A stretch of 64,000 nucleotides of DNA, from positions 1 through 64,000 of the IMG/VR virus record IMGVR_UViG_3300037839_000499; one strand, 5' to 3'. Position numbers and translations under genes: made by a program. Below, piece by piece: positions 1-64,000 of this stretch; within the stretch, counting starts at the first letter, position 1, and each line of letters opens with the position of its first letter. The DNA is from a virus. Below the pieces are notes generated by a model. The model ran no database searches and was not told the origin of the DNA. It saw nothing but the letters and a program-made list of their open reading frames with translations.

Positions 1-126
1 CGACAAGAGCGGAACAGAAAAGCCGTGATGGAAGCAGTTGCAAGGATTGAAACGGCCAAAGCGGTGGAGGCATCGAGCCAGAGCCATTGGCCAGCCATCC
101 GATTGTCAGCCTTGTGTGCCAAGTAA
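1..126 (+). CDS. 3' end of a small unknown gene (truncated by window)
   Basis: The frame is open from the first base and stops at TAA 124-126, encoding 41 residues that end ...LSALCAK. No family is recognised. It sits 15 nt before the next gene, which has a strong Shine-Dalgarno site, so the two are probably in one operon. If the genome is circular, the last codon of the window (TGA at 63998-64000) is in this frame, and the gene would start at GTG 25 or ATG 28 and be only about 32 residues long. Confidence 0.4.
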   Translation, partial: RQERNRKAVMEAVARIETAKAVEASSQSHWPAIRLSALCAK

Positions 127-141
127 GGAAAGGAGGAGCTT

Positions 142-315
142 ATGAAGTTCAAACTAGAGATAGCAACGGATAACGAGGCGTTTAGCGATCACCCCCATTT
201 TGAGGTCGCCCGAATCCTTAAAAAGTTATCCGAGAAAGTCGAAAGCGATGGCGTGGATTCTTATATCCTTGCCGACATTAACGGAAACAGCGTGGGGAAG
301 GCGGTGTGGAAGTAA
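142..315 (+). CDS. Small hypothetical protein, 57 aa
   Basis: ATG 142 follows a near-perfect Shine-Dalgarno site (AAGGAGG at 129-135). The product begins MKFKLEIATDNEAF and is mildly acidic, with a pattern of beta-strand then helix (ARILKKLSEKVES) then strands. Very similar short proteins with an N-terminal F-x-L-x-I-x-T-x-N-x-A-F pattern are common in phage accessory regions, but I cannot name a function. It lies in the same accessory module as the genes on both sides. Confidence 0.75.
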   Translation: MKFKLEIATDNEAFSDHPHFEVARILKKLSEKVESDGVDSYILADINGNSVGKAVWK

Positions 316-386
316 CGAAAGGATGAGCAGGGGCGGGGAAGTGACTAACCCGACACCCCAAAGACGGACGGCATCGGTTTAATGGT

Positions 387-890
387 ATGACAAACCAATT
401 CGCCGAAATTAACCAAGAAACGCAACCCAAACCCTTGAACCCAGTTTGCCCAGTTGGCAAATGGAGGGGAACGCCCATCAGCCAGATGCCCGAACCCACC
501 TTGAGATGGTTCGCTAAGAACTGGCAAGCAAACCCCCGCTACTCTGACAGCGTGGCATTTCGTGAAGCCGTGGACGCTTGGCTTATCAGCCACCCCGAAG
601 GCCAGAAGATCACCAAAGAGGGAATGTTTAGGGATGAGCAAGGCCGTGTGTTCCGTGTCCAGCAAGCCCAAGCGGGACATCTTTACGCCCTTATGCTTGA
701 GCCAGCATCGGGTCAGTTCATCTACATCCGTGGCTCAATGGCTGGACTCAGCGAGACCAGCCGTCTCACGCTTGACGAGTGCAAGGCCATCGGCAAGGCC
801 ATCGGTCGGTGTGTGGTGTGCGGTGCGAGGCTGACAGACCCAGCCAGCGTAGAGCGTGGCATCGGTCCGATTTGTGCAAACAAAATCTAG
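387..890 (+). CDS. DUF6011-type zinc-finger protein with exonuclease-X-C-like domain
   Basis: The 167-aa product has two recognisable parts. Residues ~22-70 (GKWRGTPISQMPEPTLRWF then NPRYSDSVAFREAVDAWL) match the short domain found at the C-terminus of exonuclease X-like proteins; the same domain ends the ERF protein encoded at 51501-52268. The C-terminus (CVVCGARLTD...GIGPIC) is the four-cysteine DUF6011 zinc-binding motif. The start is chosen because GTTTAA-TGGT-ATG (377-389) is the leader shared by many accessory genes here; there is no Shine-Dalgarno site. A DNA- or RNA-binding role is inferred only. Confidence 0.8.
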   Translation: MTNQFAEINQETQPKPLNPVCPVGKWRGTPISQMPEPTLRWFAKNWQANPRYSDSVAFREAVDAWLISHPEGQKITKEGMFRDEQGRVFRVQQAQAGHLYALMLEPASGQFIYIRGSMAGLSETSRLTLDECKAIGKAIGRCVVCGARLTDPASVERGIGPICANKI

Positions 891-1247
891 GCAGGGAATG
901 GGCAGAGGTTCAACCCCTTTGCCCCTTGCCCTTACCCACGCAAATGGGGAGGGTGGTTCAGCGGGTCAAGGACTTACGCAGGACAGCCCGAAAGGGGAGG
1001 GTTTCGGGCGGAGGCAGGGAAACGCAAGAGTAAAAGCAATCACTAGAAGCAGAGGCCACCCCAACCCACCCCCGAAATCCACACGCCAAAGCTCAACGGA
1101 TAACGTAATATAAATAGTTAGGGTTCCCTGCCCACCCCCAACATATTATTTTACCCAGGCCCCCCCATATAAATTTTAAGCAGCCGGATTATTGTGCCAC
1201 CCCCCCCTATAATTATTTTGAAAAAAGCCTAAAATCTGATAAATGAG
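891..1247. other. Intergenic region, no gene recognised
   Basis: These 357 bases carry only overlapping spurious frames of low protein quality. The right half becomes AT-rich with long C runs (1170-1177 and 1200-1207). A TATAAT hexamer at 1208-1213 lies 34 nt before the sulfotransferase start but has no convincing -35 partner at 17 nt. This could be the sulfotransferase promoter. Confidence 0.4.
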
Positions 1248-1874
1248 ATGGGGATGGAATGCGCTTGCAAGAGATTTAATAAAGAGCTTCGCGGATGTGA
1301 TCCGCAGTATGAGGCAATACGCGCGTTACGGCCTGAGCTTGGGTTTATGCATATCCCAAGGACTAGCGGAACAGCTTTAGGAAAAGCGCTTGGCCTTGGG
1401 CTTTGGGATCCGCTTTTGCATAAAGATTTTCTCGGATGGCATTTGCCGCTTAGTGAGGAGAATCGAACAAAGCGCAAACATTGGTTTACAATCATAAGAA
1501 ATCCATACCAAAGAGTTGCTTCAGAATTCAAATACGCAAAACATGCCGCAGTTCTGAAAAAGAACAAAACCCAAGTTCGAGCCATGCCCAATAACGTTGC
1601 TGAGTTGGTTGATTTTACAATACCGGCTGACAACCATTTTTGTCTTCAGTATTCAATAGCAAATGGCATAAAAACTTGGATTCGACATGAAAACATGCAG
1701 GCTGAACTTAATGAATTTATGGATAGCATTGGATATCCAAGAATTGAACTGCCAACCAACGCTCTTTGGGAGAAGGGGGTTAGACTGAAAGAACACATAT
1801 TGACTGAAGCTGACAAAGAGATCATTTACGAAAAATACAAAACAGACTTTGAAAAATTGGGCTACAACAAATAA
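1248..1874 (+). CDS. Sulfotransferase family protein
   Basis: 208 aa. Residues 35-48 (HIPRTSGTALGKAL) form the 5'-phosphosulfate-binding loop of PAPS-dependent sulfotransferases. Residues 82-94 (IIRNPYQRVASEF, with R84 and S92) form the 3'-phosphate-binding motif, as in the Sulfotransfer_2 family. A C-terminal segment HENMQAELNEFMDSIG is also typical. Such enzymes move sulfate from PAPS to sugars or other acceptors. The gene is richer in A+T than its neighbours and is isolated by non-coding DNA on both sides, which suggests recent acquisition. The acceptor is unknown; modification of host surface sugars or a phage glycan is an inference. Confidence 0.85.
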   Translation: MGMECACKRFNKELRGCDPQYEAIRALRPELGFMHIPRTSGTALGKALGLGLWDPLLHKDFLGWHLPLSEENRTKRKHWFTIIRNPYQRVASEFKYAKHAAVLKKNKTQVRAMPNNVAELVDFTIPADNHFCLQYSIANGIKTWIRHENMQAELNEFMDSIGYPRIELPTNALWEKGVRLKEHILTEADKEIIYEKYKTDFEKLGYNK

Positions 1875-1888
1875 TTAACCCAAAACAC

Positions 1889-1938
1889 GGGGTCACACCC
1901 CAAAACTAAAATCAACGCTAAGGCCTCTGGAAGGCCTT
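1889..1938 (+). terminator. Two hairpins after the sulfotransferase gene
   Basis: Two inverted repeats follow the stop codon: GGGGT/ACCCC (1889-1901, 3-nt loop) and AAGGCCT/AGGCCTT (1920-1938, 5-nt loop). Neither is followed by a clear T-run, so intrinsic termination is uncertain, but their position directly after an isolated gene fits a terminator. Confidence 0.4.
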
Positions 1939-2160
1939 ATAAATGATCTGAATTAGCAAATAGGGTGGTGTATCCATTTGGTATATCAAATCATTTTCCA
2001 GGGATAACTGTCTTCTACAAATAGAGTTTGATCTTTGTTATCAGGCATTTGCAGAAGCTAGTGTTAGATGGCTATTCTAGCACTCAACACCAACCCTTCT
2101 TTCCCCCTTGCATCCCCCTATCATCTGAAACTTAAATATAACTATCTTACTTATGAGTTA

Positions 2161-2231
2161 TGTTATAACAGGACATCTATCTTTAATACTATATGATGAA
2201 GTAACACCTATATATATGTTATAACATATAT
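2161..2231. promoter_or_regulatory. AT-rich region with repeated GTTATAAC palindromes
   Basis: The 433 bases after the hairpins (1939-2371) hold no gene. Within them TGTTATAACA (2161-2170) is a perfect 10-bp palindrome. A perfect 20-bp palindrome with the same GTTATAAC core lies at 2212-2231, followed by a half site (GTTATAC, 2232-2238). Centres are 56 bp apart. They precede the secreted-protein/serine-recombinase operon and look like operator sites for a dimeric regulator that is not identified. Confidence 0.45.
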
Positions 2232-2361
2232 GTTATACTCCTGATCTGTAACTATTATGGAGAGTTATAAGAGAACCAATGTTGATAGTGAAGGCTATCT
2301 GAGTACTAACGCTAATTTTGTTAGCTATGATGGATTGGGTTAGTTTTTGCGGACGAAAAAC

Positions 2362-2383
2362 GTTTAAGGGTATGAAAATAACA
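2362..2383 (+). repeat. 22-nt leader repeat, copy 1 (GTTTAA class)
   Basis: These 22 bases, spanning the GTTTAAGGGT leader, the ATG and the next nine bases, are identical to 58043-58064 in front of an unrelated gene. They are the best-preserved pair of the GTTTAA-N4-ATG leader family found at 387, 2372, 56855, 58053, 59176, 60388, 63041 and 63480. Confidence 0.75.
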
Positions 2384-2830
2384 ATACTGCTAACACTAAT
2401 GCTAACCCTTAATGCAAACGCTGGTGATCGGCCGCCACCTTGGCAGGCAATTGAGCCAATGCGTAAGTATGGCGGAACCCAGCTGGTCAAGGTCAAGGAG
2501 CGCGACGCAACCCTAGACGAAGTCCGTGCTTATGGGGATCTGGCTCGGCATGTTCCAGCGCACCTTATCTCCGAGGTGTCTTGCTACATGCCCGACTACC
2601 TCAAGGAGTTCTTCATTAACGGCAAAAAGATGCCCGGCGCACCATTCCCATCGGCCTACTGCTGGGATCGATTCCATGCTGACGTTGCCGCCGGCAAGAA
2701 AATACCCTTGCACATGCGTTACATTGTTAATTCCCAAAAGGCCCAAGAGGAGTTCTTCAAAAGTAATCCTGGCTCAAGACCTGAAGAAGCTAAGCCCGAT
2801 GAGGCCAAGCCCGATGAGGAGGCCAAATGA
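2372..2830 (+). CDS. Secreted hypothetical protein
   Basis: 152 aa. The start ATG 2372 is set by the GTTTAA-GGGT leader and gives a clean signal peptide: MKITILLTLMLTLNANA, with cleavage likely after ANA (residue 17). The mature part has two cysteines (SCYMPD, SAYCWD) that may pair. It ends in an acidic repeat (EEAKPDEAKPDEEAK). It is exported to the periplasm or beyond; no family is recognised. The stop overlaps the start of the serine recombinase (ATGA), so the two are translationally coupled. Confidence 0.75.
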   Translation: MKITILLTLMLTLNANAGDRPPPWQAIEPMRKYGGTQLVKVKERDATLDEVRAYGDLARHVPAHLISEVSCYMPDYLKEFFINGKKMPGAPFPSAYCWDRFHADVAAGKKIPLHMRYIVNSQKAQEEFFKSNPGSRPEEAKPDEAKPDEEAK

Positions 2831-3453
2831 TTACCATCAACCCACGCAAAGTAGCCATTTACAGTAGGGTTTCTACTGACGATCAGGATACCGCGCTCCA
2901 AACAACGGAGCTACTTGAGTACTCTAAAAAGCGCGGATGGGAACCAATTATGTTTGAGGATCACGGGTTTTCGGGAGCCAAGTTTGACCGACCGGCCTTA
3001 AACAAAATGATGGATGGCGTTCGGTCTGGAGCCATTGACCTTGTGCTGACTTGGAAGCTGGATCGGATGGGCAGATCCACTCAGCACTTGGCCGGAATCA
3101 TTAATGAGCTTTTGGAGGCCGATGTCGGCCTAGTGGTTCCAACCCAAGGTATCGACACGTCGGCTGGCTCGATTAATCCTGCCAGCAAGCTCCAGCTCAA
3201 CGTGCTTGCGGCCGTGGCTGAATTCGAGCGCGACTTAATCCGTGAACGAACCAAGGCTGGGATGAAAGCCGCCAAGTCTCGCGGGATCCTTATTGGTCGA
3301 AGGACTATCGTAACCGAAGAACAGCTTGCACACGCAAAGCTTTTGGTTAGCACAGGCAACGACGTGACTATTCGCCATATCGCCACATGTGTAGGGGTTT
3401 CTCGCGGGACCGCTTGGAGGCTTCGTCGCAAGATTGAGGACGGCCTGTTATGA
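2827..3453 (+). CDS. Serine recombinase, resolvase/invertase family
   Basis: 208 aa, the usual size for small serine resolvases. The catalytic region begins VAIYSRVSTDDQ with nucleophile Ser16. LDRMGRS and EFERDLIRERTKAGMKAAKSRG are the family's arginine-rich active-site and helix-E motifs. A C-terminal helix-turn-helix (VTIRHIATCVGVSRGTAWRLRRK) binds DNA. It likely resolves multimers or inverts a segment; no inverted repeats suggestive of an invertible segment were found beside it. The main integrase is a separate tyrosine enzyme at 52675-53754. Confidence 0.92.
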   Translation: MITINPRKVAIYSRVSTDDQDTALQTTELLEYSKKRGWEPIMFEDHGFSGAKFDRPALNKMMDGVRSGAIDLVLTWKLDRMGRSTQHLAGIINELLEADVGLVVPTQGIDTSAGSINPASKLQLNVLAAVAEFERDLIRERTKAGMKAAKSRGILIGRRTIVTEEQLAHAKLLVSTGNDVTIRHIATCVGVSRGTAWRLRRKIEDGLL

Positions 3454-3614
3454 AGCCGATTGTAGGCGTAAGGATTGTATGCAAGACCCCAGTACCCAGA
3501 GGGCAGAGAGTGGTTCACCACCATCCGCTTTTGGGATGGCTGCGAATTATGTGGCTCCAGCACCAACACCGGATACCGGTATTCCCAACGTGGAAGTGGA
3601 AGGGCAGGAACTAA
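3450..3614 (+). CDS. Small basic Trp/His-rich protein, 54 aa
   Basis: ATG 3450 overlaps the recombinase stop (ATGA), which favours coupled translation. The product, MKPIVGVRIVCKTP...TWKWKGRN, is basic and rich in W, H, P and V. A competing frame (ATG 3479 to 3694, 71 aa) covers the same DNA and has a more ordinary composition, so the choice is not certain. The stop lies just before the late element at 3615, in the same frame as the tail fibre that follows. Confidence 0.5.
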   Translation: MKPIVGVRIVCKTPVPRGQRVVHHHPLLGWLRIMWLQHQHRIPVFPTWKWKGRN

Positions 3615-3640
3615 GCGGCACAGAGCAACCTTCATTGTTG
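3615..3640 (+). promoter_or_regulatory. Late bipartite element, copy D (tail fibre)
   Basis: GCGGCACAGAGC, 10 nt, then GTTG. It differs at one base from copies A, B and C. It ends its first half exactly 45 nt before GTG 3672, the same distance as copies A and B. There is no Shine-Dalgarno site before that start. It may be a phage-specific promoter or a 5'-leader translation element. Confidence 0.7.
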
Positions 3641-3671
3641 GCTCAGATTAGAAAGCGCACAACTTCGGGAC

Positions 3672-4934
3672 GTGCCATTACTGCCATTCACTAACGCCGC
3701 TCAGTTGCCCTCAATTCCGCGAAGCGTAAGCGAAACGCCGGCAGGGGCCGCAGCAATACAACTCCCTTATGCCTCAATAGCTCAAACGCCATTTAGCGTT
3801 GGCGCCGCGAGCGACATTTCAGCCAAGGAAGACAAATCCAATAAAGGGATAGCTAATGGCTATGCCCCGCTAGACGCAACAAGCAAGGTGCCATCTGGCA
3901 ATTTACCAACCATTGACGTTTCTGGTCAGATCTCCACTCACAACTCTGCGACTACTTCGGTTCACGGAATAGCAAACACAGCAAACCTTGTAACCACCTC
4001 GATTCTTGCAAGTCACGAAGCGGACACCACATCAGTACACGGAATTGCGAATACAGCTACCCTTGTGGTGACTAGTGATTCGAGGTTGTCCGACCCAAGA
4101 AGACCACTTCCATATCCCGTACTTAGCGAAACGCTATTCTCTGGTGTTACGGCAGAAAAGCGGGTGCATACTCGTTCTTACAATAGTGGTGATCAACTTT
4201 GGGAAACAAATGTTGCAGTTACTCAGCTACCGCTTGTTTTGGACGCATACCATGATCCTGCGGTGATTTATGAAAATGGTGAAGAGGGATGGTCAATCAC
4301 CACATCCTCCGCCGTCGTTGCTTTTGGAACTTCAAATACTTCTGGGCTAATCTTTGAGTCCGACGATGAGGGGGCTAAGATAATGAGGCTGGGCGCAATA
4401 GTTGTACCGCCACTACCAAACCCAGCCCCACCATCTCCATACACGACACAAGCTACTTTTATTGAGTCCTTCAGTGCAATCATTTTTAAAGCAGGGGGGG
4501 CTTGGGATTCTTCTGCTTTTGCGAGCACGTGGAACTCAGTAAGTCCATCACGAAATATATTCAACTCAAGAACTTTCAACGATCAAAGCGAGACGATAAA
4601 GGAATGGCAACTTGAAGCTGGCTACGGCCCCTCCTACGACTCCTTCAATGTTGCCATGGCATCCCCTAACATTCTGCTTAGGTGTTCAAAAAGGTACACC
4701 TCTTGGACAAACGGCGTTAGCCCATCAGTTGAGGGAAATGGAAATATTATTGTTGAAATTATTTTCTACGGAATACCGAAAAGTCTTTCCTTTGGAACTA
4801 CAGCTGGAACCTATTGCCAAGGGAATGATTCAAGACTTTCTAATTCAAGGACACCAACGGCACACACGCACGCCATGTCGGATGTTACTAGCCTTCAGGC
4901 AACACTAATCGCCTTCGCCATCGCACTAGGATAA
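3672..4934 (+). CDS. Tail fibre / appendage protein
   Basis: 420 aa from GTG 3672; this start is supported by the 45-nt spacing from the upstream late element. Residues ~95-135 hold two copies of a ~24-residue repeat (TTSVHGIANTANLVTTS) and then SDSRLSDPR. The C-terminus returns to NDSRLSNSRTPTAHTHAMSDVT. These phrases are characteristic of phage tail fibres and their collagen- or shaft-like trimer repeats. The middle third is unique and may be the receptor-binding part. The gene opens the appendage block 3.7-6.8 kb. Confidence 0.8.
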   Translation: MPLLPFTNAAQLPSIPRSVSETPAGAAAIQLPYASIAQTPFSVGAASDISAKEDKSNKGIANGYAPLDATSKVPSGNLPTIDVSGQISTHNSATTSVHGIANTANLVTTSILASHEADTTSVHGIANTATLVVTSDSRLSDPRRPLPYPVLSETLFSGVTAEKRVHTRSYNSGDQLWETNVAVTQLPLVLDAYHDPAVIYENGEEGWSITTSSAVVAFGTSNTSGLIFESDDEGAKIMRLGAIVVPPLPNPAPPSPYTTQATFIESFSAIIFKAGGAWDSSAFASTWNSVSPSRNIFNSRTFNDQSETIKEWQLEAGYGPSYDSFNVAMASPNILLRCSKRYTSWTNGVSPSVEGNGNIIVEIIFYGIPKSLSFGTTAGTYCQGNDSRLSNSRTPTAHTHAMSDVTSLQATLIAFAIALG

Positions 4935-4938
4935 ATAT

Positions 4939-5892
4939 ATGAAACAAATCGCATCAGCTTATACCTACAACAAAACGAGTGGCGTAATCGTTCTTTCGGG
5001 ATCGACTATCGACAGAGATCAGTTGCTTTTAGTTGTCAACACGACGAGGAATGTCACTTACTACAATTTCGCTGATTCCGCAACAACGCTTCAGTCTTAC
5101 GTTAATCCTAGTGTATATAAGGGTTTTTATGATGGTGGCGGGATGTATAACATAGGCGACATTGTTCAGACAAACGGCAACCCATACGGGACTGCCGGGG
5201 GATTCTTCATAAGGCTCCAAGCTCCGAATGCTGGATATGCCCCTGCGGTGGGCGGTGGAAGCAATAGCCATTGGGCGCCTACAAGTGCGTCGGGAACTAC
5301 CATCACTCTCAACGCATCGGTTGTATCCTCGGCGAGTAGCCACAATAACGCGGATGCCTTAACAATTTACTACGACGATCAAGCAGGTTCTGGTGTGATC
5401 TCTGGCACGGTAGACTCCGTTCTCAAATACCTAGATGACGAAATCGTAGCCCAACCCTTAGCAGACATTACGGGGACTTTACAGGCAAAGGCTATGGGAA
5501 CAGCCATTATTGATGACGAACCCACAAATAAGCAGATTAAGGTTGATGAGGAGGGCGTGGTACAAGTATATCACCCTTCCGCCCTCATCTTTCATCCCGC
5601 CCAAGGCGCAGCTGTAACCAACACAAATTTCACAAGCACTATTCCCTCTACCTCACTTGTCTTTGGAAACGCAGGCAGAAGAGTGTTGACCGTATTTAAC
5701 GAAGGGCCAGGACTGCTTTATATTTCTGCGATTGGTGATGGGACAACGTGTACAACCACCTCATATCAAGTTCGCCTAGGGGTGGGCGATTACTGGGAGG
5801 CTCCCGCAGGACAGCTGCAACTCAACCATGCAGCAGTATTCGGAACGGCAGGGACGGCTAGGGTAAGCCAAGGAATTGCCTTCGGCTTTTAA
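4939..5892 (+). CDS. Putative structural (appendage) protein
   Basis: 317 aa, beginning 4 nt after the tail-fibre stop. It is rich in beta-forming residues, T, S, G and N, with little charge. A glycine-rich loop section (AGYAPAVGGGSNSHW) and a C-terminal beta domain (residues ~215-317: SLVFGNAGRRVLTVFNEGP...YWEAPAGQLQLNHA) resemble small virion decoration or fibre-tip domains. No family is named. Position between fibre and glycine-rich protein supports a tail or adsorption role. Confidence 0.65.
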   Translation: MKQIASAYTYNKTSGVIVLSGSTIDRDQLLLVVNTTRNVTYYNFADSATTLQSYVNPSVYKGFYDGGGMYNIGDIVQTNGNPYGTAGGFFIRLQAPNAGYAPAVGGGSNSHWAPTSASGTTITLNASVVSSASSHNNADALTIYYDDQAGSGVISGTVDSVLKYLDDEIVAQPLADITGTLQAKAMGTAIIDDEPTNKQIKVDEEGVVQVYHPSALIFHPAQGAAVTNTNFTSTIPSTSLVFGNAGRRVLTVFNEGPGLLYISAIGDGTTCTTTSYQVRLGVGDYWEAPAGQLQLNHAAVFGTAGTARVSQGIAFGF

Positions 5893-5902
5893 GGAGAAGG
5901 CG

Positions 5903-6781
5903 ATGCCTTTATTCATCCCCAGCGTTTCACTTGCCCCAGTTGATTACATCGAGACATCGACTACTGGCAATACAACCAAGGGCTTAAGCACATTTCGCTT
6001 CATGCGGATATTTATGTTTGGCGGAGGCGGAGGAGGCGGTGGTGGGATGGCTAGGGCAAGTACAGCAGTCAGTAAGTACGGAGGCGGAGGAGGCGGAGGA
6101 GGGCAATACCTAGATATGCTTTTCCCTTGTGCCGAGTTCGGTTCTGGTAGTGTGTACATTGGTTACACAATAGCTAATGCCGTGGCTGGCGGAGCGGGTG
6201 GAGACTATGGGGTAGATGGAACCGCAGGGGGAGATTCAGTTGTGCAGATAGGAACTCTTGCACTGAGGGCAAGAGGAGGCTCTGCTGGAGAGGGAGGAAA
6301 TGTGTTCAACGGACTTGGAGCGCAAGGGAATAACTCTGGTGGAGGAGGAAATAGCTCTACTGGCCAGACGGCACAGGCAGGCGGAAGTGGATATGCTGGT
6401 TCTGGCGGAGGTGCGGGTGGAGTAAATACGGACTCCACCAACGCAAGAAATGGTGGAAGTGGTGGTGCTGGTGCTTGGCCAAATGCAAGTAATGGGCCAT
6501 CTGGCGGACTTGGAAAGAGCACAGTAAATGGTGGAGCTGGTGGTGCAGGATACAATGGCATCACCTCAACCACACAGCCTTACATCATCGGTGGTGGTGG
6601 GGGTTCTGGTGCAGGGGCTACGATAGCAAGCGGACTCAATGGGGGGGTGGGCGGTGCGGGAGGGTCTAATGGTGGCGGGGGCGGCGGCGGAGGAGCGAGT
6701 GGACACGCAACCGTGGTTGGTCTTGGTGGTGTGGGTGGCGCGGGTGGCAAAGGTGCAATTAAAATACTTTTTTACCGATGA
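5903..6781 (+). CDS. Glycine-rich adhesin-like protein
   Basis: 292 aa. ATG 5903 follows AAGGAG (5891-5896), a good Shine-Dalgarno site. After ~35 ordinary residues, the protein is a series of poly-glycine stretches (runs of 8-9 Gly) separated by short hydrophobic segments, up to the C-terminus. This composition matches phage glycine-rich domain proteins. Layered polyglycine helices are known to form the receptor-binding tips of some T-even-like adhesins (gp38). A host-recognition role is inferred from composition and position. Confidence 0.7.
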   Translation: MPLFIPSVSLAPVDYIETSTTGNTTKGLSTFRFMRIFMFGGGGGGGGGMARASTAVSKYGGGGGGGGQYLDMLFPCAEFGSGSVYIGYTIANAVAGGAGGDYGVDGTAGGDSVVQIGTLALRARGGSAGEGGNVFNGLGAQGNNSGGGGNSSTGQTAQAGGSGYAGSGGGAGGVNTDSTNARNGGSGGAGAWPNASNGPSGGLGKSTVNGGAGGAGYNGITSTTQPYIIGGGGGSGAGATIASGLNGGVGGAGGSNGGGGGGGGASGHATVVGLGGVGGAGGKGAIKILFYR

Positions 6782-6966
6782 GCTATAACCGAGAAGGTCA
6801 ATGCATAAAGGCCCTGCAGTATTTGTGGGACGAGGGATTTTTGCGGTTATGGGAGGAGAACGGCGAAGCAAGGCTTGCTCTTACAACCGAGCTATCTGAG
6901 GTGCATAAGGCAATTAAGGTGAAGTTTAGGCGCAAGACCGATCCGGCGGATTGGTGGAAGAAATGA
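6778..6966 (+). CDS. Small hypothetical protein, 62 aa
   Basis: ATG 6778 overlaps the previous stop (ATGA), and its own stop overlaps the next start. Acidic-to-basic helical protein (MSYNREGQCIKALQYLWDEG...DPADWWKK). The proximity to the terminase genes invites the idea of a packaging accessory, but nothing in the sequence proves it. Confidence 0.65.
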   Translation: MSYNREGQCIKALQYLWDEGFLRLWEENGEARLALTTELSEVHKAIKVKFRRKTDPADWWKK

Positions 6967-7103
6967 TGAAAAAGAGTAAGCCAAAAAAAAAGTCCCGCTC
7001 TTTGAAATACGAGAAAACAGCATTGAAGGTAAGTCCCTTGGGCCTTAGTTTTCCGGATAATTTTATGGCAATCATGGGATGGAAGCGAGTATATGAAAAA
7101 TAA
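6963..7103 (+). CDS. Small basic protein, 46 aa
   Basis: The start ATGATG overlaps the previous stop, and the last codons overlap the next ATG. The N-terminus is very basic (MMKKSKPKKKSRSLKYEK), followed by a short hydrophobic C-terminal half. It may bind nucleic acid. It is part of an unbroken string of four coupled genes leading into terminase. Confidence 0.6.
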   Translation: MMKKSKPKKKSRSLKYEKTALKVSPLGLSFPDNFMAIMGWKRVYEK

Positions 7104-7233
7104 GCCAAAGAGTCTTTCAGAAAAACGGAGAGCCAACAAATTCGGCGAGTGGAAAACATCCACTTACGGATCTGGCAAAGGCACCGAAGTCTACTGGTCA
7201 TGGCCAAAACCAAAGCTGAAGAAAAAGAATTAA
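7093..7233 (+). CDS. Small basic protein, 46 aa
   Basis: It starts inside the end of the previous gene and overlaps the terminase start by 34 nt. Product: MKNKPKSLSEKRRANKFGEW...WSWPKPKLKKKN, basic at both ends with conserved-looking G-E-W and W-S-W-P motifs. Similar tiny basic proteins are seen beside terminase genes; function is unknown. Confidence 0.55.
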   Translation: MKNKPKSLSEKRRANKFGEWKTSTYGSGKGTEVYWSWPKPKLKKKN

Positions 7234-8963
7234 CCCTTGAGGCCGTACAGGCCATAGCTCGCAAGGACTTTTTATCTTGGTGGGAGGGATTTACAAAAAT
7301 CCTGAACAAAGACGCCAAGATGGTCAATCCAGTCGCAAACTACTTGCAATGCCGAGTGGCAGAGATTGTTTCTTTCATGCGCGAAAATCAAAAGCCAATT
7401 CGGCTTGTTGTGCTGAAGCCACGGCAAATGGGTAGCTCCACTATAACGTCTGCCGTCATAACGCACTTTGTCAGATCCATGCCAAACGTGTCGGCATGCT
7501 TGATCGGGGATGAGCTGGATACTTCGCAAAATCTTTTCAACATGGTTAATCGCTACATCGAAAACGACTCGCTGGATTGGGGTACTACTTACAACCCAAG
7601 TCGGGGCGAGTTTAGCCATGGATCGCGAGTAGTGAAAGAAACCGCAAACGATCCTGGAGCCGGCCGGTCTATGACCCTGCAAGCATTGCTATGCTCCGAG
7701 GTTGCCCATTACCGCAGAACCGGAGAGCGATCTGGGGAGAAAATCTTGTTGGCCATCCGTAACTGCGTTCCAGCAAAGCCTGATACTATCGTGATCGAGG
7801 AATCCACGCCAAACGGAGCTGGCGGTGCGTTTTACAATACATGGCAGAACGCTGTGGAGTTTGAGGATTTCAAGAAAGGCCAGACCGGGAATGGCTACGT
7901 TCGGGTGTTTGCAGCTTGGCATGACTTCGAAGAAAATAGCGAACCACACGAAAACGATCTTGAACTGACCTTTCGAGAGGAGGATCTAAAGAGCCGCTTC
8001 AAATTAAGCAACGGGCAGATCCTTTGGAGGCGTAGGGTGCTAAAAGAAAAGTGCGCCGGCGACAGCAAGCAGTTTGACCAGGAGTATCCGAACGACCCGA
8101 TTACATGCTTCTTAACTTCTGGCAGACCAAGGTTCGACCAAGATGGGATGACTCACCTAGACCAGCTGGCAAGAAAAGAACCTCTTTACGGAGTGCTGGA
8201 TACGCCAAGCAATTTCACTAAGCCGATCTTCCGAAAGACATCCCAGCAGGAAAGCTGGCTCTATGTTTGGGAACAACCCCAGAACATGGCCAGATACTTG
8301 ATTGCGGTGGACGCGATGACTGGAAGCTCGCAAGTCAGCGGAGCGGATCCCGACGCGCATGCCGTATTTGTGCTGAAGGCTGGGTATCACGACGCAAGCA
8401 ACAAGTGGATTCGCCACTCGGTGGTGGCGAGGATCCGGCCGCCATGCCGAGTCGATATCGATGTCTTGGCTGACTTGACCGAGAGGATGGCCTTGTACTA
8501 CGGCGGATGCTTAATTGTGCCAGAGGTCAACGGCCCCGGACTTGCGCTGATTGAGTTGCTAAAGATGGCGAGCCTAAACATATATCAAAGAGAAATATTT
8601 AATCTTAGAGAATCAAAGCGATCAAAGGCTCTCGGCTGGCAAACTACCGACAAGACGCGAAGGATGGTGGTGGAAAACCTTGCGTCCCACATTAGGGATT
8701 ACAACGAAAGGGAATTCGGAATCGACATCTACTGCAAGCACGCAGTTGGCGAACTTAGGAGTTTTGTAATTGCAGAAAATGGCAGGCCGGAAGCTGCAAC
8801 TGGAAAGCATGACGATGACGTGTTAGCGGTAGCGATTGGATTGGCGACGATTGAGGGTGCAACGCCGTACACCGAGCCAAAGGCCATCAGGACTCTTCCT
8901 CCCGATTTGCAGAAGCTGGTTGATTCGCAATCAAAGAGCCACTTGGTCACGACGTTTAGTTAA
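7200..8963 (+). CDS. terL: Terminase large subunit
   Basis: 587 aa from ATG 7200. The ATPase half has a Walker A-like loop KPRQMGSST, a Walker B-like segment ALLCSEVAHY, and the coupling motif VIEESTPNGAGG. The C-terminal nuclease half has AVDAMTGSS (first acidic residue), VPEVNGPG and HDDDVLAVAIGLA (last acidic cluster), as in RNase H-fold terminase nucleases. It drives DNA packaging into the prohead. A small terminase is not certain; the candidate at 42657 is far away. The preceding small genes overlap its 5' end. Confidence 0.93.
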   Translation: MAKTKAEEKELTLEAVQAIARKDFLSWWEGFTKILNKDAKMVNPVANYLQCRVAEIVSFMRENQKPIRLVVLKPRQMGSSTITSAVITHFVRSMPNVSACLIGDELDTSQNLFNMVNRYIENDSLDWGTTYNPSRGEFSHGSRVVKETANDPGAGRSMTLQALLCSEVAHYRRTGERSGEKILLAIRNCVPAKPDTIVIEESTPNGAGGAFYNTWQNAVEFEDFKKGQTGNGYVRVFAAWHDFEENSEPHENDLELTFREEDLKSRFKLSNGQILWRRRVLKEKCAGDSKQFDQEYPNDPITCFLTSGRPRFDQDGMTHLDQLARKEPLYGVLDTPSNFTKPIFRKTSQQESWLYVWEQPQNMARYLIAVDAMTGSSQVSGADPDAHAVFVLKAGYHDASNKWIRHSVVARIRPPCRVDIDVLADLTERMALYYGGCLIVPEVNGPGLALIELLKMASLNIYQREIFNLRESKRSKALGWQTTDKTRRMVVENLASHIRDYNEREFGIDIYCKHAVGELRSFVIAENGRPEAATGKHDDDVLAVAIGLATIEGATPYTEPKAIRTLPPDLQKLVDSQSKSHLVTTFS

Positions 8964-8989
8964 GCGGCACACAGCCACAGAAGTAGTTG
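8964..8989 (+). promoter_or_regulatory. Late bipartite element, copy A
   Basis: GCGGCACACAGC (8964-8975), 10 nt, GTTG (8986-8989), then 31 nt to ATG 9021. This is the same geometry as copies B and D. It directly follows the terminase stop, so it may start a new late unit containing the 100-aa, 512-aa and giant proteins. Confidence 0.75.
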
Positions 8990-9020
8990 TCCGGCACCTG
9001 CACAGGGCAAGATTAGTGGG

Positions 9021-9323
9021 ATGGACAAATCTCAAAAATACGCGGGGCCTGCGCCTACGTCTGGCGTGGCGAGCTACGACATGAAGCCTTTGAAAAATGA
9101 ATTTATGGCAAGCTCTGGTCCGACCAAAGATCGTCTCGCCCAAAGGGAGGAAAAGAAGTCCACGCAAAGCACGATGAGCAAGGGTTATAAACCCAAGCTA
9201 AAGGCGACCGACGCCCAGATGCGCGACTACGAAAGAAATAAACCAGTCAATACCCCAGCGGGTCGGGCAAGATACGCCGACAAAGCTCCTAAAATTAACC
9301 TTCGCAAGGCGTACCAAGACTAA
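9021..9323 (+). CDS. Hypothetical virion-module protein, 100 aa
   Basis: A basic, likely disordered protein starting MDKSQKYAGPAPTSG. No Shine-Dalgarno site precedes ATG 9021; the late element lies 45 nt upstream. The K-Y-A-G-P motif also appears at the C-terminus of the next protein (NKKYAGPGPFPK), which suggests a shared binding peptide. Likely a minor structural or internal protein by position. Confidence 0.7.
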   Translation: MDKSQKYAGPAPTSGVASYDMKPLKNEFMASSGPTKDRLAQREEKKSTQSTMSKGYKPKLKATDAQMRDYERNKPVNTPAGRARYADKAPKINLRKAYQD

Positions 9324-10862
9324 ATGGCTATTACGCGCACCGCTGAGCCAGAGGCAATGCGAAGGATCGGCGGTGGCCGCGGATCCCGAGGCGGAGACGA
9401 TTTTGCAGGCTTAGGTGGTTCGTTTGCTGGACCCGGATCTGAGTTTACTGGCGCATATTTGCAAAATCGGCTTTCTGGAATGAATAGGGCAACGGTAAGT
9501 AACGCCGTTAACCAAAAGAGGGTTATGGCATCCCCAGAGTTTGCGTTGGCCAAGACCCTTGGAATCAGCACGGTGTATAATAGTGGTGGAAACCAAGTGG
9601 ACGTACAGGGAGCCAGACAGACGATTAATAATCCGTATTCAACAAGAATGGAACGTGATTACGCGCAGGGGAGGATGGATAGTTACAACCAAAAGGCGGC
9701 CAACGCCCCAAGAAACCCTGTGATGGCTGCCGCTGGACTCGCGGCTCCGGGTGATGCAATTCAAGCCGACGACGGTTACGCAGGGCCAACTGGTTCTCAA
9801 GGCGCATTCGATAAAATTCAAGAAAAATTCGGAACGCCACAGCAAAAGATTCCGCAAATTCCGACTACCCCAGGCGCAACTGGAGGCGGCGCACCGCAAC
9901 CGACTCTTCCCGCGTCCGCAGGCGACCAAGCCGCTGTCCCGATAAGTCCGAAGGCGGCTAGGGACGCAACCAGAGCGCCAATCGGCGCGGAACTGCCAGC
10001 AACCAGCGGGGAACCAGAAAGCCGAAGGACTCCAACAAAGGAAACCACTAAAGGGCCAAGGCTAGATACTTATCGGGGGCCGACACCGACGGGGAATGCT
10101 GGGACGTTCAAGGGTGGGCAGGAGGCGAGGGCTTCAGCGGACGAGAGCAGAGCGAATTTCTCGACTCCAGGATCGCAGATGCAGAGAGCTAATGCTTACC
10201 GCAAGGAACAAGGGATGGATGAGGTGGATTTTGCGGGGCAAGAGCCAAAGTATGATCAAGCTGGAATTAACGACGCAAACTCAAGGCGGGATGTTGCCCT
10301 TAAAGAAATGTCTGGCACTCGAGATGCCGAGGAAAAATTTGAGATTGCGAAAAAAATAAACAAAGCGCAGGACGACAGGGAGGCAATTAAGAAGGGTTTT
10401 AACGACGCGAGTGAGTCAGTTGGTTTTGAGCAAGCTAAAAACAAGAATGTGTACGGCAACGCTTACGGCCCAGACGGCGGAGAGTCCCGAAGAATGAGTG
10501 AAAGACCACCAGAACTTGCTCCCTTGGGAGGGTTCGACGAAAAAGTTGTTTCGGGAGCACGGGGCGGAACCAATGAGGCCCCGAGGGGCAGCGGCCAAGA
10601 CAGGGAGCAGACTCAACAAGGCAGGCAACGCCCAGCAGAAACGGAAACAGTTGCTGTCGGCCCCATGACAAACAAGCCAGCAAGCTCGCAGGCGGAGTAC
10701 GACCAGAGAACAAAAGCTTTTGACGACGCAGGCGTAAAACAAAAGCAGGATAACGCCGACACGGCAGAGCGGAAAAAAAAGGCCGGTGAACAGAAGAATT
10801 TAGAGCAGTTAAACAAGAAGTATGCTGGTCCGGGGCCGTTCCCCAAGAGGGCTGGAGCATGA
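9324..10862 (+). CDS. Disordered virion-module protein, 512 aa
   Basis: It begins one base after the previous stop... ACTAAATGG. The protein is dominated by G, A, P, Q, N and charged residues with almost no hydrophobic core, so it is probably disordered along most of its length. A stretch at ~140-210 is Pro-rich. The end NLEQLNKKYAGPGPF repeats the motif of its upstream neighbour. Located between terminase and the giant protein, it may be an internal or scaffold-associated virion protein. Confidence 0.7.
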   Translation: MAITRTAEPEAMRRIGGGRGSRGGDDFAGLGGSFAGPGSEFTGAYLQNRLSGMNRATVSNAVNQKRVMASPEFALAKTLGISTVYNSGGNQVDVQGARQTINNPYSTRMERDYAQGRMDSYNQKAANAPRNPVMAAAGLAAPGDAIQADDGYAGPTGSQGAFDKIQEKFGTPQQKIPQIPTTPGATGGGAPQPTLPASAGDQAAVPISPKAARDATRAPIGAELPATSGEPESRRTPTKETTKGPRLDTYRGPTPTGNAGTFKGGQEARASADESRANFSTPGSQMQRANAYRKEQGMDEVDFAGQEPKYDQAGINDANSRRDVALKEMSGTRDAEEKFEIAKKINKAQDDREAIKKGFNDASESVGFEQAKNKNVYGNAYGPDGGESRRMSERPPELAPLGGFDEKVVSGARGGTNEAPRGSGQDREQTQQGRQRPAETETVAVGPMTNKPASSQAEYDQRTKAFDDAGVKQKQDNADTAERKKKAGEQKNLEQLNKKYAGPGPFPKRAGA

Positions 10863-10894
10863 ACTGGGGATTAGGATCCGCATCCCAAGCGGCC

Positions 10895-10908
10895 CTGGCG
10901 TAAGCCAG
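10895..10908 (+). promoter_or_regulatory. Hairpin with GTAA tetraloop before the giant gene
   Basis: CTGGC-GTAA-GCCAG forms a perfect 5-bp stem closed by a GNRA-type loop, ending 12 nt before ATG 10921. No Shine-Dalgarno site is visible there. The hairpin could control translation of the giant frame, or be chance. Confidence 0.35.
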
Positions 10909-10920
10909 CGGTAATTTCGA

Positions 10921-13900
10921 ATGTCCTTACCCGATTTTGGTGGAACTGGAGTTGACGGCAAGCCAGAGGATAGCTTTGGTGGGCCAGAACCAGAGTATGT
11001 GCCGAGGACGAGGAGTGAGGCTCGGAGTCTTGAGCAGGAGCAAACAGGGAAGATCAAGGAAGCCACAAGGGCGTATAACTACGGATCAGAGCAAGCTCTT
11101 GAAGAGGCTGGTATAAAATACAAGACGGACGAGCAAGGATTTGTTCAACCCCGCTATGAACCGAATAATGAGTTTGGAAGGTCTGTTGAGTTTGGGACTT
11201 CGGAGTTCAAGGATCCGATTACCGAAGAAACGAGGCAGATTGATAAAACCGGAAAAGTTAAGCCCAAGAAACGGCAGAACGTAACGTATAAGTCTGGCGA
11301 CGCAAACAACCCTAATTTTCCCAATCCGTCTAGGATATACAGAGTATATACACGCGAGCAGGACGCTGGAGTTGAGGATCCCAATCAGCCTTTTGCAGCA
11401 ACTAAGGCAGAAGATATTGGAAGTGCTTTCGACTTGCAGGGGGTTTCAGATCAAGGCATTTCATCGCTGGCCAAGGAAGCCGTAAGGAAAAATAGGCAAT
11501 ACGAGCTTAGTTCGGCCAAGTCGGTGCTGGACGCAAGAGGCCAGCAGCTGGATGTCGAGTCGGAGACGTTCAAATCCCAGATCGATACCCTTAACCAAAC
11601 GCCAATCCCAGATTGGCAGCCCGACGGAGACAAAATGGATCCAGCCATCGCGGCGGAGGTTGGCGGTAAGGCTGACGCAAAAACTAGGCAAAATGTGGCC
11701 GCAAGAATTGGAATGTCCAGAGACCAGAAGATTGGCGAGGTCAGTTCGCAGTTGGCCGAAAAGAATAAGGAAAGAATCCGCAATCGTGCGCTCCAGGTCG
11801 AGCTTCAGTCGCAAATGTCCTTTGATGAGGGTGAGTCCATATATGACAACCGCGTTCAACAGCTTCTAAAGAATGGAGCAAAACAAGAGGATATTGATAA
11901 GGATCCGCTTATCGGAGCAATCCGAGAGGGGCTTACAAACATTCAGAAGCCTGTCCTGCCCTTGTCAGAGGTTTTCAAGGATCCAACGCTTGCCCCGCAG
12001 GCAATTTATGAAACAAGGGCATCCCAGCGTGAAAAGGCAAGAATTGAGGCCGAGGGAAGGCTTGCCAAGGAAAAGGCCACAGAATTTCTAAAGCCATTTA
12101 TTGAGCAGGCGGCCGACACGTCCATCAGTTACACGACATTGGCTGGGCGCAGAAATAGGCTTTCTTCTGTTTACAACAAACTTCTAGAGGACGCCGATTC
12201 ATCCGACACAAACCAGAAGGGATCTGGACTAAATCTGCGCGCGCAGGCGGCTGGTTACGCGGAAGCCATCGGAGTTCTTGACGACCAGCTTGGTAGAATT
12301 GGCAAGCAAGCCTTGATAGCCCAGGATGGGGCAAAGATTCAGGGTGAGTTTGCAAAAGAGAAGGAGCAGCGGGTTCAACAGGAGTTGAAGACCAGACTTA
12401 CGAAGCTCGAGCAAGAAACTGCGCTCAAGGTTGAGAAGTTTAAGCAACGCAAAGAGCTGGAAGATGGAGCCTTCATGGGCCCGCCGGCTCCTGAGGACAT
12501 TCCTCCATCCACGCCAACACAAGGTTCTCCGACCCAACCCACGACACCCTCCCAACCAGAAAGTCCGACAAGCTGGTTCCAAGGCGGTCTTAATAACCTC
12601 TTTAGCAAAGACACGATGCGACAAGCAACTCGAGGATACTTTGAGCTTAATCAGAAGTTTGCCTCTGGAACTTACCTTGCCGCCGCAAACTCGTTAAGAA
12701 TCCGCGGCCAAGAAATGCCGACAATGGGATCTGAGTTTGTTGGCGCAATGACCACATCCCCGTCTATGCCTGCCAAAATTATGGCGGTTCTGGGTATGGT
12801 CGACAGGCAGTTTGGAGGGAAACTTCACAATAAGGCCGCAAATTACTTTGAAGAATCTGCGACCGCAGCCAAGGAGAACGAGACAGCCATACGCAACGAG
12901 AAGTTCCTTGGAGCCGAGCCGGTAAGTCCAGAGTGGCGGGAAAGCGATGTCGGCCAAGTGGTCAAGTCGCTTACCGAGCTTCCGTTTTACATCGGCACAA
13001 CAATGATCAATCCGGCTGTCGGGTTTATTGCTACATTTGGCACGTCCTACGACGAGGCCATCCAAAACCAGCTGAATTCGGGAGTAAGAAATCCAGATCA
13101 TGTCACGGCCTTGGCTGAAGCAATCCCAGTAGCAGCAGCCGAAAGCCTTGGAAATATGGTCCAACTTGGACTAGCTAAATCTCTTGGCAGGAAGTTCATT
13201 CAAAACCTCGAAAGTATGACAGCTAGAAGCCTTCGTGGCCTTTTCGCAAGTGCGGCCATGAAAATCGGGGGAGGCTCTGCATTCGAAGGGATGGAGGAAG
13301 GCGTTCAAACGTGGTGGTCAAATATGATTGCCAAGCATATCGGTAAATTTGATCCAAACAGACCGCTAGATAAAGACGTTTGGAAAAGTATCTACGTTGC
13401 GATGTGGGCCGGTGGAGCTGGAGTTACCGTAATGGGAGGCGGAACTGTTGTTCTGACAGGCGCACAGAACGCACTCAATGAGCGTGGGCTTCGGAAACAG
13501 GTCGACGAAATGAGGACAGCTACCGAGGACATTCCTCTAAACGGATGGGAGGACTGGGGAAATAAACTTCCAGAGCAAGTGCTGGATCCTGGACTGGCTG
13601 AAAGTTTTGGCGAAATCGGTGCTGATCTTGATGAGCAACAAGGGCAATTCCTTGTTGGATTGGCTGACAGCATTAAGGGCGCGCCATTCAGAAGATTGCT
13701 GGAACTTGGCAAATCAATCGACGAAAGCATTAATCAACCGCCCGCTCTTCAAAGCCGAGCGGCCGGGATCCTGACCGGAGCCAAAAACGAACAATTGAAG
13801 GGTGAGGCAGACTTATATGCCGAAAGGGCTAACCTTGCCGCGATTATGCAGGGAGAGGCACAACTTCGCTTGCGTGTCGCAAGGGAGATTGGAACGCTTC

Positions 13901-16900
13901 CGACTGACCCTGTTGACGGCGGTCTGGATCAACAGGCGACTGGTCTTATCGCTGCCAAGGTTTTGTTTGGATCTAGCGGAGTTACCCAAGAGGAGCTGAA
14001 GGCAAAATACCGAGGGATGCCAATCATCCAAACCGACTCTAATGGTATTCAAGTGCCATCAGAGTTTGTGAAGCAGGACATATTTTCACAAGCGCCAACC
14101 ATGTCCGAACAGCTGAAAGGATTTTTAAGTCGGGTAGATCAAGCTATGGCAAAAGCGGAAGTTTCTGGCGGTGCGAGCGCAGAACCCCCAGAGCCACCGA
14201 AGCCAGAGCAGAAGCCAACCGGGAAGCCGAGACAAGTTGATCAAGCGAACCTGAAGACCCCGCGCCAGATCGCGGAGGCCAGCGCAAAGACAGGATCCCC
14301 CGCTCTGATGGCAAGGCTGGAAGGCACGACCCCGGACGAGAGATGGGCATCGGTTGAGTCGAAGATGAAAAATCTCGTAACAGCCATCGGCTCAAAGGGG
14401 CTGGATGTGAAATTTCTCTCTGATGACAGGCAAGAAGCATCTTCTGCCGGATTTGATGTGGACAACAAAACACTCCGTATCAACCTCAACCGAAAGGCTT
14501 TCATGGATATGGAGGGTACTGATCCAGAGGCAAACAACCGGTATGTAAGGGAAGAGATAGCTCACCTTGGAGACATTGCAGAGGGGGCATTGGACGCAAA
14601 AAGACAGGGCAAGGACAACTACCGCGAGCATTGGGAACAGCAACGCGCGACCATGCTTTCAAGAATCTTTAATGTCGCAAAGCAAGACAAGGCAGTAGAG
14701 GAATCGGTGGTAGCGGCTGCAAATCTTTATCTTGAAAACGTCTTTAGCAAGCCGATGACGGATGACGGCGGGAACAAGTTCTCGTCTACGAGCGCACCGA
14801 TGTCCGCCACGATGGATGCGCTTGTCCGTGGCGAAGTGATGCCTCAGTTCAAAACAATTTCAGATGTTCAGCGGTACATGGTTCGGAATGGGGTGGGCGG
14901 GGAGAAGGGTGTTCGTGCGATGCCCCTCTTTATGGCTGAGATGCTTCGGATGCTTAAGACGTATGGACAGCCCCAAACGGAATCTAGAAACTACCTCCGC
15001 ACGGCCGCGAAAACAACGGGAGGTTCGCGAGCCATTATCAAGATCATTTCCGATTACCTTCGAAAAGTATACAAAGCGCTGTTTTCCATTAAGGATAGCC
15101 TGGTCAAAGCCGACCCTCAGCTGGCTGAAGATTTGAGCAACCTCTTGTCTGAAATAGACGATGTTCTCTCTGATTCACCTAGCCAGCCAAGAGTGGAAAT
15201 AAATCCACGTAGCCCCAATGAGCCACAAGCTCCAGAGGCCAAGCCCCGCGCCCCACCCGAAACAGGTGAAAATGTCCCGCAACCGCCAGTTGAACCGCCG
15301 GTTATCGCCCCTCAAGGAGGAGGTCAAGCAGTTGGAACTATTGCACCGCCAGCGACAAGAATAGTCCCTCGAGGCCGGATGGTATCAGTTACCTATGACA
15401 AGCTTGGGTCTGGGGGAGTGGAATCAGTCACGGAACAAGTCCAGCTGACAAAGGAGCAAGAACTAGAGTGGGAAAAGGGCGAGGCGAATTACCGGCAGTC
15501 AGCGGAGATGGCTAAAAGGACAAAAGATCCGGCCATGCGCTCGAGCCGGATGCAAGGCGCTGGGTATGAGTGGGCGAAAAGAAAGAGGGAGATAACTGGC
15601 CGACTCCATTACAGGGAGCAGATGGAGAAAGAAGCCCGAGAGAAAAAAAATTACATCGGCAAGAAGGTTGGGATTCAGGCTGAGGAGGGGATTCTCTCGG
15701 CAACTATTATTGGGAATCCGTTCGGGCGGGTTAAGGTTCGGCTTGAGGACGGGCAAGAGCTTACGGTTCTGCCAGATCAGCTGACGAGCGCGCCCGAGAT
15801 CGAGCAAGACGAACCCACGACAATTCCATCTGGTCAAGTTGTCGATTTCCCAGTCAATAAGATCGTTGTTAACGACAAGATCCAGCAATTCAAAAAGAAG
15901 GCCAAGAAGGATTCGGGAGTCGTAAAAGCTCTAACTGGAGAATACCAAGCAACTCCGAAGAACCCGATTGTTATCTGGGAGCGAAACGACGGAGTGTTCG
16001 AGGTTATTACGGGCCGTCATCGGCTGGATCTGGCCAAGCGAAACAACATGGCAACAGTTCCAGCCCAAATCGTCAAAGAATCAGAGGGATGGACACAAGA
16101 AAAAGCTGAAACTTTCGATGCCGAAGCGAACATCCGCGACGGCCAAGGCGACCTCGAGGACTTTGCCTACTATTTTAGAAAGTCTGGAATCAGCCAGCAG
16201 GACGCCGAAGTAAAGGGTCTGTTGCGAGATGACGGCAAGGGGAAAGCTGGATTCTTAATCGCCAACGAGGCGACTGAAGATGTTTATGCAGGGCTAATGG
16301 CCGGCAAGGTGGACGCAGGGATGGCGGTTATTATCGCCTCTGGTGCTCCGAAATCTGTTGGAGCCGTCAATGAATCGATCCAGAGGGCGGCCTTGAACTA
16401 TGTTACTTCAGAAAGAGTAACCCAGCAGGACGTTCGCAACTTCATCTCAGGGATGATCGCAACGTTCGCCGATAAGGGGCCATCCGAGTCGCAATCAGAC
16501 CTGTTTGGTAGCGATGACTCCGCCTTGGAGCTGATGAAGCAACGAGCAAAGAAGGCCTCAAAGATCCAAAGGGATGTGCGTCAAAAGCTGAACGCAATGT
16601 TGAATTTCAAAAAGCTGAGCCGAGAGGGGCAGGCTCAAGCCTTAGAGGATGTAGGTGTAACCATAGCTGTGGGAGAAGACTCCGTGGCGAAGGTAAACCA
16701 AAAAATAACGGATCTGCAGGCCGAACTCGCCTCTTGGGAGAGATGGGCTACGGATCCAGAGAAGGTGGGCCAGATCGACCAAATGCCTAACATCAAGGCA
16801 CAAAGGATTAACATCCAGGCTCAGCGTATTGACGACACCCAAGAAGGAGGCGTAGACTCTAATAGTGAAGAACGAACTCAATCCGGAACAAGTGAAGGAA

Positions 16901-19900
16901 TACAGCCGACTGGCAGCGGAGGAGGCATATCCCCGACTGGTGAAGTGGCAACGGGACAACCCGGAGAACTTCAGAATGTGGAAGACGGACGCGGACGCCC
17001 TTTATCAGGATCCGTGGATCAACGACTTGACGGAGGATCCGGAGAGAACCAAGGATTGGCTGACAACGCTGTTCCGGCAAGCGTGCGGATCAGTAGAGGG
17101 CCACAACCAAATCTTGGCGCTCTTCAGTCGCTCCAAAGGAGAGAACCGAGAGTCGAAGTTGGGCGAACTGCTAATGTCGATGACGCTGAACGAGTTTTAG
17201 GCGAGGGTCTAGAAACCCAAGTTCCTTGGGTTCCGGTTATTCAGGGTAGCGGGGTTAGCCTAAAGACATTTGCTCCCGCTGGCATTGCGGACGAGATGCG
17301 CAGAAACTTGGAGAGAATCGACAGGGAGCGCGGTGGATTAGAGCAGTACGTAGCTAATGCGCTTGGCCTTGCAGACACTTCCGAGCTTTACCGAGTCATA
17401 AATCCAAAGGCTGGATCTAGGCTCAACAAGGAGCAAGTTGAGACAATCGCGGCCGCGCTTGACCGCATGGATGCAGGTAAGTCCTGTATTATTGGACATG
17501 AGATGGGCATAGGCAAGGGGCGCCCGTGCGCAGCTATCCTTTACGTGGCCTATTTGCGCGGCCAAATCCCGATCTTCTTTACGGCTAACTCGAGAACCTT
17601 GTATCCGACTCTAATGGATGACTTTAAGGATCTTGGATTCAAGATGGATCCATTTATTACCGACCAAGACTTTGAATCAGTAATGGGTGATGGAAGTGTT
17701 TTAACAAACAAGGGTAAAAATCCGAAGGCATTGTTCGATTCGATTGCAGCAAGCAAGAAATTGCCGACTGGCAAGACGATGATAATGACCACATGGGAGC
17801 AGGCGCGGCTCAAGGATGTGAACGCTGTTCTTAACGCCTTGGCTCCAAATGCGGTCTTCGTAATCGACGAGGCTCACAAAGGAACTGGCGATTCGCTCTC
17901 ATCGGAAGTTGCTCGAGGCATTCTGAAGAAAGCAAAAGGAGTGACGTTCTCCAGCGGAACAGCCATTAAGAATCTTGAGGCGATGCGCCTCTATTTCCCA
18001 TTCACTTCCGTCAATCGGGCCATTCCTTCCGTTCGCCGGCTAAACCAGCTTCTCAAGAAGTTTGCCAATCCTTTGCTCGAGCTGATGAATCGAGGCCTTG
18101 TCTCTGCGGGTGAGTATATTCGCTACCAGAGAGGCCTGACCCATAATGGCGAGCCGGTACCATTTACCGCATTGGCTCTACGTACTGGACCACAGGTTGT
18201 GGAGGTGAACGAGACGGCAAACGAAATCGCTGGCGAGTTAAAACAGATCCAAGCAGGGCCGTTTATGAAGCAGTTGCGCGGGGTGCTCATGCCTCTGGTG
18301 AAAACTAAGGCAGCCGCAATGATCGAGGACAAGCCCGAGCTGGCTGCAACGCTGACAATAAAAGTAGAGCCGTACCCCATGAAGTCGCAGTTCCACAATA
18401 TCGCAAACATCATGGTGCTGGCCTCGAAAATCCCCGAGATTTCAAAGCAGATTAAAGCCCTGGTCGATCAAGGCAATAAGGTGTTTGTAGCCTCTGACGC
18501 AACTGGGGAAGCCGCAGTACAAGAGTTGCTTGATGATATTTCGCTAGAAACCGACCCAAAGAATGCTTCGTTTGCGGATGCCCTTTCCCGATATACCGAC
18601 AAGCTAAAGTACATAACTATCACGGCAAAGGTCGGCCCCAAGGGTAGGCAACAGACCTTATTCCGCCAAAAGCTCGATCTGAATAGAGCGCAGGAAGAGT
18701 ACCCAGAGGCAGTAGAGAGAGCGCAACAAGTACTACAGCAGATTGCTGATGCCAAGAGCATGATTGAGTCCTCAAGGAATATTCTTGGGAGACTAGGCAT
18801 CTCGCCGATGGATTCACTCCGACAACAGCTGGAGTCAGTACAGATCCCAAGCGTCGAGATCTCCGGCCGGTCGGCCACAGTGATGCCTGATGGAACCCGC
18901 GAAAAGCGGACGGAGCTAGACCAAGACCGAATGGCCTCGCTTTCGATGTTTAACAACTTGGACGATATGAATGTAATTTCAGTTTCACGCTCTGGCTCAA
19001 CTGGGATTAACGCCCATAATTCCCCTAAATTTAACTCTCAAAAGGATCGCGTATTCTTTCTTTTGCAGCCGTCTCCGAACGTAGTGGACACAGTTCAGGT
19101 TGCCGCCCGCGTGAATCGAACCGGACAGCTGACGGCGCCTCACCTTTACATGGCCTATGCCGAGGAGTTGCCTGCAGAAAAGCGGATGATGGCTCTAACA
19201 GCCAAGAAGATGTCGAAGCTCGGAGCGTCAAGCACCGGCGGACAAAAGCTCGATATGTCGGAAACCTTTGGGGAGGACATGCACAACGCTTACGGAGATC
19301 TGGCAATGGCCAATGTTCTGGCAAGGGACGAAACATTCAGACAAGAGTTTCAGTCTAGGCATAACGAATACTTCCCAGGATCCAATGAAGAGGAGGTTCG
19401 GGCAAACCTAATGAAGGGAGCTGGCAACGGAGATGTGTTCAGAAGGTTTGAGCACATGCTTATCATTATGCCTTTGGACATTTACTCCCAAATTTCGGAG
19501 CAAATACGCGACGAATATAATGAGATCGTTGAGACGGAAAAGATGGCTGGACGATACAACCTCACGTCCGAAAAGATGGACTACAAGGCGGTGCTGGTGG
19601 ATGACATGCCGGGAATGGCCCCATACAGCCCCCGCAGGGAAGGCGAACCAGATATCGGGACCGCCCAGCCCACGCAACTTCGCAGATATCGATTTACCAA
19701 CCCAACGCCACCGCCGGCATCCGAACAGCTGATTAAGGACATCGACAAGGTGAAGGCCGATACGGCTCAACTTGTGCAGAAATACAACGAATCAGCGGAG
19801 AAATACCTGAGCGACAGGGTCAATTTGATTACAAGCCGATCCCGCCTTGATCCAAATGCAAGGAATCTGCTTATTCAGGCCATCACAAGAAAGATGGCGG

Positions 19901-22900
19901 TAGCCCAAGCGGCCGTGGCGGCTGCGGCTGAAAAGGTGGGCGGAGGCTACTGGTATCACATTAACGACACTCAAGTTCCAGTTTTTGTGACTGGCTTACG
20001 GCTGAACATTAAGTATCCGCATGTTGTCGCTTCTCAGCGTATGCTTATCCAAAGCGCGGGGTTCAACCATCTCATGCCGGTTCCAATTTCCGCCAACCCT
20101 CTTTCTCGGTTGGCATCGGCCCAAGCCGCTTTCAATAATAACCCGCTCGAGCAGAACGAGCTTGGCATCGAGATGCCCCTTCTGGACATCACTCCGACTG
20201 GCCAAGACTCCGAGGCGGCTTTCTATCGCTCATTCCAGCAGACGGAAACGTATGCAGCTGCAAAAGCTTGGGAGAACCATCCTTTCGCACTCCGAGAAAA
20301 ATACATGAGCTTCGCTATGGATAGAGCCGGGTATAGGCCTGGATTCTTCAGAGTTAACCGCAAATTCTCAGACGGAAAGACGGTGAATAGTCTTTATTAC
20401 GACGGGAACACGATTATCGAGATGTCTCCTGTGCGTACCCGCGAGATTCTTTCCTTTGTGTCTGAAAAGACTGAGAACGCCCAGACCGAAAAAGAGGTAG
20501 TTGACGCATTTGCTGAGGCGTTGGATGTAACGCAGGACATCGACACAATAACCGATGAGGGCGCGGTAGCTACGGATCAAGGGCAAAAGCAATTTGTAGG
20601 CAAGATGAACAACCGCCGGCGCAACCAAGTTGTATCTGGTGCGTATGACCGCGAGCGCCAGAAGGCGATGCAACAAGACCACTTCGTTATTGCTGGCAAT
20701 CCCTTGGTGGCTGCAGATATGGCGACTAGGTTGTTTGGCCAGCAGTTAAATCACCGCATCATGCGATTCACTAATCAGGACGGAAGTGAGACAACTGGCA
20801 TTGTTGTTCCCGCCCAAGCCGAGTTCAGTCAGCTCAGGAAGCTTTCAGACGTAATGAATACCAAAGAGACAATTCAGCGTTCTGATGCCGAGAGGGTGCT
20901 GGACTTCCTGAATAGCACCATCACAAGACACCATAACGCAACGGAGGTCGTGTTTACGGACGGAGCCACAATTTCATACGCAACCACAGAGGCAACGGCC
21001 ATTGAGACACCCCATTCACTCAAATCGATAATCCCAAATCGAGTGTGGGAAATGGCGCAAGATCAGCTGGCCGACTTATCTGTTGTGGAGGAGGGAGGAG
21101 TCCCTGATGAGGTCAGAGCGGAGCTTGAGAAGTTAGTTCCTGGAGCAAAGGTATCGGCAGAGGGGCCATACATTGTTGTTGCAATGGGTGGTTTTGATGC
21201 CGGAAAATACATCGCTAAGAGGATGGCGAGGGCTTCCGACAGGATCGCTACTGGCGCAACGCCTATTGAAGGTTACGCCTATTCCGGCCCCCGCTCAGTT
21301 CAAATTCACGCCCAGCGGATTGGGGATGAAATCACCCCAGAGATATGGAACTACTACCGGATCGCCACCCAACAGACTACTGACTCAGATGGGGGCGTGG
21401 GGCCGTCGCCAGCAGTTCGAATGGTTCTACGAATGTTCCCGAATATGGATGCCTCGTATGTGGAGGATTCAGCTGTTTCTGGTGTTCTGAAAGCCATTAA
21501 AGCTCTTGCCGTAATGCGGACGCAGGATCCGGGCAAGTTTGCCGAAATGGAGGGATCCATGACTCCTGAAGGCGGAATACCCAAGAAGATTTTCTCCTAC
21601 ATGGTCGAAGCCGCCAAAAACAGCGTGCTTACGTCCTACCAAAAGTTTGGGCAGTACGAGGTTGACCCACCCGAGCAACAAGGGATGCAGATGCTTGAGG
21701 ATGAGGAAACCGTGGCCGAGGTTCTGGCGGGTAGGGCAACCGCATTTAGCGATGATGAGGGGCCGGACATCGTTACTCCCAAGGAGATAGAAGAGACTGA
21801 GTTTACCAAGGCCCTGCGTAGCGACATGGAAGCCGCATTCCAGATTATTGATCCACGCTTGGCCCAAGTGTTTGTCGCTCACAACCGAGGAATGACATTC
21901 GAGGCAATTGCAGATGAATTTGCGTTGCCACCGATTATCGGGAAGGACGGGAAGCAACGCCCAAACAAGCAGATGGCCCAGCGTATGTACGATGATGCGC
22001 TCCGAGCCTTACAAGACTTTGCTGGTGACAATAGCTTGTTCGCAACCAACTCGAGGCCACAAAAGCCTGTGAGTAGGGCATTGCGGCTCGCCATGGAAGC
22101 AGGGCTAATTCGACCCATGTCGATCAACGCACAGCGGATCTACACAACCGATTCTGAGGAAGACGGTGAAACAGCGAACCTTGTTCGGCAGTTCCGTAGC
22201 ACCCAGCTTGGGCAGGCCATTGCGGCGCTTCGTTCTGGACCGCAACCAGCCGGCAACCTCATCCGTGGGATTGCGGAGCCAGCAAACGAAAACAATAAGG
22301 CGATCCAAGCCTACTACCGGCTTCTTAGCCAAGCCTTGGTCAAGGGTATTGAGGCCAACCCATCGTCATTCCTTGGCAGGGCATCAAATACCGACGTAGT
22401 AATCGATGAATCGATCCCAACGTCTCACTTCTCGTCGAGCAAAATGGATCCGTTTACGATGGGAATTATCCGGCTTCACCCTGGTCAATTGAGTCCGAGG
22501 GTAATTCTGCATGAATTTGTTCATGCCTTTACCGCTCAACTCATTGGAACCGAAATCATTAAGAATTTCCAACCTCGCCGTGGAGAGATGACTGGATCGA
22601 AGTATCGCGAGGCATTAACCACTTACGCCAACAAGCAACCCATCGATACAGACAACCCAACAGGGGCGATCCCCGCGATGCAGAGCCTTGTGAAGGCATA
22701 TCTTGGGGCATTGAAGTACGCCAAAGACGATGCCGGTCAACCGATTGAGAACGCAATCTTTGGTTCTGGCCTAACTGCCAGCTTCTCAATCACGTTGCCT
22801 ATGCACCGAGCGAGCTATGCCGGCGGATTGCATATGTCGGCGCACATTGATGCGTCCAATTCAAAGGCTATCTATGACCACTTTACCGAACTTGGGCTTG

Positions 22901-25900
22901 AGGGTAAGGCTGGAGTGCCGAATGACACTCTTGATGCCTATGTAAATAAGAATGGTTCGACCAATGACTTCTTTATCTCCAGTCCGGCCGGATCGCTTGC
23001 TGGCCTAGAGGTTGAGGCTGACGGAAAGCTCATACTTACCCCTTCTGGGCTAGAAAAGCTAAGGACTCAGAATGTAGCCCCTTCGGCATATTCAACTTAC
23101 ACCATACGCTCCTCGAAGCCTGTGTTTAAGCAGAGGATTCTGGGCGTGGTTGGCGATCCCACGAAAAGGGCGATGTCGATTCTCTATGGATTCAAGAACA
23201 TTGACGAGTTTTCCGCTGAAACGATGAGCAACCCTTCATTTGTGGGTATGATTGCTGGTCTGGATGTGCCGAAAGGGCTAACCAAGACCCCGCATGACTA
23301 TCTGATTGAATGGTTTGATCAGCTGGAGTCAGATCTGCTGAACCTAAAGGGTGGAATGAAGGGAGCCGTGAGGAACATGGCTGCCGGAACCCTAGTAGGG
23401 TCGACGGCTGGATCCTTGATGGACATCGGATCGATCAAGATTACCGATTATCAGACTATTCTTGGGAATCGAGAGTCAGCCACAAGGTCAGAATCTCCCA
23501 CACAACAAGGACAGCTTTTTGCCCAAAGGATCGGCGGAGATAGGCTTGAGGAGAAGATTACAAACACAATTCAGGCGATGCCAAGGGGCGGCCTAATTAC
23601 TACTACTAAAGGGGCATTCTCGATACGGCCGAGGGTTGGGTCGGATGGTTGGGTAACGAGGGGAATCGACAATCCAAGAAGGGTTATCACTAAGACCATC
23701 TCGGCCGCCGTTGCTGGGTTGCCCGGGATCCGCGGTATGGTGCAAGTGGTTAAGTCCTACACCCGCGATGACGTAGCCCCTTCGGATCTAGGCGGTGAAA
23801 AGAACCCATTAGCCTTGGAATACAAGAAGTTAACCGATATTCCGACCCCCACCGATGAACAGCGCAAGCGGATCTCAGAAATCGAGAGGTTTGCCACCAA
23901 GTACAAGATGCCAGGAGTCGGCGTTCAGCAAGCCTTGTTCGACACGGGCAAATACGCTGGGTCGCCCAATCGGCCAACGGGATCTACTCCATCCGTTATC
24001 GAGACTCCGCCAGCTAGGTTTATCGCACCCCAAATGGAGCTTGCCCTTAATGCCCAACGGATTGAGCCAAGCGGATCCCAAAAAATCCTTTCTGAAATTA
24101 ACCAGCTTCGCGCGATGCGTGACTCTGGCCAGTCCTACAACGAGAAGCGGTTGCGCCAACTAGAGTTTACTGCCAGCCAAACCAAGCTGGCCGGGTATCA
24201 GCCGGAAGGCCAGCTGATGGCCACAGAGACAAGCCTCAATCCAACAGTTCAGCCCTTTGCGTTAGAGCAAGAAACAAGGCCGGCAATGGTGCAACAGAAT
24301 TTGTTTGCTCAAAGGATTGATTACGACGACAACGGAAACCCTGTGGTTACGCCAAAGCCACTTACCCCAGAAGAGTTAATGTCTATCCGAGCCGACCTCT
24401 TGGGTGACTTGGGTAAAGATGCCCCAGAAGTGATGGCGATGTATCGCAAGTTACGTATCCAGCCATCTGGGGTTAAGACGCTGGGTGGAGTCTACCAAAC
24501 AGGCGAAAACGGCGGGCCGGCGAGAAGCTTGGCAAACCCTGGACAAACAGCCGAACAGCGGGACTTGATTAACGCGATGGATGCGATGCGTTTCCAGCGT
24601 GGGCTTGGGATTAAGCAGGATTCGGCAGTTGAGGACGCCGCCACTCAAATTCTTTCTACGCCGGAAGGTCGGCTTGGAGTCCAAGAGGCCGTTCTATCAG
24701 GTCAGTCTCTAAACACGGAAACAACATTAGCGGCCATGAAAATGGTCGGAGAGATGGTGCAAGAGGCAATTACCAGCGAAAACGCTGAGGACTTAGGTAA
24801 GGCATACGCTATGACGTACATGTATCGAGAAGCCAGATCCGAGACCGCTCGCTCCCTTCGGATTGGCTACGACAGGCTAATGACGCCAGCTCAGCGACAC
24901 TCTGAGTTTCTTATGGCCGTAATGGTTCAGCCTGAGCGAAACAGGATTCTTGAACTAAAGTATTACCCAACCGAATCCCAAAACCGAAGCGATATAAGAA
25001 GCTTGCAGGCAACACTTGAGGATTTGCTTAAGGAAAGAAACGACTTACTAGGCTCCCAAGGCAACTCGGAAGAGATGGCGGCCGTGCTGGAACAGAGGAA
25101 CGCCGAGATTCAAGCAATGCAGGCGCAAATCGCGGATTTACAGAATCGCGTGACTCGAGAGCAAGTTATGGCCCAAGAAGCACAAGAGAGGTTGGCGGAT
25201 GTAAATCGCACGCTCGCTGGCCTTGGAACAAGTCTCCAGCAGTTAATGAAGGAGTCCGAGCTTTCAGAAATTAGAACAGGACGGCCGGCTACCCAAATGC
25301 TGGATCAAGTGAGGCTTTCTCCAAAGGAACGTGAGGCGGTGGAGCTGATTATGATCGGGCATGACCCGGTTTCAGTTTCCAAGCAAACCAAAGTTAAGCT
25401 GGTGGATATTAAGGGTGCGATGGATGTCATGCGGTCTGAGGCCAAAAGAAGGTTTAGCCAGATCGCTCAAAGCGGGATGACCCGAGACCAGCTCCGCAAG
25501 GCGCTCCTCGAAAACGCAAGAACGGACGCTTCGATGAGGCAGATATTGGCCCAGCGGATTCCAGACAATCAGCCGTTGGGCGAGGAAGAGGCGATGGAGG
25601 AGATCTACAACATGCTGGGCCTTACGCTTACCCCAACTGGTGACTATAAGTGGGCTGAGCGCAAGGGCAAAAGCAACCTCTTCGACCTACGGAAACCAGA
25701 ACATATCGTGGTGCTTGCAAAATCCATTCAAGCCGGGAAGCCAACAATCGACGGAACTATATTTGAGGCTTACGTCGCAAGCATTTTCAGCGGATTCGCA
25801 ACGCAAATTGCAAATATGGCGATGACCCCACTTTCCCCAATCACAACATCTGTTCATCGCGGATTTCAAGCGCTTACTACATATCTTTTGGGCAAGGCCG

Positions 25901-27867
25901 GAATCAATCAAGAAGTCGAAGTTGACAAGATCGACAATCGGCAAGTCCCACTCTTTAAGCCAGGGACAGCATACAATAGTCTATCAGATGCGGCAGAGGG
26001 GGCAGGCCGTGAGATTGGATATATATTGAGAGCAGTTGTTCCGGCATTCTTCGAGGCGGTAACAATGGGTAAGTTGGCTTGGGCAACCGAAGCAGGATTC
26101 TTTGACTACAATGTTTCTGGAGTTCTTGAGGACATCGATGATCCACAGACAAGGTTTGGTGCGTTCCTGCAGAAGTACGGAAGAACGAGAAAGACAAGAA
26201 TACCCGGAAAGCTCGGGAAGGCGGTTCGCGCTCCGCTTCGCGGTCTGCTTGCTGCCGATGAATTCACGAAGACGTTCAGGGCATACATGAATGTTGGCGC
26301 GCATGCCTATCGGTTAGGCAAAGCCTCTGGTCTTAATGGTGCGGAGTTAAATTCATTTGTAGAAAAGGAGATTAATGGGGCTGGCTCAACAAGCTGGATG
26401 CTTGCGGCCCGCCGAGCAACCAAGGAGACATTCACATTCCAATTAAGGCCAGAAAACGGCCAAGTCCGCTCTGTCGGCGACTTTGCGGCCGAAAACGTAG
26501 GGCGACTCTCAGATTTTTACGCAAGCCTTGAAAACGCCGCAACTGCCATGGACGGGAATCCGCTATTTATGCCAGCTAGGGCGACCCTTCGCCTCATCCA
26601 GTCGTTTTTGGTTTTAATCAAAAGCCCATTCAATATTTACCGCGAAGGTTATGCCTACACGGCTCCTGCCATACTTAACTTAATTTCAAGAGCTAGGAGG
26701 TTTAAGGAGACCGAGGTTGCTGGCAAGAAAATCAAGTATCTGCCCGTGACCGAGTACGACGACTTTGTTGAAAGGCTAACAAGCTTTGGAATCGGAACTG
26801 CAATACTTGCTGGTTTCTTAATCGGGGGCGCAGAAGGAGATGACGATGACGACAAGAAGCTCTTGCTTGTTACCGGGACGCCAGATCCGCTGGCTCCAGG
26901 AGGACAGCGGGTAACTAGGTTTGGCAACTCTCCATTCAAAATTATTCTTAGGGGCGATTGGCTTAAGAGCCTCGGCGTTACTACTGGCGAATACGTCCTC
27001 GACTACAGCCGAGTCGAACCCATTGGAACCTTAATTTCGGCTAATATTAATATCGCCAGAACGATGAAGGAGACCTTCAGAAACCCAAGCCAAGCTGGAT
27101 CTGCTGGCGCAAATCTATTTAAGGACTATTTCTTGGCTCCCGGAACAAGAACCTACGGCAAAGCATGGCGCGATATGGTGAGCCTGTTTGATTTGGAGGG
27201 AAGCGGATGGCAAAGGGTCTTAAGGGACAAGTTATCCGCCATAATGTCGCCCAATTTATTCAAGCAACCGTTTGGTGGGATCCCCGAATATGAGAAGGAT
27301 GTTTATAATCCAGATCCATTAGCCGCAGATGCTCTTGCATTTGCGATCCTGCCAGGACTCGGAGACCAGCTAGGGATTCCTGATCGGCGCACATTCGAGG
27401 GCATGAAAGTTCCCAACCCAGTTCTGTACGATGGGGCCGGCCCAGCTGCAAGGTCAGTCGCTCGGCTATTGCCCGGACGATTCGGCGAAGGATTCGGGAA
27501 GACAGATTTCGAGAAATTCATAGACAACTACAATCGTCAACACCCTGACAAAAGGTGGAATCCAGACCTTTCTCGACCAGATCGATTCTTTGACGACAAA
27601 TATCTTCGCCAAAGGGTTGCCTTGACCAACTCCGAGTACGAGATGGTGCTCAAAATGGCCGCACCCAAAATAAAGGCCTATCTGTATGGGAATAGCGCGG
27701 AGAGCGGTACTTTATCTCAAAAGGACTTATCTGGCTTTATTCCAGAAGACCGCAAGGACGTAGTCCAAAGAACGATTTCTGGATTCTATCGGGATGCTAA
27801 GAAAGCAGTTGTGGATGCGCGGCACAGAAGAGAGCTGAAGGCTTTACAGTCTAGCCCCGCTAAGTAG
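10921..27867 (+). CDS. Giant multidomain polyvalent protein, 5,648 aa (probable polyprotein)
   Basis: One uninterrupted 16.9-kb frame between terminase and portal. Segments in order: 1-590, charged and coiled, Pro-rich near 540; ~600-890, hydrophobic helical block; ~1170-1430, degenerate metallopeptidase-like region with E1211-E-I-A-H1215; 1641-1790, ParB-like domain (GRHR at 1698-1701); ~2140-2780, SF2 helicase of SNF2/strawberry-notch type (G-I-G-K-G 2196-2200, DEAH 2316-2319, VAARVNRTGQ 2727-2736); ~3500-3700, sigma-factor-like segment; HEFVH 3864-3868 with DEFSAE 4095-4100, a zinc metallopeptidase; ~4690-4780, coiled coil followed by a helix-turn-helix; 4880-5648, a membrane-active C-terminal block. 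AQRI occurs eight times between these parts. Domain mixtures like this are known as phage polyvalent proteins, injected with the genome. Virion location and processing are inferred. Confidence 0.9.
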   Translation: MSLPDFGGTGVDGKPEDSFGGPEPEYVPRTRSEARSLEQEQTGKIKEATRAYNYGSEQALEEAGIKYKTDEQGFVQPRYEPNNEFGRSVEFGTSEFKDPITEETRQIDKTGKVKPKKRQNVTYKSGDANNPNFPNPSRIYRVYTREQDAGVEDPNQPFAATKAEDIGSAFDLQGVSDQGISSLAKEAVRKNRQYELSSAKSVLDARGQQLDVESETFKSQIDTLNQTPIPDWQPDGDKMDPAIAAEVGGKADAKTRQNVAARIGMSRDQKIGEVSSQLAEKNKERIRNRALQVELQSQMSFDEGESIYDNRVQQLLKNGAKQEDIDKDPLIGAIREGLTNIQKPVLPLSEVFKDPTLAPQAIYETRASQREKARIEAEGRLAKEKATEFLKPFIEQAADTSISYTTLAGRRNRLSSVYNKLLEDADSSDTNQKGSGLNLRAQAAGYAEAIGVLDDQLGRIGKQALIAQDGAKIQGEFAKEKEQRVQQELKTRLTKLEQETALKVEKFKQRKELEDGAFMGPPAPEDIPPSTPTQGSPTQPTTPSQPESPTSWFQGGLNNLFSKDTMRQATRGYFELNQKFASGTYLAAANSLRIRGQEMPTMGSEFVGAMTTSPSMPAKIMAVLGMVDRQFGGKLHNKAANYFEESATAAKENETAIRNEKFLGAEPVSPEWRESDVGQVVKSLTELPFYIGTTMINPAVGFIATFGTSYDEAIQNQLNSGVRNPDHVTALAEAIPVAAAESLGNMVQLGLAKSLGRKFIQNLESMTARSLRGLFASAAMKIGGGSAFEGMEEGVQTWWSNMIAKHIGKFDPNRPLDKDVWKSIYVAMWAGGAGVTVMGGGTVVLTGAQNALNERGLRKQVDEMRTATEDIPLNGWEDWGNKLPEQVLDPGLAESFGEIGADLDEQQGQFLVGLADSIKGAPFRRLLELGKSIDESINQPPALQSRAAGILTGAKNEQLKGEADLYAERANLAAIMQGEAQLRLRVAREIGTLPTDPVDGGLDQQATGLIAAKVLFGSSGVTQEELKAKYRGMPIIQTDSNGIQVPSEFVKQDIFSQAPTMSEQLKGFLSRVDQAMAKAEVSGGASAEPPEPPKPEQKPTGKPRQVDQANLKTPRQIAEASAKTGSPALMARLEGTTPDERWASVESKMKNLVTAIGSKGLDVKFLSDDRQEASSAGFDVDNKTLRINLNRKAFMDMEGTDPEANNRYVREEIAHLGDIAEGALDAKRQGKDNYREHWEQQRATMLSRIFNVAKQDKAVEESVVAAANLYLENVFSKPMTDDGGNKFSSTSAPMSATMDALVRGEVMPQFKTISDVQRYMVRNGVGGEKGVRAMPLFMAEMLRMLKTYGQPQTESRNYLRTAAKTTGGSRAIIKIISDYLRKVYKALFSIKDSLVKADPQLAEDLSNLLSEIDDVLSDSPSQPRVEINPRSPNEPQAPEAKPRAPPETGENVPQPPVEPPVIAPQGGGQAVGTIAPPATRIVPRGRMVSVTYDKLGSGGVESVTEQVQLTKEQELEWEKGEANYRQSAEMAKRTKDPAMRSSRMQGAGYEWAKRKREITGRLHYREQMEKEAREKKNYIGKKVGIQAEEGILSATIIGNPFGRVKVRLEDGQELTVLPDQLTSAPEIEQDEPTTIPSGQVVDFPVNKIVVNDKIQQFKKKAKKDSGVVKALTGEYQATPKNPIVIWERNDGVFEVITGRHRLDLAKRNNMATVPAQIVKESEGWTQEKAETFDAEANIRDGQGDLEDFAYYFRKSGISQQDAEVKGLLRDDGKGKAGFLIANEATEDVYAGLMAGKVDAGMAVIIASGAPKSVGAVNESIQRAALNYVTSERVTQQDVRNFISGMIATFADKGPSESQSDLFGSDDSALELMKQRAKKASKIQRDVRQKLNAMLNFKKLSREGQAQALEDVGVTIAVGEDSVAKVNQKITDLQAELASWERWATDPEKVGQIDQMPNIKAQRINIQAQRIDDTQEGGVDSNSEERTQSGTSEGIQPTGSGGGISPTGEVATGQPGELQNVEDGRGRPLSGSVDQRLDGGSGENQGLADNAVPASVRISRGPQPNLGALQSLQRREPRVEVGRTANVDDAERVLGEGLETQVPWVPVIQGSGVSLKTFAPAGIADEMRRNLERIDRERGGLEQYVANALGLADTSELYRVINPKAGSRLNKEQVETIAAALDRMDAGKSCIIGHEMGIGKGRPCAAILYVAYLRGQIPIFFTANSRTLYPTLMDDFKDLGFKMDPFITDQDFESVMGDGSVLTNKGKNPKALFDSIAASKKLPTGKTMIMTTWEQARLKDVNAVLNALAPNAVFVIDEAHKGTGDSLSSEVARGILKKAKGVTFSSGTAIKNLEAMRLYFPFTSVNRAIPSVRRLNQLLKKFANPLLELMNRGLVSAGEYIRYQRGLTHNGEPVPFTALALRTGPQVVEVNETANEIAGELKQIQAGPFMKQLRGVLMPLVKTKAAAMIEDKPELAATLTIKVEPYPMKSQFHNIANIMVLASKIPEISKQIKALVDQGNKVFVASDATGEAAVQELLDDISLETDPKNASFADALSRYTDKLKYITITAKVGPKGRQQTLFRQKLDLNRAQEEYPEAVERAQQVLQQIADAKSMIESSRNILGRLGISPMDSLRQQLESVQIPSVEISGRSATVMPDGTREKRTELDQDRMASLSMFNNLDDMNVISVSRSGSTGINAHNSPKFNSQKDRVFFLLQPSPNVVDTVQVAARVNRTGQLTAPHLYMAYAEELPAEKRMMALTAKKMSKLGASSTGGQKLDMSETFGEDMHNAYGDLAMANVLARDETFRQEFQSRHNEYFPGSNEEEVRANLMKGAGNGDVFRRFEHMLIIMPLDIYSQISEQIRDEYNEIVETEKMAGRYNLTSEKMDYKAVLVDDMPGMAPYSPRREGEPDIGTAQPTQLRRYRFTNPTPPPASEQLIKDIDKVKADTAQLVQKYNESAEKYLSDRVNLITSRSRLDPNARNLLIQAITRKMAVAQAAVAAAAEKVGGGYWYHINDTQVPVFVTGLRLNIKYPHVVASQRMLIQSAGFNHLMPVPISANPLSRLASAQAAFNNNPLEQNELGIEMPLLDITPTGQDSEAAFYRSFQQTETYAAAKAWENHPFALREKYMSFAMDRAGYRPGFFRVNRKFSDGKTVNSLYYDGNTIIEMSPVRTREILSFVSEKTENAQTEKEVVDAFAEALDVTQDIDTITDEGAVATDQGQKQFVGKMNNRRRNQVVSGAYDRERQKAMQQDHFVIAGNPLVAADMATRLFGQQLNHRIMRFTNQDGSETTGIVVPAQAEFSQLRKLSDVMNTKETIQRSDAERVLDFLNSTITRHHNATEVVFTDGATISYATTEATAIETPHSLKSIIPNRVWEMAQDQLADLSVVEEGGVPDEVRAELEKLVPGAKVSAEGPYIVVAMGGFDAGKYIAKRMARASDRIATGATPIEGYAYSGPRSVQIHAQRIGDEITPEIWNYYRIATQQTTDSDGGVGPSPAVRMVLRMFPNMDASYVEDSAVSGVLKAIKALAVMRTQDPGKFAEMEGSMTPEGGIPKKIFSYMVEAAKNSVLTSYQKFGQYEVDPPEQQGMQMLEDEETVAEVLAGRATAFSDDEGPDIVTPKEIEETEFTKALRSDMEAAFQIIDPRLAQVFVAHNRGMTFEAIADEFALPPIIGKDGKQRPNKQMAQRMYDDALRALQDFAGDNSLFATNSRPQKPVSRALRLAMEAGLIRPMSINAQRIYTTDSEEDGETANLVRQFRSTQLGQAIAALRSGPQPAGNLIRGIAEPANENNKAIQAYYRLLSQALVKGIEANPSSFLGRASNTDVVIDESIPTSHFSSSKMDPFTMGIIRLHPGQLSPRVILHEFVHAFTAQLIGTEIIKNFQPRRGEMTGSKYREALTTYANKQPIDTDNPTGAIPAMQSLVKAYLGALKYAKDDAGQPIENAIFGSGLTASFSITLPMHRASYAGGLHMSAHIDASNSKAIYDHFTELGLEGKAGVPNDTLDAYVNKNGSTNDFFISSPAGSLAGLEVEADGKLILTPSGLEKLRTQNVAPSAYSTYTIRSSKPVFKQRILGVVGDPTKRAMSILYGFKNIDEFSAETMSNPSFVGMIAGLDVPKGLTKTPHDYLIEWFDQLESDLLNLKGGMKGAVRNMAAGTLVGSTAGSLMDIGSIKITDYQTILGNRESATRSESPTQQGQLFAQRIGGDRLEEKITNTIQAMPRGGLITTTKGAFSIRPRVGSDGWVTRGIDNPRRVITKTISAAVAGLPGIRGMVQVVKSYTRDDVAPSDLGGEKNPLALEYKKLTDIPTPTDEQRKRISEIERFATKYKMPGVGVQQALFDTGKYAGSPNRPTGSTPSVIETPPARFIAPQMELALNAQRIEPSGSQKILSEINQLRAMRDSGQSYNEKRLRQLEFTASQTKLAGYQPEGQLMATETSLNPTVQPFALEQETRPAMVQQNLFAQRIDYDDNGNPVVTPKPLTPEELMSIRADLLGDLGKDAPEVMAMYRKLRIQPSGVKTLGGVYQTGENGGPARSLANPGQTAEQRDLINAMDAMRFQRGLGIKQDSAVEDAATQILSTPEGRLGVQEAVLSGQSLNTETTLAAMKMVGEMVQEAITSENAEDLGKAYAMTYMYREARSETARSLRIGYDRLMTPAQRHSEFLMAVMVQPERNRILELKYYPTESQNRSDIRSLQATLEDLLKERNDLLGSQGNSEEMAAVLEQRNAEIQAMQAQIADLQNRVTREQVMAQEAQERLADVNRTLAGLGTSLQQLMKESELSEIRTGRPATQMLDQVRLSPKEREAVELIMIGHDPVSVSKQTKVKLVDIKGAMDVMRSEAKRRFSQIAQSGMTRDQLRKALLENARTDASMRQILAQRIPDNQPLGEEEAMEEIYNMLGLTLTPTGDYKWAERKGKSNLFDLRKPEHIVVLAKSIQAGKPTIDGTIFEAYVASIFSGFATQIANMAMTPLSPITTSVHRGFQALTTYLLGKAGINQEVEVDKIDNRQVPLFKPGTAYNSLSDAAEGAGREIGYILRAVVPAFFEAVTMGKLAWATEAGFFDYNVSGVLEDIDDPQTRFGAFLQKYGRTRKTRIPGKLGKAVRAPLRGLLAADEFTKTFRAYMNVGAHAYRLGKASGLNGAELNSFVEKEINGAGSTSWMLAARRATKETFTFQLRPENGQVRSVGDFAAENVGRLSDFYASLENAATAMDGNPLFMPARATLRLIQSFLVLIKSPFNIYREGYAYTAPAILNLISRARRFKETEVAGKKIKYLPVTEYDDFVERLTSFGIGTAILAGFLIGGAEGDDDDDKKLLLVTGTPDPLAPGGQRVTRFGNSPFKIILRGDWLKSLGVTTGEYVLDYSRVEPIGTLISANINIARTMKETFRNPSQAGSAGANLFKDYFLAPGTRTYGKAWRDMVSLFDLEGSGWQRVLRDKLSAIMSPNLFKQPFGGIPEYEKDVYNPDPLAADALAFAILPGLGDQLGIPDRRTFEGMKVPNPVLYDGAGPAARSVARLLPGRFGEGFGKTDFEKFIDNYNRQHPDKRWNPDLSRPDRFFDDKYLRQRVALTNSEYEMVLKMAAPKIKAYLYGNSAESGTLSQKDLSGFIPEDRKDVVQRTISGFYRDAKKAVVDARHRRELKALQSSPAK
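27819..27844 (+). promoter_or_regulatory. Late bipartite element, copy E (weaker)
   Basis: GCGGCACAGAAG inside the last codons of the giant gene, ending 46 nt before ATG 27877 of the portal gene. The first nine bases match copy D; the second half is GCTT rather than GTTG. No Shine-Dalgarno site precedes the portal start. Spacing is the main support. Confidence 0.5.
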
Positions 27868-27876
27868 TCGAGTTAT

Positions 27877-30066
27877 ATGGCTGAAACGCAGATAGATACG
27901 CTTTTGGAGAGCACGGACGCCCTTGAAAAGGCCATAGACCAAGCCAAACCGCTGGAAGGCGGGGAGGCACTAGGAGGCGGATCCCCAGCTCCCAATAGCT
28001 TTTCAACAGCCTATCTGCTTACGGCGGAACAGGAGAAAAACCTAGTCGCCCACGCCATAAGAAGGCTCCGGGAAACCGAAGCCGACATGGGTCGCAACCT
28101 CACCCGATCTGCCGCTTGGCATAACAATATGTCGGGCGGGATTCCGGCTCATGATACTTTCCTTGGTAGAAGGCAGATATTTGAATGGATTTACGAGAAT
28201 AACGTAAGCTGGCGTCCGTTCACGATGGGCGGAATCTTTGAGCATAGTAATCTCATCGTTCCGTTAACTCGCAGGATTGCTCGGCAAATGATCGCTCGAG
28301 CCGTTAAGTATTTCCTTGGTACAGACCCTTGGTTCGGGGTTTTGCCAGAAGGATCCTCAGATCGGAATGTGGCCGACCGGCTTGAAAAGTACGCCCGATT
28401 TAAGTTTGACCGACTGAAGATTAAGGATGCCCTAAAGATGGCCATCCAGATTGCATTTGTCCGAGGGGAGTGCGTCGTCAAAACCACCTACACCCAGAAA
28501 GATCAAATATATAAAAAGCTCCTGCGGGTAATGGTAGACGGCCAAGGGAATCCCATTATGGCGGCCGACGGTGATTTTATTACAGAAAACGACCGGTTTG
28601 CCCCATCTCAAGACGGCCAAATGGTTCTCCAGAGAGACATGCAGACCCCGCAACCCATGTTCCCAATCTTTATGGAGCAATTGGTTACACGGAAGTCCGA
28701 CATATTTATCGGGCCTGCGGCCGAGCCAGTATACTTTCAAGACTTTTTGTGTCCGCTAAATGCGTCTTCTGTCGATGATGCCGATTTCTGCGCTCATCTT
28801 TACGATGCACCGGTGATGGAGCTGGCCGACCTTTACAGGAAAAAGGGAGTCGGATCGGAGGATCCAGACGAAGAGCTGGCAAGAATCCGTAGCGTGATTG
28901 AGCAGATTCGGCTGGCCTCAAGCGAAAGCGGAGATCCCAAAACAGGGGCTGGGCAAGCTAGGTCTGAACGAGGTGAGGGTCAGGTGGGGGTCAACAATAC
29001 AGCCCAGCCGTCCCTTGAAGTGGCTGAATGCTACATTCGCTACGATGCGGATGGCGACGGGATTACCGAAGAAATTATGCTACTTCTCGATGTTAAGAAC
29101 CAAAAAGCCATCTTTTATGAGTACACAGCCAATGTAACTGCTGACGGTAAGAGGCCGTTCACAGTTCTTAGGGTTAATCCAGTAGACGGCCGGTGGTATG
29201 GGATCGGAGCGGTGGAGCAGTTTAAGTCCTCGCAGGACTTTATTGATCTGACGGTAAACCGATTAAACTTTGCCCAAGGAGCAAGCGGGCGGATCACGTT
29301 CTGGAGGCCAGACGCCACTTACGAGGGATCCTCTAATCCAAACCTAGTTCTCAACAGCGGAGGCACTTACACGCTTCGCCCAGGATTTTCAGCCAAGGAT
29401 GCCGTTGAATATGTGGCACTCCCAGAGACCAAAAACGACCAGCTGAGCTTCATGTTGAACTATTTTACGCAGATTGTTCAGCTGGAGTCAGGGATTGTGA
29501 ATCCCGGCGACCAAGACTTTGCGGGTCTTCCAAGTTCCAAGCTGGCAACCGGAATCCGCTCGATTGACGCTTCGGGCCAAGAAATGTTTAGCCAATACAT
29601 TCAAGACATGCTCGCCCCGCTGATGCAGATTATGAATCGTCTCGTTCTGCTACTACTCAAAAACTTAGACAAGAAGGAGGCTTTCAACTATCTCGAAGGA
29701 GATGCGTTGAGTCTTATCTCTATCGGGCCAGATGACGTAAAGGGCATGGAATTGAATATAAAATTACTTCTAACCCGCTTCTACGGAGAGCAACAGCTTC
29801 AGAGTAATGCCCAAGCGGCCAATCTTGTGACGCAATTTTACTCCCTCCCGCCCGAAATTCAGCAGAAAGTATCCTTGTTCTACACTCAATCATTGAAGTC
29901 CCTTGGCGTTGTAGAGGCCGAGCAGATTATTCAGCCATTTGAAGTAACAGGGGCAACTACCCAAGATGGAAGAGTTTTCGGGCAATCCGGATCCCCAGGA
30001 GCGCCAGCCGGTGCAGTTGGGAATCCAAGACAAGTACCACTAGATCCCGGATCCGCTGGCGGATGA
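27877..30066 (+). CDS. Portal protein
   Basis: 729 aa, the size of podovirus portals. The N-terminal third carries a portal-like core (IVPLTRRIARQMIARAVKYFLGTDPWFGVLPEG...KIKDALKMAIQIAFVRGECVVKTTY). The middle has the YDADGDGITEE acidic loop and an LRVNPVDGRWYGIGAVEQF segment common in large portal proteins. The C-terminal ~40 residues are a Gly/Pro-rich tail. It would form the dodecameric DNA entry ring at one capsid vertex. The stop overlaps the next start (ATGA). Confidence 0.85.
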   Translation: MAETQIDTLLESTDALEKAIDQAKPLEGGEALGGGSPAPNSFSTAYLLTAEQEKNLVAHAIRRLRETEADMGRNLTRSAAWHNNMSGGIPAHDTFLGRRQIFEWIYENNVSWRPFTMGGIFEHSNLIVPLTRRIARQMIARAVKYFLGTDPWFGVLPEGSSDRNVADRLEKYARFKFDRLKIKDALKMAIQIAFVRGECVVKTTYTQKDQIYKKLLRVMVDGQGNPIMAADGDFITENDRFAPSQDGQMVLQRDMQTPQPMFPIFMEQLVTRKSDIFIGPAAEPVYFQDFLCPLNASSVDDADFCAHLYDAPVMELADLYRKKGVGSEDPDEELARIRSVIEQIRLASSESGDPKTGAGQARSERGEGQVGVNNTAQPSLEVAECYIRYDADGDGITEEIMLLLDVKNQKAIFYEYTANVTADGKRPFTVLRVNPVDGRWYGIGAVEQFKSSQDFIDLTVNRLNFAQGASGRITFWRPDATYEGSSNPNLVLNSGGTYTLRPGFSAKDAVEYVALPETKNDQLSFMLNYFTQIVQLESGIVNPGDQDFAGLPSSKLATGIRSIDASGQEMFSQYIQDMLAPLMQIMNRLVLLLLKNLDKKEAFNYLEGDALSLISIGPDDVKGMELNIKLLLTRFYGEQQLQSNAQAANLVTQFYSLPPEIQQKVSLFYTQSLKSLGVVEAEQIIQPFEVTGATTQDGRVFGQSGSPGAPAGAVGNPRQVPLDPGSAGG

Positions 30067-31070
30067 ACGTCGCCGTAATCACAGCGGCAACCAAGCGGTT
30101 TAGTTACGCCCTTTATGGGTCGATCATGTCCGTTAAGAGGGCTATGGCTGGCGTCCCTTACACGCACATACTGGCAACGGACAAGTCTGGAGTGGCTGAA
30201 AAGATCATTAAATCCACAGGGGTAAATGCGATCATTCTGGAGCTGGACGTTGACGATGACTCACTCAAGTACAAGGAGGACAGCCAAATTGTAATAGCTA
30301 GGCTTCAGCAGGCCTGCCTAGATCAAGCTGTGGCCTTGGATGCAGATCTATGCTGGTCGGTAGAATCCGACATGCTGGTTCACCCAGACTCTTTTCGTGG
30401 CCTACGATGGACGCTTGATTGTCCTACCCCGACTTACGATATCGCCGTATCCACCTATTGGAATGGAAGCTTCCTGTGTGGGCGCGGAACCGAGAAAAAG
30501 CAGATTTGCGAGGACTACACAGAAGAAGAGAGGGAACTGCCCGAGGAACTTAAGAAGCAATTAGAAGGCAAGCGCAAGGAGTGGACGGCCTGCGTCGAGA
30601 AGAAGGAAAAGCCAAGCGAGGAACTGATGAAAGAACTGAGGGAGCTTGATGAAAAGATTAAGCAATGCCCGCCAAAGGGGAATGTATTTGCGCTTAATGC
30701 TACTAAATGGAGGAAGCGCGGCTGGCTGGATCAAGCGTATCCTGGGGCGGCCGTGCATGGAGCCGTACTTCCCACGGATTGGTGCGGGATGGGTTGCACT
30801 CTTTTAAGCAAGAAGGCATTGGCAGTTTCAAACTTTGATGGTTATGACGGCAAGGGAACTCAAGACCTCTACCTCGTTTGGAACCGATGGTCTCCGGCTG
30901 GCCTAAAAATAGCTTGTAACGTATCCGTCCCTGCATCTCACGTTAAAAAGGGCGAGGATGGGTACGTGGTGCACCAGCCCTACTTTAGTTCGCAGGACGA
31001 GGAGACGAGTGGACATATCCGCGTATACCCAAGAAAATACCTCGAACTGACAACCTATTCTCCTGCGTAG
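30063..31070 (+). CDS. Glycosyltransferase-like protein (GT-A fold)
   Basis: 335 aa, coupled to the portal gene by an ATGA overlap. The N-terminus (MNVAVITAATKRFSYALYGSI) and the ALDADLCWSVESDML section look like a nucleotide-sugar-binding Rossmann start and an acidic metal-binding motif (E-S-D, DxD-like). A highly charged helical insert (~150-205) interrupts the fold. A later GTQDLYLVWNRW and an H-V-K motif could complete the active site. Glycosylation of a virion protein or host surface is inferred. It ends by overlapping the convergent gene by 16 nt. Confidence 0.55.
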   Translation: MNVAVITAATKRFSYALYGSIMSVKRAMAGVPYTHILATDKSGVAEKIIKSTGVNAIILELDVDDDSLKYKEDSQIVIARLQQACLDQAVALDADLCWSVESDMLVHPDSFRGLRWTLDCPTPTYDIAVSTYWNGSFLCGRGTEKKQICEDYTEEERELPEELKKQLEGKRKEWTACVEKKEKPSEELMKELRELDEKIKQCPPKGNVFALNATKWRKRGWLDQAYPGAAVHGAVLPTDWCGMGCTLLSKKALAVSNFDGYDGKGTQDLYLVWNRWSPAGLKIACNVSVPASHVKKGEDGYVVHQPYFSSQDEETSGHIRVYPRKYLELTTYSPA

Positions 31071-33817
31071 CATTCACCTGCGTGACCATCACCCCACTTT
31101 TTCTTAAAAGCTGGATGCGTCCAGAGGTAGGAGGCGGCGTTTTTATTATAGATCAATGACTTGTCGCCCTTATTAAAATAAGTCGCCGTGTCTCCTATGA
31201 GTGGAATCGGAATTCCAGGCTGTGGAAAATCGCATCCGGAGCAGTTAACTGAAAATACGTGGTCTGTTTCTACGGGCATAACCTGGCCTTGATTCCAGGT
31301 ATTCCATCCCACGCTCTTTGTGGCTATATAAGTGTATGGGATTGCTTTTGCAATCCATGCCCCCTTAAAAGTGCTGTCAAACGAAGTGGAGAAAGCTTTG
31401 GTAGAAAAAGTTGTTTCAAACGATTCCGAGACCTTTTCCTTGCTGGATATTACGTTAAGCCCTCCGTGAGCAACAATGGTTTGCTTCGCTCCGGCCAAGA
31501 ACCTCGCAAGGCTCCCTTCCGCCCCGTAGCTATTTTTGAAAGCTCCTGTATTAAAAGAGTAGCTAAATGTGCCTGTGGTGATTTTGCCATTAACAACTCC
31601 GTGCCCCGGCCAAGACGCTTGATTCCAGATTTTAGCGGTTGGATCGGAAATATAGTAGGAGTGTACATCGCCATCATGTGAGGCTGTGGCCGTGCCTTTA
31701 GATTTCCCGTTTGGGGATCCAACAAGGTACACGGCATCACCAGTAGCGAGCGCAATGAAGGTCTTTTTTGCGCCATCAGATCCAAACTGGGTTGTCCTGC
31801 CCATTGGATTGTAGTACGCGCCATCAAATGCAAATGTTGCATGAGAGTTTTCGATGTCCGAATTTGACTGCTTCAGGCTAAACGAAGTTGCGGTTTGCAT
31901 GCTCTTCTTGGAATAATCCCAGAAATAGAGACCCTCGTCCTTCTGGAGTGTCACTTGAAATCCTCCATCCTCAAAAGCAATTCCTGTTGTTAGGGTCTGA
32001 GCGCGGGTGACGTGATTGTAGGACACCTCGTAAGATACTTGGCCTACTTGGGCACAATCTCCTTGTCTTTCTATTTGCTCATTCTCCGTTCTATAAACTG
32101 GCCATCCATACTCTGGAACCCCTCTTTCGCAGCAATCAGTGTATGTGAAATTGGGATCTCCATCCTCACGACCATCATTGAACACTTGAGTGCATTCGTT
32201 GCAATTTGCGCCGGAATCATAACATTGAGTTTGGCCTGGAATATTCGGTCCCGGAGCAGTCGTTTCCCCTTTTGTGCTTGTGCATCCGCAGTTCATAGCA
32301 CAGCTATTAGTGAGTGGCGGGCCTTTTACAGCAATCGCTCTTGCAACATTGCCGCCTGCGCATGTAACACATACTGCCTGAAGGTGCATGCTGACGATGG
32401 GGCTACTAAAAGAAACGCAATCATATTTATCAACAGAGTTAGCATTGCTATTCCAACTGGATCCATTCGAAGTGCTGTAACCAAACTCACCCCAAGCCAA
32501 GTGATCTTTTCTTTCTATTGAGGTTGCTTGGTACGCCACGTAATCGCCTACGGCAACGGTGCTAATTTTCGAATGAGTGAATAAAAACGAGCTCCCAGCA
32601 AGCACGGTATCTGTTGTCTTTTCTGTGACCCCTTCCGATGAACAGCTTGTTCCTTGATCCAAGTCGAGGCAGCACGGGTTAGCGCCAGGGCCAGTCTCCG
32701 TATAAGCAATCCCCTCTGAGGTACACTTAACTTCGGTGCTATAAAACAATGTGACCGGATCTCCACCACCCTGATAGCCACCAGCACCAACCTTGTATGT
32801 GCTGGTAGATGCACCGCTTTCACCCAACCAGACGTAGGAATTTGTATACGAAGATTCCTTGCCCTTTAGGCCGGTATATTTAACCTCGGCATTGTCGTAC
32901 GTAAAAGTCTGATTTATTTCGGGTGATGCCGATCCAGAGGTCATGCTGAACTCAACGGCTTTATCTGTGGATAAAGCATAAACAGTTACGGTTTTGAATG
33001 AGTCGATATTCTTGCTTCCTGTCGTAATGTAGTTTCCAGTTTTTGATAGAATATATGCGCTCTCGCAATCAGGATAATCATAAATAGGGCATGGGTCTGC
33101 TGTTTTCCAAGAAAATAATGGCCCCCCGTCAGGGCTATCAGCTTTGCCGCAGTTATCGTAATACGTTGGGACAACAATTACGCAACCGGAACAGGTCTCA
33201 GTAGCGATGCACTTTTTGTCTCCATCTCGTCCACCACACCAAGACCCAGTTGCGTTGCTGTCCAGCACGGCCGGGAAGTTGGGGCCGTCAGCGTAAAGAG
33301 AGAGTGGGTTTTGCGGAGTTAGATAAACGCAGTCTTTCGTGGTAGTCCCAAATGCCCCAATCCCCGGGATATCTTTGCCGCTATTAATGGAAGTAACGCA
33401 AGCCAGCTCGGCGGTTTTTGTGTAGGGATTCTCGGAGTTGCCTTCCGTGGAACTAAACCCATCTAGGCATGTTTGCTTCGCAAAAAGGCTGGCAGAAAGA
33501 GTGTTGGACTGATACGGAGCCTCTAGCTTTGCAACTCCAGTTGCGTTTTGAGTCTGCAACACGCAGTAACCTTGTCTGGCACACGCGTCGCTGTAGGAAA
33601 AGGCGCAATATCCATTGGAATTTGTGTAATCTATCTTCAATGTGTAGCGATAGTCTGGAGACTTTTCCCCTTGATCAAATGAGCACGGTGCTCCGCAATT
33701 ATCATCGCGAAATCCACCGCCCGATGGGGTCCAATACCATCCGCCACCATTCGTTTGCCCACCTTTCTGGATCTTGTTGTAGCCAGAAGCCTTGGAGTGT
33801 TTGTAGGTAGCGAACAT
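31055..33817 (-). CDS. Large cysteine-rich protein, unknown
   Basis: 920 aa from ATG 33817 (upstream in-frame starts exist to 33886 but would overlap the preceding gene). It is one of only two minus-strand genes in the morphogenesis region. It contains many cysteines spread through the first two thirds, often paired (CVTCAGG, CNECTQ, DCCERG, CGCTS), and is rich in S, T, G, N and Y. No signal peptide is seen. This composition suits an extracellular or virion-surface protein with disulfides or metal sites. It starts four bases after its upstream partner's stop, so the two form an operon. No family is recognised. Confidence 0.75.
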   Translation of the reverse strand: MFATYKHSKASGYNKIQKGGQTNGGGWYWTPSGGGFRDDNCGAPCSFDQGEKSPDYRYTLKIDYTNSNGYCAFSYSDACARQGYCVLQTQNATGVAKLEAPYQSNTLSASLFAKQTCLDGFSSTEGNSENPYTKTAELACVTSINSGKDIPGIGAFGTTTKDCVYLTPQNPLSLYADGPNFPAVLDSNATGSWCGGRDGDKKCIATETCSGCVIVVPTYYDNCGKADSPDGGPLFSWKTADPCPIYDYPDCESAYILSKTGNYITTGSKNIDSFKTVTVYALSTDKAVEFSMTSGSASPEINQTFTYDNAEVKYTGLKGKESSYTNSYVWLGESGASTSTYKVGAGGYQGGGDPVTLFYSTEVKCTSEGIAYTETGPGANPCCLDLDQGTSCSSEGVTEKTTDTVLAGSSFLFTHSKISTVAVGDYVAYQATSIERKDHLAWGEFGYSTSNGSSWNSNANSVDKYDCVSFSSPIVSMHLQAVCVTCAGGNVARAIAVKGPPLTNSCAMNCGCTSTKGETTAPGPNIPGQTQCYDSGANCNECTQVFNDGREDGDPNFTYTDCCERGVPEYGWPVYRTENEQIERQGDCAQVGQVSYEVSYNHVTRAQTLTTGIAFEDGGFQVTLQKDEGLYFWDYSKKSMQTATSFSLKQSNSDIENSHATFAFDGAYYNPMGRTTQFGSDGAKKTFIALATGDAVYLVGSPNGKSKGTATASHDGDVHSYYISDPTAKIWNQASWPGHGVVNGKITTGTFSYSFNTGAFKNSYGAEGSLARFLAGAKQTIVAHGGLNVISSKEKVSESFETTFSTKAFSTSFDSTFKGAWIAKAIPYTYIATKSVGWNTWNQGQVMPVETDHVFSVNCSGCDFPQPGIPIPLIGDTATYFNKGDKSLIYNKNAASYLWTHPAFKKKWGDGHAGECYAGE

Positions 33818-33821
33818 TGGC

Positions 33822-34328
33822 TTATGTGAAAACAGCCCAAGCGTATTTTGCTGTCTTATTGCACCCAGCCCCAAGGTAAGCAGCAACGTATGGAGTAAGG
33901 GAAATTCCGCCTGCTCCTGTCATTCTTCTTGCGTAGTAGGCATTGGCGGTATTCGGAACTGCCTCAACCTCGACAATCGGAACCTCTACAGTAGTTGGAT
34001 ACGAGTCTTCTTCAGGAGTCTGTGCCTCAGGATTTCCTACTTGAATCTCCGCGCTTGTTACGACCTGACCATCGGTTGTGATTACCACTTTGTAATACCC
34101 AACCGTTACGCCGCCAGAAAACCTCGGAACTGGAATGCCATTAGCATGTCCGCTTGTAATTTTGACCTGATTTCCTAAAATAAAAGGCGTAAAGGGCCAA
34201 GTAATCCTTGGGTCGCGATAAAGGTTTAATATTCCTTGCCCAATGAACTTTGCGCCCGACCCAGCAACGCTTCCGTAGTTGATTGAAGGCCTAACGAATC
34301 CACTTACGGCATCTCTTTTGTTGCTCAT
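33822..34328 (-). CDS. Hypothetical protein, 168 aa
   Basis: First gene of the minus-strand pair. Beta-rich sequence with a QVKITSGHANGIPVPRF segment, an acidic middle (NPEAQTPEEDSYPTTVEVPIVEVEAV) and a Gly/Ala-rich end. The start region lacks a Shine-Dalgarno site. It diverges from the scaffold gene, sharing a 108-bp intergenic region that holds late element B. A structural role with the Cys-rich partner is a guess from position. Confidence 0.65.
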   Translation of the reverse strand: MSNKRDAVSGFVRPSINYGSVAGSGAKFIGQGILNLYRDPRITWPFTPFILGNQVKITSGHANGIPVPRFSGGVTVGYYKVVITTDGQVVTSAEIQVGNPEAQTPEEDSYPTTVEVPIVEVEAVPNTANAYYARRMTGAGGISLTPYVAAYLGAGCNKTAKYAWAVFT

Positions 34329-34379
34329 ATCTGGAGGTTAAGGGCTTCAACGTATTACTTCTAACGAAGAAGTCGTGGT

Positions 34380-34405
34380 GCGGCACACAGCCAATCAACA
34401 TGTTG
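34380..34405 (+). promoter_or_regulatory. Late bipartite element, copy B (scaffold/capsid)
   Basis: GCGGCACACAGC (34380-34391), 10 nt, GTTG (34402-34405), 31 nt, ATG 34437. Identical halves and spacings to copy A, 25 kb away. It lies in the divergent region and is the only plausible initiation signal for the scaffold-capsid unit. Confidence 0.75.
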
Positions 34406-34436
34406 CTAAGGTAGTTCCAGAATCCAGTTTGCGTTA

Positions 34437-35405
34437 ATGAGCGAAACAACTACTCCGGTGCAAACCGAGCAAACAACAACTCAAACCCAAAACAATAAAC
34501 CTGACGTAGCAACGCTAGATGAGCGGGCGTATCAAGAGCTTGTCCAAAAGCTTTCGACTGCTGTAGAGCAGCCAAAAGCAGAGGAGGCTCCTGTCGCCAC
34601 GGATCCGGCTCCCCAGCCAGAACCTAAAGCCGAGGAACTAACCACGGCTGAGACTCATCCGGAAGAAGTTAAGGCTGAAGTGGCCGGTGATGAAATCCCC
34701 GATCCCCAGTCCAATATTCTTCCAGAGCGAGTAAGGGTTGGATCTTGGTCGGAGGAAGAGCGTAAAGCCCTTCAGATCCGTGCCAGGAATCCAGACCTCT
34801 CTCTTGCTCAAGCGATGGAGATGGTCAAAAAGGGTGAATCAGAGACAACCGCCACCCAGTATGCAGATCCAGCCACAATCGAAACCAAGATGTCGGAACG
34901 CGGCAAGGCGAAAGCCGAAGCCATCCGTGCGCTTGAGTTTGATAAGGCTGCTGACCTCGAGCTTGAGATTCAGAATCTTAGTCTTGAGTTAAGGCGTTCC
35001 GAAAGGCGTGCCTCAGAGGATGCAACTAAAGCCCAAGCGGACTTCAGCTATAGGGTTGGAGACGCAAAGGCGAAGGCGGTGAAATTCTACCCAGATGCCT
35101 CCGAGAAGAGCAGTCCCTTAGTGGCTAAGATGAATGAGATCTATGAATCCCTCAAGGATACGCAGAATCCTCTCATCTCAGACCCCGAACTGCCTTGGAA
35201 GCTGACCCAAATGGCGGCCAATGCCATCGGAATTGCACCCAATTCCGGCCGGCCGGCCCCCTCATCTAGCGTTGCGCGTCAAAACAAACCACCAATTGCG
35301 AGCGGTAACGCTCGCACAACTGCTCCTGCAAACATATCGCCGAAGGATCTGGTCGCAAACATACAGGACTTGGACACTCTCCAAGCTCTGGCGGCTAGGC
35401 TCTAA
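34437..35405 (+). CDS. Scaffolding protein
   Basis: 322 aa, directly upstream of the capsid gene. It is highly charged, rich in E, A, K, Q and T, with a disordered acidic N-terminus (~1-95), a helical centre (ATIETKMSERGKAKAEAIRALEFDKAADLELEIQ... arranged as long amphipathic helices, ~145-215) and a basic Pro/Ala tail ending in LQALAARL. These are the usual features of phage prohead scaffolds, which fill the shell during assembly and leave before packaging. Start is set by the upstream late element; no Shine-Dalgarno site. Confidence 0.8.
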   Translation: MSETTTPVQTEQTTTQTQNNKPDVATLDERAYQELVQKLSTAVEQPKAEEAPVATDPAPQPEPKAEELTTAETHPEEVKAEVAGDEIPDPQSNILPERVRVGSWSEEERKALQIRARNPDLSLAQAMEMVKKGESETTATQYADPATIETKMSERGKAKAEAIRALEFDKAADLELEIQNLSLELRRSERRASEDATKAQADFSYRVGDAKAKAVKFYPDASEKSSPLVAKMNEIYESLKDTQNPLISDPELPWKLTQMAANAIGIAPNSGRPAPSSSVARQNKPPIASGNARTTAPANISPKDLVANIQDLDTLQALAARL

Positions 35406-35439
35406 GGTGCGCAGGAGTTAAAGAAAGGGGTCACTAACC

Positions 35440-37029
35440 ATGGCTTCACTATTAATCCCCGAATCAAATCGACTCGCTGATTTCGGAATCAGCAACTCAA
35501 CAGCATATAATGCTCTTTTGCCAGAACTCTGGCGGAAAGGCATACAACTGTCCGAGGCAACCGAGAACTTCTTCCAGCAGTTCGAAGGGCCGAGCGACAC
35601 ATATGCCGTACAGGCTATCCGCGACCTAAGTAAGGGCGCTGGATCTAAAATCACATTCCGCACAATGGCCCAGCTCTTCGGAGAAGGCGTCCAAGGTGAC
35701 GAACTGGTACAGGACAAGACGGAAGATTTCCGACTTGGCTCTTTCCAGCTGACTGTGGATTTTTTAAGACACGCAGTCTCGTACAACAAGCGGACTGAAG
35801 AGAAGATCGCTATTGCGTCCGAACTGAAGTCCAACGTGCCAACCATGCTTGGTAACTGGCTCGGCCGGATCAAAACAGAGCGCTTGCAGAAGTTGTTCCT
35901 CCACAAGGGGAATTCCGAGAATTATATTCTCGCGAACACTTCTGCTACGACTGAAGACGATCTCTTGTCTGGCGACACAATCAGCTACGACACCATCATC
36001 CGCGTAGGTCAGCAGTTGAAAACCCGTGGTGCGAAACCAGCAATGGTCGGCACTGTCGGAAAGAACAAGATCAACCGCTACTTGCTCGCTTCGACTGGTG
36101 AGGCTCTTGTCTCGCTCAAGGCGGAAAGCAACTACTTGCAAGCGCTTCGCGCGGCTGCAGCTGCTCAAGGCGAATCTAGCGTTCTGTTCACCGGCGGATA
36201 CGTCGATGTGGATGGGCATGTGATCCGTGAATACAACCCGATTGACCATGACGGCTTTGGGCCGGTTGGTTCATCGCTCAATTCCCGCGCCGTTTACGGC
36301 GGATATGTATCGAGCAGCGCGGTTGTCACAGGATTCCCGCAGCTCAACACGGCGGCTAACGGCCGGGCGGCGTTTGAAATCGCTGGTGGTGGCTCTGTCA
36401 CCGCTGGTGCAAAACGCACACAAGTAACAAGCGACATCTACGGACCGGCGTACTTCAAGTATTTCAATAACTTCAAGTACCGCTTTAATCCTGACGATTC
36501 ACTCGTTATTGGTGGCTCGGATCGTGGCTACGTCTTGATCTTGTCGAACGGCAAGTACACGCTCGCCCAGTACAGCACCAACGATGGCAACCGCCTGACA
36601 TTGACCGCTGTTCTCGGCACGACTGCCGTTACGTCCGGATCATTCGTGAAGAGCTTGGCTGGATGGGCGACGTTGGTGACTGGAACTGCTCCGGCCACCT
36701 TTAACGCTCAGTTTGCTGATGCGAAGATCCATGATACTGCCACTGCGGCAAACGCCATTACTCCTGGCGCGGTAGTCATTCAATGTAACAAGTGGGGAGT
36801 TCCACTTGGCAAATCCATCATGATGGGCGCCAATGCCGCGGTTCGCGGATACGGCTCTCTCGATGGCGAACGCTCCGAAGAAAACTTCGACGGGGAATTC
36901 GTGAGGAAGGTATACGTGACCAGCATCTTTGGTCAGTCTCCCTACCAACGGCCCGACGGTCGTCAGCCAAACTACGTCGTATTAAGCCATGCGGTGAAAT
37001 ACGCTGGGTTGGTTACACCGACAGTCTAA
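35440..37029 (+). CDS. Major capsid protein, N4-gp56 (DUF4043) type
   Basis: 529 aa. ATG 35440 follows an AAAGGGG site. The N-terminal half shows the family's SKITFRTMAQLFGEGVQGDELV then LTVDFLRHAVSYNKRTEEKI and MLGNWLGRIKTERL motifs. The C-terminus has AAVRGYGSLDGERSEENFDGEF, typical of N4-gp56-like capsids. It forms the icosahedral head. A clear terminator follows. Its codon use appears smoother than that of neighbours, as expected for a highly expressed gene. Confidence 0.92.
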   Translation: MASLLIPESNRLADFGISNSTAYNALLPELWRKGIQLSEATENFFQQFEGPSDTYAVQAIRDLSKGAGSKITFRTMAQLFGEGVQGDELVQDKTEDFRLGSFQLTVDFLRHAVSYNKRTEEKIAIASELKSNVPTMLGNWLGRIKTERLQKLFLHKGNSENYILANTSATTEDDLLSGDTISYDTIIRVGQQLKTRGAKPAMVGTVGKNKINRYLLASTGEALVSLKAESNYLQALRAAAAAQGESSVLFTGGYVDVDGHVIREYNPIDHDGFGPVGSSLNSRAVYGGYVSSSAVVTGFPQLNTAANGRAAFEIAGGGSVTAGAKRTQVTSDIYGPAYFKYFNNFKYRFNPDDSLVIGGSDRGYVLILSNGKYTLAQYSTNDGNRLTLTAVLGTTAVTSGSFVKSLAGWATLVTGTAPATFNAQFADAKIHDTATAANAITPGAVVIQCNKWGVPLGKSIMMGANAAVRGYGSLDGERSEENFDGEFVRKVYVTSIFGQSPYQRPDGRQPNYVVLSHAVKYAGLVTPTV

Positions 37030-37042
37030 ATTGGAAGTGATT

Positions 37043-37075
37043 GGCTCCCATCGGATAAAACCGGTGGGAGCCTTT
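37043..37075 (+). terminator. Intrinsic terminator after the capsid gene
   Basis: GGCTCCCATCGG (37043-37054) pairs with CCGGTGGGAGCC (37061-37072) with one wobble pair and a 6-nt loop, followed by TTT and a T-rich stretch. It lies 13 nt after the capsid stop and 11 nt before the next start, so downstream genes must rely on read-through or an unseen promoter. Confidence 0.85.
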
Positions 37076-37083
37076 CATCTTTT

Positions 37084-37764
37084 ATGACAGTCGCGCAAGC
37101 CATTGATTCGATCTATGAAGTGTTCGGCATTCCGAATAATGCCGCTGCTCCAGAGATCATGCGTCGCCGAATCTTCAATGATCTAAACTCGGCCATGCAG
37201 CTCCTGTGGTCTAAAGGCCATAGGTTTCTTGATTTTTATACACGTAAAGAAATTACCGTAACCATTTCCGCGGCTACCGATAGCTCCGCCCTAAGTGACG
37301 ATATTCAGTCTGTCATCGGCCCCGTCCGCAGGGTGTCAGACAATATTCTCCTGCGCCCTATTTCAAGCAGGGGTGAATTTGAGGCGTTTCACTCCATATA
37401 TGCAGGATCTCTGACGGCCTTAACTAATTCAACCCCACAGGCGTACTTTATCGATGCTATTCGCCCAGATAGCGGGGCAGATGCCACATCGCTAAAGATC
37501 TTTGTTGTCCCCAAGCCAACCACAAACGTCAGCGTGTACATGGCCGTAGCCCTAAAGGCTCCAGCATTTACCATCAACGACTACTCGGCCAGTCCGTCCA
37601 CCAGCATTCCGATCCCGCATAACTACGCGGAAACCCTGCTTTTGCCGATTGCCAGATATTTGTCTTCATCGTCTCTTTTCTTTGCGGATAAATCCAAGCA
37701 ACGCGAGCCACAGCTTAAGTCTGAATATGATCGTGCTCTGCAAACACTCACGGAGTCTGCGTAA
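37084..37764 (+). CDS. Putative head-tail connector / tail protein
   Basis: 226 aa. The N-terminal helical part (AIDSIYEVFGIPNN...RIFNDLNSAMQLLWSKGHRFLDFY) followed by a beta domain resembles the small adaptor proteins that follow capsid genes in podoviruses. Its C-terminal helix ends in SEYDRALQTLTESA, a common pattern in such adaptors. It occupies the expected place after capsid. The family is not identified with certainty. Confidence 0.6.
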   Translation: MTVAQAIDSIYEVFGIPNNAAAPEIMRRRIFNDLNSAMQLLWSKGHRFLDFYTRKEITVTISAATDSSALSDDIQSVIGPVRRVSDNILLRPISSRGEFEAFHSIYAGSLTALTNSTPQAYFIDAIRPDSGADATSLKIFVVPKPTTNVSVYMAVALKAPAFTINDYSASPSTSIPIPHNYAETLLLPIARYLSSSSLFFADKSKQREPQLKSEYDRALQTLTESA

Positions 37765-38246
37765 TGCCTCCCGTAATCATTCCGGAAAACAACAAGGTTT
37801 CGGACATTCTTCGAGGAGTGCCGGAGTCAGTTAATCCAAGCGGGATCGCTGGAGGATATGTCGCATCGTCCTCGTTTGCTCCTTTAGGCGTATCGGCATA
37901 CACGATTCCGCCGGCAGCAACAACCTTCAATATAAATACAACGGCCACAGCGACCAAGTCGTATGAATCAAACTTTCTAACATCTTGGAGCACCTATGCT
38001 ACATACCAAACAACCACTCAATCTACGACCTTTCCTTCTTTCTTTATGAATGGCACTAAGGAGTCATTCAGAAGCGCATCGACGGTGGTTGATGTGTTTG
38101 CTTACGCGTACACAGCTACAGGAACTAACCCAGATGACCCGTCTGGAAACTTTTCGGCAACTACGTCCGCTTTGGGGACTTATGTCTTTAATACTTATTT
38201 AGTCGGATGGTGGACTTTCGCTGGATTTACGAGGTCAATCGCATGA
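37764..38246 (+). CDS. Hypothetical structural protein, 160 aa
   Basis: Start ATG overlaps the preceding stop (TAATG). The sequence is Ser/Thr/Ala-rich with aromatic residues in the second half and few charges, as in beta-structured virion proteins. Its stop overlaps the next gene (ATGA). No family is recognised. Confidence 0.65.
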   Translation: MPPVIIPENNKVSDILRGVPESVNPSGIAGGYVASSSFAPLGVSAYTIPPAATTFNINTTATATKSYESNFLTSWSTYATYQTTTQSTTFPSFFMNGTKESFRSASTVVDVFAYAYTATGTNPDDPSGNFSATTSALGTYVFNTYLVGWWTFAGFTRSIA

Positions 38247-38464
38247 CAAGGCACGACCTTTTGAATGACATCCACGCTAGGGTGGTTCGGCTTGAGACAC
38301 TAGCTGAGGGTAATAAGGAGGTTCTGTCAGATCTTCAAAAGAAGGTGAACCACCTTGAGCATGTCCGTGGAGTCATCGCCACGATGGGCGGCATACTGGG
38401 GGCAATCGCTGGACTTATCGGAAGCATAATAGTGAATCTATTTACTGTGAGGAATGGCCAATGA
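38243..38464 (+). CDS. Holin-like membrane protein, XhlA type
   Basis: 73 aa. ATG 38243 overlaps the preceding stop. Residues ~5-45 form an amphipathic coiled helix (DIHARVVRLETLAEGNKEVLSDLQKKVNHLEHV) and residues ~48-68 a single membrane helix (IATMGGILGAIAGLIGSIIVNLF). This is the layout of XhlA/hemolysin-like proteins that act with holins in lysis. It sits apart from the lysis cassette at 41.3-42.7 kb, so an alternative is a virion membrane component. Confidence 0.6.
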   Translation: MTRHDLLNDIHARVVRLETLAEGNKEVLSDLQKKVNHLEHVRGVIATMGGILGAIAGLIGSIIVNLFTVRNGQ

Positions 38465-39324
38465 CATCAATGCAACTAGCCCAGCAAGTGTTGTCATACT
38501 CAATACTTCCCCAGGATCCAGCGTCTATTCCGGCCGATGCGGCCGCCACAATCGTAAACTGCATTAATAAGGGGTTCTCAAGATACTTCATTTACGCCCC
38601 ATCGAGCCGAAAGACTACGTTTGTCTCAAGCTACGTATTGGCTCCGACATCGCTGACGGCCACTTTCACAGCAGGGTCAGCAACTTTTTCTGGGAGCGGA
38701 CTCTCTGGATCGACTAGGATCGGTGACACCCTATACATCGGGGGCAAGAAGAAGGTATTGGCAACCGGAGAAAGCCTTCGGGAGCCATGGGATATGGGGT
38801 CTGGGCAGGCATCTGGGACTCTGTACGATGATGCGGTTGCATTGGCAGACCCCATCCGAAGAGTAGAGGGATCCATCATCTGGAATGAGACCAGAAGGCT
38901 CGAGTTCCTGCCGGAAGCACCAATTGTAGAAGATCAGGTAAAGCTGATCAATTTCAGCGGAGAACCACAATACTTCACGATTGAGAATCTGGGAGACACG
39001 GTTGGAGGCGCAGTAAGAGCCTTGCTTCGGATATTCCCGCTTCCTGCAACCGCTGGAACGATTCGGTTTACGGCCCAGATAAATCCACAGCGTCTATCCA
39101 TTTTTGACCTACAAAGCGCAGTAACAATTTACATAAACCCAACTGATTTGGATGCGTTTGCTCTGCCATTCATCATTGAGGAGCTTGCTCTTACAAAGTA
39201 TTGGCCTGACAAGGGAGACAAGAACCTAGCGAGCAAATCATCCGAAAAGGCTGAGGCTCTGTTAAAGGCATTCCAAGAATCAACTGGAGGCGGGTCGCGC
39301 GTAATGACGCCCGGAAACTTCTAA
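38461..39324 (+). CDS. Putative tail or head-completion protein, 287 aa
   Basis: ATGA-coupled on both sides. N-terminal helix (MQLAQQVLSYSILPQDPASIPADAAATIVNCINKGFSRYF) then a long beta region with GDTLYIGGKKKVL and a C-terminal helix ending in QESTGGGSRVMTPGNF. Looks like a podovirus tail-tubular or adaptor protein by size and neighbours, but no diagnostic motif was seen. Confidence 0.6.
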   Translation: MTSMQLAQQVLSYSILPQDPASIPADAAATIVNCINKGFSRYFIYAPSSRKTTFVSSYVLAPTSLTATFTAGSATFSGSGLSGSTRIGDTLYIGGKKKVLATGESLREPWDMGSGQASGTLYDDAVALADPIRRVEGSIIWNETRRLEFLPEAPIVEDQVKLINFSGEPQYFTIENLGDTVGGAVRALLRIFPLPATAGTIRFTAQINPQRLSIFDLQSAVTIYINPTDLDAFALPFIIEELALTKYWPDKGDKNLASKSSEKAEALLKAFQESTGGGSRVMTPGNF

Positions 39325-40064
39325 TGATTGTAATGCCGTTATCCTATTCGGGCCAAAACAGACTGGCAAATGACATTAATACGATCTTATCAAAGATCCG
39401 CGTGGGTTGCGCTATGGCGAGGCAAGACAGCCAGCTAAACCCACCAACCAACATGATGGTGGACTTGCCTGAAGGCATAGATTTCGAGATTACGGCAATT
39501 TACTCTCACCAAAATGCTGGATATGCAAGGCAGACTACCACTACGAATTCTGGGAATACTGTCAATTCTGGAACTAAAAATAATACTGGAAGCACTAACG
39601 AGTCGGAGGCGAACACGGAATCAGGAGCTGAAACAGGCGCAGATACAGAAAGAGGAACGGAAGGCAATTCTGCAACGGATAGGGTCTCCGGCTCATCCAA
39701 TAAAGCGCAAAACGAGTCTGGATCTGAAACTGGGGGTGACTCCAAGAGCGAGACTGGAACAGAGTCCGGCTCGGAAGGAGACAGCCGCAGCGAATCGGAG
39801 TCTGGTTCGATCTCTGAAAGTCAAAGTGATAGTAAGAGCGGAAGCATTTCTGAAAGTGAATCGGAAAGTGAGTCCGGAAGTGAGAGTGGCTCAAAAAGCA
39901 ATAGCCTAAGTGGGTCCGGAAGTGAGAAGACAAGCGGGAAGAAGGAGCAAGCAGCTGCCGTGGGTCGACAGGTTAAGACTTTTGAGGATGAAACTGGCGG
40001 GGCCGGACCTCAGCTCTCGTTCCCAGACAATTTACCGCCCCAAGGCGGTACTTCATGCACCTAA
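39324..40064 (+). CDS. Acidic serine-repeat protein
   Basis: 246 aa. Residues 1-70 form a folded N-terminal domain (NDINTILSKIRVGCAMARQ...MMVDLPEGIDFEI) shared with the protein at 40604-41344. Residues ~75-215 are a low-complexity Ser-Glu/Gly repeat (SES, SGSE, SESESES) with strong negative charge. The C-terminus is short and ordinary (GRQVKTFEDETGG...GGTSCT). Similar Ser-Asp/Glu linkers act as extended stalks. It is the first of three adjacent repeat proteins. Confidence 0.75.
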   Translation: MIVMPLSYSGQNRLANDINTILSKIRVGCAMARQDSQLNPPTNMMVDLPEGIDFEITAIYSHQNAGYARQTTTTNSGNTVNSGTKNNTGSTNESEANTESGAETGADTERGTEGNSATDRVSGSSNKAQNESGSETGGDSKSETGTESGSEGDSRSESESGSISESQSDSKSGSISESESESESGSESGSKSNSLSGSGSEKTSGKKEQAAAVGRQVKTFEDETGGAGPQLSFPDNLPPQGGTSCT

Positions 40065-40076
40065 CAGGAGAACCAT

Positions 40077-40607
40077 ATGGCATTTCAAGCAGTAGACATT
40101 AAGAACCAAAGCACAACAAACGAGGCTGATTGCCGTACAGACAGCAATACAAACTCAGGCTCGGAATCGAACTCCAACTCGGGGTCAAATAGCGGGAGCA
40201 CAAGCGGATCTAACTCTGGATCAAACTCTGGATCCAATAGCGGATCGGAGTCTGGATCTAATAGTGCAAGTAATAGCGGTACTAATTCATCGTCAAACAG
40301 CGGGAATAATAACGCAACTAACACGGGAACCATTACGGGAACTAATAATTCGACAGGGTCTAATAGTGATACAACAAGCGAAAGTGGATCTAATTCAAAT
40401 TCATCGTCAAAGTCCAACTCTTTAAGTAGGTCAAACTCTTCAAGCCGCTCCGCGTCGGCAATCAAGAGTGGGAGTCAAAGCGGAATCAGTAGCCAGAGTG
40501 CAATTACGAGTCAGAGCGCATCTAAAATACAGTCTGAGCGTGATGACATAGGATGCGTCATCCGATTCAGGGTTCCAATCGTGGTGCAATTCCCTGGAGA
40601 TCCATGA
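40077..40607 (+). CDS. Neutral serine/asparagine-repeat protein
   Basis: 176 aa with a good Shine-Dalgarno site (CAGGAG) before ATG 40077. It is almost all repeat: SGSNSGSN units (residues ~22-125), then Ser-rich with K and R (SSSKSNSLSRSNSSSRS). A short folded end, DDIGCVIRFRVPIVVQF, closes it. It lacks the N-terminal domain of its two neighbours. Stop overlaps the next start (ATGA). Confidence 0.7.
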   Translation: MAFQAVDIKNQSTTNEADCRTDSNTNSGSESNSNSGSNSGSTSGSNSGSNSGSNSGSESGSNSASNSGTNSSSNSGNNNATNTGTITGTNNSTGSNSDTTSESGSNSNSSSKSNSLSRSNSSSRSASAIKSGSQSGISSQSAITSQSASKIQSERDDIGCVIRFRVPIVVQFPGDP

Positions 40608-41344
40608 TTATTGCCCCTGTCGCAGATCTGGATTTAGTAATTAGGGATACCTTGCGCGAGATTCGCAGGGGCATCGCAACAGCTCGAAGCGCAAACCAAT
40701 CAAACCCAACCGCAGGACTTATGGCGGATCTTCCAGAGTACGTGGATTTTGAAATACAAGTAATTACAGGCCATCAGGTACTCTCAAGGGACAGCTCCGA
40801 TACCGACTCTGGAACCACAATCAACAGCGATACCACAACCAACACGGATACCACTACCAACAGCGATACTAATAACGATAGATCTAATAATAACGACACG
40901 TCCACAGAGTCCACAAGTCAATCTCAGGGCGGGTCGAACAATAAAACTAGGAATGCGTCGGGTTCGTTAAGTCGTAACGCGCAAAACAACAAAACCTTAG
41001 CTGGGACCAGCTCTAGCTTCCGATTCATCTCAAAAAGCGGAAGTTCGAATGGATCGAAGAGTAATAGTCGCAGCGTTTCCAAGAGTGGATCCTCAAGCGA
41101 CTCCAGAAGCACTAGCAAGAGCGGATCAAAGTCTCGCAGTAATAGCGTTTCTGGATCTGGATCAAACAGTAAGTCCACAAGCCGAAGCATTAAAACCCTT
41201 AACAAGCAAGAGGCCGACAACGTGCGCGCGTACGGGGTGTTGGATGAGGCAACTGGAGACTATATTGGCACCGGCAACTCAAGCAACCCGTTCGGGTTCA
41301 ATTCTCTCAGCGGCCGCACCCCGGCCCAACCATCATGCGGATAG
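40604..41344 (+). CDS. Basic serine-repeat protein
   Basis: 246 aa from ATG 40604. Residues ~5-58 (LDLVIRDTLREIRRGIATARSANQSNPTAGLMADLPEYVDFEI) align clearly with the N-terminus of the acidic repeat protein. After a Ser/Thr/Asn/Asp stretch, residues ~145-205 are a basic Ser-Lys/Arg-Gly repeat (SKSGS, RSNSR). The C-terminus has EADNVRAYGVLDEATG. A paralogue with opposite repeat charge. The stop overlaps the u-spanin start. Confidence 0.75.
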   Translation: MIIAPVADLDLVIRDTLREIRRGIATARSANQSNPTAGLMADLPEYVDFEIQVITGHQVLSRDSSDTDSGTTINSDTTTNTDTTTNSDTNNDRSNNNDTSTESTSQSQGGSNNKTRNASGSLSRNAQNNKTLAGTSSSFRFISKSGSSNGSKSNSRSVSKSGSSSDSRSTSKSGSKSRSNSVSGSGSNSKSTSRSIKTLNKQEADNVRAYGVLDEATGDYIGTGNSSNPFGFNSLSGRTPAQPSCG

Positions 41345-41718
41345 TCTTAATCGCCTTCCTCGCTCTGGCTGGGTGTGCGTCTCTGCCACCACCCAAGAAT
41401 CCTTCTTTTGACAGAACGTGGGTGTATCTGGACGAAGCAGAAAGAAACTCTTCGGGCGGGGTTAGTAACGCCATCAAGAAGGCCAAGGAGCAACTAGCGG
41501 CCGCGGAGCAGGCTTGCATGGATAACACCAAGCTGGTGGATCAGTACGCAAAGGATATTGCGGTGTTGCAGGGAAAGGCTGACTACTGGAAGGAAAAGCA
41601 GCGGAAAGCGTTGAAGGAGTTGTGGGTGTGGAGAGGATTACTCATTGGCGTAATCATATTCGCAGCCCGAGGGCCGATCCTATGGGGCATCAGGAAGCTT
41701 GTGGGGATACCTTGGTGA
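41335..41718 (+). CDS. Unimolecular spanin (u-spanin) candidate
   Basis: 127 aa with a lipoprotein signal (VLIAFLALAGC, lipobox L11-A-G-C14), a helical, charged middle likely to form a coiled coil (~45-95), and a C-terminal membrane helix (RGLLIGVIIFAARGPILWGI, ~98-117). An outer-membrane lipid anchor plus an inner-membrane helix in one polypeptide is the defining design of u-spanins, which fuse the two membranes of Gram-negative hosts in the final lysis step. It is followed at once by a multi-span protein and the endolysin. Confidence 0.75.
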   Translation: MRIVLIAFLALAGCASLPPPKNPSFDRTWVYLDEAERNSSGGVSNAIKKAKEQLAAAEQACMDNTKLVDQYAKDIAVLQGKADYWKEKQRKALKELWVWRGLLIGVIIFAARGPILWGIRKLVGIPW

Positions 41719-42059
41719 ACTGGATTAGGAATCATCAAGGCGCTGTATCGCTGGTTATCAGCGTTTTAGCTTTTTGGTTTGGCGGAAGTGTAATTCAAGC
41801 CATAGATCCAACGGCCGGGCGGTATGATACTGGGGCATTGCATGGCCTAATAACCGGATCTGTGGCCTACCTTACGGCCGTGTGGCTGGCGTGGATGGTG
41901 CTTCAAATCGAGTGGCCGACACTTAATGAGCATATTGACCTTCAGAAGTGGTTGCAGGACTGGAGGGTAATCAGACCGGAACAAAGGGTATGGTTTACCC
42001 TTGCGGTTTGGGGTCTCTTATTTGCTGGGGGAATTACGTGCCTGCTGGGGTGGAGATGA
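41715..42059 (+). CDS. Multi-span membrane protein, holin candidate
   Basis: 114 aa from GTG 41715, which overlaps the previous stop (GTGA). Three hydrophobic helices: ~10-27 (AVSLVISVLAFWFGGSVI), ~40-60 (GLITGSVAYLTAVWLAWMVL) and ~91-110 (VWFTLAVWGLLFAGGITCLL). Position between u-spanin and endolysin suits a holin, though the short linker regions are unusual for known classes. Confidence 0.6.
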   Translation: MNWIRNHQGAVSLVISVLAFWFGGSVIQAIDPTAGRYDTGALHGLITGSVAYLTAVWLAWMVLQIEWPTLNEHIDLQKWLQDWRVIRPEQRVWFTLAVWGLLFAGGITCLLGWR

Positions 42060-42544
42060 GGATCTATGTTCTGGCGTATTTTCTGCTGGCTTCTTGGGTA
42101 TCGGCCAAAACGGACGACCGAGAGTCCGTCCTTGCCGTCGCAAGGCCCTTGGTGGGCGAGGTAGAACATGGCAACAATGCTGGAGAATTTGTCGAAAGGG
42201 TCTTGTCATCTGTTGGGCTGGGTGCTGGGAACCCTTGGTGCGCCGCTTTTAATTATTATGTTTTCGAAAAAGCGGGCTTTAAGGATCGAGTACCAAAAAG
42301 CGCGTGGTCTCCAGACTGGCTTAGAGGAGGCGAAAGGCGGCGCGTCGGGCATCCGGCGGACGTATTCGGCATATACTTTCCTTCGAGAGGCCGTATCGCC
42401 CATACGGGTATCGTCGAGATTCAGCAGGGGCCTTGGCTTACGACCATTGAAGGCAATACCAATGAAGCTGGGTCAAGGGATGGGGACGGTGTTTATCGGA
42501 AAAAAAGGTCGGTCAACTCGGTCATCTTAAAGACGTACCTATGA
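42056..42544 (+). CDS. CHAP-domain endolysin with signal peptide
   Basis: 162 aa, ATGA-coupled. Residues 1-17 are a signal sequence (MRIYVLAYFLLASWVSA). The CHAP-like fold carries NPWCAAF (catalytic Cys62), RIAHTGIVE (His116) and TIEGNTN with DGDGVYRKKR, as in phage amidase/peptidase enzymes of this type. It cleaves peptidoglycan. The signal suggests export by the host Sec system or a SAR-type membrane-tethered endolysin. Confidence 0.85.
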   Translation: MRIYVLAYFLLASWVSAKTDDRESVLAVARPLVGEVEHGNNAGEFVERVLSSVGLGAGNPWCAAFNYYVFEKAGFKDRVPKSAWSPDWLRGGERRRVGHPADVFGIYFPSRGRIAHTGIVEIQQGPWLTTIEGNTNEAGSRDGDGVYRKKRSVNSVILKTYL

Positions 42545-42660
42545 ATCCATTGATCATCTGCCTAGGAGTTGTGGTTTTCATGATAATTGTACCAACTCTA
42601 GTTGCCTTCTGGTTGTGGGTTAAGGACAAAGAGCAGAAAGGATATTGGGACTCAGAATGA
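42541..42660 (+). CDS. Small single-span membrane protein, 39 aa
   Basis: ATG 42541 overlaps the endolysin stop (ATGA), and its own stop overlaps the next start. Residues ~3-27 (PLIICLGVVVFMIIVPTLVAFWLW) form one membrane helix, followed by a charged tail (VKDKEQKGYWDSE). It may be a pinholin, antiholin or lysis accessory. Confidence 0.65.
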   Translation: MNPLIICLGVVVFMIIVPTLVAFWLWVKDKEQKGYWDSE

Positions 42661-43019
42661 AACAACCAAGCCAACAGCTAATGAAAGTCCAGGACTGGAT
42701 GGAGCAAGCTTTCAACAGGGAAGACATCCGCGAAAAGATCGTAAAAGCAATCGAGACAGGCCTTACAGCCAATAGGCATCAATGGGAGGGCAAGGCTCAA
42801 TGCGCTTATGAGGTGCCTGACTACGGCATTAGGATAAAAGCAGCCGAGCTTGCCCTGAATTACATCATTGGAAGGCCTGTGGAGCGTTCGCAAATAGTGG
42901 TTGCGCATCAGAGATCCATCGACCCCAAGGAGCTGATTGAAAAGTCTCCAGCACTAAGGAGAGCCTTGAAGCACCTTGTCGAATCAGAACAGGAGGGAAA
43001 AGATGAAATCAGCAGTTAA
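42657..43019 (+). CDS. Hypothetical protein; possible small terminase-like
   Basis: 120 aa, helical, ATGA-coupled. The central KAAELALNYIIGRPVERSQIVV resembles the helical core of small terminase subunits, where a similar helix ends in a G-R-P-V turn, but the usual N-terminal helix-turn-helix is not clear. Function stays open. Confidence 0.45.
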   Translation: MKQPSQQLMKVQDWMEQAFNREDIREKIVKAIETGLTANRHQWEGKAQCAYEVPDYGIRIKAAELALNYIIGRPVERSQIVVAHQRSIDPKELIEKSPALRRALKHLVESEQEGKDEISS

Positions 43020-43335
43020 TAACCCGGATTCTGACGCTCTTAATATTTGGGACTCAGCCAAGGAAGACGGGATTAGGAAATACAAGGCTGGGAGAGCTGC
43101 CCATAAGACATGCTTTTGGACCGGCGGGGCGGAATGGTATGTGAATGAGGCTAGAGCTGAGGCGCTTGATTTAATCGCCTACATACACCACACCAAAAAG
43201 AGGGTTCAGGGGCTTAAGGAGGCCGTCAAAGCATTCGCGTCCGGTGAAATTGGAAAAGATATTTTCGTGAGAACGGCCATGCGCTTGATAGAAGGCATGC
43301 CAAGCGGGAACGGAAGGAGCCGAAAAACAGAATGA
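43003..43335 (+). CDS. Hypothetical protein, possibly MazG/DUF5664-like
   Basis: 110 aa. ATG 43003 is preceded by CAGGAGG, so the overlapping longer frame is not needed. The body (GIRKYKAGRAAHKTCFWTGGAEWYVNEARAEALDLIAYIHHTKKRV) is all-helical and shows the E-A-x-D-x-x-A-Y pattern of phage MazG-like nucleotide pyrophosphohydrolases, but key acidic residues are incomplete. Its stop overlaps the phosphoesterase start. Confidence 0.5.
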   Translation: MKSAVNNPDSDALNIWDSAKEDGIRKYKAGRAAHKTCFWTGGAEWYVNEARAEALDLIAYIHHTKKRVQGLKEAVKAFASGEIGKDIFVRTAMRLIEGMPSGNGRSRKTE

Positions 43336-44138
43336 GCGCACCAAAAATATTGCTAGTCATTTCAGATATTCATTGCGGATCTGAAGTTGGGCTAATGCCC
43401 CCAGACTCAAAAACAAGGTCAAAGAACACCCTGGGGTTTGGTAAAAACATCCATCAGAAATGGCTATGGGATAAGTGGCTACTAATGCAGGAGGAGTTTC
43501 ATGCGTACCGCAAAAAAGATCCTTTTGTCCTTCTGCTTAATGGAGATCTCACGGAAGGCGTTCACCATCACAGCATTGAATCTTTGACTCAATCTGTTGA
43601 AGACCATGCAAACATGGCGATTGAGGCTCTCACTCCGCTTGCTGACAAAGCTGAACAGATCTTTGTTACCCTTGGAACCGAGTGCCATACCGGAATGATT
43701 GAGCACATGATTGCCGACAAGCTTGATGCAAGAAGTGGAGCAGCAAGGGGAACTTGGCTTTTCAAGGTTGGCGGGTGCCTTATCAACGCAACCCACCACA
43801 TAGGTACAGCCACTAGAGCCTACACCGAGGCCGGGCAACTGTCTGGTGTTATGGCGAATGCTAGGCTCCAAAGCGCGAGGGCTGGGCATCAGCCTGCTCA
43901 AATCTACTTGCGAGGTCATAGGCATACTGGGGGCTGGTTTTCCGACGGGTGCTCAATGATTGGAGTTACTGGGGCATGGCAGTTTCTTACTAGATTTGGG
44001 AAAAAAGTCGTGCCCGACTCCGTGCCAAGACCAAGCGTCCTTATTTTGGATTGGAGAAACACCAAGTCTGGCGATCTGCCAGCCATAAAAGAGCTAGTAT
44101 ATGCGCCAGAACAAGAAGAAATCGACTTCATCTCCTAA
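43332..44138 (+). CDS. Calcineurin-like metallophosphoesterase
   Basis: 268 aa. Metal-binding motifs appear in order: SDIHCGSE (D12, H14), LLNGDLTEG, VTLGTECHTG, INATHHIG and GHRHTGGW. This is the two-metal phosphoesterase fold used for nucleic-acid or nucleotide phosphates. An N-terminal helix-rich cap (residues ~30-65) may set specificity. In phages such enzymes often sit with replication or nucleotide genes. The substrate is unknown. Confidence 0.88.
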   Translation: MSAPKILLVISDIHCGSEVGLMPPDSKTRSKNTLGFGKNIHQKWLWDKWLLMQEEFHAYRKKDPFVLLLNGDLTEGVHHHSIESLTQSVEDHANMAIEALTPLADKAEQIFVTLGTECHTGMIEHMIADKLDARSGAARGTWLFKVGGCLINATHHIGTATRAYTEAGQLSGVMANARLQSARAGHQPAQIYLRGHRHTGGWFSDGCSMIGVTGAWQFLTRFGKKVVPDSVPRPSVLILDWRNTKSGDLPAIKELVYAPEQEEIDFIS

Positions 44139-44403
44139 CCGAATCGATCTTGAGCGGTCTGCGTGGGAAGCCATTCTCAGGAAACAGACGCAAATGAAGT
44201 TCGACAAGATTCCACCAGGGTGGATCAACTATGAGCAGTTCGCAGAGAAGATGGGCGTTTGCCGAGAGGTCGCAGAGTTAAAGCTGAGGCAACTAGCAAG
44301 GGCTGGGCTATGCGAAAGAAAGGAGTTTAAAGTTCTGTGGGAGTGTGGAGGCGGCCGCGTCCCCACCGCAAGATTCCGACCTTATTTCAAGGTGAAGCAA
44401 TGA
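44101..44403 (+). CDS. Winged-helix DNA-binding protein
   Basis: 100 aa, overlapping the phosphoesterase end by 38 nt. Residues ~40-88 (GWINYEQFAEKMGVCREVAELKLRQLARAGLCERKEFKVLWECGGGRV) fit a winged helix: recognition helix then beta wing. A basic N-terminus (MRQNKKKSTSS) supports DNA binding. Target unknown; a local regulator is plausible. Confidence 0.65.
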   Translation: MRQNKKKSTSSPNRIDLERSAWEAILRKQTQMKFDKIPPGWINYEQFAEKMGVCREVAELKLRQLARAGLCERKEFKVLWECGGGRVPTARFRPYFKVKQ

Positions 44404-44765
44404 ATCCTCAAGAGTTTCGTGAAATGGTTTCGAAGCGTCGGTTTAACCATCCGATGCCCCAAACGCCACCAACGCCGCAACACTCAATGCCATCAATCCC
44501 GCAGATGGCGATGAACCTAGTAAAAGACGGGGCCAAGTGGATACAGGGCGGGATGAAGCTCGTCGCAGACGAAGTCGTGGAGGAACGAATGAAAATATGT
44601 AATAGCTGTGAGTTTTACGTAGGCTCGAGATGCTCAAAGTGTGGATGCCAGATGCGAGTCAAGACTACGCTGGCGACAAGCTCTTGCCCGATAGGGAATT
44701 GGGGGCCGGTTACTACCGCGATTTTGGCTTCCAATCAAACTCAAACGAGTCCGCCGGCATCCTAA
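44400..44765 (+). CDS. DUF6171-like zinc-ribbon protein
   Basis: 121 aa, coupled by ATGA. The N-terminal third is Pro/Gln/Met-rich and disordered. Residues ~68-102 contain CNSCEFYVGSRCSKCGC and later SSCPIGNW, a treble-cysteine zinc ribbon of the DUF6171 type. The last ~50 nt overlap the convergent epimerase-like gene. A protein or nucleic-acid interaction role is likely. Confidence 0.75.
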   Translation: MNPQEFREMVSKRRFNHPMPQTPPTPQHSMPSIPQMAMNLVKDGAKWIQGGMKLVADEVVEERMKICNSCEFYVGSRCSKCGCQMRVKTTLATSSCPIGNWGPVTTAILASNQTQTSPPAS

Positions 44766-45114
44766 GCTCGTCTGCCGAGTCATACGGCACGTCGGTACAG
44801 TTTAGAACGACTGCCTCATCAGATCCCAATGCGGTAAAGCCATGCCATACCCCTGGATGAATCACAAGGACGCTGTCAAATGGCATTAGGACTACGGATT
44901 TAGTGATTGAGTCGGTATGCAGACCGACCATAAGCCGGCCTGACAGCACGATGAATCGATCTGTCTGCTTTTCGTGCTTATGCCAAGCCTTTACAACACC
45001 GGGAAGGCAAGTTGTAACATAAACGTGCCCGATATTACCGAAGCTGGCGTTTACAAGCTCTGCAAGCCAACCCCTGTCATCGATATGCTTGTGAATCTTG
45101 AACTGGGCATTCAT
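44713..45114 (-). CDS. RmlC-like cupin (dTDP-sugar epimerase/isomerase-like)
   Basis: 133 aa. HIDDRGWLAELV, AWHKHEKQTDRFIVLSGRLMVGLHTDS and IHPGVWHGFTAL are conserved cupin segments of dTDP-4-dehydrorhamnose 3,5-epimerase-like proteins, including the histidines that line the active site. It would act on a nucleotide sugar during deoxysugar synthesis. It is the distal gene of the minus-strand operon, coupled by ATGA to the SET gene. Confidence 0.82.
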   Translation of the reverse strand: MNAQFKIHKHIDDRGWLAELVNASFGNIGHVYVTTCLPGVVKAWHKHEKQTDRFIVLSGRLMVGLHTDSITKSVVLMPFDSVLVIHPGVWHGFTALGSDEAVVLNCTDVPYDSADELRMPADSFEFDWKPKSR

Positions 45115-45584
45115 GTCTTAGGCTTGCACCAAGTGTCGTAGTAACCTTGCCCCCACCAAGTAACTATCTCTTCGCCCTTCTTGATCTGTTTTGTTGCCCC
45201 AAAGACCATAAGAAGCTGGTCTGCGATGATCGCAAATGAGGCGTTTGCGTCCTCTTGCTTGTCGGCGCAGTTGTAAATCGCTCCATAACCTAGTGGGAGT
45301 ATGTAGCGGGTTCCGTTGGCAGGGCAGTTAAGCAGGCATGGAGGCCGAGTTGGCCCAGGATTGCAATGGCAAGAGACAGGATATGCGTACCTTGAGATCG
45401 TTGAGTCGCGCTGATACTTCGCTGGCCAGTCGAATATCATGCAATGGCAGAACTCTATTGCCTCTTCCTTTTCAAAATCTTTGCTGGCAAAAACCCCCAT
45501 TCCCTTATGGTCTGCCCCCTTAAGGCTAACTGATGGCAAGTGGCCAGAAGCCTTTATCTCGGAGTACTTTTCTACCAAGTTCAT
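45111..45584 (-). CDS. SET-domain protein (putative lysine methyltransferase)
   Basis: 157 aa from ATG 45584, which overlaps the upstream stop (ATGA). KGMGVFASKDFEKEEAIEF is the first SET beta motif. YGAIYNCADKQEDANASF occupies the place of the usual N-H-S/C SAM-binding motif, here N-C-A with the later N-A-S. KKGEEIVTWWGQGYY replaces the usual ELTxxY end. A cysteine cluster in the middle (CHCNPG...CLLNCPANG) may bind zinc. SET genes are uncommon in phages. It may methylate a host or phage protein. Confidence 0.75.
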   Translation of the reverse strand: MNLVEKYSEIKASGHLPSVSLKGADHKGMGVFASKDFEKEEAIEFCHCMIFDWPAKYQRDSTISRYAYPVSCHCNPGPTRPPCLLNCPANGTRYILPLGYGAIYNCADKQEDANASFAIIADQLLMVFGATKQIKKGEEIVTWWGQGYYDTWCKPKT

Positions 45585-46156
45585 CGATAAACCCCGAAAA
45601 CAGAATGCCAAGTACCCTCAAGCAAGTGGGCAAAGTGACCTTCGTCCCGCTTTTCGTAATACTTCTTGTAAACCTTTGCAGGGACAGACTTAATAAGTTT
45701 TTTCCTAGCCCAAAGTTGGGCGCCAACCATGAAGGATCCGCTTCTTGGAGGCTTTCCATCCCAAGGATATGCGTGGAGCTGTTCGTGCATGTCTCCCAGC
45801 TCGAAAGGCCAAGGCTTGTCGTTTGCGATATTGACCCCCAGATAGGCCATTGATCTTGGATCGTCTTGGGCTACGGCCTGTATTTGGGAGATCGATCCAT
45901 GCTTAAGGAAGTCACCCTGCACAAATAGGGTAGTGTCGGCCAACTTGTCCCAATTATGGATAATGTGCCATAAGTACTGTCCTGCCTCGCGCCCGCCGTT
46001 AGGGATCCTTGTGATTGGCAACTTGCCCAAGCTGTCCTTTTTGGCTTCACGGATCCCATCAGTAGCCCGGTAGATAGTCTTCTTCCAAGCCTTAGGGACA
46101 TCCTTAAGCCATTCCAACTGCTCGCTATACGATGCAACCACGATTTCTAATTTCAT
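45581..46156 (-). CDS. DUF3431 family protein
   Basis: 191 aa. VVASYSEQLEWLKDVPKAW, NGGREAGQYLWHIIHNWDKLADTTLFVQGD are DUF3431 hallmarks; the family resembles glycosyltransferase-like proteins, but its reaction is unknown. A second copy lies at 55888-56634 and shares the same blocks. ATGA-coupled to genes on both sides. With the RmlC-like and sulfotransferase genes it suggests sugar chemistry. Confidence 0.75.
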   Translation of the reverse strand: MKLEIVVASYSEQLEWLKDVPKAWKKTIYRATDGIREAKKDSLGKLPITRIPNGGREAGQYLWHIIHNWDKLADTTLFVQGDFLKHGSISQIQAVAQDDPRSMAYLGVNIANDKPWPFELGDMHEQLHAYPWDGKPPRSGSFMVGAQLWARKKLIKSVPAKVYKKYYEKRDEGHFAHLLEGTWHSVFGVYR

Positions 46157-46503
46157 TTTTTAACTCCCCTTAGTTTTAACGGCCAGCGCTTCTGTATGTT
46201 GCGGGTGTGTCGTTTGAGGGCTTCGGCCACGGCCGCCGGCGTCCACCCCATGTTTGCTAAATCAGTTATGATATTGTGCCGAATGGTGTCCAAGTTCTCG
46301 CCCTTAGTCCGTCCGGTCAGATGGTCATAGGCAACTTGGTATTTATTGCATAGGCCACCAAGGTCTTTTGAAATAGTTGCGGCTCTTGGGTTTTCTGGGG
46401 TGGACAACGAAACGATCCCCTCAAGTCTGGACATTCGCTTTTCAACGTCGCCCACGCGATAGGTCAAAGCAGCCCAGACGCTTTCTCTTGGATCGTTTAT
46501 CAT
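46153..46503 (-). CDS. Hypothetical protein with DnaA-domain-IV-like helix-turn-helix
   Basis: 116 aa. The N-terminus contains a short coiled helix (VGDVEKRMSRLEGIVSL). The C-terminus (LDTIRHNIITDLANMGWTPAAVAEALKRHTRNIQKRW) looks like a DNA-binding helix-turn-helix related in pattern to the DnaA C-terminal domain, with a basic tail. In an operon with a replication initiator, a role at the origin is plausible but unproven. Confidence 0.5.
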   Translation of the reverse strand: MINDPRESVWAALTYRVGDVEKRMSRLEGIVSLSTPENPRAATISKDLGGLCNKYQVAYDHLTGRTKGENLDTIRHNIITDLANMGWTPAAVAEALKRHTRNIQKRWPLKLRGVKK

Positions 46504-46967
46504 GCCCCATTCCTTCTTAAGCCGATTTTGCTTTTTGTGGTTTCGACTAAAAGAGTTTGCAAGTCGGCGGCCTTGCTAAGTCCCGAGTACCTTTGCGAAG
46601 CGGCATGAACTAGATCCTCCGTTCGCTCCATAAACTCAAGTTTATCCATTTTCTGCATCTCTTCGGCCTTTGAATATTGAACTGGTGTCAGCCATTGAGC
46701 CAAAAAATTCCATCCCGCTTGAGGAAGCAATAGGCAGGCTGTTCTAATCGAATAACAGATGCCGTTCTTAGCGCAGAAGTTCTCAACTTGGATCTCGCGA
46801 TCCGTATATTTACGCTCGTCCTTATCCCAAATCTTCCCGATCCCGCCAAGTTGCTGGACTATGGATAATGCGTCAAAGATCCACGCACCATGCTTCTCGA
46901 TTAAACTTTGCTTGGTTATGCGATCATATTCCGACCGCTTTTGATCTGATCTTGTTTCTGGTTTCAT
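46500..46967 (-). CDS. Hypothetical protein, 155 aa
   Basis: ATG 46967 lies four bases after the upstream stop; the longer frame would need a TTG. Helical, with a middle part holding two cysteines (NFCAKNGICYSIRTACLLL). The sequence does not match a family I know. It is coupled to the neighbours and lies next to the replication initiator. Confidence 0.65.
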   Translation of the reverse strand: MKPETRSDQKRSEYDRITKQSLIEKHGAWIFDALSIVQQLGGIGKIWDKDERKYTDREIQVENFCAKNGICYSIRTACLLLPQAGWNFLAQWLTPVQYSKAEEMQKMDKLEFMERTEDLVHAASQRYSGLSKAADLQTLLVETTKSKIGLRRNGA

Positions 46968-46971
46968 AAAG

Positions 46972-47637
46972 TTATAGTCCTGCCTCGACAAGCCTTCGCT
47001 TGGCCTGTCTCCACTCGTCTTCGCTTGAGTAGCCTTGCACCATCCAACCTGGCTCTGACGCCTTGTCTGGCTGTGCCGTCGTAATTTTAATGTTCCCTTC
47101 GCACTTCATCAGCCAGTTCTGGATAAAGCGAAGAGTCATGCGTCGTTCCGGCCGTGTGGTCAGCCAAGCCTTCATTTTCGCCAGCTGATCTCGAACGTTA
47201 ATGCCTCTGGCGTGATGCTCGTTTAGAAGTGCGTTAAGCCGAGTCTGGTCGGATGGGTTGCCCTTGAGATATAGGTCAAAACTATCAAACACTTTCTCAA
47301 GCCGTTCCTCGACCATGTGCTCCCTAGCCTTGGTTTTGCGACCCTCTTCGCGGATCATTCTTCGGCAGTAAGGAATCTTGCTATTTCCGTCCCGACTCCA
47401 AAGCTGGGAGGCCTCGATCTCGTCACGCATCTTAGTCAGCTGATCTTGAGTCAGCTTGTATCGCTCCATTAGATCCTCACTTCGCCACGGCCGGCCGTTG
47501 GGCTTAAGCAGGAAGCCTCGCCTCGGGCTTTCGTGCATGAGGATCACAAGCTCAAACCAGAACGCTCTGGTCTCCCATGAGAGGTTTGCCGTGTCGGCTC
47601 GCCAAGCTTTTGGGGAGAAGCGGATAAACACTTCCAT
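46972..47637 (-). CDS. Replication initiator / replisome-organizer-like protein
   Basis: 221 aa. The N-terminus (IRFSPKAWRADTANLSWETRAFWFELVILMHESPRRGFLL...NGRPWRSEDLMERYKLTQDQL) is the winged-helix start seen in DUF1376/O-like phage replication proteins. The middle is charged and helical, and the C-terminus (~180-221) is a small tail. Such proteins bind the origin and recruit the host helicase. The start ATG follows the previous stop directly (TAAATG). Confidence 0.7.
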   Translation of the reverse strand: MEVFIRFSPKAWRADTANLSWETRAFWFELVILMHESPRRGFLLKPNGRPWRSEDLMERYKLTQDQLTKMRDEIEASQLWSRDGNSKIPYCRRMIREEGRKTKAREHMVEERLEKVFDSFDLYLKGNPSDQTRLNALLNEHHARGINVRDQLAKMKAWLTTRPERRMTLRFIQNWLMKCEGNIKITTAQPDKASEPGWMVQGYSSEDEWRQAKRRLVEAGL

Positions 47638-47832
47638 TTATTGCTCACCCTTTTTCTCCAGTTCCTTTACCTTGTCGGCAAGCTCGCGCGTCAGTTGCCT
47701 AATTTCATGCTTTAGGTGTCCGTTCTCTAGGAACAGAGCCTCATTGGACTCGCGCATCTGGCGCAAGCCGACATGAAGAATAGCCTCTGCGGCGTTGGTA
47801 AAGGATAGGGGTGCGGGACGACCACTTAACAT
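47638..47832 (-). CDS. Small coiled-coil protein, 64 aa
   Basis: Starts within the last codons of the RusA gene (7-nt overlap). Residues ~22-62 form one long heptad-rich helix (LRQMRESNEALFLENGHLKHEIRQLTRELADKVKELEKK). Probably a dimerising partner of the replication proteins on either side; no family named. Confidence 0.65.
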   Translation of the reverse strand: MLSGRPAPLSFTNAAEAILHVGLRQMRESNEALFLENGHLKHEIRQLTRELADKVKELEKKGEQ

Positions 47833-48278
47833 TTTGTGACCTTTGGAATTAGTAGTTTTGAGATTGAGATTTCGATCTTCGGAGGCTCACCCTGAGCAGA
47901 GTAAAATTTGGATGTCTCGCCAGCGCATACTTGGCCGTCATCTTTCCAGAATCCGGCATTCGTCAATGCGTCCATCAAAGGCTTGAGCATGTTGTCTCGA
48001 TCTGGCCGTACTGGAGCAAATACCCGCTCCTTGCCCTTAACTGACTTGGGGCGAGAAAGAATAAAGGAGACATCAACACGGATTGGTCCCTCCAACGGCC
48101 TAGAAGGCCGCGAAGTTCTTGCCAAAGCCACAAGGAGATCCACGTACCCCTTGCTCCGCTTGTCCCTAAAAACCCTGCCACGACCAAACCGAAGTCCGGA
48201 TTGGATGGTCTTAGGCTTTACCTCAAGGGTCAGTCGGATCGGAGAGTCTGGATTGCTGCTTTTAATTTCTGTTTCCAT
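47826..48278 (-). CDS. rusA: RusA-like Holliday junction resolvase
   Basis: 150 aa. RPDRDNMLKPLMDALTNAGFWKDDGQV contains the aspartates of the RusA active site (D-x-D-N and the later D-D), and the preceding FRDKRSKGYVDLLVALA fits the family's first helices. It cuts four-way DNA junctions formed during recombination and replication. It fits with the ERF annealing protein and nuclease upstream in the same operon. Its 5' end overlaps the 3' end of the next upstream gene by 49 nt. Confidence 0.88.
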   Translation of the reverse strand: METEIKSSNPDSPIRLTLEVKPKTIQSGLRFGRGRVFRDKRSKGYVDLLVALARTSRPSRPLEGPIRVDVSFILSRPKSVKGKERVFAPVRPDRDNMLKPLMDALTNAGFWKDDGQVCAGETSKFYSAQGEPPKIEISISKLLIPKVTKC

Positions 48279-48487
48279 GTTCTCTTATGTCCTTTAATTC
48301 GAACTAATGCCTTGCCGTCGCCAACAGGGAAGATGTCTAGTGGCCCAGCATCGGCCGTCATTCCGATGGCAATTGGCCCCCAGAAATGGATGTAGGCGTA
48401 CACCGCATTCCTCCAAAAGGCCTGTTGCTTGCGCTCTTGGCCGAGTTGGGTTTCCCGCTCTTGTCGCGATGTGGGGCGACTAGGCAT
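48230..48487 (-). CDS. Hypothetical protein, 85 aa
   Basis: ATG 48487 is preceded by AGGAGGG, a strong Shine-Dalgarno site. Basic N-terminus (MPSRPTSRQERETQLGQERKQQ), then a small beta-rich part (IHFWGPIAIGMTADAGPLDIFPVGDGKALVRIKG). It overlaps RusA by 49 nt in another frame. Function unknown. Confidence 0.65.
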   Translation of the reverse strand: MPSRPTSRQERETQLGQERKQQAFWRNAVYAYIHFWGPIAIGMTADAGPLDIFPVGDGKALVRIKGHKRTWKQKLKAAIQTLRSD

Positions 48488-48653
48488 CAGAGTAATCCCT
48501 CCTAACATTGACCTTCTTGGCTGTCTTGGCTGATTTGCGGAAGTTCTCAGCCGTGGGCGCACCATCCGCTCCAGTCTTCCTCATCTTCTCACCACTTCCA
48601 CCCGCGATCCTTCGTCTCTTGGCTTGAATGTTTGCGTAAAGGCCTTTTTTCAT
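48480..48653 (-). CDS. Conserved small basic phage protein, 57 aa
   Basis: MKKGLYANIQAKRRRIAGGSGEKMRKTG, followed by GAPTAENFRKSAKTAK, is a pattern found in small proteins of many unrelated phages. It is strongly basic, so may bind nucleic acid; no function is established. ATG 48653 overlaps the upstream stop by one base. Confidence 0.75.
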   Translation of the reverse strand: MKKGLYANIQAKRRRIAGGSGEKMRKTGADGAPTAENFRKSAKTAKKVNVRRDYSDA

Positions 48654-48901
48654 CAAAAGTCCACTCCCACGGATTCCTTGGCCTTCGGACGCTCTTGAGG
48701 GATGAGAGGGGAGACGGCGAGGGAGAGGTAGGTCTGCCCAGCCTTTGACTTCTTGATCCATCCGGCCAGACGCCACTTCTCGGACATTACGGTGACAGTT
48801 CCGGTGTAGTCTGGCTGTTTCTCTGTCTGCTTCTTTTCGTTGCGGAACAAGACCCCGCTGTTGTCCTTGTCTTGATAGACTTGGGTTGCTGTATCATTCA
48901 T
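48653..48901 (-). CDS. DUF736-like small protein
   Basis: 82 aa from ATG 48901 (ATGA overlap; AAAGGAAAC upstream). GVLFRNEKKQTEKQPDYTGTVTVMSEKWRLAGWIKKSKAGQTYLSLAV follows the DUF736-like pattern of short beta proteins, which resembles single-strand-DNA-binding or OB-like folds. Likely part of the recombination/replication group. Confidence 0.65.
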   Translation of the reverse strand: MNDTATQVYQDKDNSGVLFRNEKKQTEKQPDYTGTVTVMSEKWRLAGWIKKSKAGQTYLSLAVSPLIPQERPKAKESVGVDF

Positions 48902-49443
48902 TGGTTGTTTCCTTTTGTTGGTTGTTTGGTTTCCCACTGGGCTGGACGACCCCTGCGAGTATTCACCCAGCCCTTATTTTTTGCGTAAATTACGGTTTCA
49001 TGAGCCACGCCGTAGCGAACAGCAATCTCCCCCTCAGTCATTCCTTGTTCGTAAAGCTTTCTCCATCCATCCCATCGCTTTGCCACAGATTTGGCGTCTC
49101 TGACATAGATGCCCTTGTCGCCATGCTGTTTGCACAGGCTTCGCACCTCCGCCATTTTGCCGGTTTCCTCGGCAAGCTTTTCGGTCAGCGTCTTGTACTG
49201 ATCAAACTTCACCAAAAGATTTAGCATCTGGGCTTGTGTATTTGAAATTATGCTTCGTAGCCTTGCCACCTCGTCCATCAGAAGTACGGCCTGAGAGTCG
49301 GAAACCATCTCTCGAATTGCCTCTGGGCTAACTTCAACTTGTGGAAGGCCAATCATCGTAGGCTTGTTCTGTGGGACTATTCTGACGGATCTAAATCCAG
49401 ATGATCTGCCCATATTTCTTTCAAAGGCCTTTAGTAAGCTCAT
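48898..49443 (-). CDS. Helix-turn-helix protein with coiled coil
   Basis: 181 aa. A central heptad region (AQMLNLLVKFDQYKTLTEKLAEETGKMAEVRSL) is followed by WRKLYEQGMTEGEIAVRYGVAHETVIYAKNKGW, a typical homeodomain-like helix-turn-helix. It may be a transcription factor or origin-binding protein. ATGA-coupled to the nuclease gene upstream. Confidence 0.65.
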   Translation of the reverse strand: MSLLKAFERNMGRSSGFRSVRIVPQNKPTMIGLPQVEVSPEAIREMVSDSQAVLLMDEVARLRSIISNTQAQMLNLLVKFDQYKTLTEKLAEETGKMAEVRSLCKQHGDKGIYVRDAKSVAKRWDGWRKLYEQGMTEGEIAVRYGVAHETVIYAKNKGWVNTRRGRPAQWETKQPTKGNNQ

Positions 49444-50507
49444 CCAGCCCTCACTAGCTTCTGGATGGTGCGAATCTTGAGGCAGTCGCCCAAAACGGCC
49501 GATGTCTTGCCCTTAACCTCTTTGGCGTTGATGCCCTGCTTTTCCTTCAGAACTTTCTCCAGCTTCGTGATTGAAACGTCAGAGCAGACCATTGCAACGC
49601 CATGCCCAAACGCATCCGCAATACGACCCATCGCATCGGCAGGGTCATCTATGTAACGAATATCGCTTTCGGTGAGCTTCCAGCCTTGGATATCAACGCC
49701 GCTAGTTAGCAATTCTTTCGCTTTTTTCTTTATGAGATCCGCAACTTTTTCCGCGATAGATGCTGCCTCAAGAAGCTTTGGTAGATCCGCTACATCAATG
49801 ATCTGGTAGTCGCTTGGTTGTTTGGCCAGCGCCAGACCCATACCTTGGCCCTCTGGGCAAACCGAGAGGCCGGTGCAGTACAGACAATGCATCCCAGCTG
49901 TCCTTGGAGCCATCGGCTGTGACGACCTTTCCAGCGCCGTCAGAATCTTTTCCTTCCAAAGCCTAATACTCTGTGCGTTCAAATGCCAAAGATCGTTGCC
50001 ACCCCCCAGCTGGATAACCGCAGAGTAAACCTCCGTGAATCCGTAGCGATTGGCTGACATTACCGCCAATGCCGCAAGCTGTGCGTTATCTCTGGCCGGA
50101 ACAATTATCTGGCCTGTTTTGTAATCCAGAACCAGTCCGATAGTATCATTCCCAATCTTTCCAGAGAAGATCACGTCTGGCTTGCCAGTCATTACAACCT
50201 TCTTCTTTTCTTCGAGAACCATCCTCATCTCGATCTGGCATACATTCACATCCGACCCGATCATCATTGAGAATTCCTTAATCACCTTGTCGGCTATCTC
50301 CTTGAGTTTATCGGCTACCCACAGCTGGTCTGGCGTTGCGTCGACCACCTTTTGACCTTCGAGAATCGAATGAATAATCGTGCCTTCGATTGCGGCCGAT
50401 CCGGCCTCTGGCTTGGGGATATCCCTTGTCAGGGCAACTGACCCTGGGCAAGCGATTACCCGCTCAATTCCAGATGCAGACGGCAATCCTAGTCTTTCGT
50501 CACTCAA
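49440..50507 (-). CDS. DUF2800 / Cas4-RecB-like PD-(D/E)XK nuclease
   Basis: 355 aa from TTG 50507, chosen because AGAGGGA precedes it and the upstream gene ends two bases earlier. The N-terminus (LGLPSASGIERVIACPGSV) is the family's S-x-x-x-R-x-x-x-C-P-G motif. MTGKPDVIF and LVLDYKTG supply the catalytic D and D-x-K. Cysteines (HCLYCTGLSVCPEG) with the earlier Cys can form an iron-sulfur cluster, as in Cas4/AddB-like nucleases. It likely resects DNA ends for ERF-driven recombination. Confidence 0.85.
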   Translation of the reverse strand: MSDERLGLPSASGIERVIACPGSVALTRDIPKPEAGSAAIEGTIIHSILEGQKVVDATPDQLWVADKLKEIADKVIKEFSMMIGSDVNVCQIEMRMVLEEKKKVVMTGKPDVIFSGKIGNDTIGLVLDYKTGQIIVPARDNAQLAALAVMSANRYGFTEVYSAVIQLGGGNDLWHLNAQSIRLWKEKILTALERSSQPMAPRTAGMHCLYCTGLSVCPEGQGMGLALAKQPSDYQIIDVADLPKLLEAASIAEKVADLIKKKAKELLTSGVDIQGWKLTESDIRYIDDPADAMGRIADAFGHGVAMVCSDVSITKLEKVLKEKQGINAKEVKGKTSAVLGDCLKIRTIQKLVRAG

Positions 50508-50508
50508 T

Positions 50509-50718
50509 TTATCCCTCTTTCTCTTGGATGTGATCCCAAGCTGTTCTTGCGATAGAAACCCAGAAATCCCCAACTCCATGAACTTCTGCGCTTCTCTCGG
50601 CCTCTTGCTTGCTGATAAGGGTTGTGCTTGAGATAAACGCAACGGCCATGGCTTTTGCTGCATCGTCAAATGTTTTGCGATCTTCTGGGGTAAGGTCTCG
50701 AAGTTGTAAGGTTGTCAT
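50509..50718 (-). CDS. Hypothetical protein, 69 aa
   Basis: ATGA-coupled to the upstream gene and followed two bases later by the nuclease start. Helical and rich in A and D/E (MTTLQLRDLTPEDRKTFDDAAKAMAVAF). No family recognised; position suggests an accessory to the nuclease. Confidence 0.6.
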   Translation of the reverse strand: MTTLQLRDLTPEDRKTFDDAAKAMAVAFISSTTLISKQEAERSAEVHGVGDFWVSIARTAWDHIQEKEG

Positions 50719-51032
50719 AGTTTCCTATACAGCGGTGTCATCCGAGCGTGACTACGCGGATCCTTCATTTTCACCCAATGTCCTGTCGGCACGATTAAGG
50801 CTCTTCCGATTGCGGTTCTCACGAAGGCTCCCCACGCATTGGGGTGCTTTGGCTCTGGAAGCTCCAGAAGCATGCGAAAGTCCTCTCCGGTTGCCTCATT
50901 AAAGTCCAGAGAGCGAAGGCGCGATATGGCCACGTCCATCCAGTCCTTGTTATTGTCGATCACCGAGGTGATGCCAGCGTCACGACGAAGCTCGCCCTCA
51001 AATAATGGAAGTTGCTCGGCGATGAAGATCAT
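50715..51032 (-). CDS. Hypothetical protein with sliding-clamp-binding-like motif
   Basis: 105 aa. The N-terminus MIFIAEQLPLFEGELRRDAG contains Q-L-P-L-F, close to the canonical clamp-binding pentapeptide QL(S/D)LF. The rest (NNKDWMDVAISRLRSLDF...HPNAWGAFVRTAIGRALI) is a pattern shared by many small phage recombination-operon proteins with a glycine-tryptophan core. It could tether the nuclease or recombinase to the host clamp. ATGA overlaps on both sides. Confidence 0.65.
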   Translation of the reverse strand: MIFIAEQLPLFEGELRRDAGITSVIDNNKDWMDVAISRLRSLDFNEATGEDFRMLLELPEPKHPNAWGAFVRTAIGRALIVPTGHWVKMKDPRSHARMTPLYRKL

Positions 51033-51355
51033 AGCCTTGCCTCCGCTCGGCGACTCGACTCAAAGGAACGCCAGATCTCAATCTTTGCTTGCGCTGCAAC
51101 AAACTTCCAACGGAGCGTCTCTTCGGCCACAACGGCTTCCCTCAAGCCCTTTATGCAAACTAGATATCGCTCGTCGGCAAGTGCATCTCGACTCTGCTGG
51201 GCTACGGACGAATCCCCATTAATTTCCTTCATAAGGATGGCCTTGAGCGAATCCTTGTATTCCGAGACGTAGATCCTCTCGGCTTTTGCCTTCGCCATTT
51301 TTTCGGCGTTGGTCTGGATGAACTCAGCGGCCGCTACTGGATCAAGTTCACTCAC
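51029..51355 (-). CDS. Hypothetical helical protein, 108 aa
   Basis: Starts with GTG 51355 within the last codons of the membrane peptide gene. Mostly Ala/Glu/Lys helices (EFIQTNAEKMAKAKAERIYVSEYKDSLKAILMKEI). A coiled-coil protein of unknown role. ATGA-coupled to the following gene. Confidence 0.6.
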   Translation of the reverse strand: MSELDPVAAAEFIQTNAEKMAKAKAERIYVSEYKDSLKAILMKEINGDSSVAQQSRDALADERYLVCIKGLREAVVAEETLRWKFVAAQAKIEIWRSFESSRRAEARL

Positions 51356-51497
51356 GTAGTCTGTCCTTTAACCACAGCGCAAAGGCCGTGCATGCCACCA
51401 AAACCGCTAAAAGAAGCATTGCAAAACCAACGGCAAAGCCGACGTAAACAAGCTTTGCGACTAGGCTTGCTGGGATGTTTTCTATGAGGAAATTCAT
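51348..51497 (-). CDS. Small single-span membrane protein, 49 aa
   Basis: ATG 51497 lies three bases after the ERF stop. MNFLIENIPASLVAKL is followed by a membrane helix (VYVGFAVGFAMLLLAVLVACTAFALWL, ~17-43) and a short basic end (KDRLRE). It overlaps the next gene's GTG start. A membrane protein inside a recombination operon is odd; an anchoring or exclusion role is possible. Confidence 0.6.
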   Translation of the reverse strand: MNFLIENIPASLVAKLVYVGFAVGFAMLLLAVLVACTAFALWLKDRLRE

Positions 51498-51500
51498 AGA

Positions 51501-52268
51501 TCAAAACGGGACGGTGTTTCCGTCACCATCGGCATCATTCTTGCCCACGTAGGGGACATCGGACTTCTTGGTCTTAGATTTATTTAGTTCGTGTTCGGCC
51601 TTCCAATCGTCCAGAGCATTACGAAAATCTTGGGAGTCTGGATATTTTGGATTTACTTCAAAATTTGTGAACCACCACTCGAGCGACTTGGCGGGGATCT
51701 CGGAAAGCTTTTGCCCCTTCTTTGCTCCGATAGGGCAAACAAACTCTCCCCAATGCTTTCGTCCTTCGGTTACTACCCCAACAATCTTTGCATCAAACTG
51801 CTTCTGAACGGCCTTAACGATGTCGTTTGCCTCTACTCGAACTTCTAGCTTCGGGGCAGGGGATCGGTGGTTCTGTGCTGAATTGCCGTCATCGTCCTCG
51901 TCGGTTGCGATCCCGAGTAGAGCCGAAAGCCCATACCGACGAGCGTAGGTAATCCCAGATCCCCAAGCTTGTGGGCCATTGCTTCTGGCTGTGTCGCCGA
52001 CAATGACGGGGGTGAATCCAGAAATAAACTGCCCCGACACATGAAGCAGGGTGGTTACGATGCCGAACTGCCCATCCTTAAACTCACCACCTTGAACCCA
52101 CGATAGGCCGAATTCATGTATGACCGAAGCGGCCTCGTTGATTGCCTTTAGATCCGCATAGCTACTGCGGAAGTGGGGGTTGGTGGAATTTTTCTTTGCT
52201 GACGGCAACTTGGCTTGAGCCTTTACGAGACTAACCGCAAGTTGGTCGATTTGTTCTGATCTTTGCAT
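51501..52268 (-). CDS. erf: ERF-family single-strand annealing protein
   Basis: 255 aa. ATG 52268 follows AAAGGAGG. LVKAQAKLPSAKKNSTNPHFRSSYADLKAI and the AWGSGITYARRYGLSALLGIATDEDDDG block are ERF hallmarks. The C-terminal ~70 residues (KHWGEFVCPIGAKKGQKLSEIPAKSLEWWF...NPKYPDSQDFRNALDDW) are an exonuclease-X-C-like domain also found in the 387-890 protein. It anneals complementary strands for phage recombination or circularisation. Confidence 0.9.
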   Translation of the reverse strand: MQRSEQIDQLAVSLVKAQAKLPSAKKNSTNPHFRSSYADLKAINEAASVIHEFGLSWVQGGEFKDGQFGIVTTLLHVSGQFISGFTPVIVGDTARSNGPQAWGSGITYARRYGLSALLGIATDEDDDGNSAQNHRSPAPKLEVRVEANDIVKAVQKQFDAKIVGVVTEGRKHWGEFVCPIGAKKGQKLSEIPAKSLEWWFTNFEVNPKYPDSQDFRNALDDWKAEHELNKSKTKKSDVPYVGKNDADGDGNTVPF

Positions 52269-52450
52269 GAGTCCTCCTTTGCTTTTTGTAGTTCGTGAGT
52301 GACGATGGTGATGAAGTTCCAGCGGGGTGATTTGCCGACTAGGAAATGAGCCACATTGCGTAGCTGTTTGCGGGCTGTGGGAATACTGACCTTCCATCGG
52401 CGCGCGATTTCTTCCGCCGTAAGAGGCGGGTGTAATAAAAGTTCGCTCAC
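52223..52450 (-). CDS. Helix-turn-helix protein, 75 aa
   Basis: Begins at GTG 52450. LTAEEIARRWKVSIPTARKQLRNVAHF is a clear helix-turn-helix, followed by a wing-like strand and basic tail. It is the first gene of the minus-strand early operon and overlaps the ERF 5' region by 46 nt, so it may control the operon or the integrase across the shared region. Confidence 0.65.
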   Translation of the reverse strand: MSELLLHPPLTAEEIARRWKVSIPTARKQLRNVAHFLVGKSPRWNFITIVTHELQKAKEDSCKDQNKSTNLRLVS

Positions 52451-52492
52451 GAAGAAAACTCCGTGATTAAATCAGAATGTACTTCGGATTGT

Positions 52493-52508
52493 ACTTGCAA
52501 TCGCAAGT
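52493..52508. promoter_or_regulatory. Inverted repeat ACTTGC-AATC-GCAAGT
   Basis: A perfect 6-bp inverted repeat lies 43 bp upstream of the early-operon start and 20 bp from the att core. A GTACTT hexamer is repeated directly at 52479-52484 and 52491-52496. These may be an operator or integrase arm sites; nothing decides between them. Confidence 0.4.
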
Positions 52509-52526
52509 CGTTGTGTGACAATATAC

Positions 52527-52551
52527 CGGTGCGGGAGGGATTCGAACCCTC
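52527..52551 (-). other. attP: Putative attP core: 3' end of a serine tRNA
   Basis: On the minus strand these bases read GAGGG-TTCGAAT-CCCTC, a perfect T-arm with a 7-nt T-loop, then CCGCACC (acceptor strand) and G, the discriminator base typical of serine tRNAs. No 5' half of a tRNA is present. A tRNA 3' fragment next to a tyrosine integrase is the standard form of a phage attachment site that restores the host tRNA after integration. The bases 52552-52560 could extend the shared core into the variable arm. Confidence 0.82.
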
Positions 52552-52674
52552 GGTTCGCGACATGCGTAGAAATTTGTTAGTAATTAAAAGATTTACCCTG
52601 ATTTGATTTGCTTTGGTATTAACTGTGTTCCACACTTTGTACAGGACTTGAGGAGTTGAAAGAGAAAGGAGTTT

Positions 52675-53754
52675 ATGGCGAGTCTTTATAAGCGCAGCAA
52701 TAGTCCCTACTGGTGGGTTTCTGTGAAGGAGTCCGACCAATGGGTTAAAAAGCGCACTGGATGGCGCTGGCGCAATCCGGTTGATACGGCCAAGGCAAAG
52801 GCCTTTGTCGCCGGTCAATCGCTTGCTGAGGGGCGTAATACCGAGCTTTCGATTGGTAATAGTTGGGTTGAGCCGGTTATCAGAAACCTTCCGATCTGTG
52901 AAAAGACTGTCACTCGCTATTTGGAAGAATGGAGATTCCTTGATCAGTTTATGACTGAACATCGAATCGCCCTTCATAACTTCGCGCCCCATGAAGCAGA
53001 TCTATATATTGAATGGAGAACGTCAACAAGAAAATGTAGAATAAAAAATACATGCAAAAATACTGCTTTACAAGAATTAAAATTTCTGAAATTCATGCAA
53101 AAACAAGCGCGGCTCCGAGGGAGAATGATCGACCGACCAATGGATGATTATGTCATTCGTCTATCTCCACAAAAAAAGAAGCCTGCGCTTACCAATGAAC
53201 AAATTTATAAAATGCGTGACGCACTTCAAAATTATCCAAGCTGGATGTCTGTCTGTTTTGAAATCGGACTGGCAACTGGGGCGAGACTCCAAGAATGCTC
53301 GATCCCATGCGACTGCATTAACCTCGAACACAGGACAATCACCTTTCCCAATCCAAAGGGCGGGGAGTCCAAGTCTTTCACTATTCCCATCCCGAAATCT
53401 ATCTTGCCCCTGCTTACTGCAATCAAAGCCAGCGGAGCTGAGCGCACTTGCGACATCCCGCCTACAAAGGCTTCCTTCAAATGGAGAAAGTTTTTCGACC
53501 GGCTGGGGATGAAGGACGTGTGCTTTCATTGCCTGCGCGTCACCCGAGTAACCCGCATGAGAATAGCGGGAGTGCCAGCGCCAGATGCACGAAGGCTTGT
53601 GAACCACTCGAGCGAGCTAATTCACCGACTCTACGACCGGCATCAAGTTGAAGAGCTTCGCCAGTACGTGGATTGCGGTAGTATTCCCGCCTCCATTCAT
53701 CAAAGTCCCCTTGAAAGACAACTCCCTCTATCAAGGGAAACCCTGGCAGCCTAA
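52675..53754 (+). CDS. int: Tyrosine integrase
   Basis: 359 aa; ATG 52675 follows AAAGGAG. The N-terminus is a SAM-like core-binding region. Catalytic residues in order: Arg204 (TGARLQEC), His285/Arg288 (FHCLRVTR), His311 (VNHSSEL) and nucleophile Tyr320 (HRLYDR). The catalytic domain runs from ~175 to 335. It would recombine attP (52527-52551) with a tRNA-Ser attB. The 3' part is overlapped on the other strand by the excisionase-like gene. Confidence 0.93.
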   Translation: MASLYKRSNSPYWWVSVKESDQWVKKRTGWRWRNPVDTAKAKAFVAGQSLAEGRNTELSIGNSWVEPVIRNLPICEKTVTRYLEEWRFLDQFMTEHRIALHNFAPHEADLYIEWRTSTRKCRIKNTCKNTALQELKFLKFMQKQARLRGRMIDRPMDDYVIRLSPQKKKPALTNEQIYKMRDALQNYPSWMSVCFEIGLATGARLQECSIPCDCINLEHRTITFPNPKGGESKSFTIPIPKSILPLLTAIKASGAERTCDIPPTKASFKWRKFFDRLGMKDVCFHCLRVTRVTRMRIAGVPAPDARRLVNHSSELIHRLYDRHQVEELRQYVDCGSIPASIHQSPLERQLPLSRETLAA

Positions 53755-53815
53755 TCATTCTCCTGACTCTCGAGTAACTCAGGCCATAGAACGCCTGAAC
53801 TTCCCTTAAACTCAT
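53540..53815 (-). CDS. Excisionase-like DNA-binding protein
   Basis: 91 aa from ATG 53815 (an extended frame to 53875 has no better support). MSLREVQAFYGLSYSRVRRMIRLPGFPL is a MerR/Xis-like winged helix-turn-helix, followed by FQGDFDEWRREY. The C-terminal ~70 residues lie antisense to the integrase 3' end, and those residues are less convincing as a fold, so the functional gene may be shorter. Position beside integrase supports a directionality factor. Confidence 0.55.
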   Translation of the reverse strand: MSLREVQAFYGLSYSRVRRMIRLPGFPLIEGVVFQGDFDEWRREYYRNPRTGEALQLDAGRRVGELARSSGSQAFVHLALALPLFSCGLLG

Positions 53816-53896
53816 TGCCCTATTAGTATTGTACGAATGTTTACTCACGGAGACCAATAGAACTATAACAACCATATTAATTCAAGCGGTTGTTTC

Positions 53897-53932
53897 GGTG
53901 TTTAACACCTTTAACGATAGGTGGTTACCACC
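53897..53932. promoter_or_regulatory. Twin operator: GGTGTTTAACACC and GGTGGTTACCACC
   Basis: Two 13-bp near-palindromes (53897-53909 and 53920-53932) share GGTG-N-TTA-N-CACC and have centres 23 bp apart, about two helical turns. They lie between the divergent excisionase-like and ribbon-helix-helix genes. Tandem spacing of this sort suits a regulator such as the ribbon-helix-helix protein next to it. Confidence 0.65.
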
Positions 53933-53975
53933 CAATACATCCTTGACTAACTCATTTTTATGACTAAAGAGATAG

Positions 53976-54134
53976 ATGCCCAATCGCCGTCACCCTTCGA
54001 AAAGATTTATAGGAATATGGGGAACGATTAAAGTTTACGAGAAGTTGCAAGAGCTCGCCAAAAGGAAACGCATCAAGGTTTCGGCTTTGATCTGGAAAAT
54101 ATTATTGGATTTTGCAACCAAAAACCATAGCTAA
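53976..54134 (+). CDS. Ribbon-helix-helix (CopG/Arc-like) regulator, 52 aa
   Basis: MPNRRHPSKRFIGIWGTIKVYEKLQELAKRKRIKVSALIWKILLDFATKNHS-type sequence: a basic arm, a beta strand (GTIKVY) and two helices (EKLQELAKRKR and KVSALIWKILLDFA), as in Arc/CopG repressors. It begins 43 bp after a twin operator and may repress itself and the divergent excisionase gene, so controlling lysogeny. It ends by overlapping the convergent gene by 4 nt. Confidence 0.75.
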   Translation: MPNRRHPSKRFIGIWGTIKVYEKLQELAKRKRIKVSALIWKILLDFATKNHS

Positions 54135-54616
54135 TTTGCTGACTTCGCAAACGACCGATTATAAGCCATCTCCTCAAGCGCGGCCGTTGTCAGATACTTC
54201 TCAACAAGGATCTGCATGTTGACCCACGAAGCATGAAGCTTATCTAGTAGCGACTCAACGTTCTCGCATGGGCTGACCTCAATGCTCCACTCCATGCCGT
54301 GGCCGGGAACTGTAATTAGCTTCGGCCAGTTCCACGGCCCTGCGGTATATGGGAACTTTCCTTGGTCTGCCCACTTTGCCCAGTCCTGCGGTAGCCAGTA
54401 CATATGACCAGAAGCATCCCAACCAAGGTCGGAATGGCTGAAAACAAGCACGCTAGACCAGCATCCCGGCCATTCGGGCGGATCCAGAACAAACCCAACT
54501 GAGGCCATGTTATACAAAGGAAGATTGTCCAGCATCGCTATCGTCATAGCGTGGGCTGACTCCCATTCGTCTATCCGTGGATAGAGATCCGTGGCTGATC
54601 GAATCGTGAACTGCAT
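54131..54616 (-). CDS. Hypothetical protein, 161 aa
   Basis: Aromatic- and Pro-rich acidic protein (PPEWPGCWSSVLVFSH, GHMYWLPQDWAKWADQG). No family is recognised. It converges on the ribbon-helix-helix gene. No Shine-Dalgarno site is clear before ATG 54616. Confidence 0.6.
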   Translation of the reverse strand: MQFTIRSATDLYPRIDEWESAHAMTIAMLDNLPLYNMASVGFVLDPPEWPGCWSSVLVFSHSDLGWDASGHMYWLPQDWAKWADQGKFPYTAGPWNWPKLITVPGHGMEWSIEVSPCENVESLLDKLHASWVNMQILVEKYLTTAALEEMAYNRSFAKSAN

Positions 54617-54657
54617 TTGCGAGGACTAAGCTAAACAACGCTATCGTCAATTACCAT

Positions 54658-55038
54658 CTACCCGAGACGCCCTCCAAATGCAGTTAGTTCGTCATGCACT
54701 TTGATTAAATTATCCCACTTGTTAAATCTCGGGCCTACCTCTGTTATTAAGGAGGTCGCACACTCTCCTTCGGGATCCTTGAGCGTGATTCTTGCCCCAT
54801 AAAATCCTTGGCGAAGAGCTTTATTTATATACTGCGAATCAGCCCCATCAGCAGTCATTTGCCTCATCATAAGCCCCATGTCTGGCCTCCATCTGTCCGT
54901 ATAGAAAACCCTGTAACCATGAAGGGTCTTGTAAAGACGATGTGGCTCTCCAATCGTCGGCCTCTGACCATCGAAGTCTCCGATTGGAAGATCCTTGCTC
55001 GTAATGCACCAATGCCTTCTAAGGAGCTTGATAACCAT
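54658..55038 (-). CDS. Hypothetical protein, 126 aa
   Basis: Lies 41 nt upstream of the previous minus-strand gene. The sequence (KTLHGYRVFYTDRWRPDMGLMMRQMTADGADSQYINKALRQGFYGARIT) has an alpha-beta appearance with conserved-looking R-W-R-P and R-I-T-L-K motifs, and some similarity in layout to nucleases of unknown class. No name can be given. Confidence 0.55.
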   Translation of the reverse strand: MVIKLLRRHWCITSKDLPIGDFDGQRPTIGEPHRLYKTLHGYRVFYTDRWRPDMGLMMRQMTADGADSQYINKALRQGFYGARITLKDPEGECATSLITEVGPRFNKWDNLIKVHDELTAFGGRLG

Positions 55039-55057
55039 TCATGGCCAATACCATCTG

Positions 55058-55083
55058 GCGGCACACAGCAAACACGGAAGTTG
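55058..55083 (+). promoter_or_regulatory. Late bipartite element, copy C (HNH gene)
   Basis: GCGGCACACAGC (55058-55069), 10 nt, GTTG (55080-55083), then 32 nt to GTG 55116. First half identical to copies A and B. It lies in the divergent region between the 54658-55038 minus gene and the HNH gene, and also inside no known coding frame. Confidence 0.7.
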
Positions 55084-55115
55084 TCGATGTGACATGCGGG
55101 GCATAGCACAAAGAC

Positions 55116-55445
55116 GTGCTCACCCGTCGGCGAACTTTGCTCCGCAAAACAAGGCTGCGTCCCATCTCAGCCAAGCGCCGGCGGGTGGGTGCGATATACA
55201 CAAAACTCCGAATCCAGCACTTACTCAAAAACCCAATGTGTAAAGTATGTCAGCGTAGCCCTTCGTCCCAGATCCACCACATGGCTGGAAGAGTTGGAGA
55301 TAAGCTGAATGAAGTTAAGCATTTTCTTGCCGTGTGCTTTAATTGCCATCTGAAAATCCACGACAACCCCGCATGGGCTGTTGCAAAAAAGTACCTAGTG
55401 AGAACTGCCCCAGACAATGCTGGCCTGCCGTTATCCTCCTTCTGA
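55116..55445 (+). CDS. HNH endonuclease
   Basis: 109 aa from GTG 55116, positioned by the late element. The N-terminus is very basic. CKVCQ, then SSQIHHMAGRVG, CFNCHLKIH form the C-x-x-C, H-H, C-x-x-C-H and H ligands of an HNH fold with a structural zinc. Phage HNH proteins can act with terminase in DNA packaging, or be mobile endonucleases. Sharing a late element with head genes favours the first role. Confidence 0.82.
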   Translation: MLTRRRTLLRKTRLRPISAKRRRVGAIYTKLRIQHLLKNPMCKVCQRSPSSQIHHMAGRVGDKLNEVKHFLAVCFNCHLKIHDNPAWAVAKKYLVRTAPDNAGLPLSSF

Positions 55446-55449
55446 CCCG

Positions 55450-55665
55450 ATGACTCGCGAGCTTGCTAAGCGTGGGTACTACTCCCGCTATACAACAGCG
55501 AGCTGGGGGGGGATTGTCCCAGAGGGAATGGTTGGATCCGACTTGCTTAAGCTGATCAAAGAGCTTGAGCCAGAATATAAAAAGATATCTCGAGGGGATC
55601 CCCTTGATGAATGCAGAAAAAGGGGAGCTTTAGAAGGCTATGAAACTGCCAGAGCAACCAGCTGA
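55450..55665 (+). CDS. Hypothetical protein, 71 aa
   Basis: ATG 55450 lies four bases after the HNH stop. RELAKRGYYSRYTTASWGGIVPEGMVGSDLLKLIKELEPEYKKISRG suggests a small alpha-beta fold. It is overlapped by the next gene by 26 nt. Unknown function. Confidence 0.6.
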   Translation: MTRELAKRGYYSRYTTASWGGIVPEGMVGSDLLKLIKELEPEYKKISRGDPLDECRKRGALEGYETARATS

Positions 55666-55888
55666 CCAGCTTGAGCTTGTCCGCCGGCTCCGTGAAAGCA
55701 TTGGATATACCCAATGGTATGTCCCGATGCTCGAAATGATGATCGCAAACCTCCACGAAGAGATGCTTGAGGAAAAAATCACCCCAGAAGAAAGAAACAT
55801 ACGATTCCACAAGTACTTGCTGGCGAGAACGCTTGCGCGAATGGTGGACAACCAAGAGGCAGCCCTAACAAGGCTGGCAAAGAAGTAA
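55640..55888 (+). CDS. Hypothetical helical protein, 82 aa
   Basis: Starts at ATG 55640 inside the previous gene and stops at TAATG shared with the next. All-helical sequence (ELVRRLRESIGYTQWYVPMLEMMIANLHEEMLEEKIT). Function unknown. Confidence 0.6.
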   Translation: MKLPEQPADQLELVRRLRESIGYTQWYVPMLEMMIANLHEEMLEEKITPEERNIRFHKYLLARTLARMVDNQEAALTRLAKK

Positions 55889-56634
55889 TGGAAATTAAGA
55901 CAACCGATATTGTCGTAGCATCACACAAGGAGACTCTTCGATGGGTCGAGATGTGGAAAGCCTTCAACAAGGTCACTCCAATCCTTCCTGGATGTAAATT
56001 TAAGATTTACAGAACTGGAGATCCGATGGAAGGGGCGACTATGCTGGTCAATAAAGGTCGAGAGGCCGGACAATGGTTGGCTCACATTGTTGAGAACTAC
56101 GACAAGCTTGCGGATGTAACCCTGTTTGTCCAAGCAGACCTTGGTGCTTCCTTTGGGCAAAACCCAAATGAATGGCCACAAGACTTAAACGTTTTCAAGC
56201 GAATGCGTCTCCCCGTTGTTGATGGCGGGGGCTGTTGCGAGCTTGGGCCAATAGATGATTACAGCTACTACGGCTGGCCTTCTCTAAGCAGGGTTCGGGT
56301 CTCTGTCACGACGCCGGGCTTTGGGGAAAAACATAATCGTGGTTTTGGGCCGAACCTTGCCGCTTCTCCGGCCGACCCAGAGATAAAGCTATTATGGGGC
56401 GAGAAAACACCATCGTTGATTAACTGGTCTGCTGGAGGCATGGAATTCGGAGCGCAACACATGTTGACTCGAGGTTTCATCCGTCGCCTCCCCAAGGAGT
56501 ATTACTCAAACATTTTGGATGCGGTAAGGAACTACGAACTTGCTCATTGGCTAGAGTTTGGGAAGTGGCCGGTAATTATTTACGATGTGTTCCGCCAAGG
56601 ACCCCTGCGTGACCCTTCTCCAACTAAAGCCTGA
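55888..56634 (+). CDS. DUF3431 family protein (second copy)
   Basis: 248 aa. VVASHKETLRWVEMWKAF, NKGREAGQWLAHIVENYDKLADVTLFVQADLG match the same blocks in the 45581-46156 protein. This copy is longer, with an insert (residues ~95-165, DGGGCCELGPIDDYSYYGWPSLSRV) and a C-terminal ALEFGKWPVIIYDVF-like end. The family may be glycosyltransferase-like. It is coupled to the upstream gene by TAATG. Confidence 0.75.
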   Translation: MEIKTTDIVVASHKETLRWVEMWKAFNKVTPILPGCKFKIYRTGDPMEGATMLVNKGREAGQWLAHIVENYDKLADVTLFVQADLGASFGQNPNEWPQDLNVFKRMRLPVVDGGGCCELGPIDDYSYYGWPSLSRVRVSVTTPGFGEKHNRGFGPNLAASPADPEIKLLWGEKTPSLINWSAGGMEFGAQHMLTRGFIRRLPKEYYSNILDAVRNYELAHWLEFGKWPVIIYDVFRQGPLRDPSPTKA

Positions 56635-56830
56635 AATCTGGGTTATGACCCCAAGGGGCGAGGGATTGGCCTTTCTTGTGGCGGATCCTGGCATGGATCA
56701 CAACAAGGTCTTCACAGTCCTCCTCCAGGAGGGATCCATACTCGACTTTGATTTGAAGGATTGCCGGCGATGCGAAAACCCGACCTATGGCGTTCCGCCT
56801 CCCTCCATCCCAAAGCCTCACTACCCATAA
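56609..56830 (+). CDS. Hypothetical protein, 73 aa
   Basis: GTG 56609 is preceded by AAGGA (nine-base spacing); an ATG at 56585 would give a slightly longer product overlapping the DUF3431 gene by 50 nt. A small beta-rich protein (WVMTPRGEGLAFLVADPGMDHNKVFTVLLQEG) with CRRC-like pair (DCRRCEN). Looks like the regulatory beta-barrel type of phage accessory protein. Function unknown. Confidence 0.55.
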   Translation: MTLLQLKPEIWVMTPRGEGLAFLVADPGMDHNKVFTVLLQEGSILDFDLKDCRRCENPTYGVPPPSIPKPHYP

Positions 56831-56854
56831 CGCGGACTCCAAGCGTTTAAGGGA

Positions 56855-57736
56855 ATGATCGAAATACCCAGTTTCAGACATTCGAATCTGATGAAGAAAG
56901 AGAAGGAGCGTCACGAAAATGCCGTCTTTGAAATTGAGAAAGCCAAAAGGATCGAGTTGGGATCCCTCTTTGGAGTCCCAGATGAAGTGGTGCTGGGGGA
57001 GGATGAGAACGGCCATTGGGGATCTAAGTGGGATATAATCGACAAGCACTTTAAGAAGCTAGTTCAAGGCGAGGACGGCAAGCTTGTGTTCTCTACCGAA
57101 AGAGACGGATTTGTGGATCAGCAGATGCCTGTTGACGGAATTGTCTTTTATCACGGCAAGCCTCCAACCAAGAACCGATGCCATAAAGGATTCTCCGTAA
57201 CCTTTGGGATATACCAAGCCCCCAACGGCCTTTGGATTGGTGAGGCCAAGAACTTTCGTTGCCCTTCCCAAGGCCACAACTTTGGCACGCACAGCTGGTT
57301 TAATTTCAAAACGGCTTTCATTAGCCAAGACGAGGCCTTCAGCCATTGCGTTGAGGAGGCGGTTCATTATCTAACTGGCCCAGTTGAGGTGGATTCGGAT
57401 CCTCAACAAATCGAGGTCAACTGCCCAAACTGCGAGGCTTGGGTCAAAGCATACCTCGGCAAGAAGTGTGAAACCGAGATTGCTGTAAATACAGACGGCG
57501 AAACAGGCGTTCTGGGTCAGAAAATATGCCCTGTGTGCGAAGAAGAGCATACCTTTGATCCTAATTGGCCGAACAAGCTCTGGCGGCTTGAGACACCCGC
57601 AGAGGTTGAGGTAAGAATAGGGGAGGACTCTGAAAAGAGGGGCTTTGATGCCAAGTTTCAGCCTCTGGCCGATGAATTTGCTACAACTCTGCTCTCGATG
57701 GTCAAGGGCGCCAAGCAACTGGAGCTTGCCCTATGA
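56855..57736 (+). CDS. Hypothetical protein with C-terminal zinc ribbon
   Basis: 293 aa. The start carries the GTTTAA-GGGA-ATG leader. The N-terminal half is charged; residues ~95-165 form an alpha-beta part (DGIVFYHGKPPTKNRCHKGFSVTFGIY). Residues ~188-230 have CPNCEAW and CPVCEEEHTF, a zinc ribbon. No family is recognised. ATGA-coupled to the next gene. Confidence 0.65.
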   Translation: MIEIPSFRHSNLMKKEKERHENAVFEIEKAKRIELGSLFGVPDEVVLGEDENGHWGSKWDIIDKHFKKLVQGEDGKLVFSTERDGFVDQQMPVDGIVFYHGKPPTKNRCHKGFSVTFGIYQAPNGLWIGEAKNFRCPSQGHNFGTHSWFNFKTAFISQDEAFSHCVEEAVHYLTGPVEVDSDPQQIEVNCPNCEAWVKAYLGKKCETEIAVNTDGETGVLGQKICPVCEEEHTFDPNWPNKLWRLETPAEVEVRIGEDSEKRGFDAKFQPLADEFATTLLSMVKGAKQLELAL

Positions 57737-58029
57737 GGGAGGGATCCAAGGTGGTTTGCGTAGATGCGGAGTTTCCGAGGGAAATCGTGAAGTTTTACAC
57801 CGACCTCCCAAAGAAGGATGGCGTTTATACCATACGGACTATTGAGGTTGGCGTGGACTTGTCGGGTCAGGCCGGCGAAGTGGCCGTGACCCTAACCGAA
57901 ATTGTGAACCCAGTCTCCAAAACGCCTCCACACCGAGAAAGAGGCTTCCGCCAGGATCGCTTCCGAGAGGTCGAGCCTCCGAAAGCCGACGCAGAGGAAG
58001 AGCGTCATCCAGTTGAGGAGCTGGCGTGA
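57733..58029 (+). CDS. Hypothetical protein, 98 aa
   Basis: Begins in the previous stop (ATGA). Beta-rich first half (SKVVCVDAEFPREIVKFYTDLPKKDGVYTIRTIEVGVDLSG), then a charged, likely disordered tail (RERGFRQDRFREVEPP). Function unknown. Confidence 0.65.
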   Translation: MREGSKVVCVDAEFPREIVKFYTDLPKKDGVYTIRTIEVGVDLSGQAGEVAVTLTEIVNPVSKTPPHRERGFRQDRFREVEPPKADAEEERHPVEELA

Positions 58030-58042
58030 GCGGACGGCCGTT

Positions 58043-58064
58043 GTTTAAGGGTATGAAAATAACA
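58043..58064 (+). repeat. 22-nt leader repeat, copy 2 (GTTTAA class)
   Basis: Identical to 2362-2383. Both span GTTTAAGGGT, ATG and the next nine bases (Met-Lys-Ile-Thr), although the proteins that follow are unrelated. It decides the start of the following gene. Confidence 0.75.
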
Positions 58065-58328
58065 TTAACAGAAAGTCCCTTAACAATCGCACGCGAAGCC
58101 AAGTGGCGCAAGCGATGCGACAAATGGAGTTGGAATCTCAACCTTGCCGAGATTGCCAAGGAGTTGATCGACGCAGGACTCGAGAACAACACGGCAGAGT
58201 TCAAGACTTTAGAGAAAGTCTTTAACGAATACTTCGGCGGTAAGGGTGGTATCGGTGTCGACAAGGACGGCATACCAGTGACCCCCACAATGGAAGCCAT
58301 CGGGTACATTCTTGAGAACTTCAAATAA
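58053..58328 (+). CDS. Hypothetical protein, 91 aa
   Basis: An upstream GTG (58026) overlaps the previous stop, but the leader repeat supports ATG 58053. Helical, basic first half (SPLTIAREAKWRKRCDKWSWNLNLAEIAKELIDAGL) and a short glycine-containing end (GGKGGIGVDKDGIPVTP). Unknown function. Confidence 0.65.
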   Translation: MKITLTESPLTIAREAKWRKRCDKWSWNLNLAEIAKELIDAGLENNTAEFKTLEKVFNEYFGGKGGIGVDKDGIPVTPTMEAIGYILENFK

Positions 58329-58339
58329 AAAAGAGCAAA

Positions 58340-58459
58340 ATGAAAAATAAAAACCGCACTAAAAAGCAATTCAAGCCTGACTGGAAGGAAATCAAGGGAA
58401 GGCCAGAAATGAAAAAACTGGCTAAAAATCTTCTCAAGATGGGCTGGGTGCTGAAATGA
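58340..58459 (+). CDS. Small very basic peptide, 39 aa
   Basis: MKNKNRTKKQFKPDWKEIKGRPEMKK and LAKNLLKMGWVLK. Starts 11 bases after the previous stop and its own stop overlaps the next start (ATGA). Likely a nucleic-acid-binding peptide; no family. Confidence 0.6.
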   Translation: MKNKNRTKKQFKPDWKEIKGRPEMKKLAKNLLKMGWVLK

Positions 58460-58698
58460 GCGACAAAATGTCATTCTATTCGGATCCACATTCTGGTGAC
58501 TGGGGCTTCGATCATTTGGGTGTCCTCCACAAGGCGATCTGTGCCGACATCGTGAAGAACCCAGATGGAAGTTGCGAGGAGGAATACGGCCTCGTCTTTA
58601 AGTGCAGAGACGGAAAGATTCGCACCGCTTGGATTATGTGTGACCCAGAAGGCAACGGAGCGGGGCATCTCGACATCGTTGCGCAGGAGGCCAAATGA
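58456..58698 (+). CDS. Hypothetical protein, 80 aa
   Basis: Small alpha-beta protein (YSDPHSGDWGFDHLGVLHKAICADIV...EEEYGLVFKCRDGKIRTAWIMCDPEG). Coupled by ATGA overlaps on both sides. Family unknown. Confidence 0.6.
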   Translation: MSDKMSFYSDPHSGDWGFDHLGVLHKAICADIVKNPDGSCEEEYGLVFKCRDGKIRTAWIMCDPEGNGAGHLDIVAQEAK

Positions 58699-58886
58699 CC
58701 AGTATTAAATTCGAAATCACTTGGGAAGATGTCAAGGATGTCGCAAGTCAGCGGAGGGATGAAGCCCTAACCAAGAAACAGGCTTGCGAATTGCTGGCAG
58801 ATATTGAGGACGGAGTGCGTGGCTGGTTTAACGAAACCAAGGGAGACGCAATCTGCGATTCGTCGGATTTTGTTGGAGGCAAATGA
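58695..58886 (+). CDS. Hypothetical protein, 63 aa
   Basis: Acidic helical protein (MTSIKFEITWEDVKDVASQRRDEALTKKQACELLADIEDGV). ATGA-coupled. Related in pattern to other small phage accessory proteins with an initial beta strand and two helices. Function unknown. Confidence 0.6.
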   Translation: MTSIKFEITWEDVKDVASQRRDEALTKKQACELLADIEDGVRGWFNETKGDAICDSSDFVGGK

Positions 58887-59113
58887 AATATCCATTCATC
58901 CTCATAATCGGACGGCTCTCAGACGAGGAAAACACGCTGGCCGTTTACCAAGACACCACATCAGAGATGGCTCGGAAAGCCTTCCACAAACAGCTTTGCG
59001 ACATCTGGGAAGATCGCTCGGCAAAAAAGGATCTCATCATTGAGGCCGTCATCGCCTCCAATGAGCCTCCAAATGTCTTGGATAGCGACACAATGATCAA
59101 AACAAGTTTCTAG
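58883..59113 (+). CDS. Hypothetical protein, 76 aa
   Basis: MKYPFILIIGRLSDEENTLAVYQDTTSEMARKAFHKQL: a beta-alpha pattern like small regulatory or dehydrogenase-like fragments. Ends before a 62-nt gap. Function unknown. Confidence 0.55.
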   Translation: MKYPFILIIGRLSDEENTLAVYQDTTSEMARKAFHKQLCDIWEDRSAKKDLIIEAVIASNEPPNVLDSDTMIKTSF

Positions 59114-59175
59114 CGATATGCCTTGAATAACGACTTCTCTTATTAAAGAACGGCGGACTTGTTTTGTTGAAGGGT

Positions 59176-59601
59176 ATGAAAACAAAAACATCTACCCAAA
59201 ACGAAAGAGGGCCAGACTTGTCTGAACGCCTTCTGGCCTTCACCTCTGGTATGATTGGATTGTCGGCCTCCCTCCCCACAGATCGGGCTGGTAGCCACTT
59301 GGCCGAGCAACTCCTCCGAACCTCCACCGCTGCTTACTTCCGCCACGGCGAAGCCGAGGGGTCTCCCTCCGCCAAGGACTTTACGGAAAAGTTCCGTGCG
59401 TGTCTGGTCGAATTGAGGACAGCTCGCCGAGCCTTGCAACTGCTGGACAAAACAAGCCTCCCTTGCGGCGGTTTGAATGGGGGTCGGTTAAGCCTCCCTT
59501 GCGATGGCCAAGCGGTTCGCACCCTGCTTGAAGATGTAGACCTCCTTATCCGCATTTTCTTCTCCTCCATCCGAACGCTTGAAGGGAGTGCAACGAAATG
59601 A
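59176..59601 (+). CDS. Four-helix-bundle protein (23S rRNA intervening-sequence type)
   Basis: 141 aa with leader GTTGAA-GGGT-ATG. SERLLAFTSGMIGLSASLPTDRAGSHLAEQLLRTSTAAYFRHGEAEG and FRACLVELRTARRALQLLDK match the TIGR02436 four-helix-bundle family, which is also encoded by intervening sequences in some bacterial 23S rRNA genes. Its role is unknown. The first codons (ATGAAAACAAAAACA) match those of the 61001 gene. Confidence 0.8.
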   Translation: MKTKTSTQNERGPDLSERLLAFTSGMIGLSASLPTDRAGSHLAEQLLRTSTAAYFRHGEAEGSPSAKDFTEKFRACLVELRTARRALQLLDKTSLPCGGLNGGRLSLPCDGQAVRTLLEDVDLLIRIFFSSIRTLEGSATK

Positions 59602-59774
59602 GCGTGGTTCTTTTTCAAAGCTCAATCAAATGTTCCGACTGCGGGGAGGAGTTCACCCCCGAACAGATGCGGAAAGACGAGGTTCGCATCCACAAAATGC
59701 GGGACGGCCAACTCCTCTGTGAGTGCTGTCATGAGGATTACATGGAAAAGTTCTGTTCGTGCGAGGAGGACTAA
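59598..59774 (+). CDS. Small zinc-finger protein, 58 aa
   Basis: ATG 59598 overlaps the previous stop. KCSDCGEEFT and CECCHEDYM with a final CSCEED supply two zinc-binding pairs. A compact zinc finger, possibly a regulator. The next ATG follows its stop at once. Confidence 0.7.
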   Translation: MSVVLFQSSIKCSDCGEEFTPEQMRKDEVRIHKMRDGQLLCECCHEDYMEKFCSCEED

Positions 59775-59957
59775 ATGGAGAATAAAGCTACGAAACTATG
59801 GGATAAACTTGGGAACATCCCTACTGGTGACGATGATTGCATTGAGTTGCCGTTTGAGCATTTCAAAGCAGGAACACATCGTGAGGAGATTTGGCATTGG
59901 TTCGAGGCCACCTTCAAGGTTCGAGTGTATGACCTTCAAGGAAAATCGAGCGTATAA
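59775..59957 (+). CDS. Hypothetical protein, 60 aa
   Basis: ATG directly after TAA of the previous gene. Short alpha-beta protein (KLWDKLGNIPTGDDDCIELPFEHFKAGTHREEIWHWFEATFKVRVYDL). Function unknown. Confidence 0.6.
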   Translation: MENKATKLWDKLGNIPTGDDDCIELPFEHFKAGTHREEIWHWFEATFKVRVYDLQGKSSV

Positions 59958-60143
59958 ATGGACATCCGAACCGAGTACCGACAAAAGCCAATTCCCTGGC
60001 GTTGCTTTGATTGGGAAGCCTTCGACTACGACACCTTGGACGAAGATTCAAAAACTGGCTTTGGAGCAACCGAGGCGGAGGCCATTGAGTCCCTGCTCCT
60101 CCAAGTGGCGGATCTTGAAATTCAACTGGTGACAGCGGACTGA
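59958..60143 (+). CDS. Hypothetical acidic protein, 61 aa
   Basis: Follows directly on the previous stop. PWRCFDWEAFDYDTLDEDSKTGFGATEAEAIESLL looks like a small protein with an acidic loop and one helix. Function unknown. Confidence 0.6.
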   Translation: MDIRTEYRQKPIPWRCFDWEAFDYDTLDEDSKTGFGATEAEAIESLLLQVADLEIQLVTAD

Positions 60144-60160
60144 CGAAGTTAAAGGGCATA

Positions 60161-60391
60161 ATGAGTTCACACCGATGGATCGCCGAAGAAGTCGAAGACA
60201 ACGGAGAACGCAGTTTTGTGGTCTATGACCACGACAGAGAGGACTCCCCAGTATCCGACTTCCAAATGTATGACCGATACGAAACGATGGAAGAAGCGGT
60301 GAAGGCTTGCCAAGCCTACTACTGGGACTTCTACAAATGGAACAATCTCAAGCCCCTCCAACCGGCGGACGCTCAGGGTTTAAGGGTATGA
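60161..60391 (+). CDS. Hypothetical protein, 76 aa
   Basis: A variant leader GTTAAA-N7-ATG precedes ATG 60161. Acidic protein (HRWIAEEVEDNGERSFVVYDHDRED) of beta then helix form. The end contains the GTTTAA leader of the next gene. Confidence 0.6.
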   Translation: MSSHRWIAEEVEDNGERSFVVYDHDREDSPVSDFQMYDRYETMEEAVKACQAYYWDFYKWNNLKPLQPADAQGLRV

Positions 60392-60747
60392 GAAAATCCC
60401 ACAACTATCCCGCAAGAGAATGGTCTATGGCCACCATCCGAGGACTTTGCGATGATGTAGAGCGTCACACGGAATCAGTAGATCAAATGGATTTACTGGT
60501 TTCCGTCCTCGCTCACCTCGTCAAGGACTCACAACACCGAGCAACTCCCGACCAGAAATGGCGTTGGGAATATGAAATCCACGCACCCGACCTTTCTCTG
60601 TTGGCTGACACATTCCAACTCCTTGCCGACTATGCGGGAGAGTGCGATAGGCAAAAGACATTCGACTCGACCAAGGTTATGACAACGCTTGAAACCCTCC
60701 ACGATTGCCTAGCGAAGAAAACAATCAAAGCCGTGGGGAGGGCGTAA
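60388..60747 (+). CDS. Hypothetical helical protein, 119 aa
   Basis: ATG 60388 carries GTTTAA-GGGT-ATG and overlaps the previous stop. All-helical sequence (ESVDQMDLLVSVLAHLVKDSQ, LSLLADTFQLLADYAGECD). Stop shared with the next start (TAATG). Function unknown. Confidence 0.6.
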   Translation: MRKSHNYPAREWSMATIRGLCDDVERHTESVDQMDLLVSVLAHLVKDSQHRATPDQKWRWEYEIHAPDLSLLADTFQLLADYAGECDRQKTFDSTKVMTTLETLHDCLAKKTIKAVGRA

Positions 60748-60995
60748 TGGGCTTTAGGGTAACATCCCCAGACGGCTTTGATCTTGAGATGGGCAAAACC
60801 TACAAGACAAAGGAACAAGCCAAGAAGGCATTTACTAAGTGGGTCAAGAGGTACGAGGCACAAGGACACTACACAACTGGACGATGGGAACGGATACCAT
60901 TGGCTGAGATAGCTGACCATTGCACGATTTATGATTGCCGTCGCCGACTGGCATCATCGTCGATAGCAGAGGCGGACAACCTAAGTTCAAGATAA
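60747..60995 (+). CDS. Hypothetical basic protein, 82 aa
   Basis: Starts at TAATG. GKTYKTKEQAKKAFTKWVKRYEAQGHYTT is a helix with basic character, then a possible zinc pair (HCTIYDC). Family unknown. Confidence 0.55.
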   Translation: MGFRVTSPDGFDLEMGKTYKTKEQAKKAFTKWVKRYEAQGHYTTGRWERIPLAEIADHCTIYDCRRRLASSSIAEADNLSSR

Positions 60996-61000
60996 GATTT

Positions 61001-61423
61001 ATGAAAACAAAAACACCAAGACTAAAGACGGAAACCCTTCCCGAAACCCAGTCCCCACTTCGCCTCCTCGCCAGTGCCTTGCATCACTTCGGGGTTGCGA
61101 ATATGGAAGCGGATTTCTCTGGAGCTGGCGACTCTGGCGAAATCAACGACATTCGCTTCTACAAGGTCGCTTCTGGCATAACATCTTCCGAGATTGATAG
61201 CAAAGACATCCCAGACAACCTCCACGAAGAGGCTCGTCAGATTGCCAACACGATCATCGCCAAGCTCTCTGGGGATTGGTGGAACAATGACGGCGGATAT
61301 GGCTCTGTCGAAGTGGACTTCGTGAACGGCAAGGTGAACCTTGAGGGCAACTACTACGAGATGCGTGTGGCCGACACCGAGACAATGGAAATGAACCTAG
61401 AGCTGGAAGGGAGGGATGAATGA
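61001..61423 (+). CDS. DUF6878 family protein
   Basis: 140 aa. ADFSGAGDSGEINDIRFYKVAS and WWNNDGGYGSVEVDFVNGKVNLEGNYYEM are the conserved blocks of DUF6878 accessory proteins of phages and mobile elements. The start shares its first 15 bases with the 59176 gene; a GTTCAA lies 10 nt upstream. Role unknown. ATGA-coupled to the DUF6915 gene. Confidence 0.78.
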   Translation: MKTKTPRLKTETLPETQSPLRLLASALHHFGVANMEADFSGAGDSGEINDIRFYKVASGITSSEIDSKDIPDNLHEEARQIANTIIAKLSGDWWNNDGGYGSVEVDFVNGKVNLEGNYYEMRVADTETMEMNLELEGRDE

Positions 61424-61836
61424 ATCCCTATCACCACGCTCTCTCCTCCTCCAAGAAGTTCGGCGGCCTCCCCGAAGATTACCAGCCCATCCACGATTGG
61501 TTCGATGAGTCCAAGATGATGTACGCCAACTTCCGCCATCGTGCCTTACGGCATCACGCCGAGGGTTGCTATATGGCGGAGAGAATCTTCGGCCATACCA
61601 TCACCACCTCCAACGGCAAAAAGATTCCGACCAGATGGGTTGCCGAACAGCACATCTTGGAAGATATGGGCTTCATCCCTTCGATGCAGGATTGGCTCTC
61701 CAACATCTCTGCCCAAGAATGGATGAGGCCGAGGTTTGATAAGGCAGACCAACCCGCCACGCTCAAGACGACCAAGTTGGAGGTCAGTTTCAAGGATGAG
61801 TGGAGAAATAAGAACTGGCCGATGGCGGACGCATAA
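61420..61836 (+). CDS. DUF6915 family protein
   Basis: 138 aa. MNPYHHALSSSKKFGGLPEDY, HDWFDESK, FRHRALRHHAEGCYMAERIFG and EQHILEDMGFIPSMQDWL are the strongly conserved blocks of DUF6915, including several histidines that suggest metal binding. A common phage accessory protein without known function. A variant GTTGAA leader follows for the next gene. Confidence 0.85.
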   Translation: MNPYHHALSSSKKFGGLPEDYQPIHDWFDESKMMYANFRHRALRHHAEGCYMAERIFGHTITTSNGKKIPTRWVAEQHILEDMGFIPSMQDWLSNISAQEWMRPRFDKADQPATLKTTKLEVSFKDEWRNKNWPMADA

Positions 61837-61848
61837 AGTTGAAGTGGT

Positions 61849-62412
61849 ATGATCGACCTATCCAAAGTCCAATCGAAGGCCAACAAAACCAAGTCGGCCA
61901 AAACCGAGAAGCTATCCATCCCCGCCACCCCCGAACTGGTGGACTCCTTTGCCGAGGCCAAGGTATCCTATGCCTCTGCCGAAGGGGCGTTTGAGGTTGC
62001 CAAACAGCAACTCCTCGCCGAGGTGACTCTGCCGTGGTTCAAGACCATCGCCGACCTTGCCAATGCGAACCAAGAAGTGCCGTCCTCTGGGGTTCTGCTT
62101 GGAAACTCCAAGGTTTGCCGTTTGACGATGACCAAGCGGTATCCAGTTATCGAAACTGCTCCCAGCGGATTGGAGCAACACTTCCGCCAAGCGTTCACAT
62201 TCAAAATTGACGGCTCGAAGTTGCCTCCCGCTACTGCCCAAGAGTTCGTCAATCGTTTGACCGAGCTTCTGCCGTTGGCTGGCGAGGCCGTGGACATTAA
62301 AATCGGTGTTACTCCGACTCCCAGCTTCCACACCGAGCGAGCGAAACTCCTTACCCCAGATGGCAACATCGAGTTTCAGAGAATCTGCCCTGCCGTTATT
62401 TATGTCGCTTAA
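61849..62412 (+). CDS. Hypothetical protein, 187 aa
   Basis: Preceded by GTTGAA-GTGGT-ATG. Basic N-terminus (SKANKTKSAKTEK), then helices rich in Ala/Leu. The second half (FTFKIDGSKLPPATAQEFVNRLTELLPLAGEAVDIKIG) is mixed alpha-beta. No family recognised. It overlaps the ligase-like gene by 11 nt. Confidence 0.6.
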   Translation: MIDLSKVQSKANKTKSAKTEKLSIPATPELVDSFAEAKVSYASAEGAFEVAKQQLLAEVTLPWFKTIADLANANQEVPSSGVLLGNSKVCRLTMTKRYPVIETAPSGLEQHFRQAFTFKIDGSKLPPATAQEFVNRLTELLPLAGEAVDIKIGVTPTPSFHTERAKLLTPDGNIEFQRICPAVIYVA

Positions 62413-63028
62413 AACCGAAGCCGTGCCGTTGCAGTTCTACCCTGCACGGCCAACCAACTGGCCTAACTCTCGGAATGTTCTTCCCGCAAAAGGTTGGGCG
62501 TGTGAGCCAAAGATTAACGGCTGGCGAATCATCATAGACACCGAGCTTGGCCAAGTTTGGAACAGACACGGCAAAATCTTTTCTCACTCCGCCAAGGTTC
62601 TGGATATTCTTTCCCCGCTTCTTCTGACTTGGAACGCATCCCGCTTCTTGGATGGTGAGTTCCTCGGACTCCGCACCAAGTTCGGGAAAGATTCTGTCGT
62701 TCTGTTTGATTCAATGGACTTGAACGACTCGACTTCTTACGACATTCGCAAGACCCGCCTTATGGATGCAATCGGTGAGAATCCCTTGCAAATGTTTGAC
62801 TGGGTTAAGGGGCTGTCTCCAATCAGTTATTTGCCCGATTGCTCTGGCTCTCCAACCTCTGCCAACTCCAAATGGATGGAGGAGTTTAATAAAAAAGTGG
62901 GCGAGGATTTCTTTGAGGGTTGGGTTTTCAAAGATCGTGGGGCGTATCCGTGGCAACGCACCGCAACCGCTCACTCCGCTCAATGGATTAAAGACCGCTA
63001 CATCGTCCCAAGGGGTGACGGACTTTGA
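62402..63028 (+). CDS. ATP-dependent ligase-like nucleotidyltransferase
   Basis: 208 aa from ATG 62402. CEPKINGWRIII contains Lys37, the expected AMP-accepting lysine of motif I (K-x-N/D-G). LDGEFLG is motif III; FEGWVFKD is motif IV; QWIKDRY is motif V. This is the catalytic core only: no OB or DNA-binding domain follows, which is short for a DNA ligase. It may join nicks, or be an RNA-ligase-type enzyme. Confidence 0.72.
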   Translation: MSLKTEAVPLQFYPARPTNWPNSRNVLPAKGWACEPKINGWRIIIDTELGQVWNRHGKIFSHSAKVLDILSPLLLTWNASRFLDGEFLGLRTKFGKDSVVLFDSMDLNDSTSYDIRKTRLMDAIGENPLQMFDWVKGLSPISYLPDCSGSPTSANSKWMEEFNKKVGEDFFEGWVFKDRGAYPWQRTATAHSAQWIKDRYIVPRGDGL

Positions 63029-63040
63029 ATGTTTAATGAT

Positions 63041-63283
63041 ATGACAACCACAACTCAAAGAAAAACATTCGCACGGCTTATATCTTCGCAAGCCGTCTCC
63101 GAATATCTAACCGAAGCGAAGCGGGTCAATTACAGAATCGCAAAAGACTCCGACTCTTTTGCGGTTTGGACTGATGAGTGCGAAAATCACCCTGCTGGCG
63201 AGTTGGTTTTCAAGGGACTCAAAAAAGACAGCAACACTTGGATTGTCGGTTTTAATACCGCCTACTGGCAGGAGGACAAATGA
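63041..63283 (+). CDS. Hypothetical protein, 80 aa
   Basis: Leader GTTTAA-TGAT-ATG decides ATG 63041 over an in-frame ATG at 63029. Basic helical start (RKTFARLISSQAVSEYLTEAKRV), then beta strands (DSFAVWTDECENHPAGELVFKGLK). Function unknown. Confidence 0.6.
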   Translation: MTTTTQRKTFARLISSQAVSEYLTEAKRVNYRIAKDSDSFAVWTDECENHPAGELVFKGLKKDSNTWIVGFNTAYWQEDK

Positions 63284-63465
63284 ACCAGACAAACATTCAA
63301 AACGCCGTTGCTTTGGCATCCGAAAAAACCTCTGGGTTTGATGAACTTCGTCAAGCCGTTCTCCTTTTGGGAATGGAACTTAACAAGCTCCAAGGAATCA
63401 AGCAGATCGAGCAAGATCGGTTTGATTGGGAGATGGCCGAGTATTATGCCCAGATTGCGGACTAA
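63280..63465 (+). CDS. Hypothetical helical protein, 61 aa
   Basis: ATGA-coupled. Helical (QNAVALASEKTSGFDELRQAVLLLGMELNKLQGIKQIEQDRF). Function unknown. Confidence 0.6.
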   Translation: MNQTNIQNAVALASEKTSGFDELRQAVLLLGMELNKLQGIKQIEQDRFDWEMAEYYAQIAD

Positions 63466-63479
63466 CTCTGTTTAACTTT

Positions 63480-63860
63480 ATGACTACAACCATAGACCTA
63501 ATCCGACACACCGACCAGATACGAAACCTTAACGACTCCTTCCGCCGTGGTTTTCATTACGGCGATAAGCTGGGGCGAGTTGTTATGACAAGGGGAGTTC
63601 AGTTCTTAATTAAGGACAACATCCAGCGGGGGTTTGTACTCGATCAAGAATTGGTGGACAAGGTGCAATCCTTCGACTCCTTCGATGAGGCCAACGATCC
63701 GCACGGCGAACACGATTTCTTTGCCTTCGACTTCCGTGGCAAAAAGCTGTTTGCAAAGATCGACTACTACGACACCACCTACGAATTCGGCTCACCGAAT
63801 CCTGCCGACCCTTTGCAGACTCGCCGAGTTCTCACCATTATGCTCTCGGAGGAGTATTGA
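63480..63860 (+). CDS. DUF3768 family protein
   Basis: 126 aa from ATG 63480, with leader GTTTAA-CTTT-ATG. GRVVMTRGVQFLIKD, FDEANDPHGEHDFFAFDF, KLFAKIDYYDTTYEFGSPNPADP and RRVLTIMLSEEY are diagnostic DUF3768 blocks. A common plasmid and phage accessory protein of unknown function. Confidence 0.88.
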   Translation: MTTTIDLIRHTDQIRNLNDSFRRGFHYGDKLGRVVMTRGVQFLIKDNIQRGFVLDQELVDKVQSFDSFDEANDPHGEHDFFAFDFRGKKLFAKIDYYDTTYEFGSPNPADPLQTRRVLTIMLSEEY

Positions 63861-63862
63861 AA

Positions 63863-63931
63863 ATGGAGTTCGTTGCCTTGTTCGTTATCTTCAGCGTCTC
63901 CGTGCTTCTGATCTGGCTCGCAACTCGATGA
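63863..63931 (+). CDS. Tiny membrane peptide, 22 aa
   Basis: MEFVALFVIFSVSVLLIWLATR: one hydrophobic helix. ATG 63863 lies two bases after the DUF3768 stop, with GGAGG 10 bases upstream as a possible Shine-Dalgarno site. Similar very short hydrophobic peptides occur beside accessory genes in other phages. Confidence 0.5.
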   Translation: MEFVALFVIFSVSVLLIWLATR

Positions 63932-64000
63932 CCTACTTCGCTTAAACTTGCCAACACCCAGAAGGTAAATCAGCAAGTGTCATACGCTGGCTTGGCGTGA
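63932..64000. other. Window end, no gene recognised
   Basis: Only a five-residue frame begins here. The final bases end in an in-frame TGA relative to the fragment at position 1. No direct terminal repeat with the start of the window was seen. Confidence 0.35.

What the first reader, a model, noticed from the sequence alone, without database searches (positions are those of the whole stretch)
16798..25560. AQRI repeated eight times between domains of the giant protein: candidate processing sites
The tetrapeptide AQRI starts at residues 1960, 1967, 3464, 3737, 4201, 4378, 4463 and 4877. Preceding residues are often I/L plus N/F (SIN, NLF, QLF, ALN, QIL). Chance expectation in 5,648 residues is roughly 0.1. 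The sites fall between recognisable parts: after the ParB region, around the sigma-like unit, on both sides of the metallopeptidase and before the membrane block. This implies a polyprotein that is cut into separate products, or a shared docking motif. The same frame encodes an intact zinc metallopeptidase, a natural candidate for the cutter.
Basis: partly seen in the sequence, partly recalled or inferred. Interest (0 to 1): 0.85.

Follow-up and report, generated by a model that had tools for sequence, protein, structure and literature searches.

The report
Repeated junction motif in phage megaprotein
A 5,648-residue phage protein carries the same four-letter motif at each of seven domain boundaries, and a sister phage group has replaced all of them with a different motif, which suggests that one partner, probably the protein's own protease, reads every boundary.

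Summary
AQRI occurs eight times in the 5,648-aa ORF (10921..27867), against 0.11 expected. In 1,000 shuffles no tetrapeptide exceeded five copies. It is in no other gene of the window, the codons differ between copies, and position -2 is I/L in 8 of 8. The true motif is [I/L]-x-A-Q-R-I.

Close relatives (86-94% identical) keep every site, with AQTI, AQRV, AQRL and SQRI variants. The decisive result is a sister clade (portal 65-67% identical, giant protein about 23-39%) with no AQRI. It has seven copies of L-x-S-R-G-[L/I], one in each of the same seven junctions, with near-identical spacing. Four sites align column for column; three are shifted within the same linker. The whole set changed together, so one reader probably recognises all sites.

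The best candidate is the giant's own zincin-like domain (HEFVH at 22510), intact in every member of both clades that covers it, with sites on both sides. The protein is a "polyvalent" phage megaprotein, whose self-processing was predicted in 2017 without cleavage sites. A weaker FSR motif recurs in other polyvalent giants. Cleavage itself is not shown; a docking motif remains possible.

The parts
10921..27867 (+). Giant polyvalent-type ORF, 5,648 aa
   Evidence: immediately upstream of the portal gene 27877..30066 (SU10_portal E 1.9e-25)
16798..16809 (+). AQRI site 1a (residue 1960), between ParB-like region and helicase
   Evidence: AQRI or AQTI in relatives
16819..16830 (+). AQRI site 1b (residue 1967), tandem with 1a
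   Evidence: AQRI, SQRI or AQRV in relatives; sister clade has LSSRGL in the same linker, about 90 aa further on in the alignment
21310..21321 (+). AQRI site 2 (residue 3464)
   Evidence: sister clade LRSRGL in the same junction, shifted about 30 columns
22129..22140 (+). AQRI site 3 (residue 3737), before the metallopeptidase region
   Evidence: sister clade LFSRGL, shifted about 18 columns
23521..23532 (+). AQRI site 4 (residue 4201), LFAQRI, after the metallopeptidase region
   Evidence: column-aligned with LFSRGI or LFARGI
24052..24063 (+). AQRI site 5 (residue 4378), APQMELALNAQRI
   Evidence: aligned with (A/V)P(Q/K)MEQLSLFSRG(L/I) in sister clade
24307..24318 (+). AQRI site 6 (residue 4463), LFAQRI
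   Evidence: AQRL in relatives; aligned with LYSRGL, LFSRGL or MFSRGL
25549..25560 (+). AQRI site 7 (residue 4877), before the C-terminal membrane block
   Evidence: aligned with LRSRGI
22510..22524 (+). HEFVH (residues 3864-3868), zincin-type metallopeptidase motif, proposed cutter
   Evidence: only HExxH in a plausible gene of the window; HEFVH/HEFIH in AQRI clade, HEYKH in sister clade; H, E, H invariant
23206..23220 (+). EFSAE (residues 4096-4100), conserved Glu residues, candidate third zinc ligand
   Evidence: invariant E, F, E columns; inference from the zincin layout given in PMC5512222
14548..14565 (+). REEIAH (residues 1210-1215), degenerate second zincin-like motif
   Evidence: HEELLH in L026/L027, GEEILH in L099/L105, GEEVLH in L098, REEIAH in all AQRI-clade members
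15793..16356 (+). ParB-like domain
   Evidence: PHROGs ParB-like hits (best E 1.2e-5); sister clade ddrB-ParB PF18763 E 1.3e-16
17425..19563 (+). SF2 helicase of the strawberry-notch type
   Evidence: Helicase_C_4 E 9.9e-18, AAA_34 E 3.7e-5
21850..21933 (+). Sigma-region-4-like segment between sites 2 and 3
   Evidence: weak: sister clade Sigma70_r4_2 E 0.0074, below the curated cut-off; window position by alignment

Best explanation
AQRI is the core of a short junction motif, [I/L]-x-A-Q-R-I, which marks seven boundaries of a phage polyvalent megaprotein and is read by a single recogniser. Shown: statistical excess, conservation in relatives, and a concerted switch to L-x-S-R-G-[L/I] in the sister clade. 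Inferred: the motifs are proteolytic processing sites that separate the products (N-terminal part with ParB, helicase, sigma-like unit, metallopeptidase, two short segments, a segment of about 414 aa and the C-terminal membrane block), cut by the zincin-like domain in the same chain, either in the head or after injection. The shared skeleton hydrophobic-x-[A/S]-x-x-[I/L/V] would suit a zincin that cuts before a hydrophobic P1' residue (AQR|I, SRG|L); this cut position is a guess from general knowledge of thermolysin-like enzymes.
For: Eight copies vs 0.11 expected, and -2 always I/L. Close relatives keep all sites with conservative variants AQTI, AQRV, AQRL, SQRI. Inside the motif nonsynonymous:synonymous codon differences per relative are 1:11, 2:10, 1:13 and 4:10, against 30:40, 29:50, 29:45 and 45:76 in the flanks. 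Sister clade: seven L.SRG vs 0.11 expected (P 3.6e-11), no AQRI, at the same seven junctions, spacings 1497/273/464/177/85/414 vs 1389/268/441/112/94/407, with none of 200,000 random placements as close. Four sites align column for column. The HExxH between sites 3 and 4 is intact in all members of both clades that cover it, while the N-terminal one is degraded in most; it is the only HExxH in a plausible gene of the window, and no prohead protease was recognised. Polyvalent proteins were predicted to be processed by their metallopeptidase domains (PMC5512222).
Against: No cleavage has been observed. The zincin assignment rests on HExxH plus conserved Glu residues: no Pfam hit, no PDB sequence relative, unusable AlphaFold models (pLDDT 34). 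A profile comparison with a region spanning another polyvalent metallopeptidase found nothing. Bacteroides phage BS-TP4, with a similar giant and an HEAVAH motif, shows no repeated tetrapeptide. ArdC, TraC1 and N4 vRNAP, which also carry such domains, are delivered unprocessed (PMC5512222). The concerted switch is a single contrast between two clades.
Confidence: 0.56

Rival explanations
1. The motif is a docking or packaging signal: seven distributed copies bind one partner (for example the neighbouring disordered protein 9324..10862, a head protein or a chaperone) to load or unfold the chain, and no cut is made.
For: Concerted replacement of all copies would equally follow from a changed receptor. 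The upstream protein is conserved at its C-terminus in both clades. In phage P1 an N-terminal signal of DarB suffices for head targeting and Ulx aids DarB localization (PMC9024508).
Against: Copies lie at domain junctions and on both sides of an intact peptidase motif; P1-type packaging uses a single N-terminal signal; the N-terminal 1,959 residues have no copy.
Confidence: 0.25
2. The sites are cut by another protease: an unrecognised phage prohead protease or a host protease.
For: P1 DarA is processed by the prohead protease Pro (PMC12810830). Many genes of the window have no assigned function.
Against: No peptidase was found among the genes tested; the gene before the capsid looks like a disordered scaffold; the motif occurs in no capsid or scaffold protein of the window, unlike the usual prohead-protease pattern.
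Confidence: 0.14
3. Chance, or conservation of repeated homologous domains.
For: None beyond the shortness of the motif.
Against: Shuffles, unrelated flanks and varied codons, conservation and replacement at orthologous junctions.
Confidence: 0.01

Closest known systems
Polyvalent proteins of phages and conjugative elements (Iyer et al. 2017, PMC5512222)
   Same: Very large multidomain phage protein with ddrB-ParB-like domain, SF2 helicase, zincin-type HExxH and C-terminal membrane region; self-processing by the metallopeptidase was predicted there
   Different: In the passages read no cleavage motif was described, and a search for 'FSR' with 'polyvalent protein' found no paper. Here a strict motif array and its concerted switch are seen. 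The window protein itself matches no LPD Pfam model
Phage P1 DarA, DdrB and DarB antirestriction proteins
   Same: Virion-packaged proteins; DarA and DdrB are reported as proteolytically processed (PMC12810830, PMC5512222)
   Different: DarA is reported to lose an N-terminal piece, cut by a separate prohead protease; no internal array of sites is described in the passages read
DarB-like giants of Bcep22-like podoviruses (JC1 gp69, BcepIL02 gp70)
   Same: Giant gene close to a virion protein of about 500 aa; gp69 found in JC1 virions with 51 unique peptides (PMC9144972)
   Different: BcepIL02 gp70 has no AQRI or SRG array, only scattered FS[VK] motifs
Bacteroides phage BS-TP4 and BKO1-TP3 giants
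   Same: Same gene order (giant, portal, reverse-strand genes, capsid) and a similar helicase; HEXXXH motif
   Different: No repeated tetrapeptide
Self-cleaving viral polyproteins
   Same: Works like: repeated short sites at junctions plus a protease motif in the same chain
   Different: No relationship claimed; cleavage not shown

Membership tests
Phage polyvalent protein (Iyer et al. 2017) | Several unrelated enzymatic or DNA-binding domains in one very large chain | tested here: met
   ParB-like and strawberry-notch helicase in the window; ddrB-ParB PF18763 in sister clade
Phage polyvalent protein (Iyer et al. 2017) | Zincin-type metallopeptidase with HExxH and a downstream Glu (common, not obligatory) | tested here: inconclusive
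   Motif and Glu conserved across two clades; no profile, PDB or structural confirmation
Phage polyvalent protein (Iyer et al. 2017) | LPD-type associated domains such as C-terminal LPD38 (frequent, not obligatory) | tested here: not met
   No LPD hit in the window or sister giant; BS-TP4 hits LPD38 at 8.3e-39
Phage polyvalent protein (Iyer et al. 2017) | Carried in the virion and delivered to the host | not testable with these tools
   JC1's DarB-like giant is in virions (PMC9144972); not known for this phage
Self-processing polyprotein (works-like) | Repeated recognition sequence at domain junctions | tested here: met
Self-processing polyprotein (works-like) | Recognition sequences change together between lineages | tested here: met
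   AQRI versus SRG(L/I) at all seven junctions
Self-processing polyprotein (works-like) | Protease in cis | tested here: inconclusive
   HEFVH at 22510 intact; activity unknown
Self-processing polyprotein (works-like) | Cleaved products observed | not testable with these tools
   needs proteomics

The most novel reading that the evidence does not exclude
Phage polyvalent megaproteins are true self-cleaving polyproteins with a lineage-specific cleavage code that is rewritten at every site at once (AQRI versus SRG[L/I]) as the cis-encoded zincin changes specificity, and the weak FSR motif in other polyvalent giants is a wider form of the same code.
Probability: 0.4. Interest if true: 0.85.

Novelty: new variant of a known kind. 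Interest (0 to 1): 0.68.

Why it matters
How phage megaproteins of 5,000 or more residues are packed into a head and passed into a cell is unresolved; self-processing was proposed in 2017 without sites. This array gives exact candidate sites, predicted product sizes and a natural experiment (two site codes in sister clades). If confirmed it would supply a segmentation map for polyvalent proteins and a sequence-specific zinc protease with two known specificities.

Tried and rejected
AlphaFold models of a 1,200-aa stretch with five sites and of the metallopeptidase region gave mean pLDDT about 34; no conclusion is drawn from them. PDB sequence search and profile comparison with another polyvalent region found nothing useful. 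A simple link between the motif switch and loss of the N-terminal zincin motif was considered and dropped: some sister-clade members have also lost that His (GEEILH, GEEVLH) while keeping SRG sites. Described phages gave no match for the site-bearing part or portal, and a genome scan with the portal profile found none, so no host is known. A third clade was sought with a helicase profile and not found. The FSR enrichment in 39 other giants (36 non-orthologous copies vs 13.4 expected; other letter orders 7-24, RFS being the 24) is moderate and was not mapped to junctions. Stx-phage homologues appeared in the hit lists and were deliberately not fetched.

Full report
What was checked. The ORF 10921..27867 encodes 5,648 residues. 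AQRI starts at the eight residues claimed. Composition predicts 0.109 copies; the highest count of any tetrapeptide in 1,000 shuffles was 5. Codons differ between copies and the flanks are unrelated, so selection acts on the peptide. Position -2 is I or L in every copy (chance about 9e-8), which gives [I/L]-x-A-Q-R-I. The first two copies are a tandem pair, leaving seven junction clusters. No other real gene in the window has the motif.

Close relatives. Four viral contigs cover the giant at 86-94% identity in the searched segments. All sites persist with AQTI, AQRV, AQRL or SQRI variants. Codon differences inside the motif are mostly synonymous, unlike the flanks (the relatives are not independent of each other).

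The sister clade. Contigs with a portal 65-67% identical have a giant about 23-39% identical and no AQRI. Instead they carry L-x-S-R-G-[L/I] seven times (L026 residues 1976, 3365, 3633, 4074, 4186, 4280, 4687; 0.11 expected for L.SRG), and in no other ORF of the loci checked. The sites fall in the same seven junctions with similar spacing. Four align column by column, for example APQMELALNAQRI with APQMEQLSLFSRGL; sites 2 and 3 are shifted by about 30 and 18 columns and site 1 by about 90 residues inside the same linker. Sister-clade loci that cover the sites keep them, with occasional LFARG. A set of seven scattered short motifs replaced together at conserved places is best explained by one reader that changed. 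The two codes share the skeleton hydrophobic-x-[A/S]-x-x-[I/L/V].

Who reads it. The giant contains HEFVH at 22510 (residues 3864-3868), between sites 3 and 4, with conserved downstream Glu residues; it is HEYKH in the sister clade and intact in every member that covers it. It is the only HExxH in a plausible gene of the window (the other match is in a reverse-strand frame of 192 aa at 45787 and was not followed up). A second zincin-like motif near residue 1210 is HEELLH in two sister giants but GEEILH, GEEVLH or REEIAH elsewhere, so it is unlikely to be the general reader. No prohead protease was recognised among the genes tested. Structure prediction failed for lack of alignment depth, so the peptidase call is motif-level.

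Wider context. ParB-like and strawberry-notch helicase matches (sister clade ddrB-ParB) place the protein among polyvalent proteins, for which Iyer et al. (PMC5512222) predicted processing by zincin domains while noting that N4 vRNAP, ArdC and TraC1 travel uncut. JC1's DarB-like giant is found in virions (PMC9144972); P1 DarA is cut by the prohead protease (PMC12810830). In 39 polyvalent giants from prophages and phages FSR is enriched 2.7-fold after removal of orthologous copies, which may be a wider relative of the LFSRG code; Bacteroides phage BS-TP4 has none.

Conclusion. Observation confirmed. A single-reader junction code is well supported (my estimate about 0.9). Self-cleavage by the cis zincin is the most likely mechanism (about 0.56), with docking (0.25) and another protease (0.14) as rivals. 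Cleavage has not been shown.

Noticed in passing
14548-14565 (+), residues 1210-1215: A second zincin-like motif is degenerate (REEIAH) in the window and its close relatives, HEELLH in two sister giants and GEEILH/GEEVLH in others: decay of a duplicate peptidase-like domain.
   Followed up: partly
L057-L093 and phages BcepIL02, H66, Vibrio 1.232.O, 252E42.2, 1F273: FSR (often P-x-R/M-F-S-R-x-G) is 2.7-fold enriched in diverse polyvalent giants, up to four copies per protein; possible general junction motif.
   Followed up: partly
9324-10862 (+): Upstream 512-aa disordered protein ends in a stretch (MTNKPASSQAEYDQRTKAF...ELNKKYAGPGPFP) nearly unchanged in the sister clade; a KYAGPAP copy starts the small ORF 9021-9323. 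Candidate packaging partner or tag.
   Followed up: no
residues 1858, 4196, 4336, 4458 of the giant: Q-x-x-L-F strings (QSDLF, QGQLF, QQALF, QQNLF) resemble sliding-clamp binding motifs; two run into AQRI sites.
   Followed up: no
L026 and L027 giants: Proline-rich PPAP repeats are strongly enriched in the sister giants and not in the window protein.
   Followed up: no
L012 (Bacteroides phage BS-TP4) and L049 (BKO1-TP3): These described Bacteroides phage genomes share the order giant gene, portal, reverse-strand spike genes, capsid with the window, suggesting a distant common lineage.
   Followed up: partly

What the first reader, a model, noticed from the sequence alone, without database searches (positions are those of the whole stretch)
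21310..22140. Sigma-factor-like segment bracketed by two AQRI sites
Between AQRI 3464 and AQRI 3737 lies a 270-residue unit. Residues ~3505-3580 have a region-2-like helix pattern. Residues ~3631-3700 (LRSDMEAAFQIIDPRLAQVFVAH, GMTFEAIADEFALP, then QRMYDDALRAL) resemble sigma-70 region 4, with a short insert in the turn. If released by cutting, it could direct host RNA polymerase to the late elements, a role analogous to, but different from, the virion RNA polymerase of N4.
Basis: inference. Interest (0 to 1): 0.72.

Follow-up and report, generated by a model that had tools for sequence, protein, structure and literature searches.

The report
Sigma factor inside giant phage polyprotein
A 5,648-residue phage protein of the kind thought to be injected into bacteria contains a domain shaped like a bacterial sigma factor, flanked by short repeated motifs that look like cutting sites, so the virus may deliver a transcription-steering factor together with its DNA.

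Summary
Window 21310-22140 encodes residues 3464-3740 of a 5,648-aa ORF lying between terminase and portal, with AQRI at both ends. The sigma reading is supported at fold level. A 9-row AlphaFold alignment without cellular sigmas gave well-modelled cores whose best PDB matches are all sigma factors: sigma2 2.1 A over 75 residues, sigma4 2.2 A over 64. NCBIfam sigma70-ECF is the only family hit for the unit (E 7e-4). In a distant clade (about 20% identical here) the same position gives E 6.5e-7. dN/dS is 0.02-0.06 in both clades. The distant clade has no AQRI, but its own repeated SRG[LI] motif sits at the same seven inter-domain positions, including both sides of the sigma unit, which fits diverged processing sites. 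The giant resembles 'polyvalent proteins' (ParB-like, Strawberry-notch helicase, HExxH, next to portal); sigma is not mentioned in the main text of the paper defining them. Most likely it is an ECF-like sigma domain, delivered in or with the virion, released by proteolysis, recruiting host RNA polymerase. Core binding, cleavage, virion location and promoter use are untested. Acting on the late element is unproven.

The parts
10921..27867 (+). Giant polyvalent-type protein, 5648 aa, between terminase and portal genes
   Evidence: neighbours by PHROGs; full-length relatives of 5444-5525 aa
21310..22140 (+). Sigma-factor-like unit with both bracketing AQRI motifs (residues 3464-3740)
21409..21648 (+). 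Sigma region-2-like helical domain (residues 3497-3576); VIA alignment to the SigE N-terminal domain, 2.1 A over 75 of 77 residues
21799..22038 (+). Sigma region-4-like helix-turn-helix domain (residues 3627-3706); SigR region 4, 2.2 A over 64 of 65 residues
   Evidence: Pfam Sigma70_r4_2 in the clade-B orthologue, E 3.6e-4
21931..21966 (+). Insert (beta-hairpin in the model) between the two helices of the region-4 HTH; conserved D-G in both clades
21310..21321 (+). AQRI motif before the sigma unit; aligned column for column with SRGL in clade B
22129..22140 (+). AQRI motif after the sigma unit; SRGL lies 35 columns on in clade B
16798..16830 (+). Tandem pair of AQRI motifs
23521..23532 (+). 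AQRI motif (LFAQRI), same column as LFSRGI/LFARGI in clade B
24052..24063 (+). AQRI motif
24307..24318 (+). AQRI motif (LFAQRI), same column as FSRGL in clade B
25549..25560 (+). AQRI motif, 3 columns from SRGI in clade B
22510..22524 (+). HEFVH, zincin-like metallopeptidase motif in the unit just after the sigma unit (HEYKH in clade B); candidate processing protease
15817..16356 (+). ParB-like domain of the giant
   Evidence: PHROG 3264/1033, E 1e-4 to 5e-4
17422..19563 (+). SF2 helicase, Strawberry-notch C-terminal domain E 1e-17
7149..8963 (+). Terminase large subunit
   Evidence: PHROG
27877..30066 (+). Portal protein
   Evidence: PHROG 1216, E 6e-23
8964..8989 (+). Element GCGGCACACAGC-N10-GTTG before the operon that includes the giant
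34380..34405 (+). Same element upstream of the scaffold/major capsid operon
55058..55083 (+). Same element, third exact copy
3615..3640 (+). Variant copy (GCGGCACAGAGC-N10-GTTG) upstream of a tail gene

Best explanation
Residues 3464-3740 of the giant are an ECF-like sigma-70-family domain (sigma2, acidic linker, sigma4 with an insert in its HTH) carried as one module of a polyvalent ejected phage polyprotein. Shown: the fold-level match, its place in the protein, conservation in two clades and purifying selection. Inferred: the polyprotein is packed next to the portal and enters the cell with the DNA; it is cut at the AQRI (or, in clade B, SRG[LI]) linkers, probably by its own HExxH metallopeptidase or a head protease; the freed 270-residue unit then binds host core RNA polymerase and steers it to phage promoters at the start of infection. 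This would serve the purpose of the N4 virion RNA polymerase by delivering only the specificity subunit.
For: Family: TIGR02937 sigma70-ECF is the only NCBIfam hit for the unit (window E 7.3e-4; clade A L002 1.9e-4) and the top hit in clade B (6.5e-7 to 9.1e-7), matching from about profile position 49 to 145 of 165, i.e. region 2 through region 4. A scan of the whole clade-B giant reports five families at E<=1, all sigma factors. In six-frame searches of five clade-B records the only match is at this unit, E 1.5e-8 to 5e-8. Structure: the alignment held only phage rows; cores pLDDT 70-83; Foldseek PDB ranks 1-37 all sigma or sigma-polymerase complexes; all 50 VIA rows sigma, sigma2 2.1 A over 75/77 and sigma4 2.2 A over 64/65; best named viral matches are phage sigma factors. 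A profile built here from cellular sigmas gives its best score at the same unit in the clade-B giants and aligns the window unit from region 2.3 to region 4. dN/dS 0.02-0.06. Processing: clade B has SRG[LI] at the positions where clade A has AQRI, column offsets 56, 0, 35, 0, 42, 0, 3 against a random mean of 611; 0 of 20000 random placements as close. Polyvalent context; Bacteroides phages BS-TP4 and BKO1-TP3 carry giants beside the portal, one annotated DarB-like; polyvalent proteins are proposed to be injected, processed by zincin peptidases and to jump-start transcription (PMC5512222).
Against: All profile scores are below curated cut-offs, and the window unit itself scores only 7e-4; it is lost in a scan of a 2,500-aa fragment and in the filtered whole-genome search. 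The model has mean pLDDT 60 and a disordered linker. The Q-E pair of region 2.2 used by E. coli sigma70 on the polymerase clamp is not kept (DSAVSG in place of DLIQEG), and the insert splits the HTH, so core or promoter binding could be altered or lost. Nothing shows the giant is in the virion, is cut, or that the unit binds RNA polymerase. Bacteroides relatives lack a sigma match in their giants, so the module is not essential to this protein type.
Confidence: 0.55

Rival explanations
1. The domain binds host RNA polymerase or its sigma-binding sites but acts as a decoy: it shuts off host transcription or displaces host sigma rather than directing initiation at phage promoters.
For: Region 2.2 clamp-contact residues are not the canonical ones and the HTH carries an insert, so the polymerase fit may be kept without normal promoter reading. 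Host RNA polymerase is a target of other injected phage proteins such as T4 Alt (PMC5512222).
Against: The whole sigma2-sigma4 pair is kept in two distant clades under strong purifying selection; a decoy would need only one of them.
Confidence: 0.2
2. The domain is a sigma-derived DNA-binding or DNA-entry module: it tethers polymerase or the polyprotein to incoming phage DNA, so that transcription or the helicase pulls the genome in, without being freed.
For: It sits in the same protein as a Strawberry-notch-type helicase and a ParB-like domain.
Against: The conserved linker motifs on both sides in both clades suggest separation rather than action in one chain.
Confidence: 0.13
3. It is a helical domain that resembles a sigma factor by chance or only through its LuxR/sigma4-type HTH, with a structural role in the head or in ejection.
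For: Sigma4-like scores alone also seem to come from ordinary HTH regulators (many matches confined to profile positions 115-162). hhalign to a primary-sigma profile ranks the unit first in both giants but with only 2-4% probability, and a Bacteroides giant gave a higher score elsewhere.
Against: Matches span region 2 and region 4 in order, and both domains superpose on sigma2 and sigma4 at about 2 A with no non-sigma fold among the 50 best rows.
Confidence: 0.07
4. AQRI/SRG[LI] are not cleavage sites but short linear motifs for docking the giant to another phage protein, such as portal or scaffold, so the sigma domain stays in the chain.
For: Cleavage was not tested. Identifying the motifs as cutting sites rests only on their repetition and inter-domain position.
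Against: Seven spread positions, all between modules and matched across clades, fit polyprotein processing better than docking.
Confidence: 0.3

Closest known systems
Sigma-70 family, ECF-type two-domain sigma factors (TIGR02937; SigE, SigR, SigH)
   Same: sigma2-linker-sigma4 order and fold; NCBIfam superfamily match; best structural matches
   Different: A module inside a 5,648-aa phage protein, not a gene of its own; scores below the curated cut-off; hairpin insert in the region-4 HTH; non-canonical region 2.2
Polyvalent proteins of phages and conjugative elements (Iyer et al. 2017, PMC5512222), DarB/DdrB type
   Same: Giant multidomain phage protein with ParB-like domain, SWI2/SNF2-class (Strawberry-notch) helicase and HExxH motif; Bacteroides phage giants in the same place before the portal, one annotated DarB-like
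   Different: Carries a sigma-factor domain, a word absent from the main text of that paper; no methylase found; repeated AQRI or SRG[LI] linkers
N4 virion RNA polymerase and the P23-45 tape-measure-fused RNA polymerase (PMC10770324)
   Same: A transcription component proposed to travel in a giant phage protein and act at the start of infection
   Different: A specificity factor for host polymerase instead of a polymerase; no polymerase domain found in the giant
Stand-alone phage sigma factors (e.g. T4 gp55; group 2 jumbo-phage sigmas, PMC7824862)
   Same: Phage-encoded sigma fold; phage sigmas are the best named viral structural matches
   Different: Those are separate genes expressed in the cell, not modules of a presumed virion polyprotein

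Membership tests
Sigma-70 family (ECF-like) | Profile match to a sigma family at or above the curated cut-off | tested here: inconclusive
   TIGR02937 best and only hit, E 7.3e-4 (window) and 6.5e-7 (clade B), but 18-30 bits against a cut-off of 42.9
Sigma-70 family (ECF-like) | sigma2 fold followed by sigma4 fold | tested here: met
   AF2 cores pLDDT 70-83; sigma2 2.1 A over 75/77, sigma4 2.2 A over 64/65; all 50 VIA rows are sigma
Sigma-70 family (ECF-like) | Uninterrupted HTH turn and canonical (sigma70-type) region 2.2 clamp residues | tested here: not met
   Insert between the HTH helices; DSAVSG in place of DLIQEG. These are typical rather than strictly defining features of the superfamily.
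Sigma-70 family (ECF-like) | Binds core RNA polymerase and directs initiation | not testable with these tools
   Needs biochemistry
Phage polyvalent proteins | Several disparate domains in one large phage protein | tested here: met
   ParB-like, Strawberry-notch helicase, sigma-like, HExxH motif
Phage polyvalent proteins | Zincin-like metallopeptidase domain | tested here: inconclusive
   HEFVH/HEYKH at equivalent positions in both clades; no Pfam peptidase hit
Phage polyvalent proteins | Packaged in the virion and injected | not testable with these tools
   Only gene position beside the portal and resemblance to DarB-like giants
N4-type virion RNA polymerase | RNA polymerase catalytic domain in the giant | tested here: inconclusive
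   No polymerase family in profile scans of the giant; most of the giant was not folded, so a very diverged one is not excluded

The most novel reading that the evidence does not exclude
A virion-delivered sigma factor: a phage polyprotein that carries, frees by proteolysis and injects its own sigma subunit, so that host RNA polymerase is redirected before any phage gene is expressed.
Probability: 0.4. Interest if true: 0.87.

Novelty: new variant of a known kind. Interest (0 to 1): 0.72.

Why it matters
Phages must start transcription at once. Known virion solutions are a whole polymerase (N4, crAss-like phages, P23-45) or enzymes that modify host polymerase. A sigma domain in an ejected polyprotein would be a third, more economical route, and gives a concrete, testable reading of the proposal that polyvalent proteins 'jump-start transcription'. 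The paired clades with different linker motifs (AQRI, SRG[LI]) and different late-operon elements also offer a natural comparison for testing processing-site and promoter co-evolution.

Tried and rejected
Sequence searches of the unit against Pfam, PHROGs and PDB found nothing usable for the window sequence alone. tblastn of the unit against 50,697 phage records: none. AlphaFold of the clade-B unit on eight near-identical rows failed, pLDDT 36, and was not used. hhalign against a RpoD/RpoS-rich profile put the unit first in both giants but at 2-4% probability, with a higher unrelated hit in a Bacteroides giant: weak evidence only. I first thought the brackets were not conserved because clade B has no AQRI; the k-mer count and alignment reversed that. 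A scan of cellular genomes for the giant's helicase found no relative. I looked for one late element shared by both clades and found two different ones. GGCAC-N15-GTTG resembles ECF promoter spacing (my own knowledge), but a relaxed version of this pattern also occurs at other places in clade B, so I put no weight on it.

Full report
WHERE IT IS. The window is 64,000 bases of a 64.9-kb IMG/VR virus record. ORF 10921-27867 encodes 5,648 residues, between a terminase (7149-8963) and a portal gene (27877-30066), with a major capsid gene at 35440. The finding's interval is residues 3464-3740 and begins and ends with AQRI. AQRI occurs eight times in this protein (0.11 expected) and is its most enriched 4-mer. 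A scan of all frames of the window for the looser pattern AQR[IVLM] or [ILVF]xA[QE]R[IVL] found, outside the giant's frame, only scattered matches in other reading frames or strands, and one AQRM inside the unit. Four relatives 92-94% identical keep both AQRI.

A SECOND CLADE. Portal-based searches brought in phages with portals about 65% identical whose giants are 5,444-5,525 residues long and 25-35% identical to this one in the matched blocks. The sigma interval was one of the gaps in that comparison. In clade B the gap holds a linker 'ISKDAPISGTFNEEGD...' followed by 'LYDKLEKVMASLADSDRKIFMMYVSGASYQQIS', which reads like a sigma linker plus region 4.

FAMILY EVIDENCE. NCBIfam: TIGR02937 (sigma70-ECF) is the only hit for the window unit (E 7.3e-4) and for L002 (1.9e-4), and the best for L015 and L030 (9.1e-7, 6.5e-7), over profile positions 49-50 to 141-146, that is, from the end of region 2 into region 4. 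Scanning the 3,321 residues held of the L015 giant without choosing a region returns only five families, all sigma factors. Six-frame searches of five clade-B records give one match each, at this unit, E 1.5e-8 to 5.3e-8. Pfam Sigma70_r4_2 scores 3.6e-4 in clade B. A profile of both clades against PDB sequences returns cyanobacterial SigA as its first three hits, at weak E-values of 0.07-0.46. An HMM made here from cellular sigmas gives its best score at this unit in the clade-B giants and aligns 'FSYMVEAAKNSVLTSYQK' of the window with the region 2.3-2.4 helix. All scores are below curated cut-offs, and filtered searches of clade-A records miss the unit. Region-4-only similarity cannot tell a sigma from a LuxR-type HTH, so the region-2 part and the structure carry the argument.

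STRUCTURE. The window unit was predicted from nine phage rows: five clade-A sequences, plus the region-4 part of four clade-B sequences; no cellular sigma was included (alignment). Mean pLDDT is 60, with the region-2 and region-4 cores at about 70-83 and the linker disordered. Foldseek against PDB: ranks 1-37 are sigma factors or polymerase-sigma complexes, best E 0.066. VIA-align: all 50 rows are sigma. The SigE N-terminal domain fits at 2.1 A over 75 of 77 residues (Z 7.8) and SigR region 4 at 2.2 A over 64 of 65 (Z 7.3). Whole-length rmsd is near 24 A, presumably because the two domains are placed differently. Each Z alone would be middling, but the absence of any non-sigma fold and the full coverage of both domains are what count. 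Against viral models the best named hits are phage sigma factors. The region-4 HTH carries a hairpin insert (residues 3671-3682), and an insert with a conserved D-G is present in clade B. The region 2.2 residues differ from the canonical ones.

SELECTION. dN/dS of the unit is 0.02-0.06 in both clades, so it is maintained.

THE BRACKETS. Clade B has no AQRI. Its top enriched 4-mer in L015 is SRGL. Aligning the whole giants puts the seven SRG[LI] sites of L053 at or near the AQRI positions of the window (offsets 56, 0, 35, 0, 42, 0 and 3 columns; random mean 611; none of 20,000 random placements as close), including one exactly before and one just after the sigma unit. The motif was chosen after looking at the counts, but its positions were not. 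Short motifs that differ between clades yet stay at the same module borders are what diverged processing sites would look like. The unit following the sigma unit holds HEFVH (HEYKH in clade B), a zincin-type motif. Zincin peptidases have been proposed to process polyvalent proteins (PMC5512222). Cleavage itself is inferred.

WHAT KIND OF PROTEIN. A ParB-like domain, a helicase with a Strawberry-notch C-terminal domain (E 1e-17) and the HExxH motif match the description of polyvalent proteins, proposed to be injected with the DNA and to include means to jump-start transcription (PMC5512222). The main text of that paper does not contain the word sigma; its supplementary domain lists were not seen. 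Bacteroides phages BS-TP4 and BKO1-TP3 have giants of comparable length immediately before the portal, the latter annotated DarB-like. The BS-TP4 giant matches this one over the helicase. No sigma match lies in the Bacteroides giants. Literature searches found no virion-delivered sigma factor, within an open-licence library only.

LATE ELEMENTS. GCGGCACACAGC occurs exactly three times and once as a variant, each followed after 10 bases by GTTG, ahead of the operon with the giant, the capsid operon and others; clade-A relatives keep it. Clade B has ATGCGTCGCA[TC]C at the two equivalent operon heads. These may be late promoters or operators. Nothing here ties them to the sigma unit, and a factor carried in the virion would be expected to act first on early genes.

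CONCLUSION. I hold at about 0.93 that this is a sigma-70-family-like fold, at about 0.7 that the linkers are processing sites, and at about 0.55 that the unit acts on host polymerase as a delivered sigma factor.

Noticed in passing
window 25315-25455 (residues about 4799-4845): A second HTH-like stretch in the same giant (LSPKEREAVELIMIGHDPVSVSKQTKVKLVDIKGAMDVMRSEAKRRF), aligned and conserved in clade B, just before the last AQRI; could be another DNA-binding module.
   Followed up: partly
window 8964, 34380, 55058, 3615; clade B e.g. L015:17626 and L020:9502-9513 (- strand): Clade-specific late-operon elements at equivalent operon heads: GCGGCACACAGC-N10-GTTG in clade A, ATGCGTCGCA[TC]C in clade B.
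   Followed up: partly
window 16798-16830: Two AQRI motifs in tandem seven residues apart between the ParB-like and helicase parts; clade B has one SRGL about 60 columns away.
   Followed up: no
window 2827-3453: Serine recombinase/DNA invertase gene next to tail genes; possible tail-gene switching.
   Followed up: no
window 1248-1874: Galactose-3-O-sulfotransferase-like gene (PHROG 3347, E 9e-11) in a phage genome.
   Followed up: no
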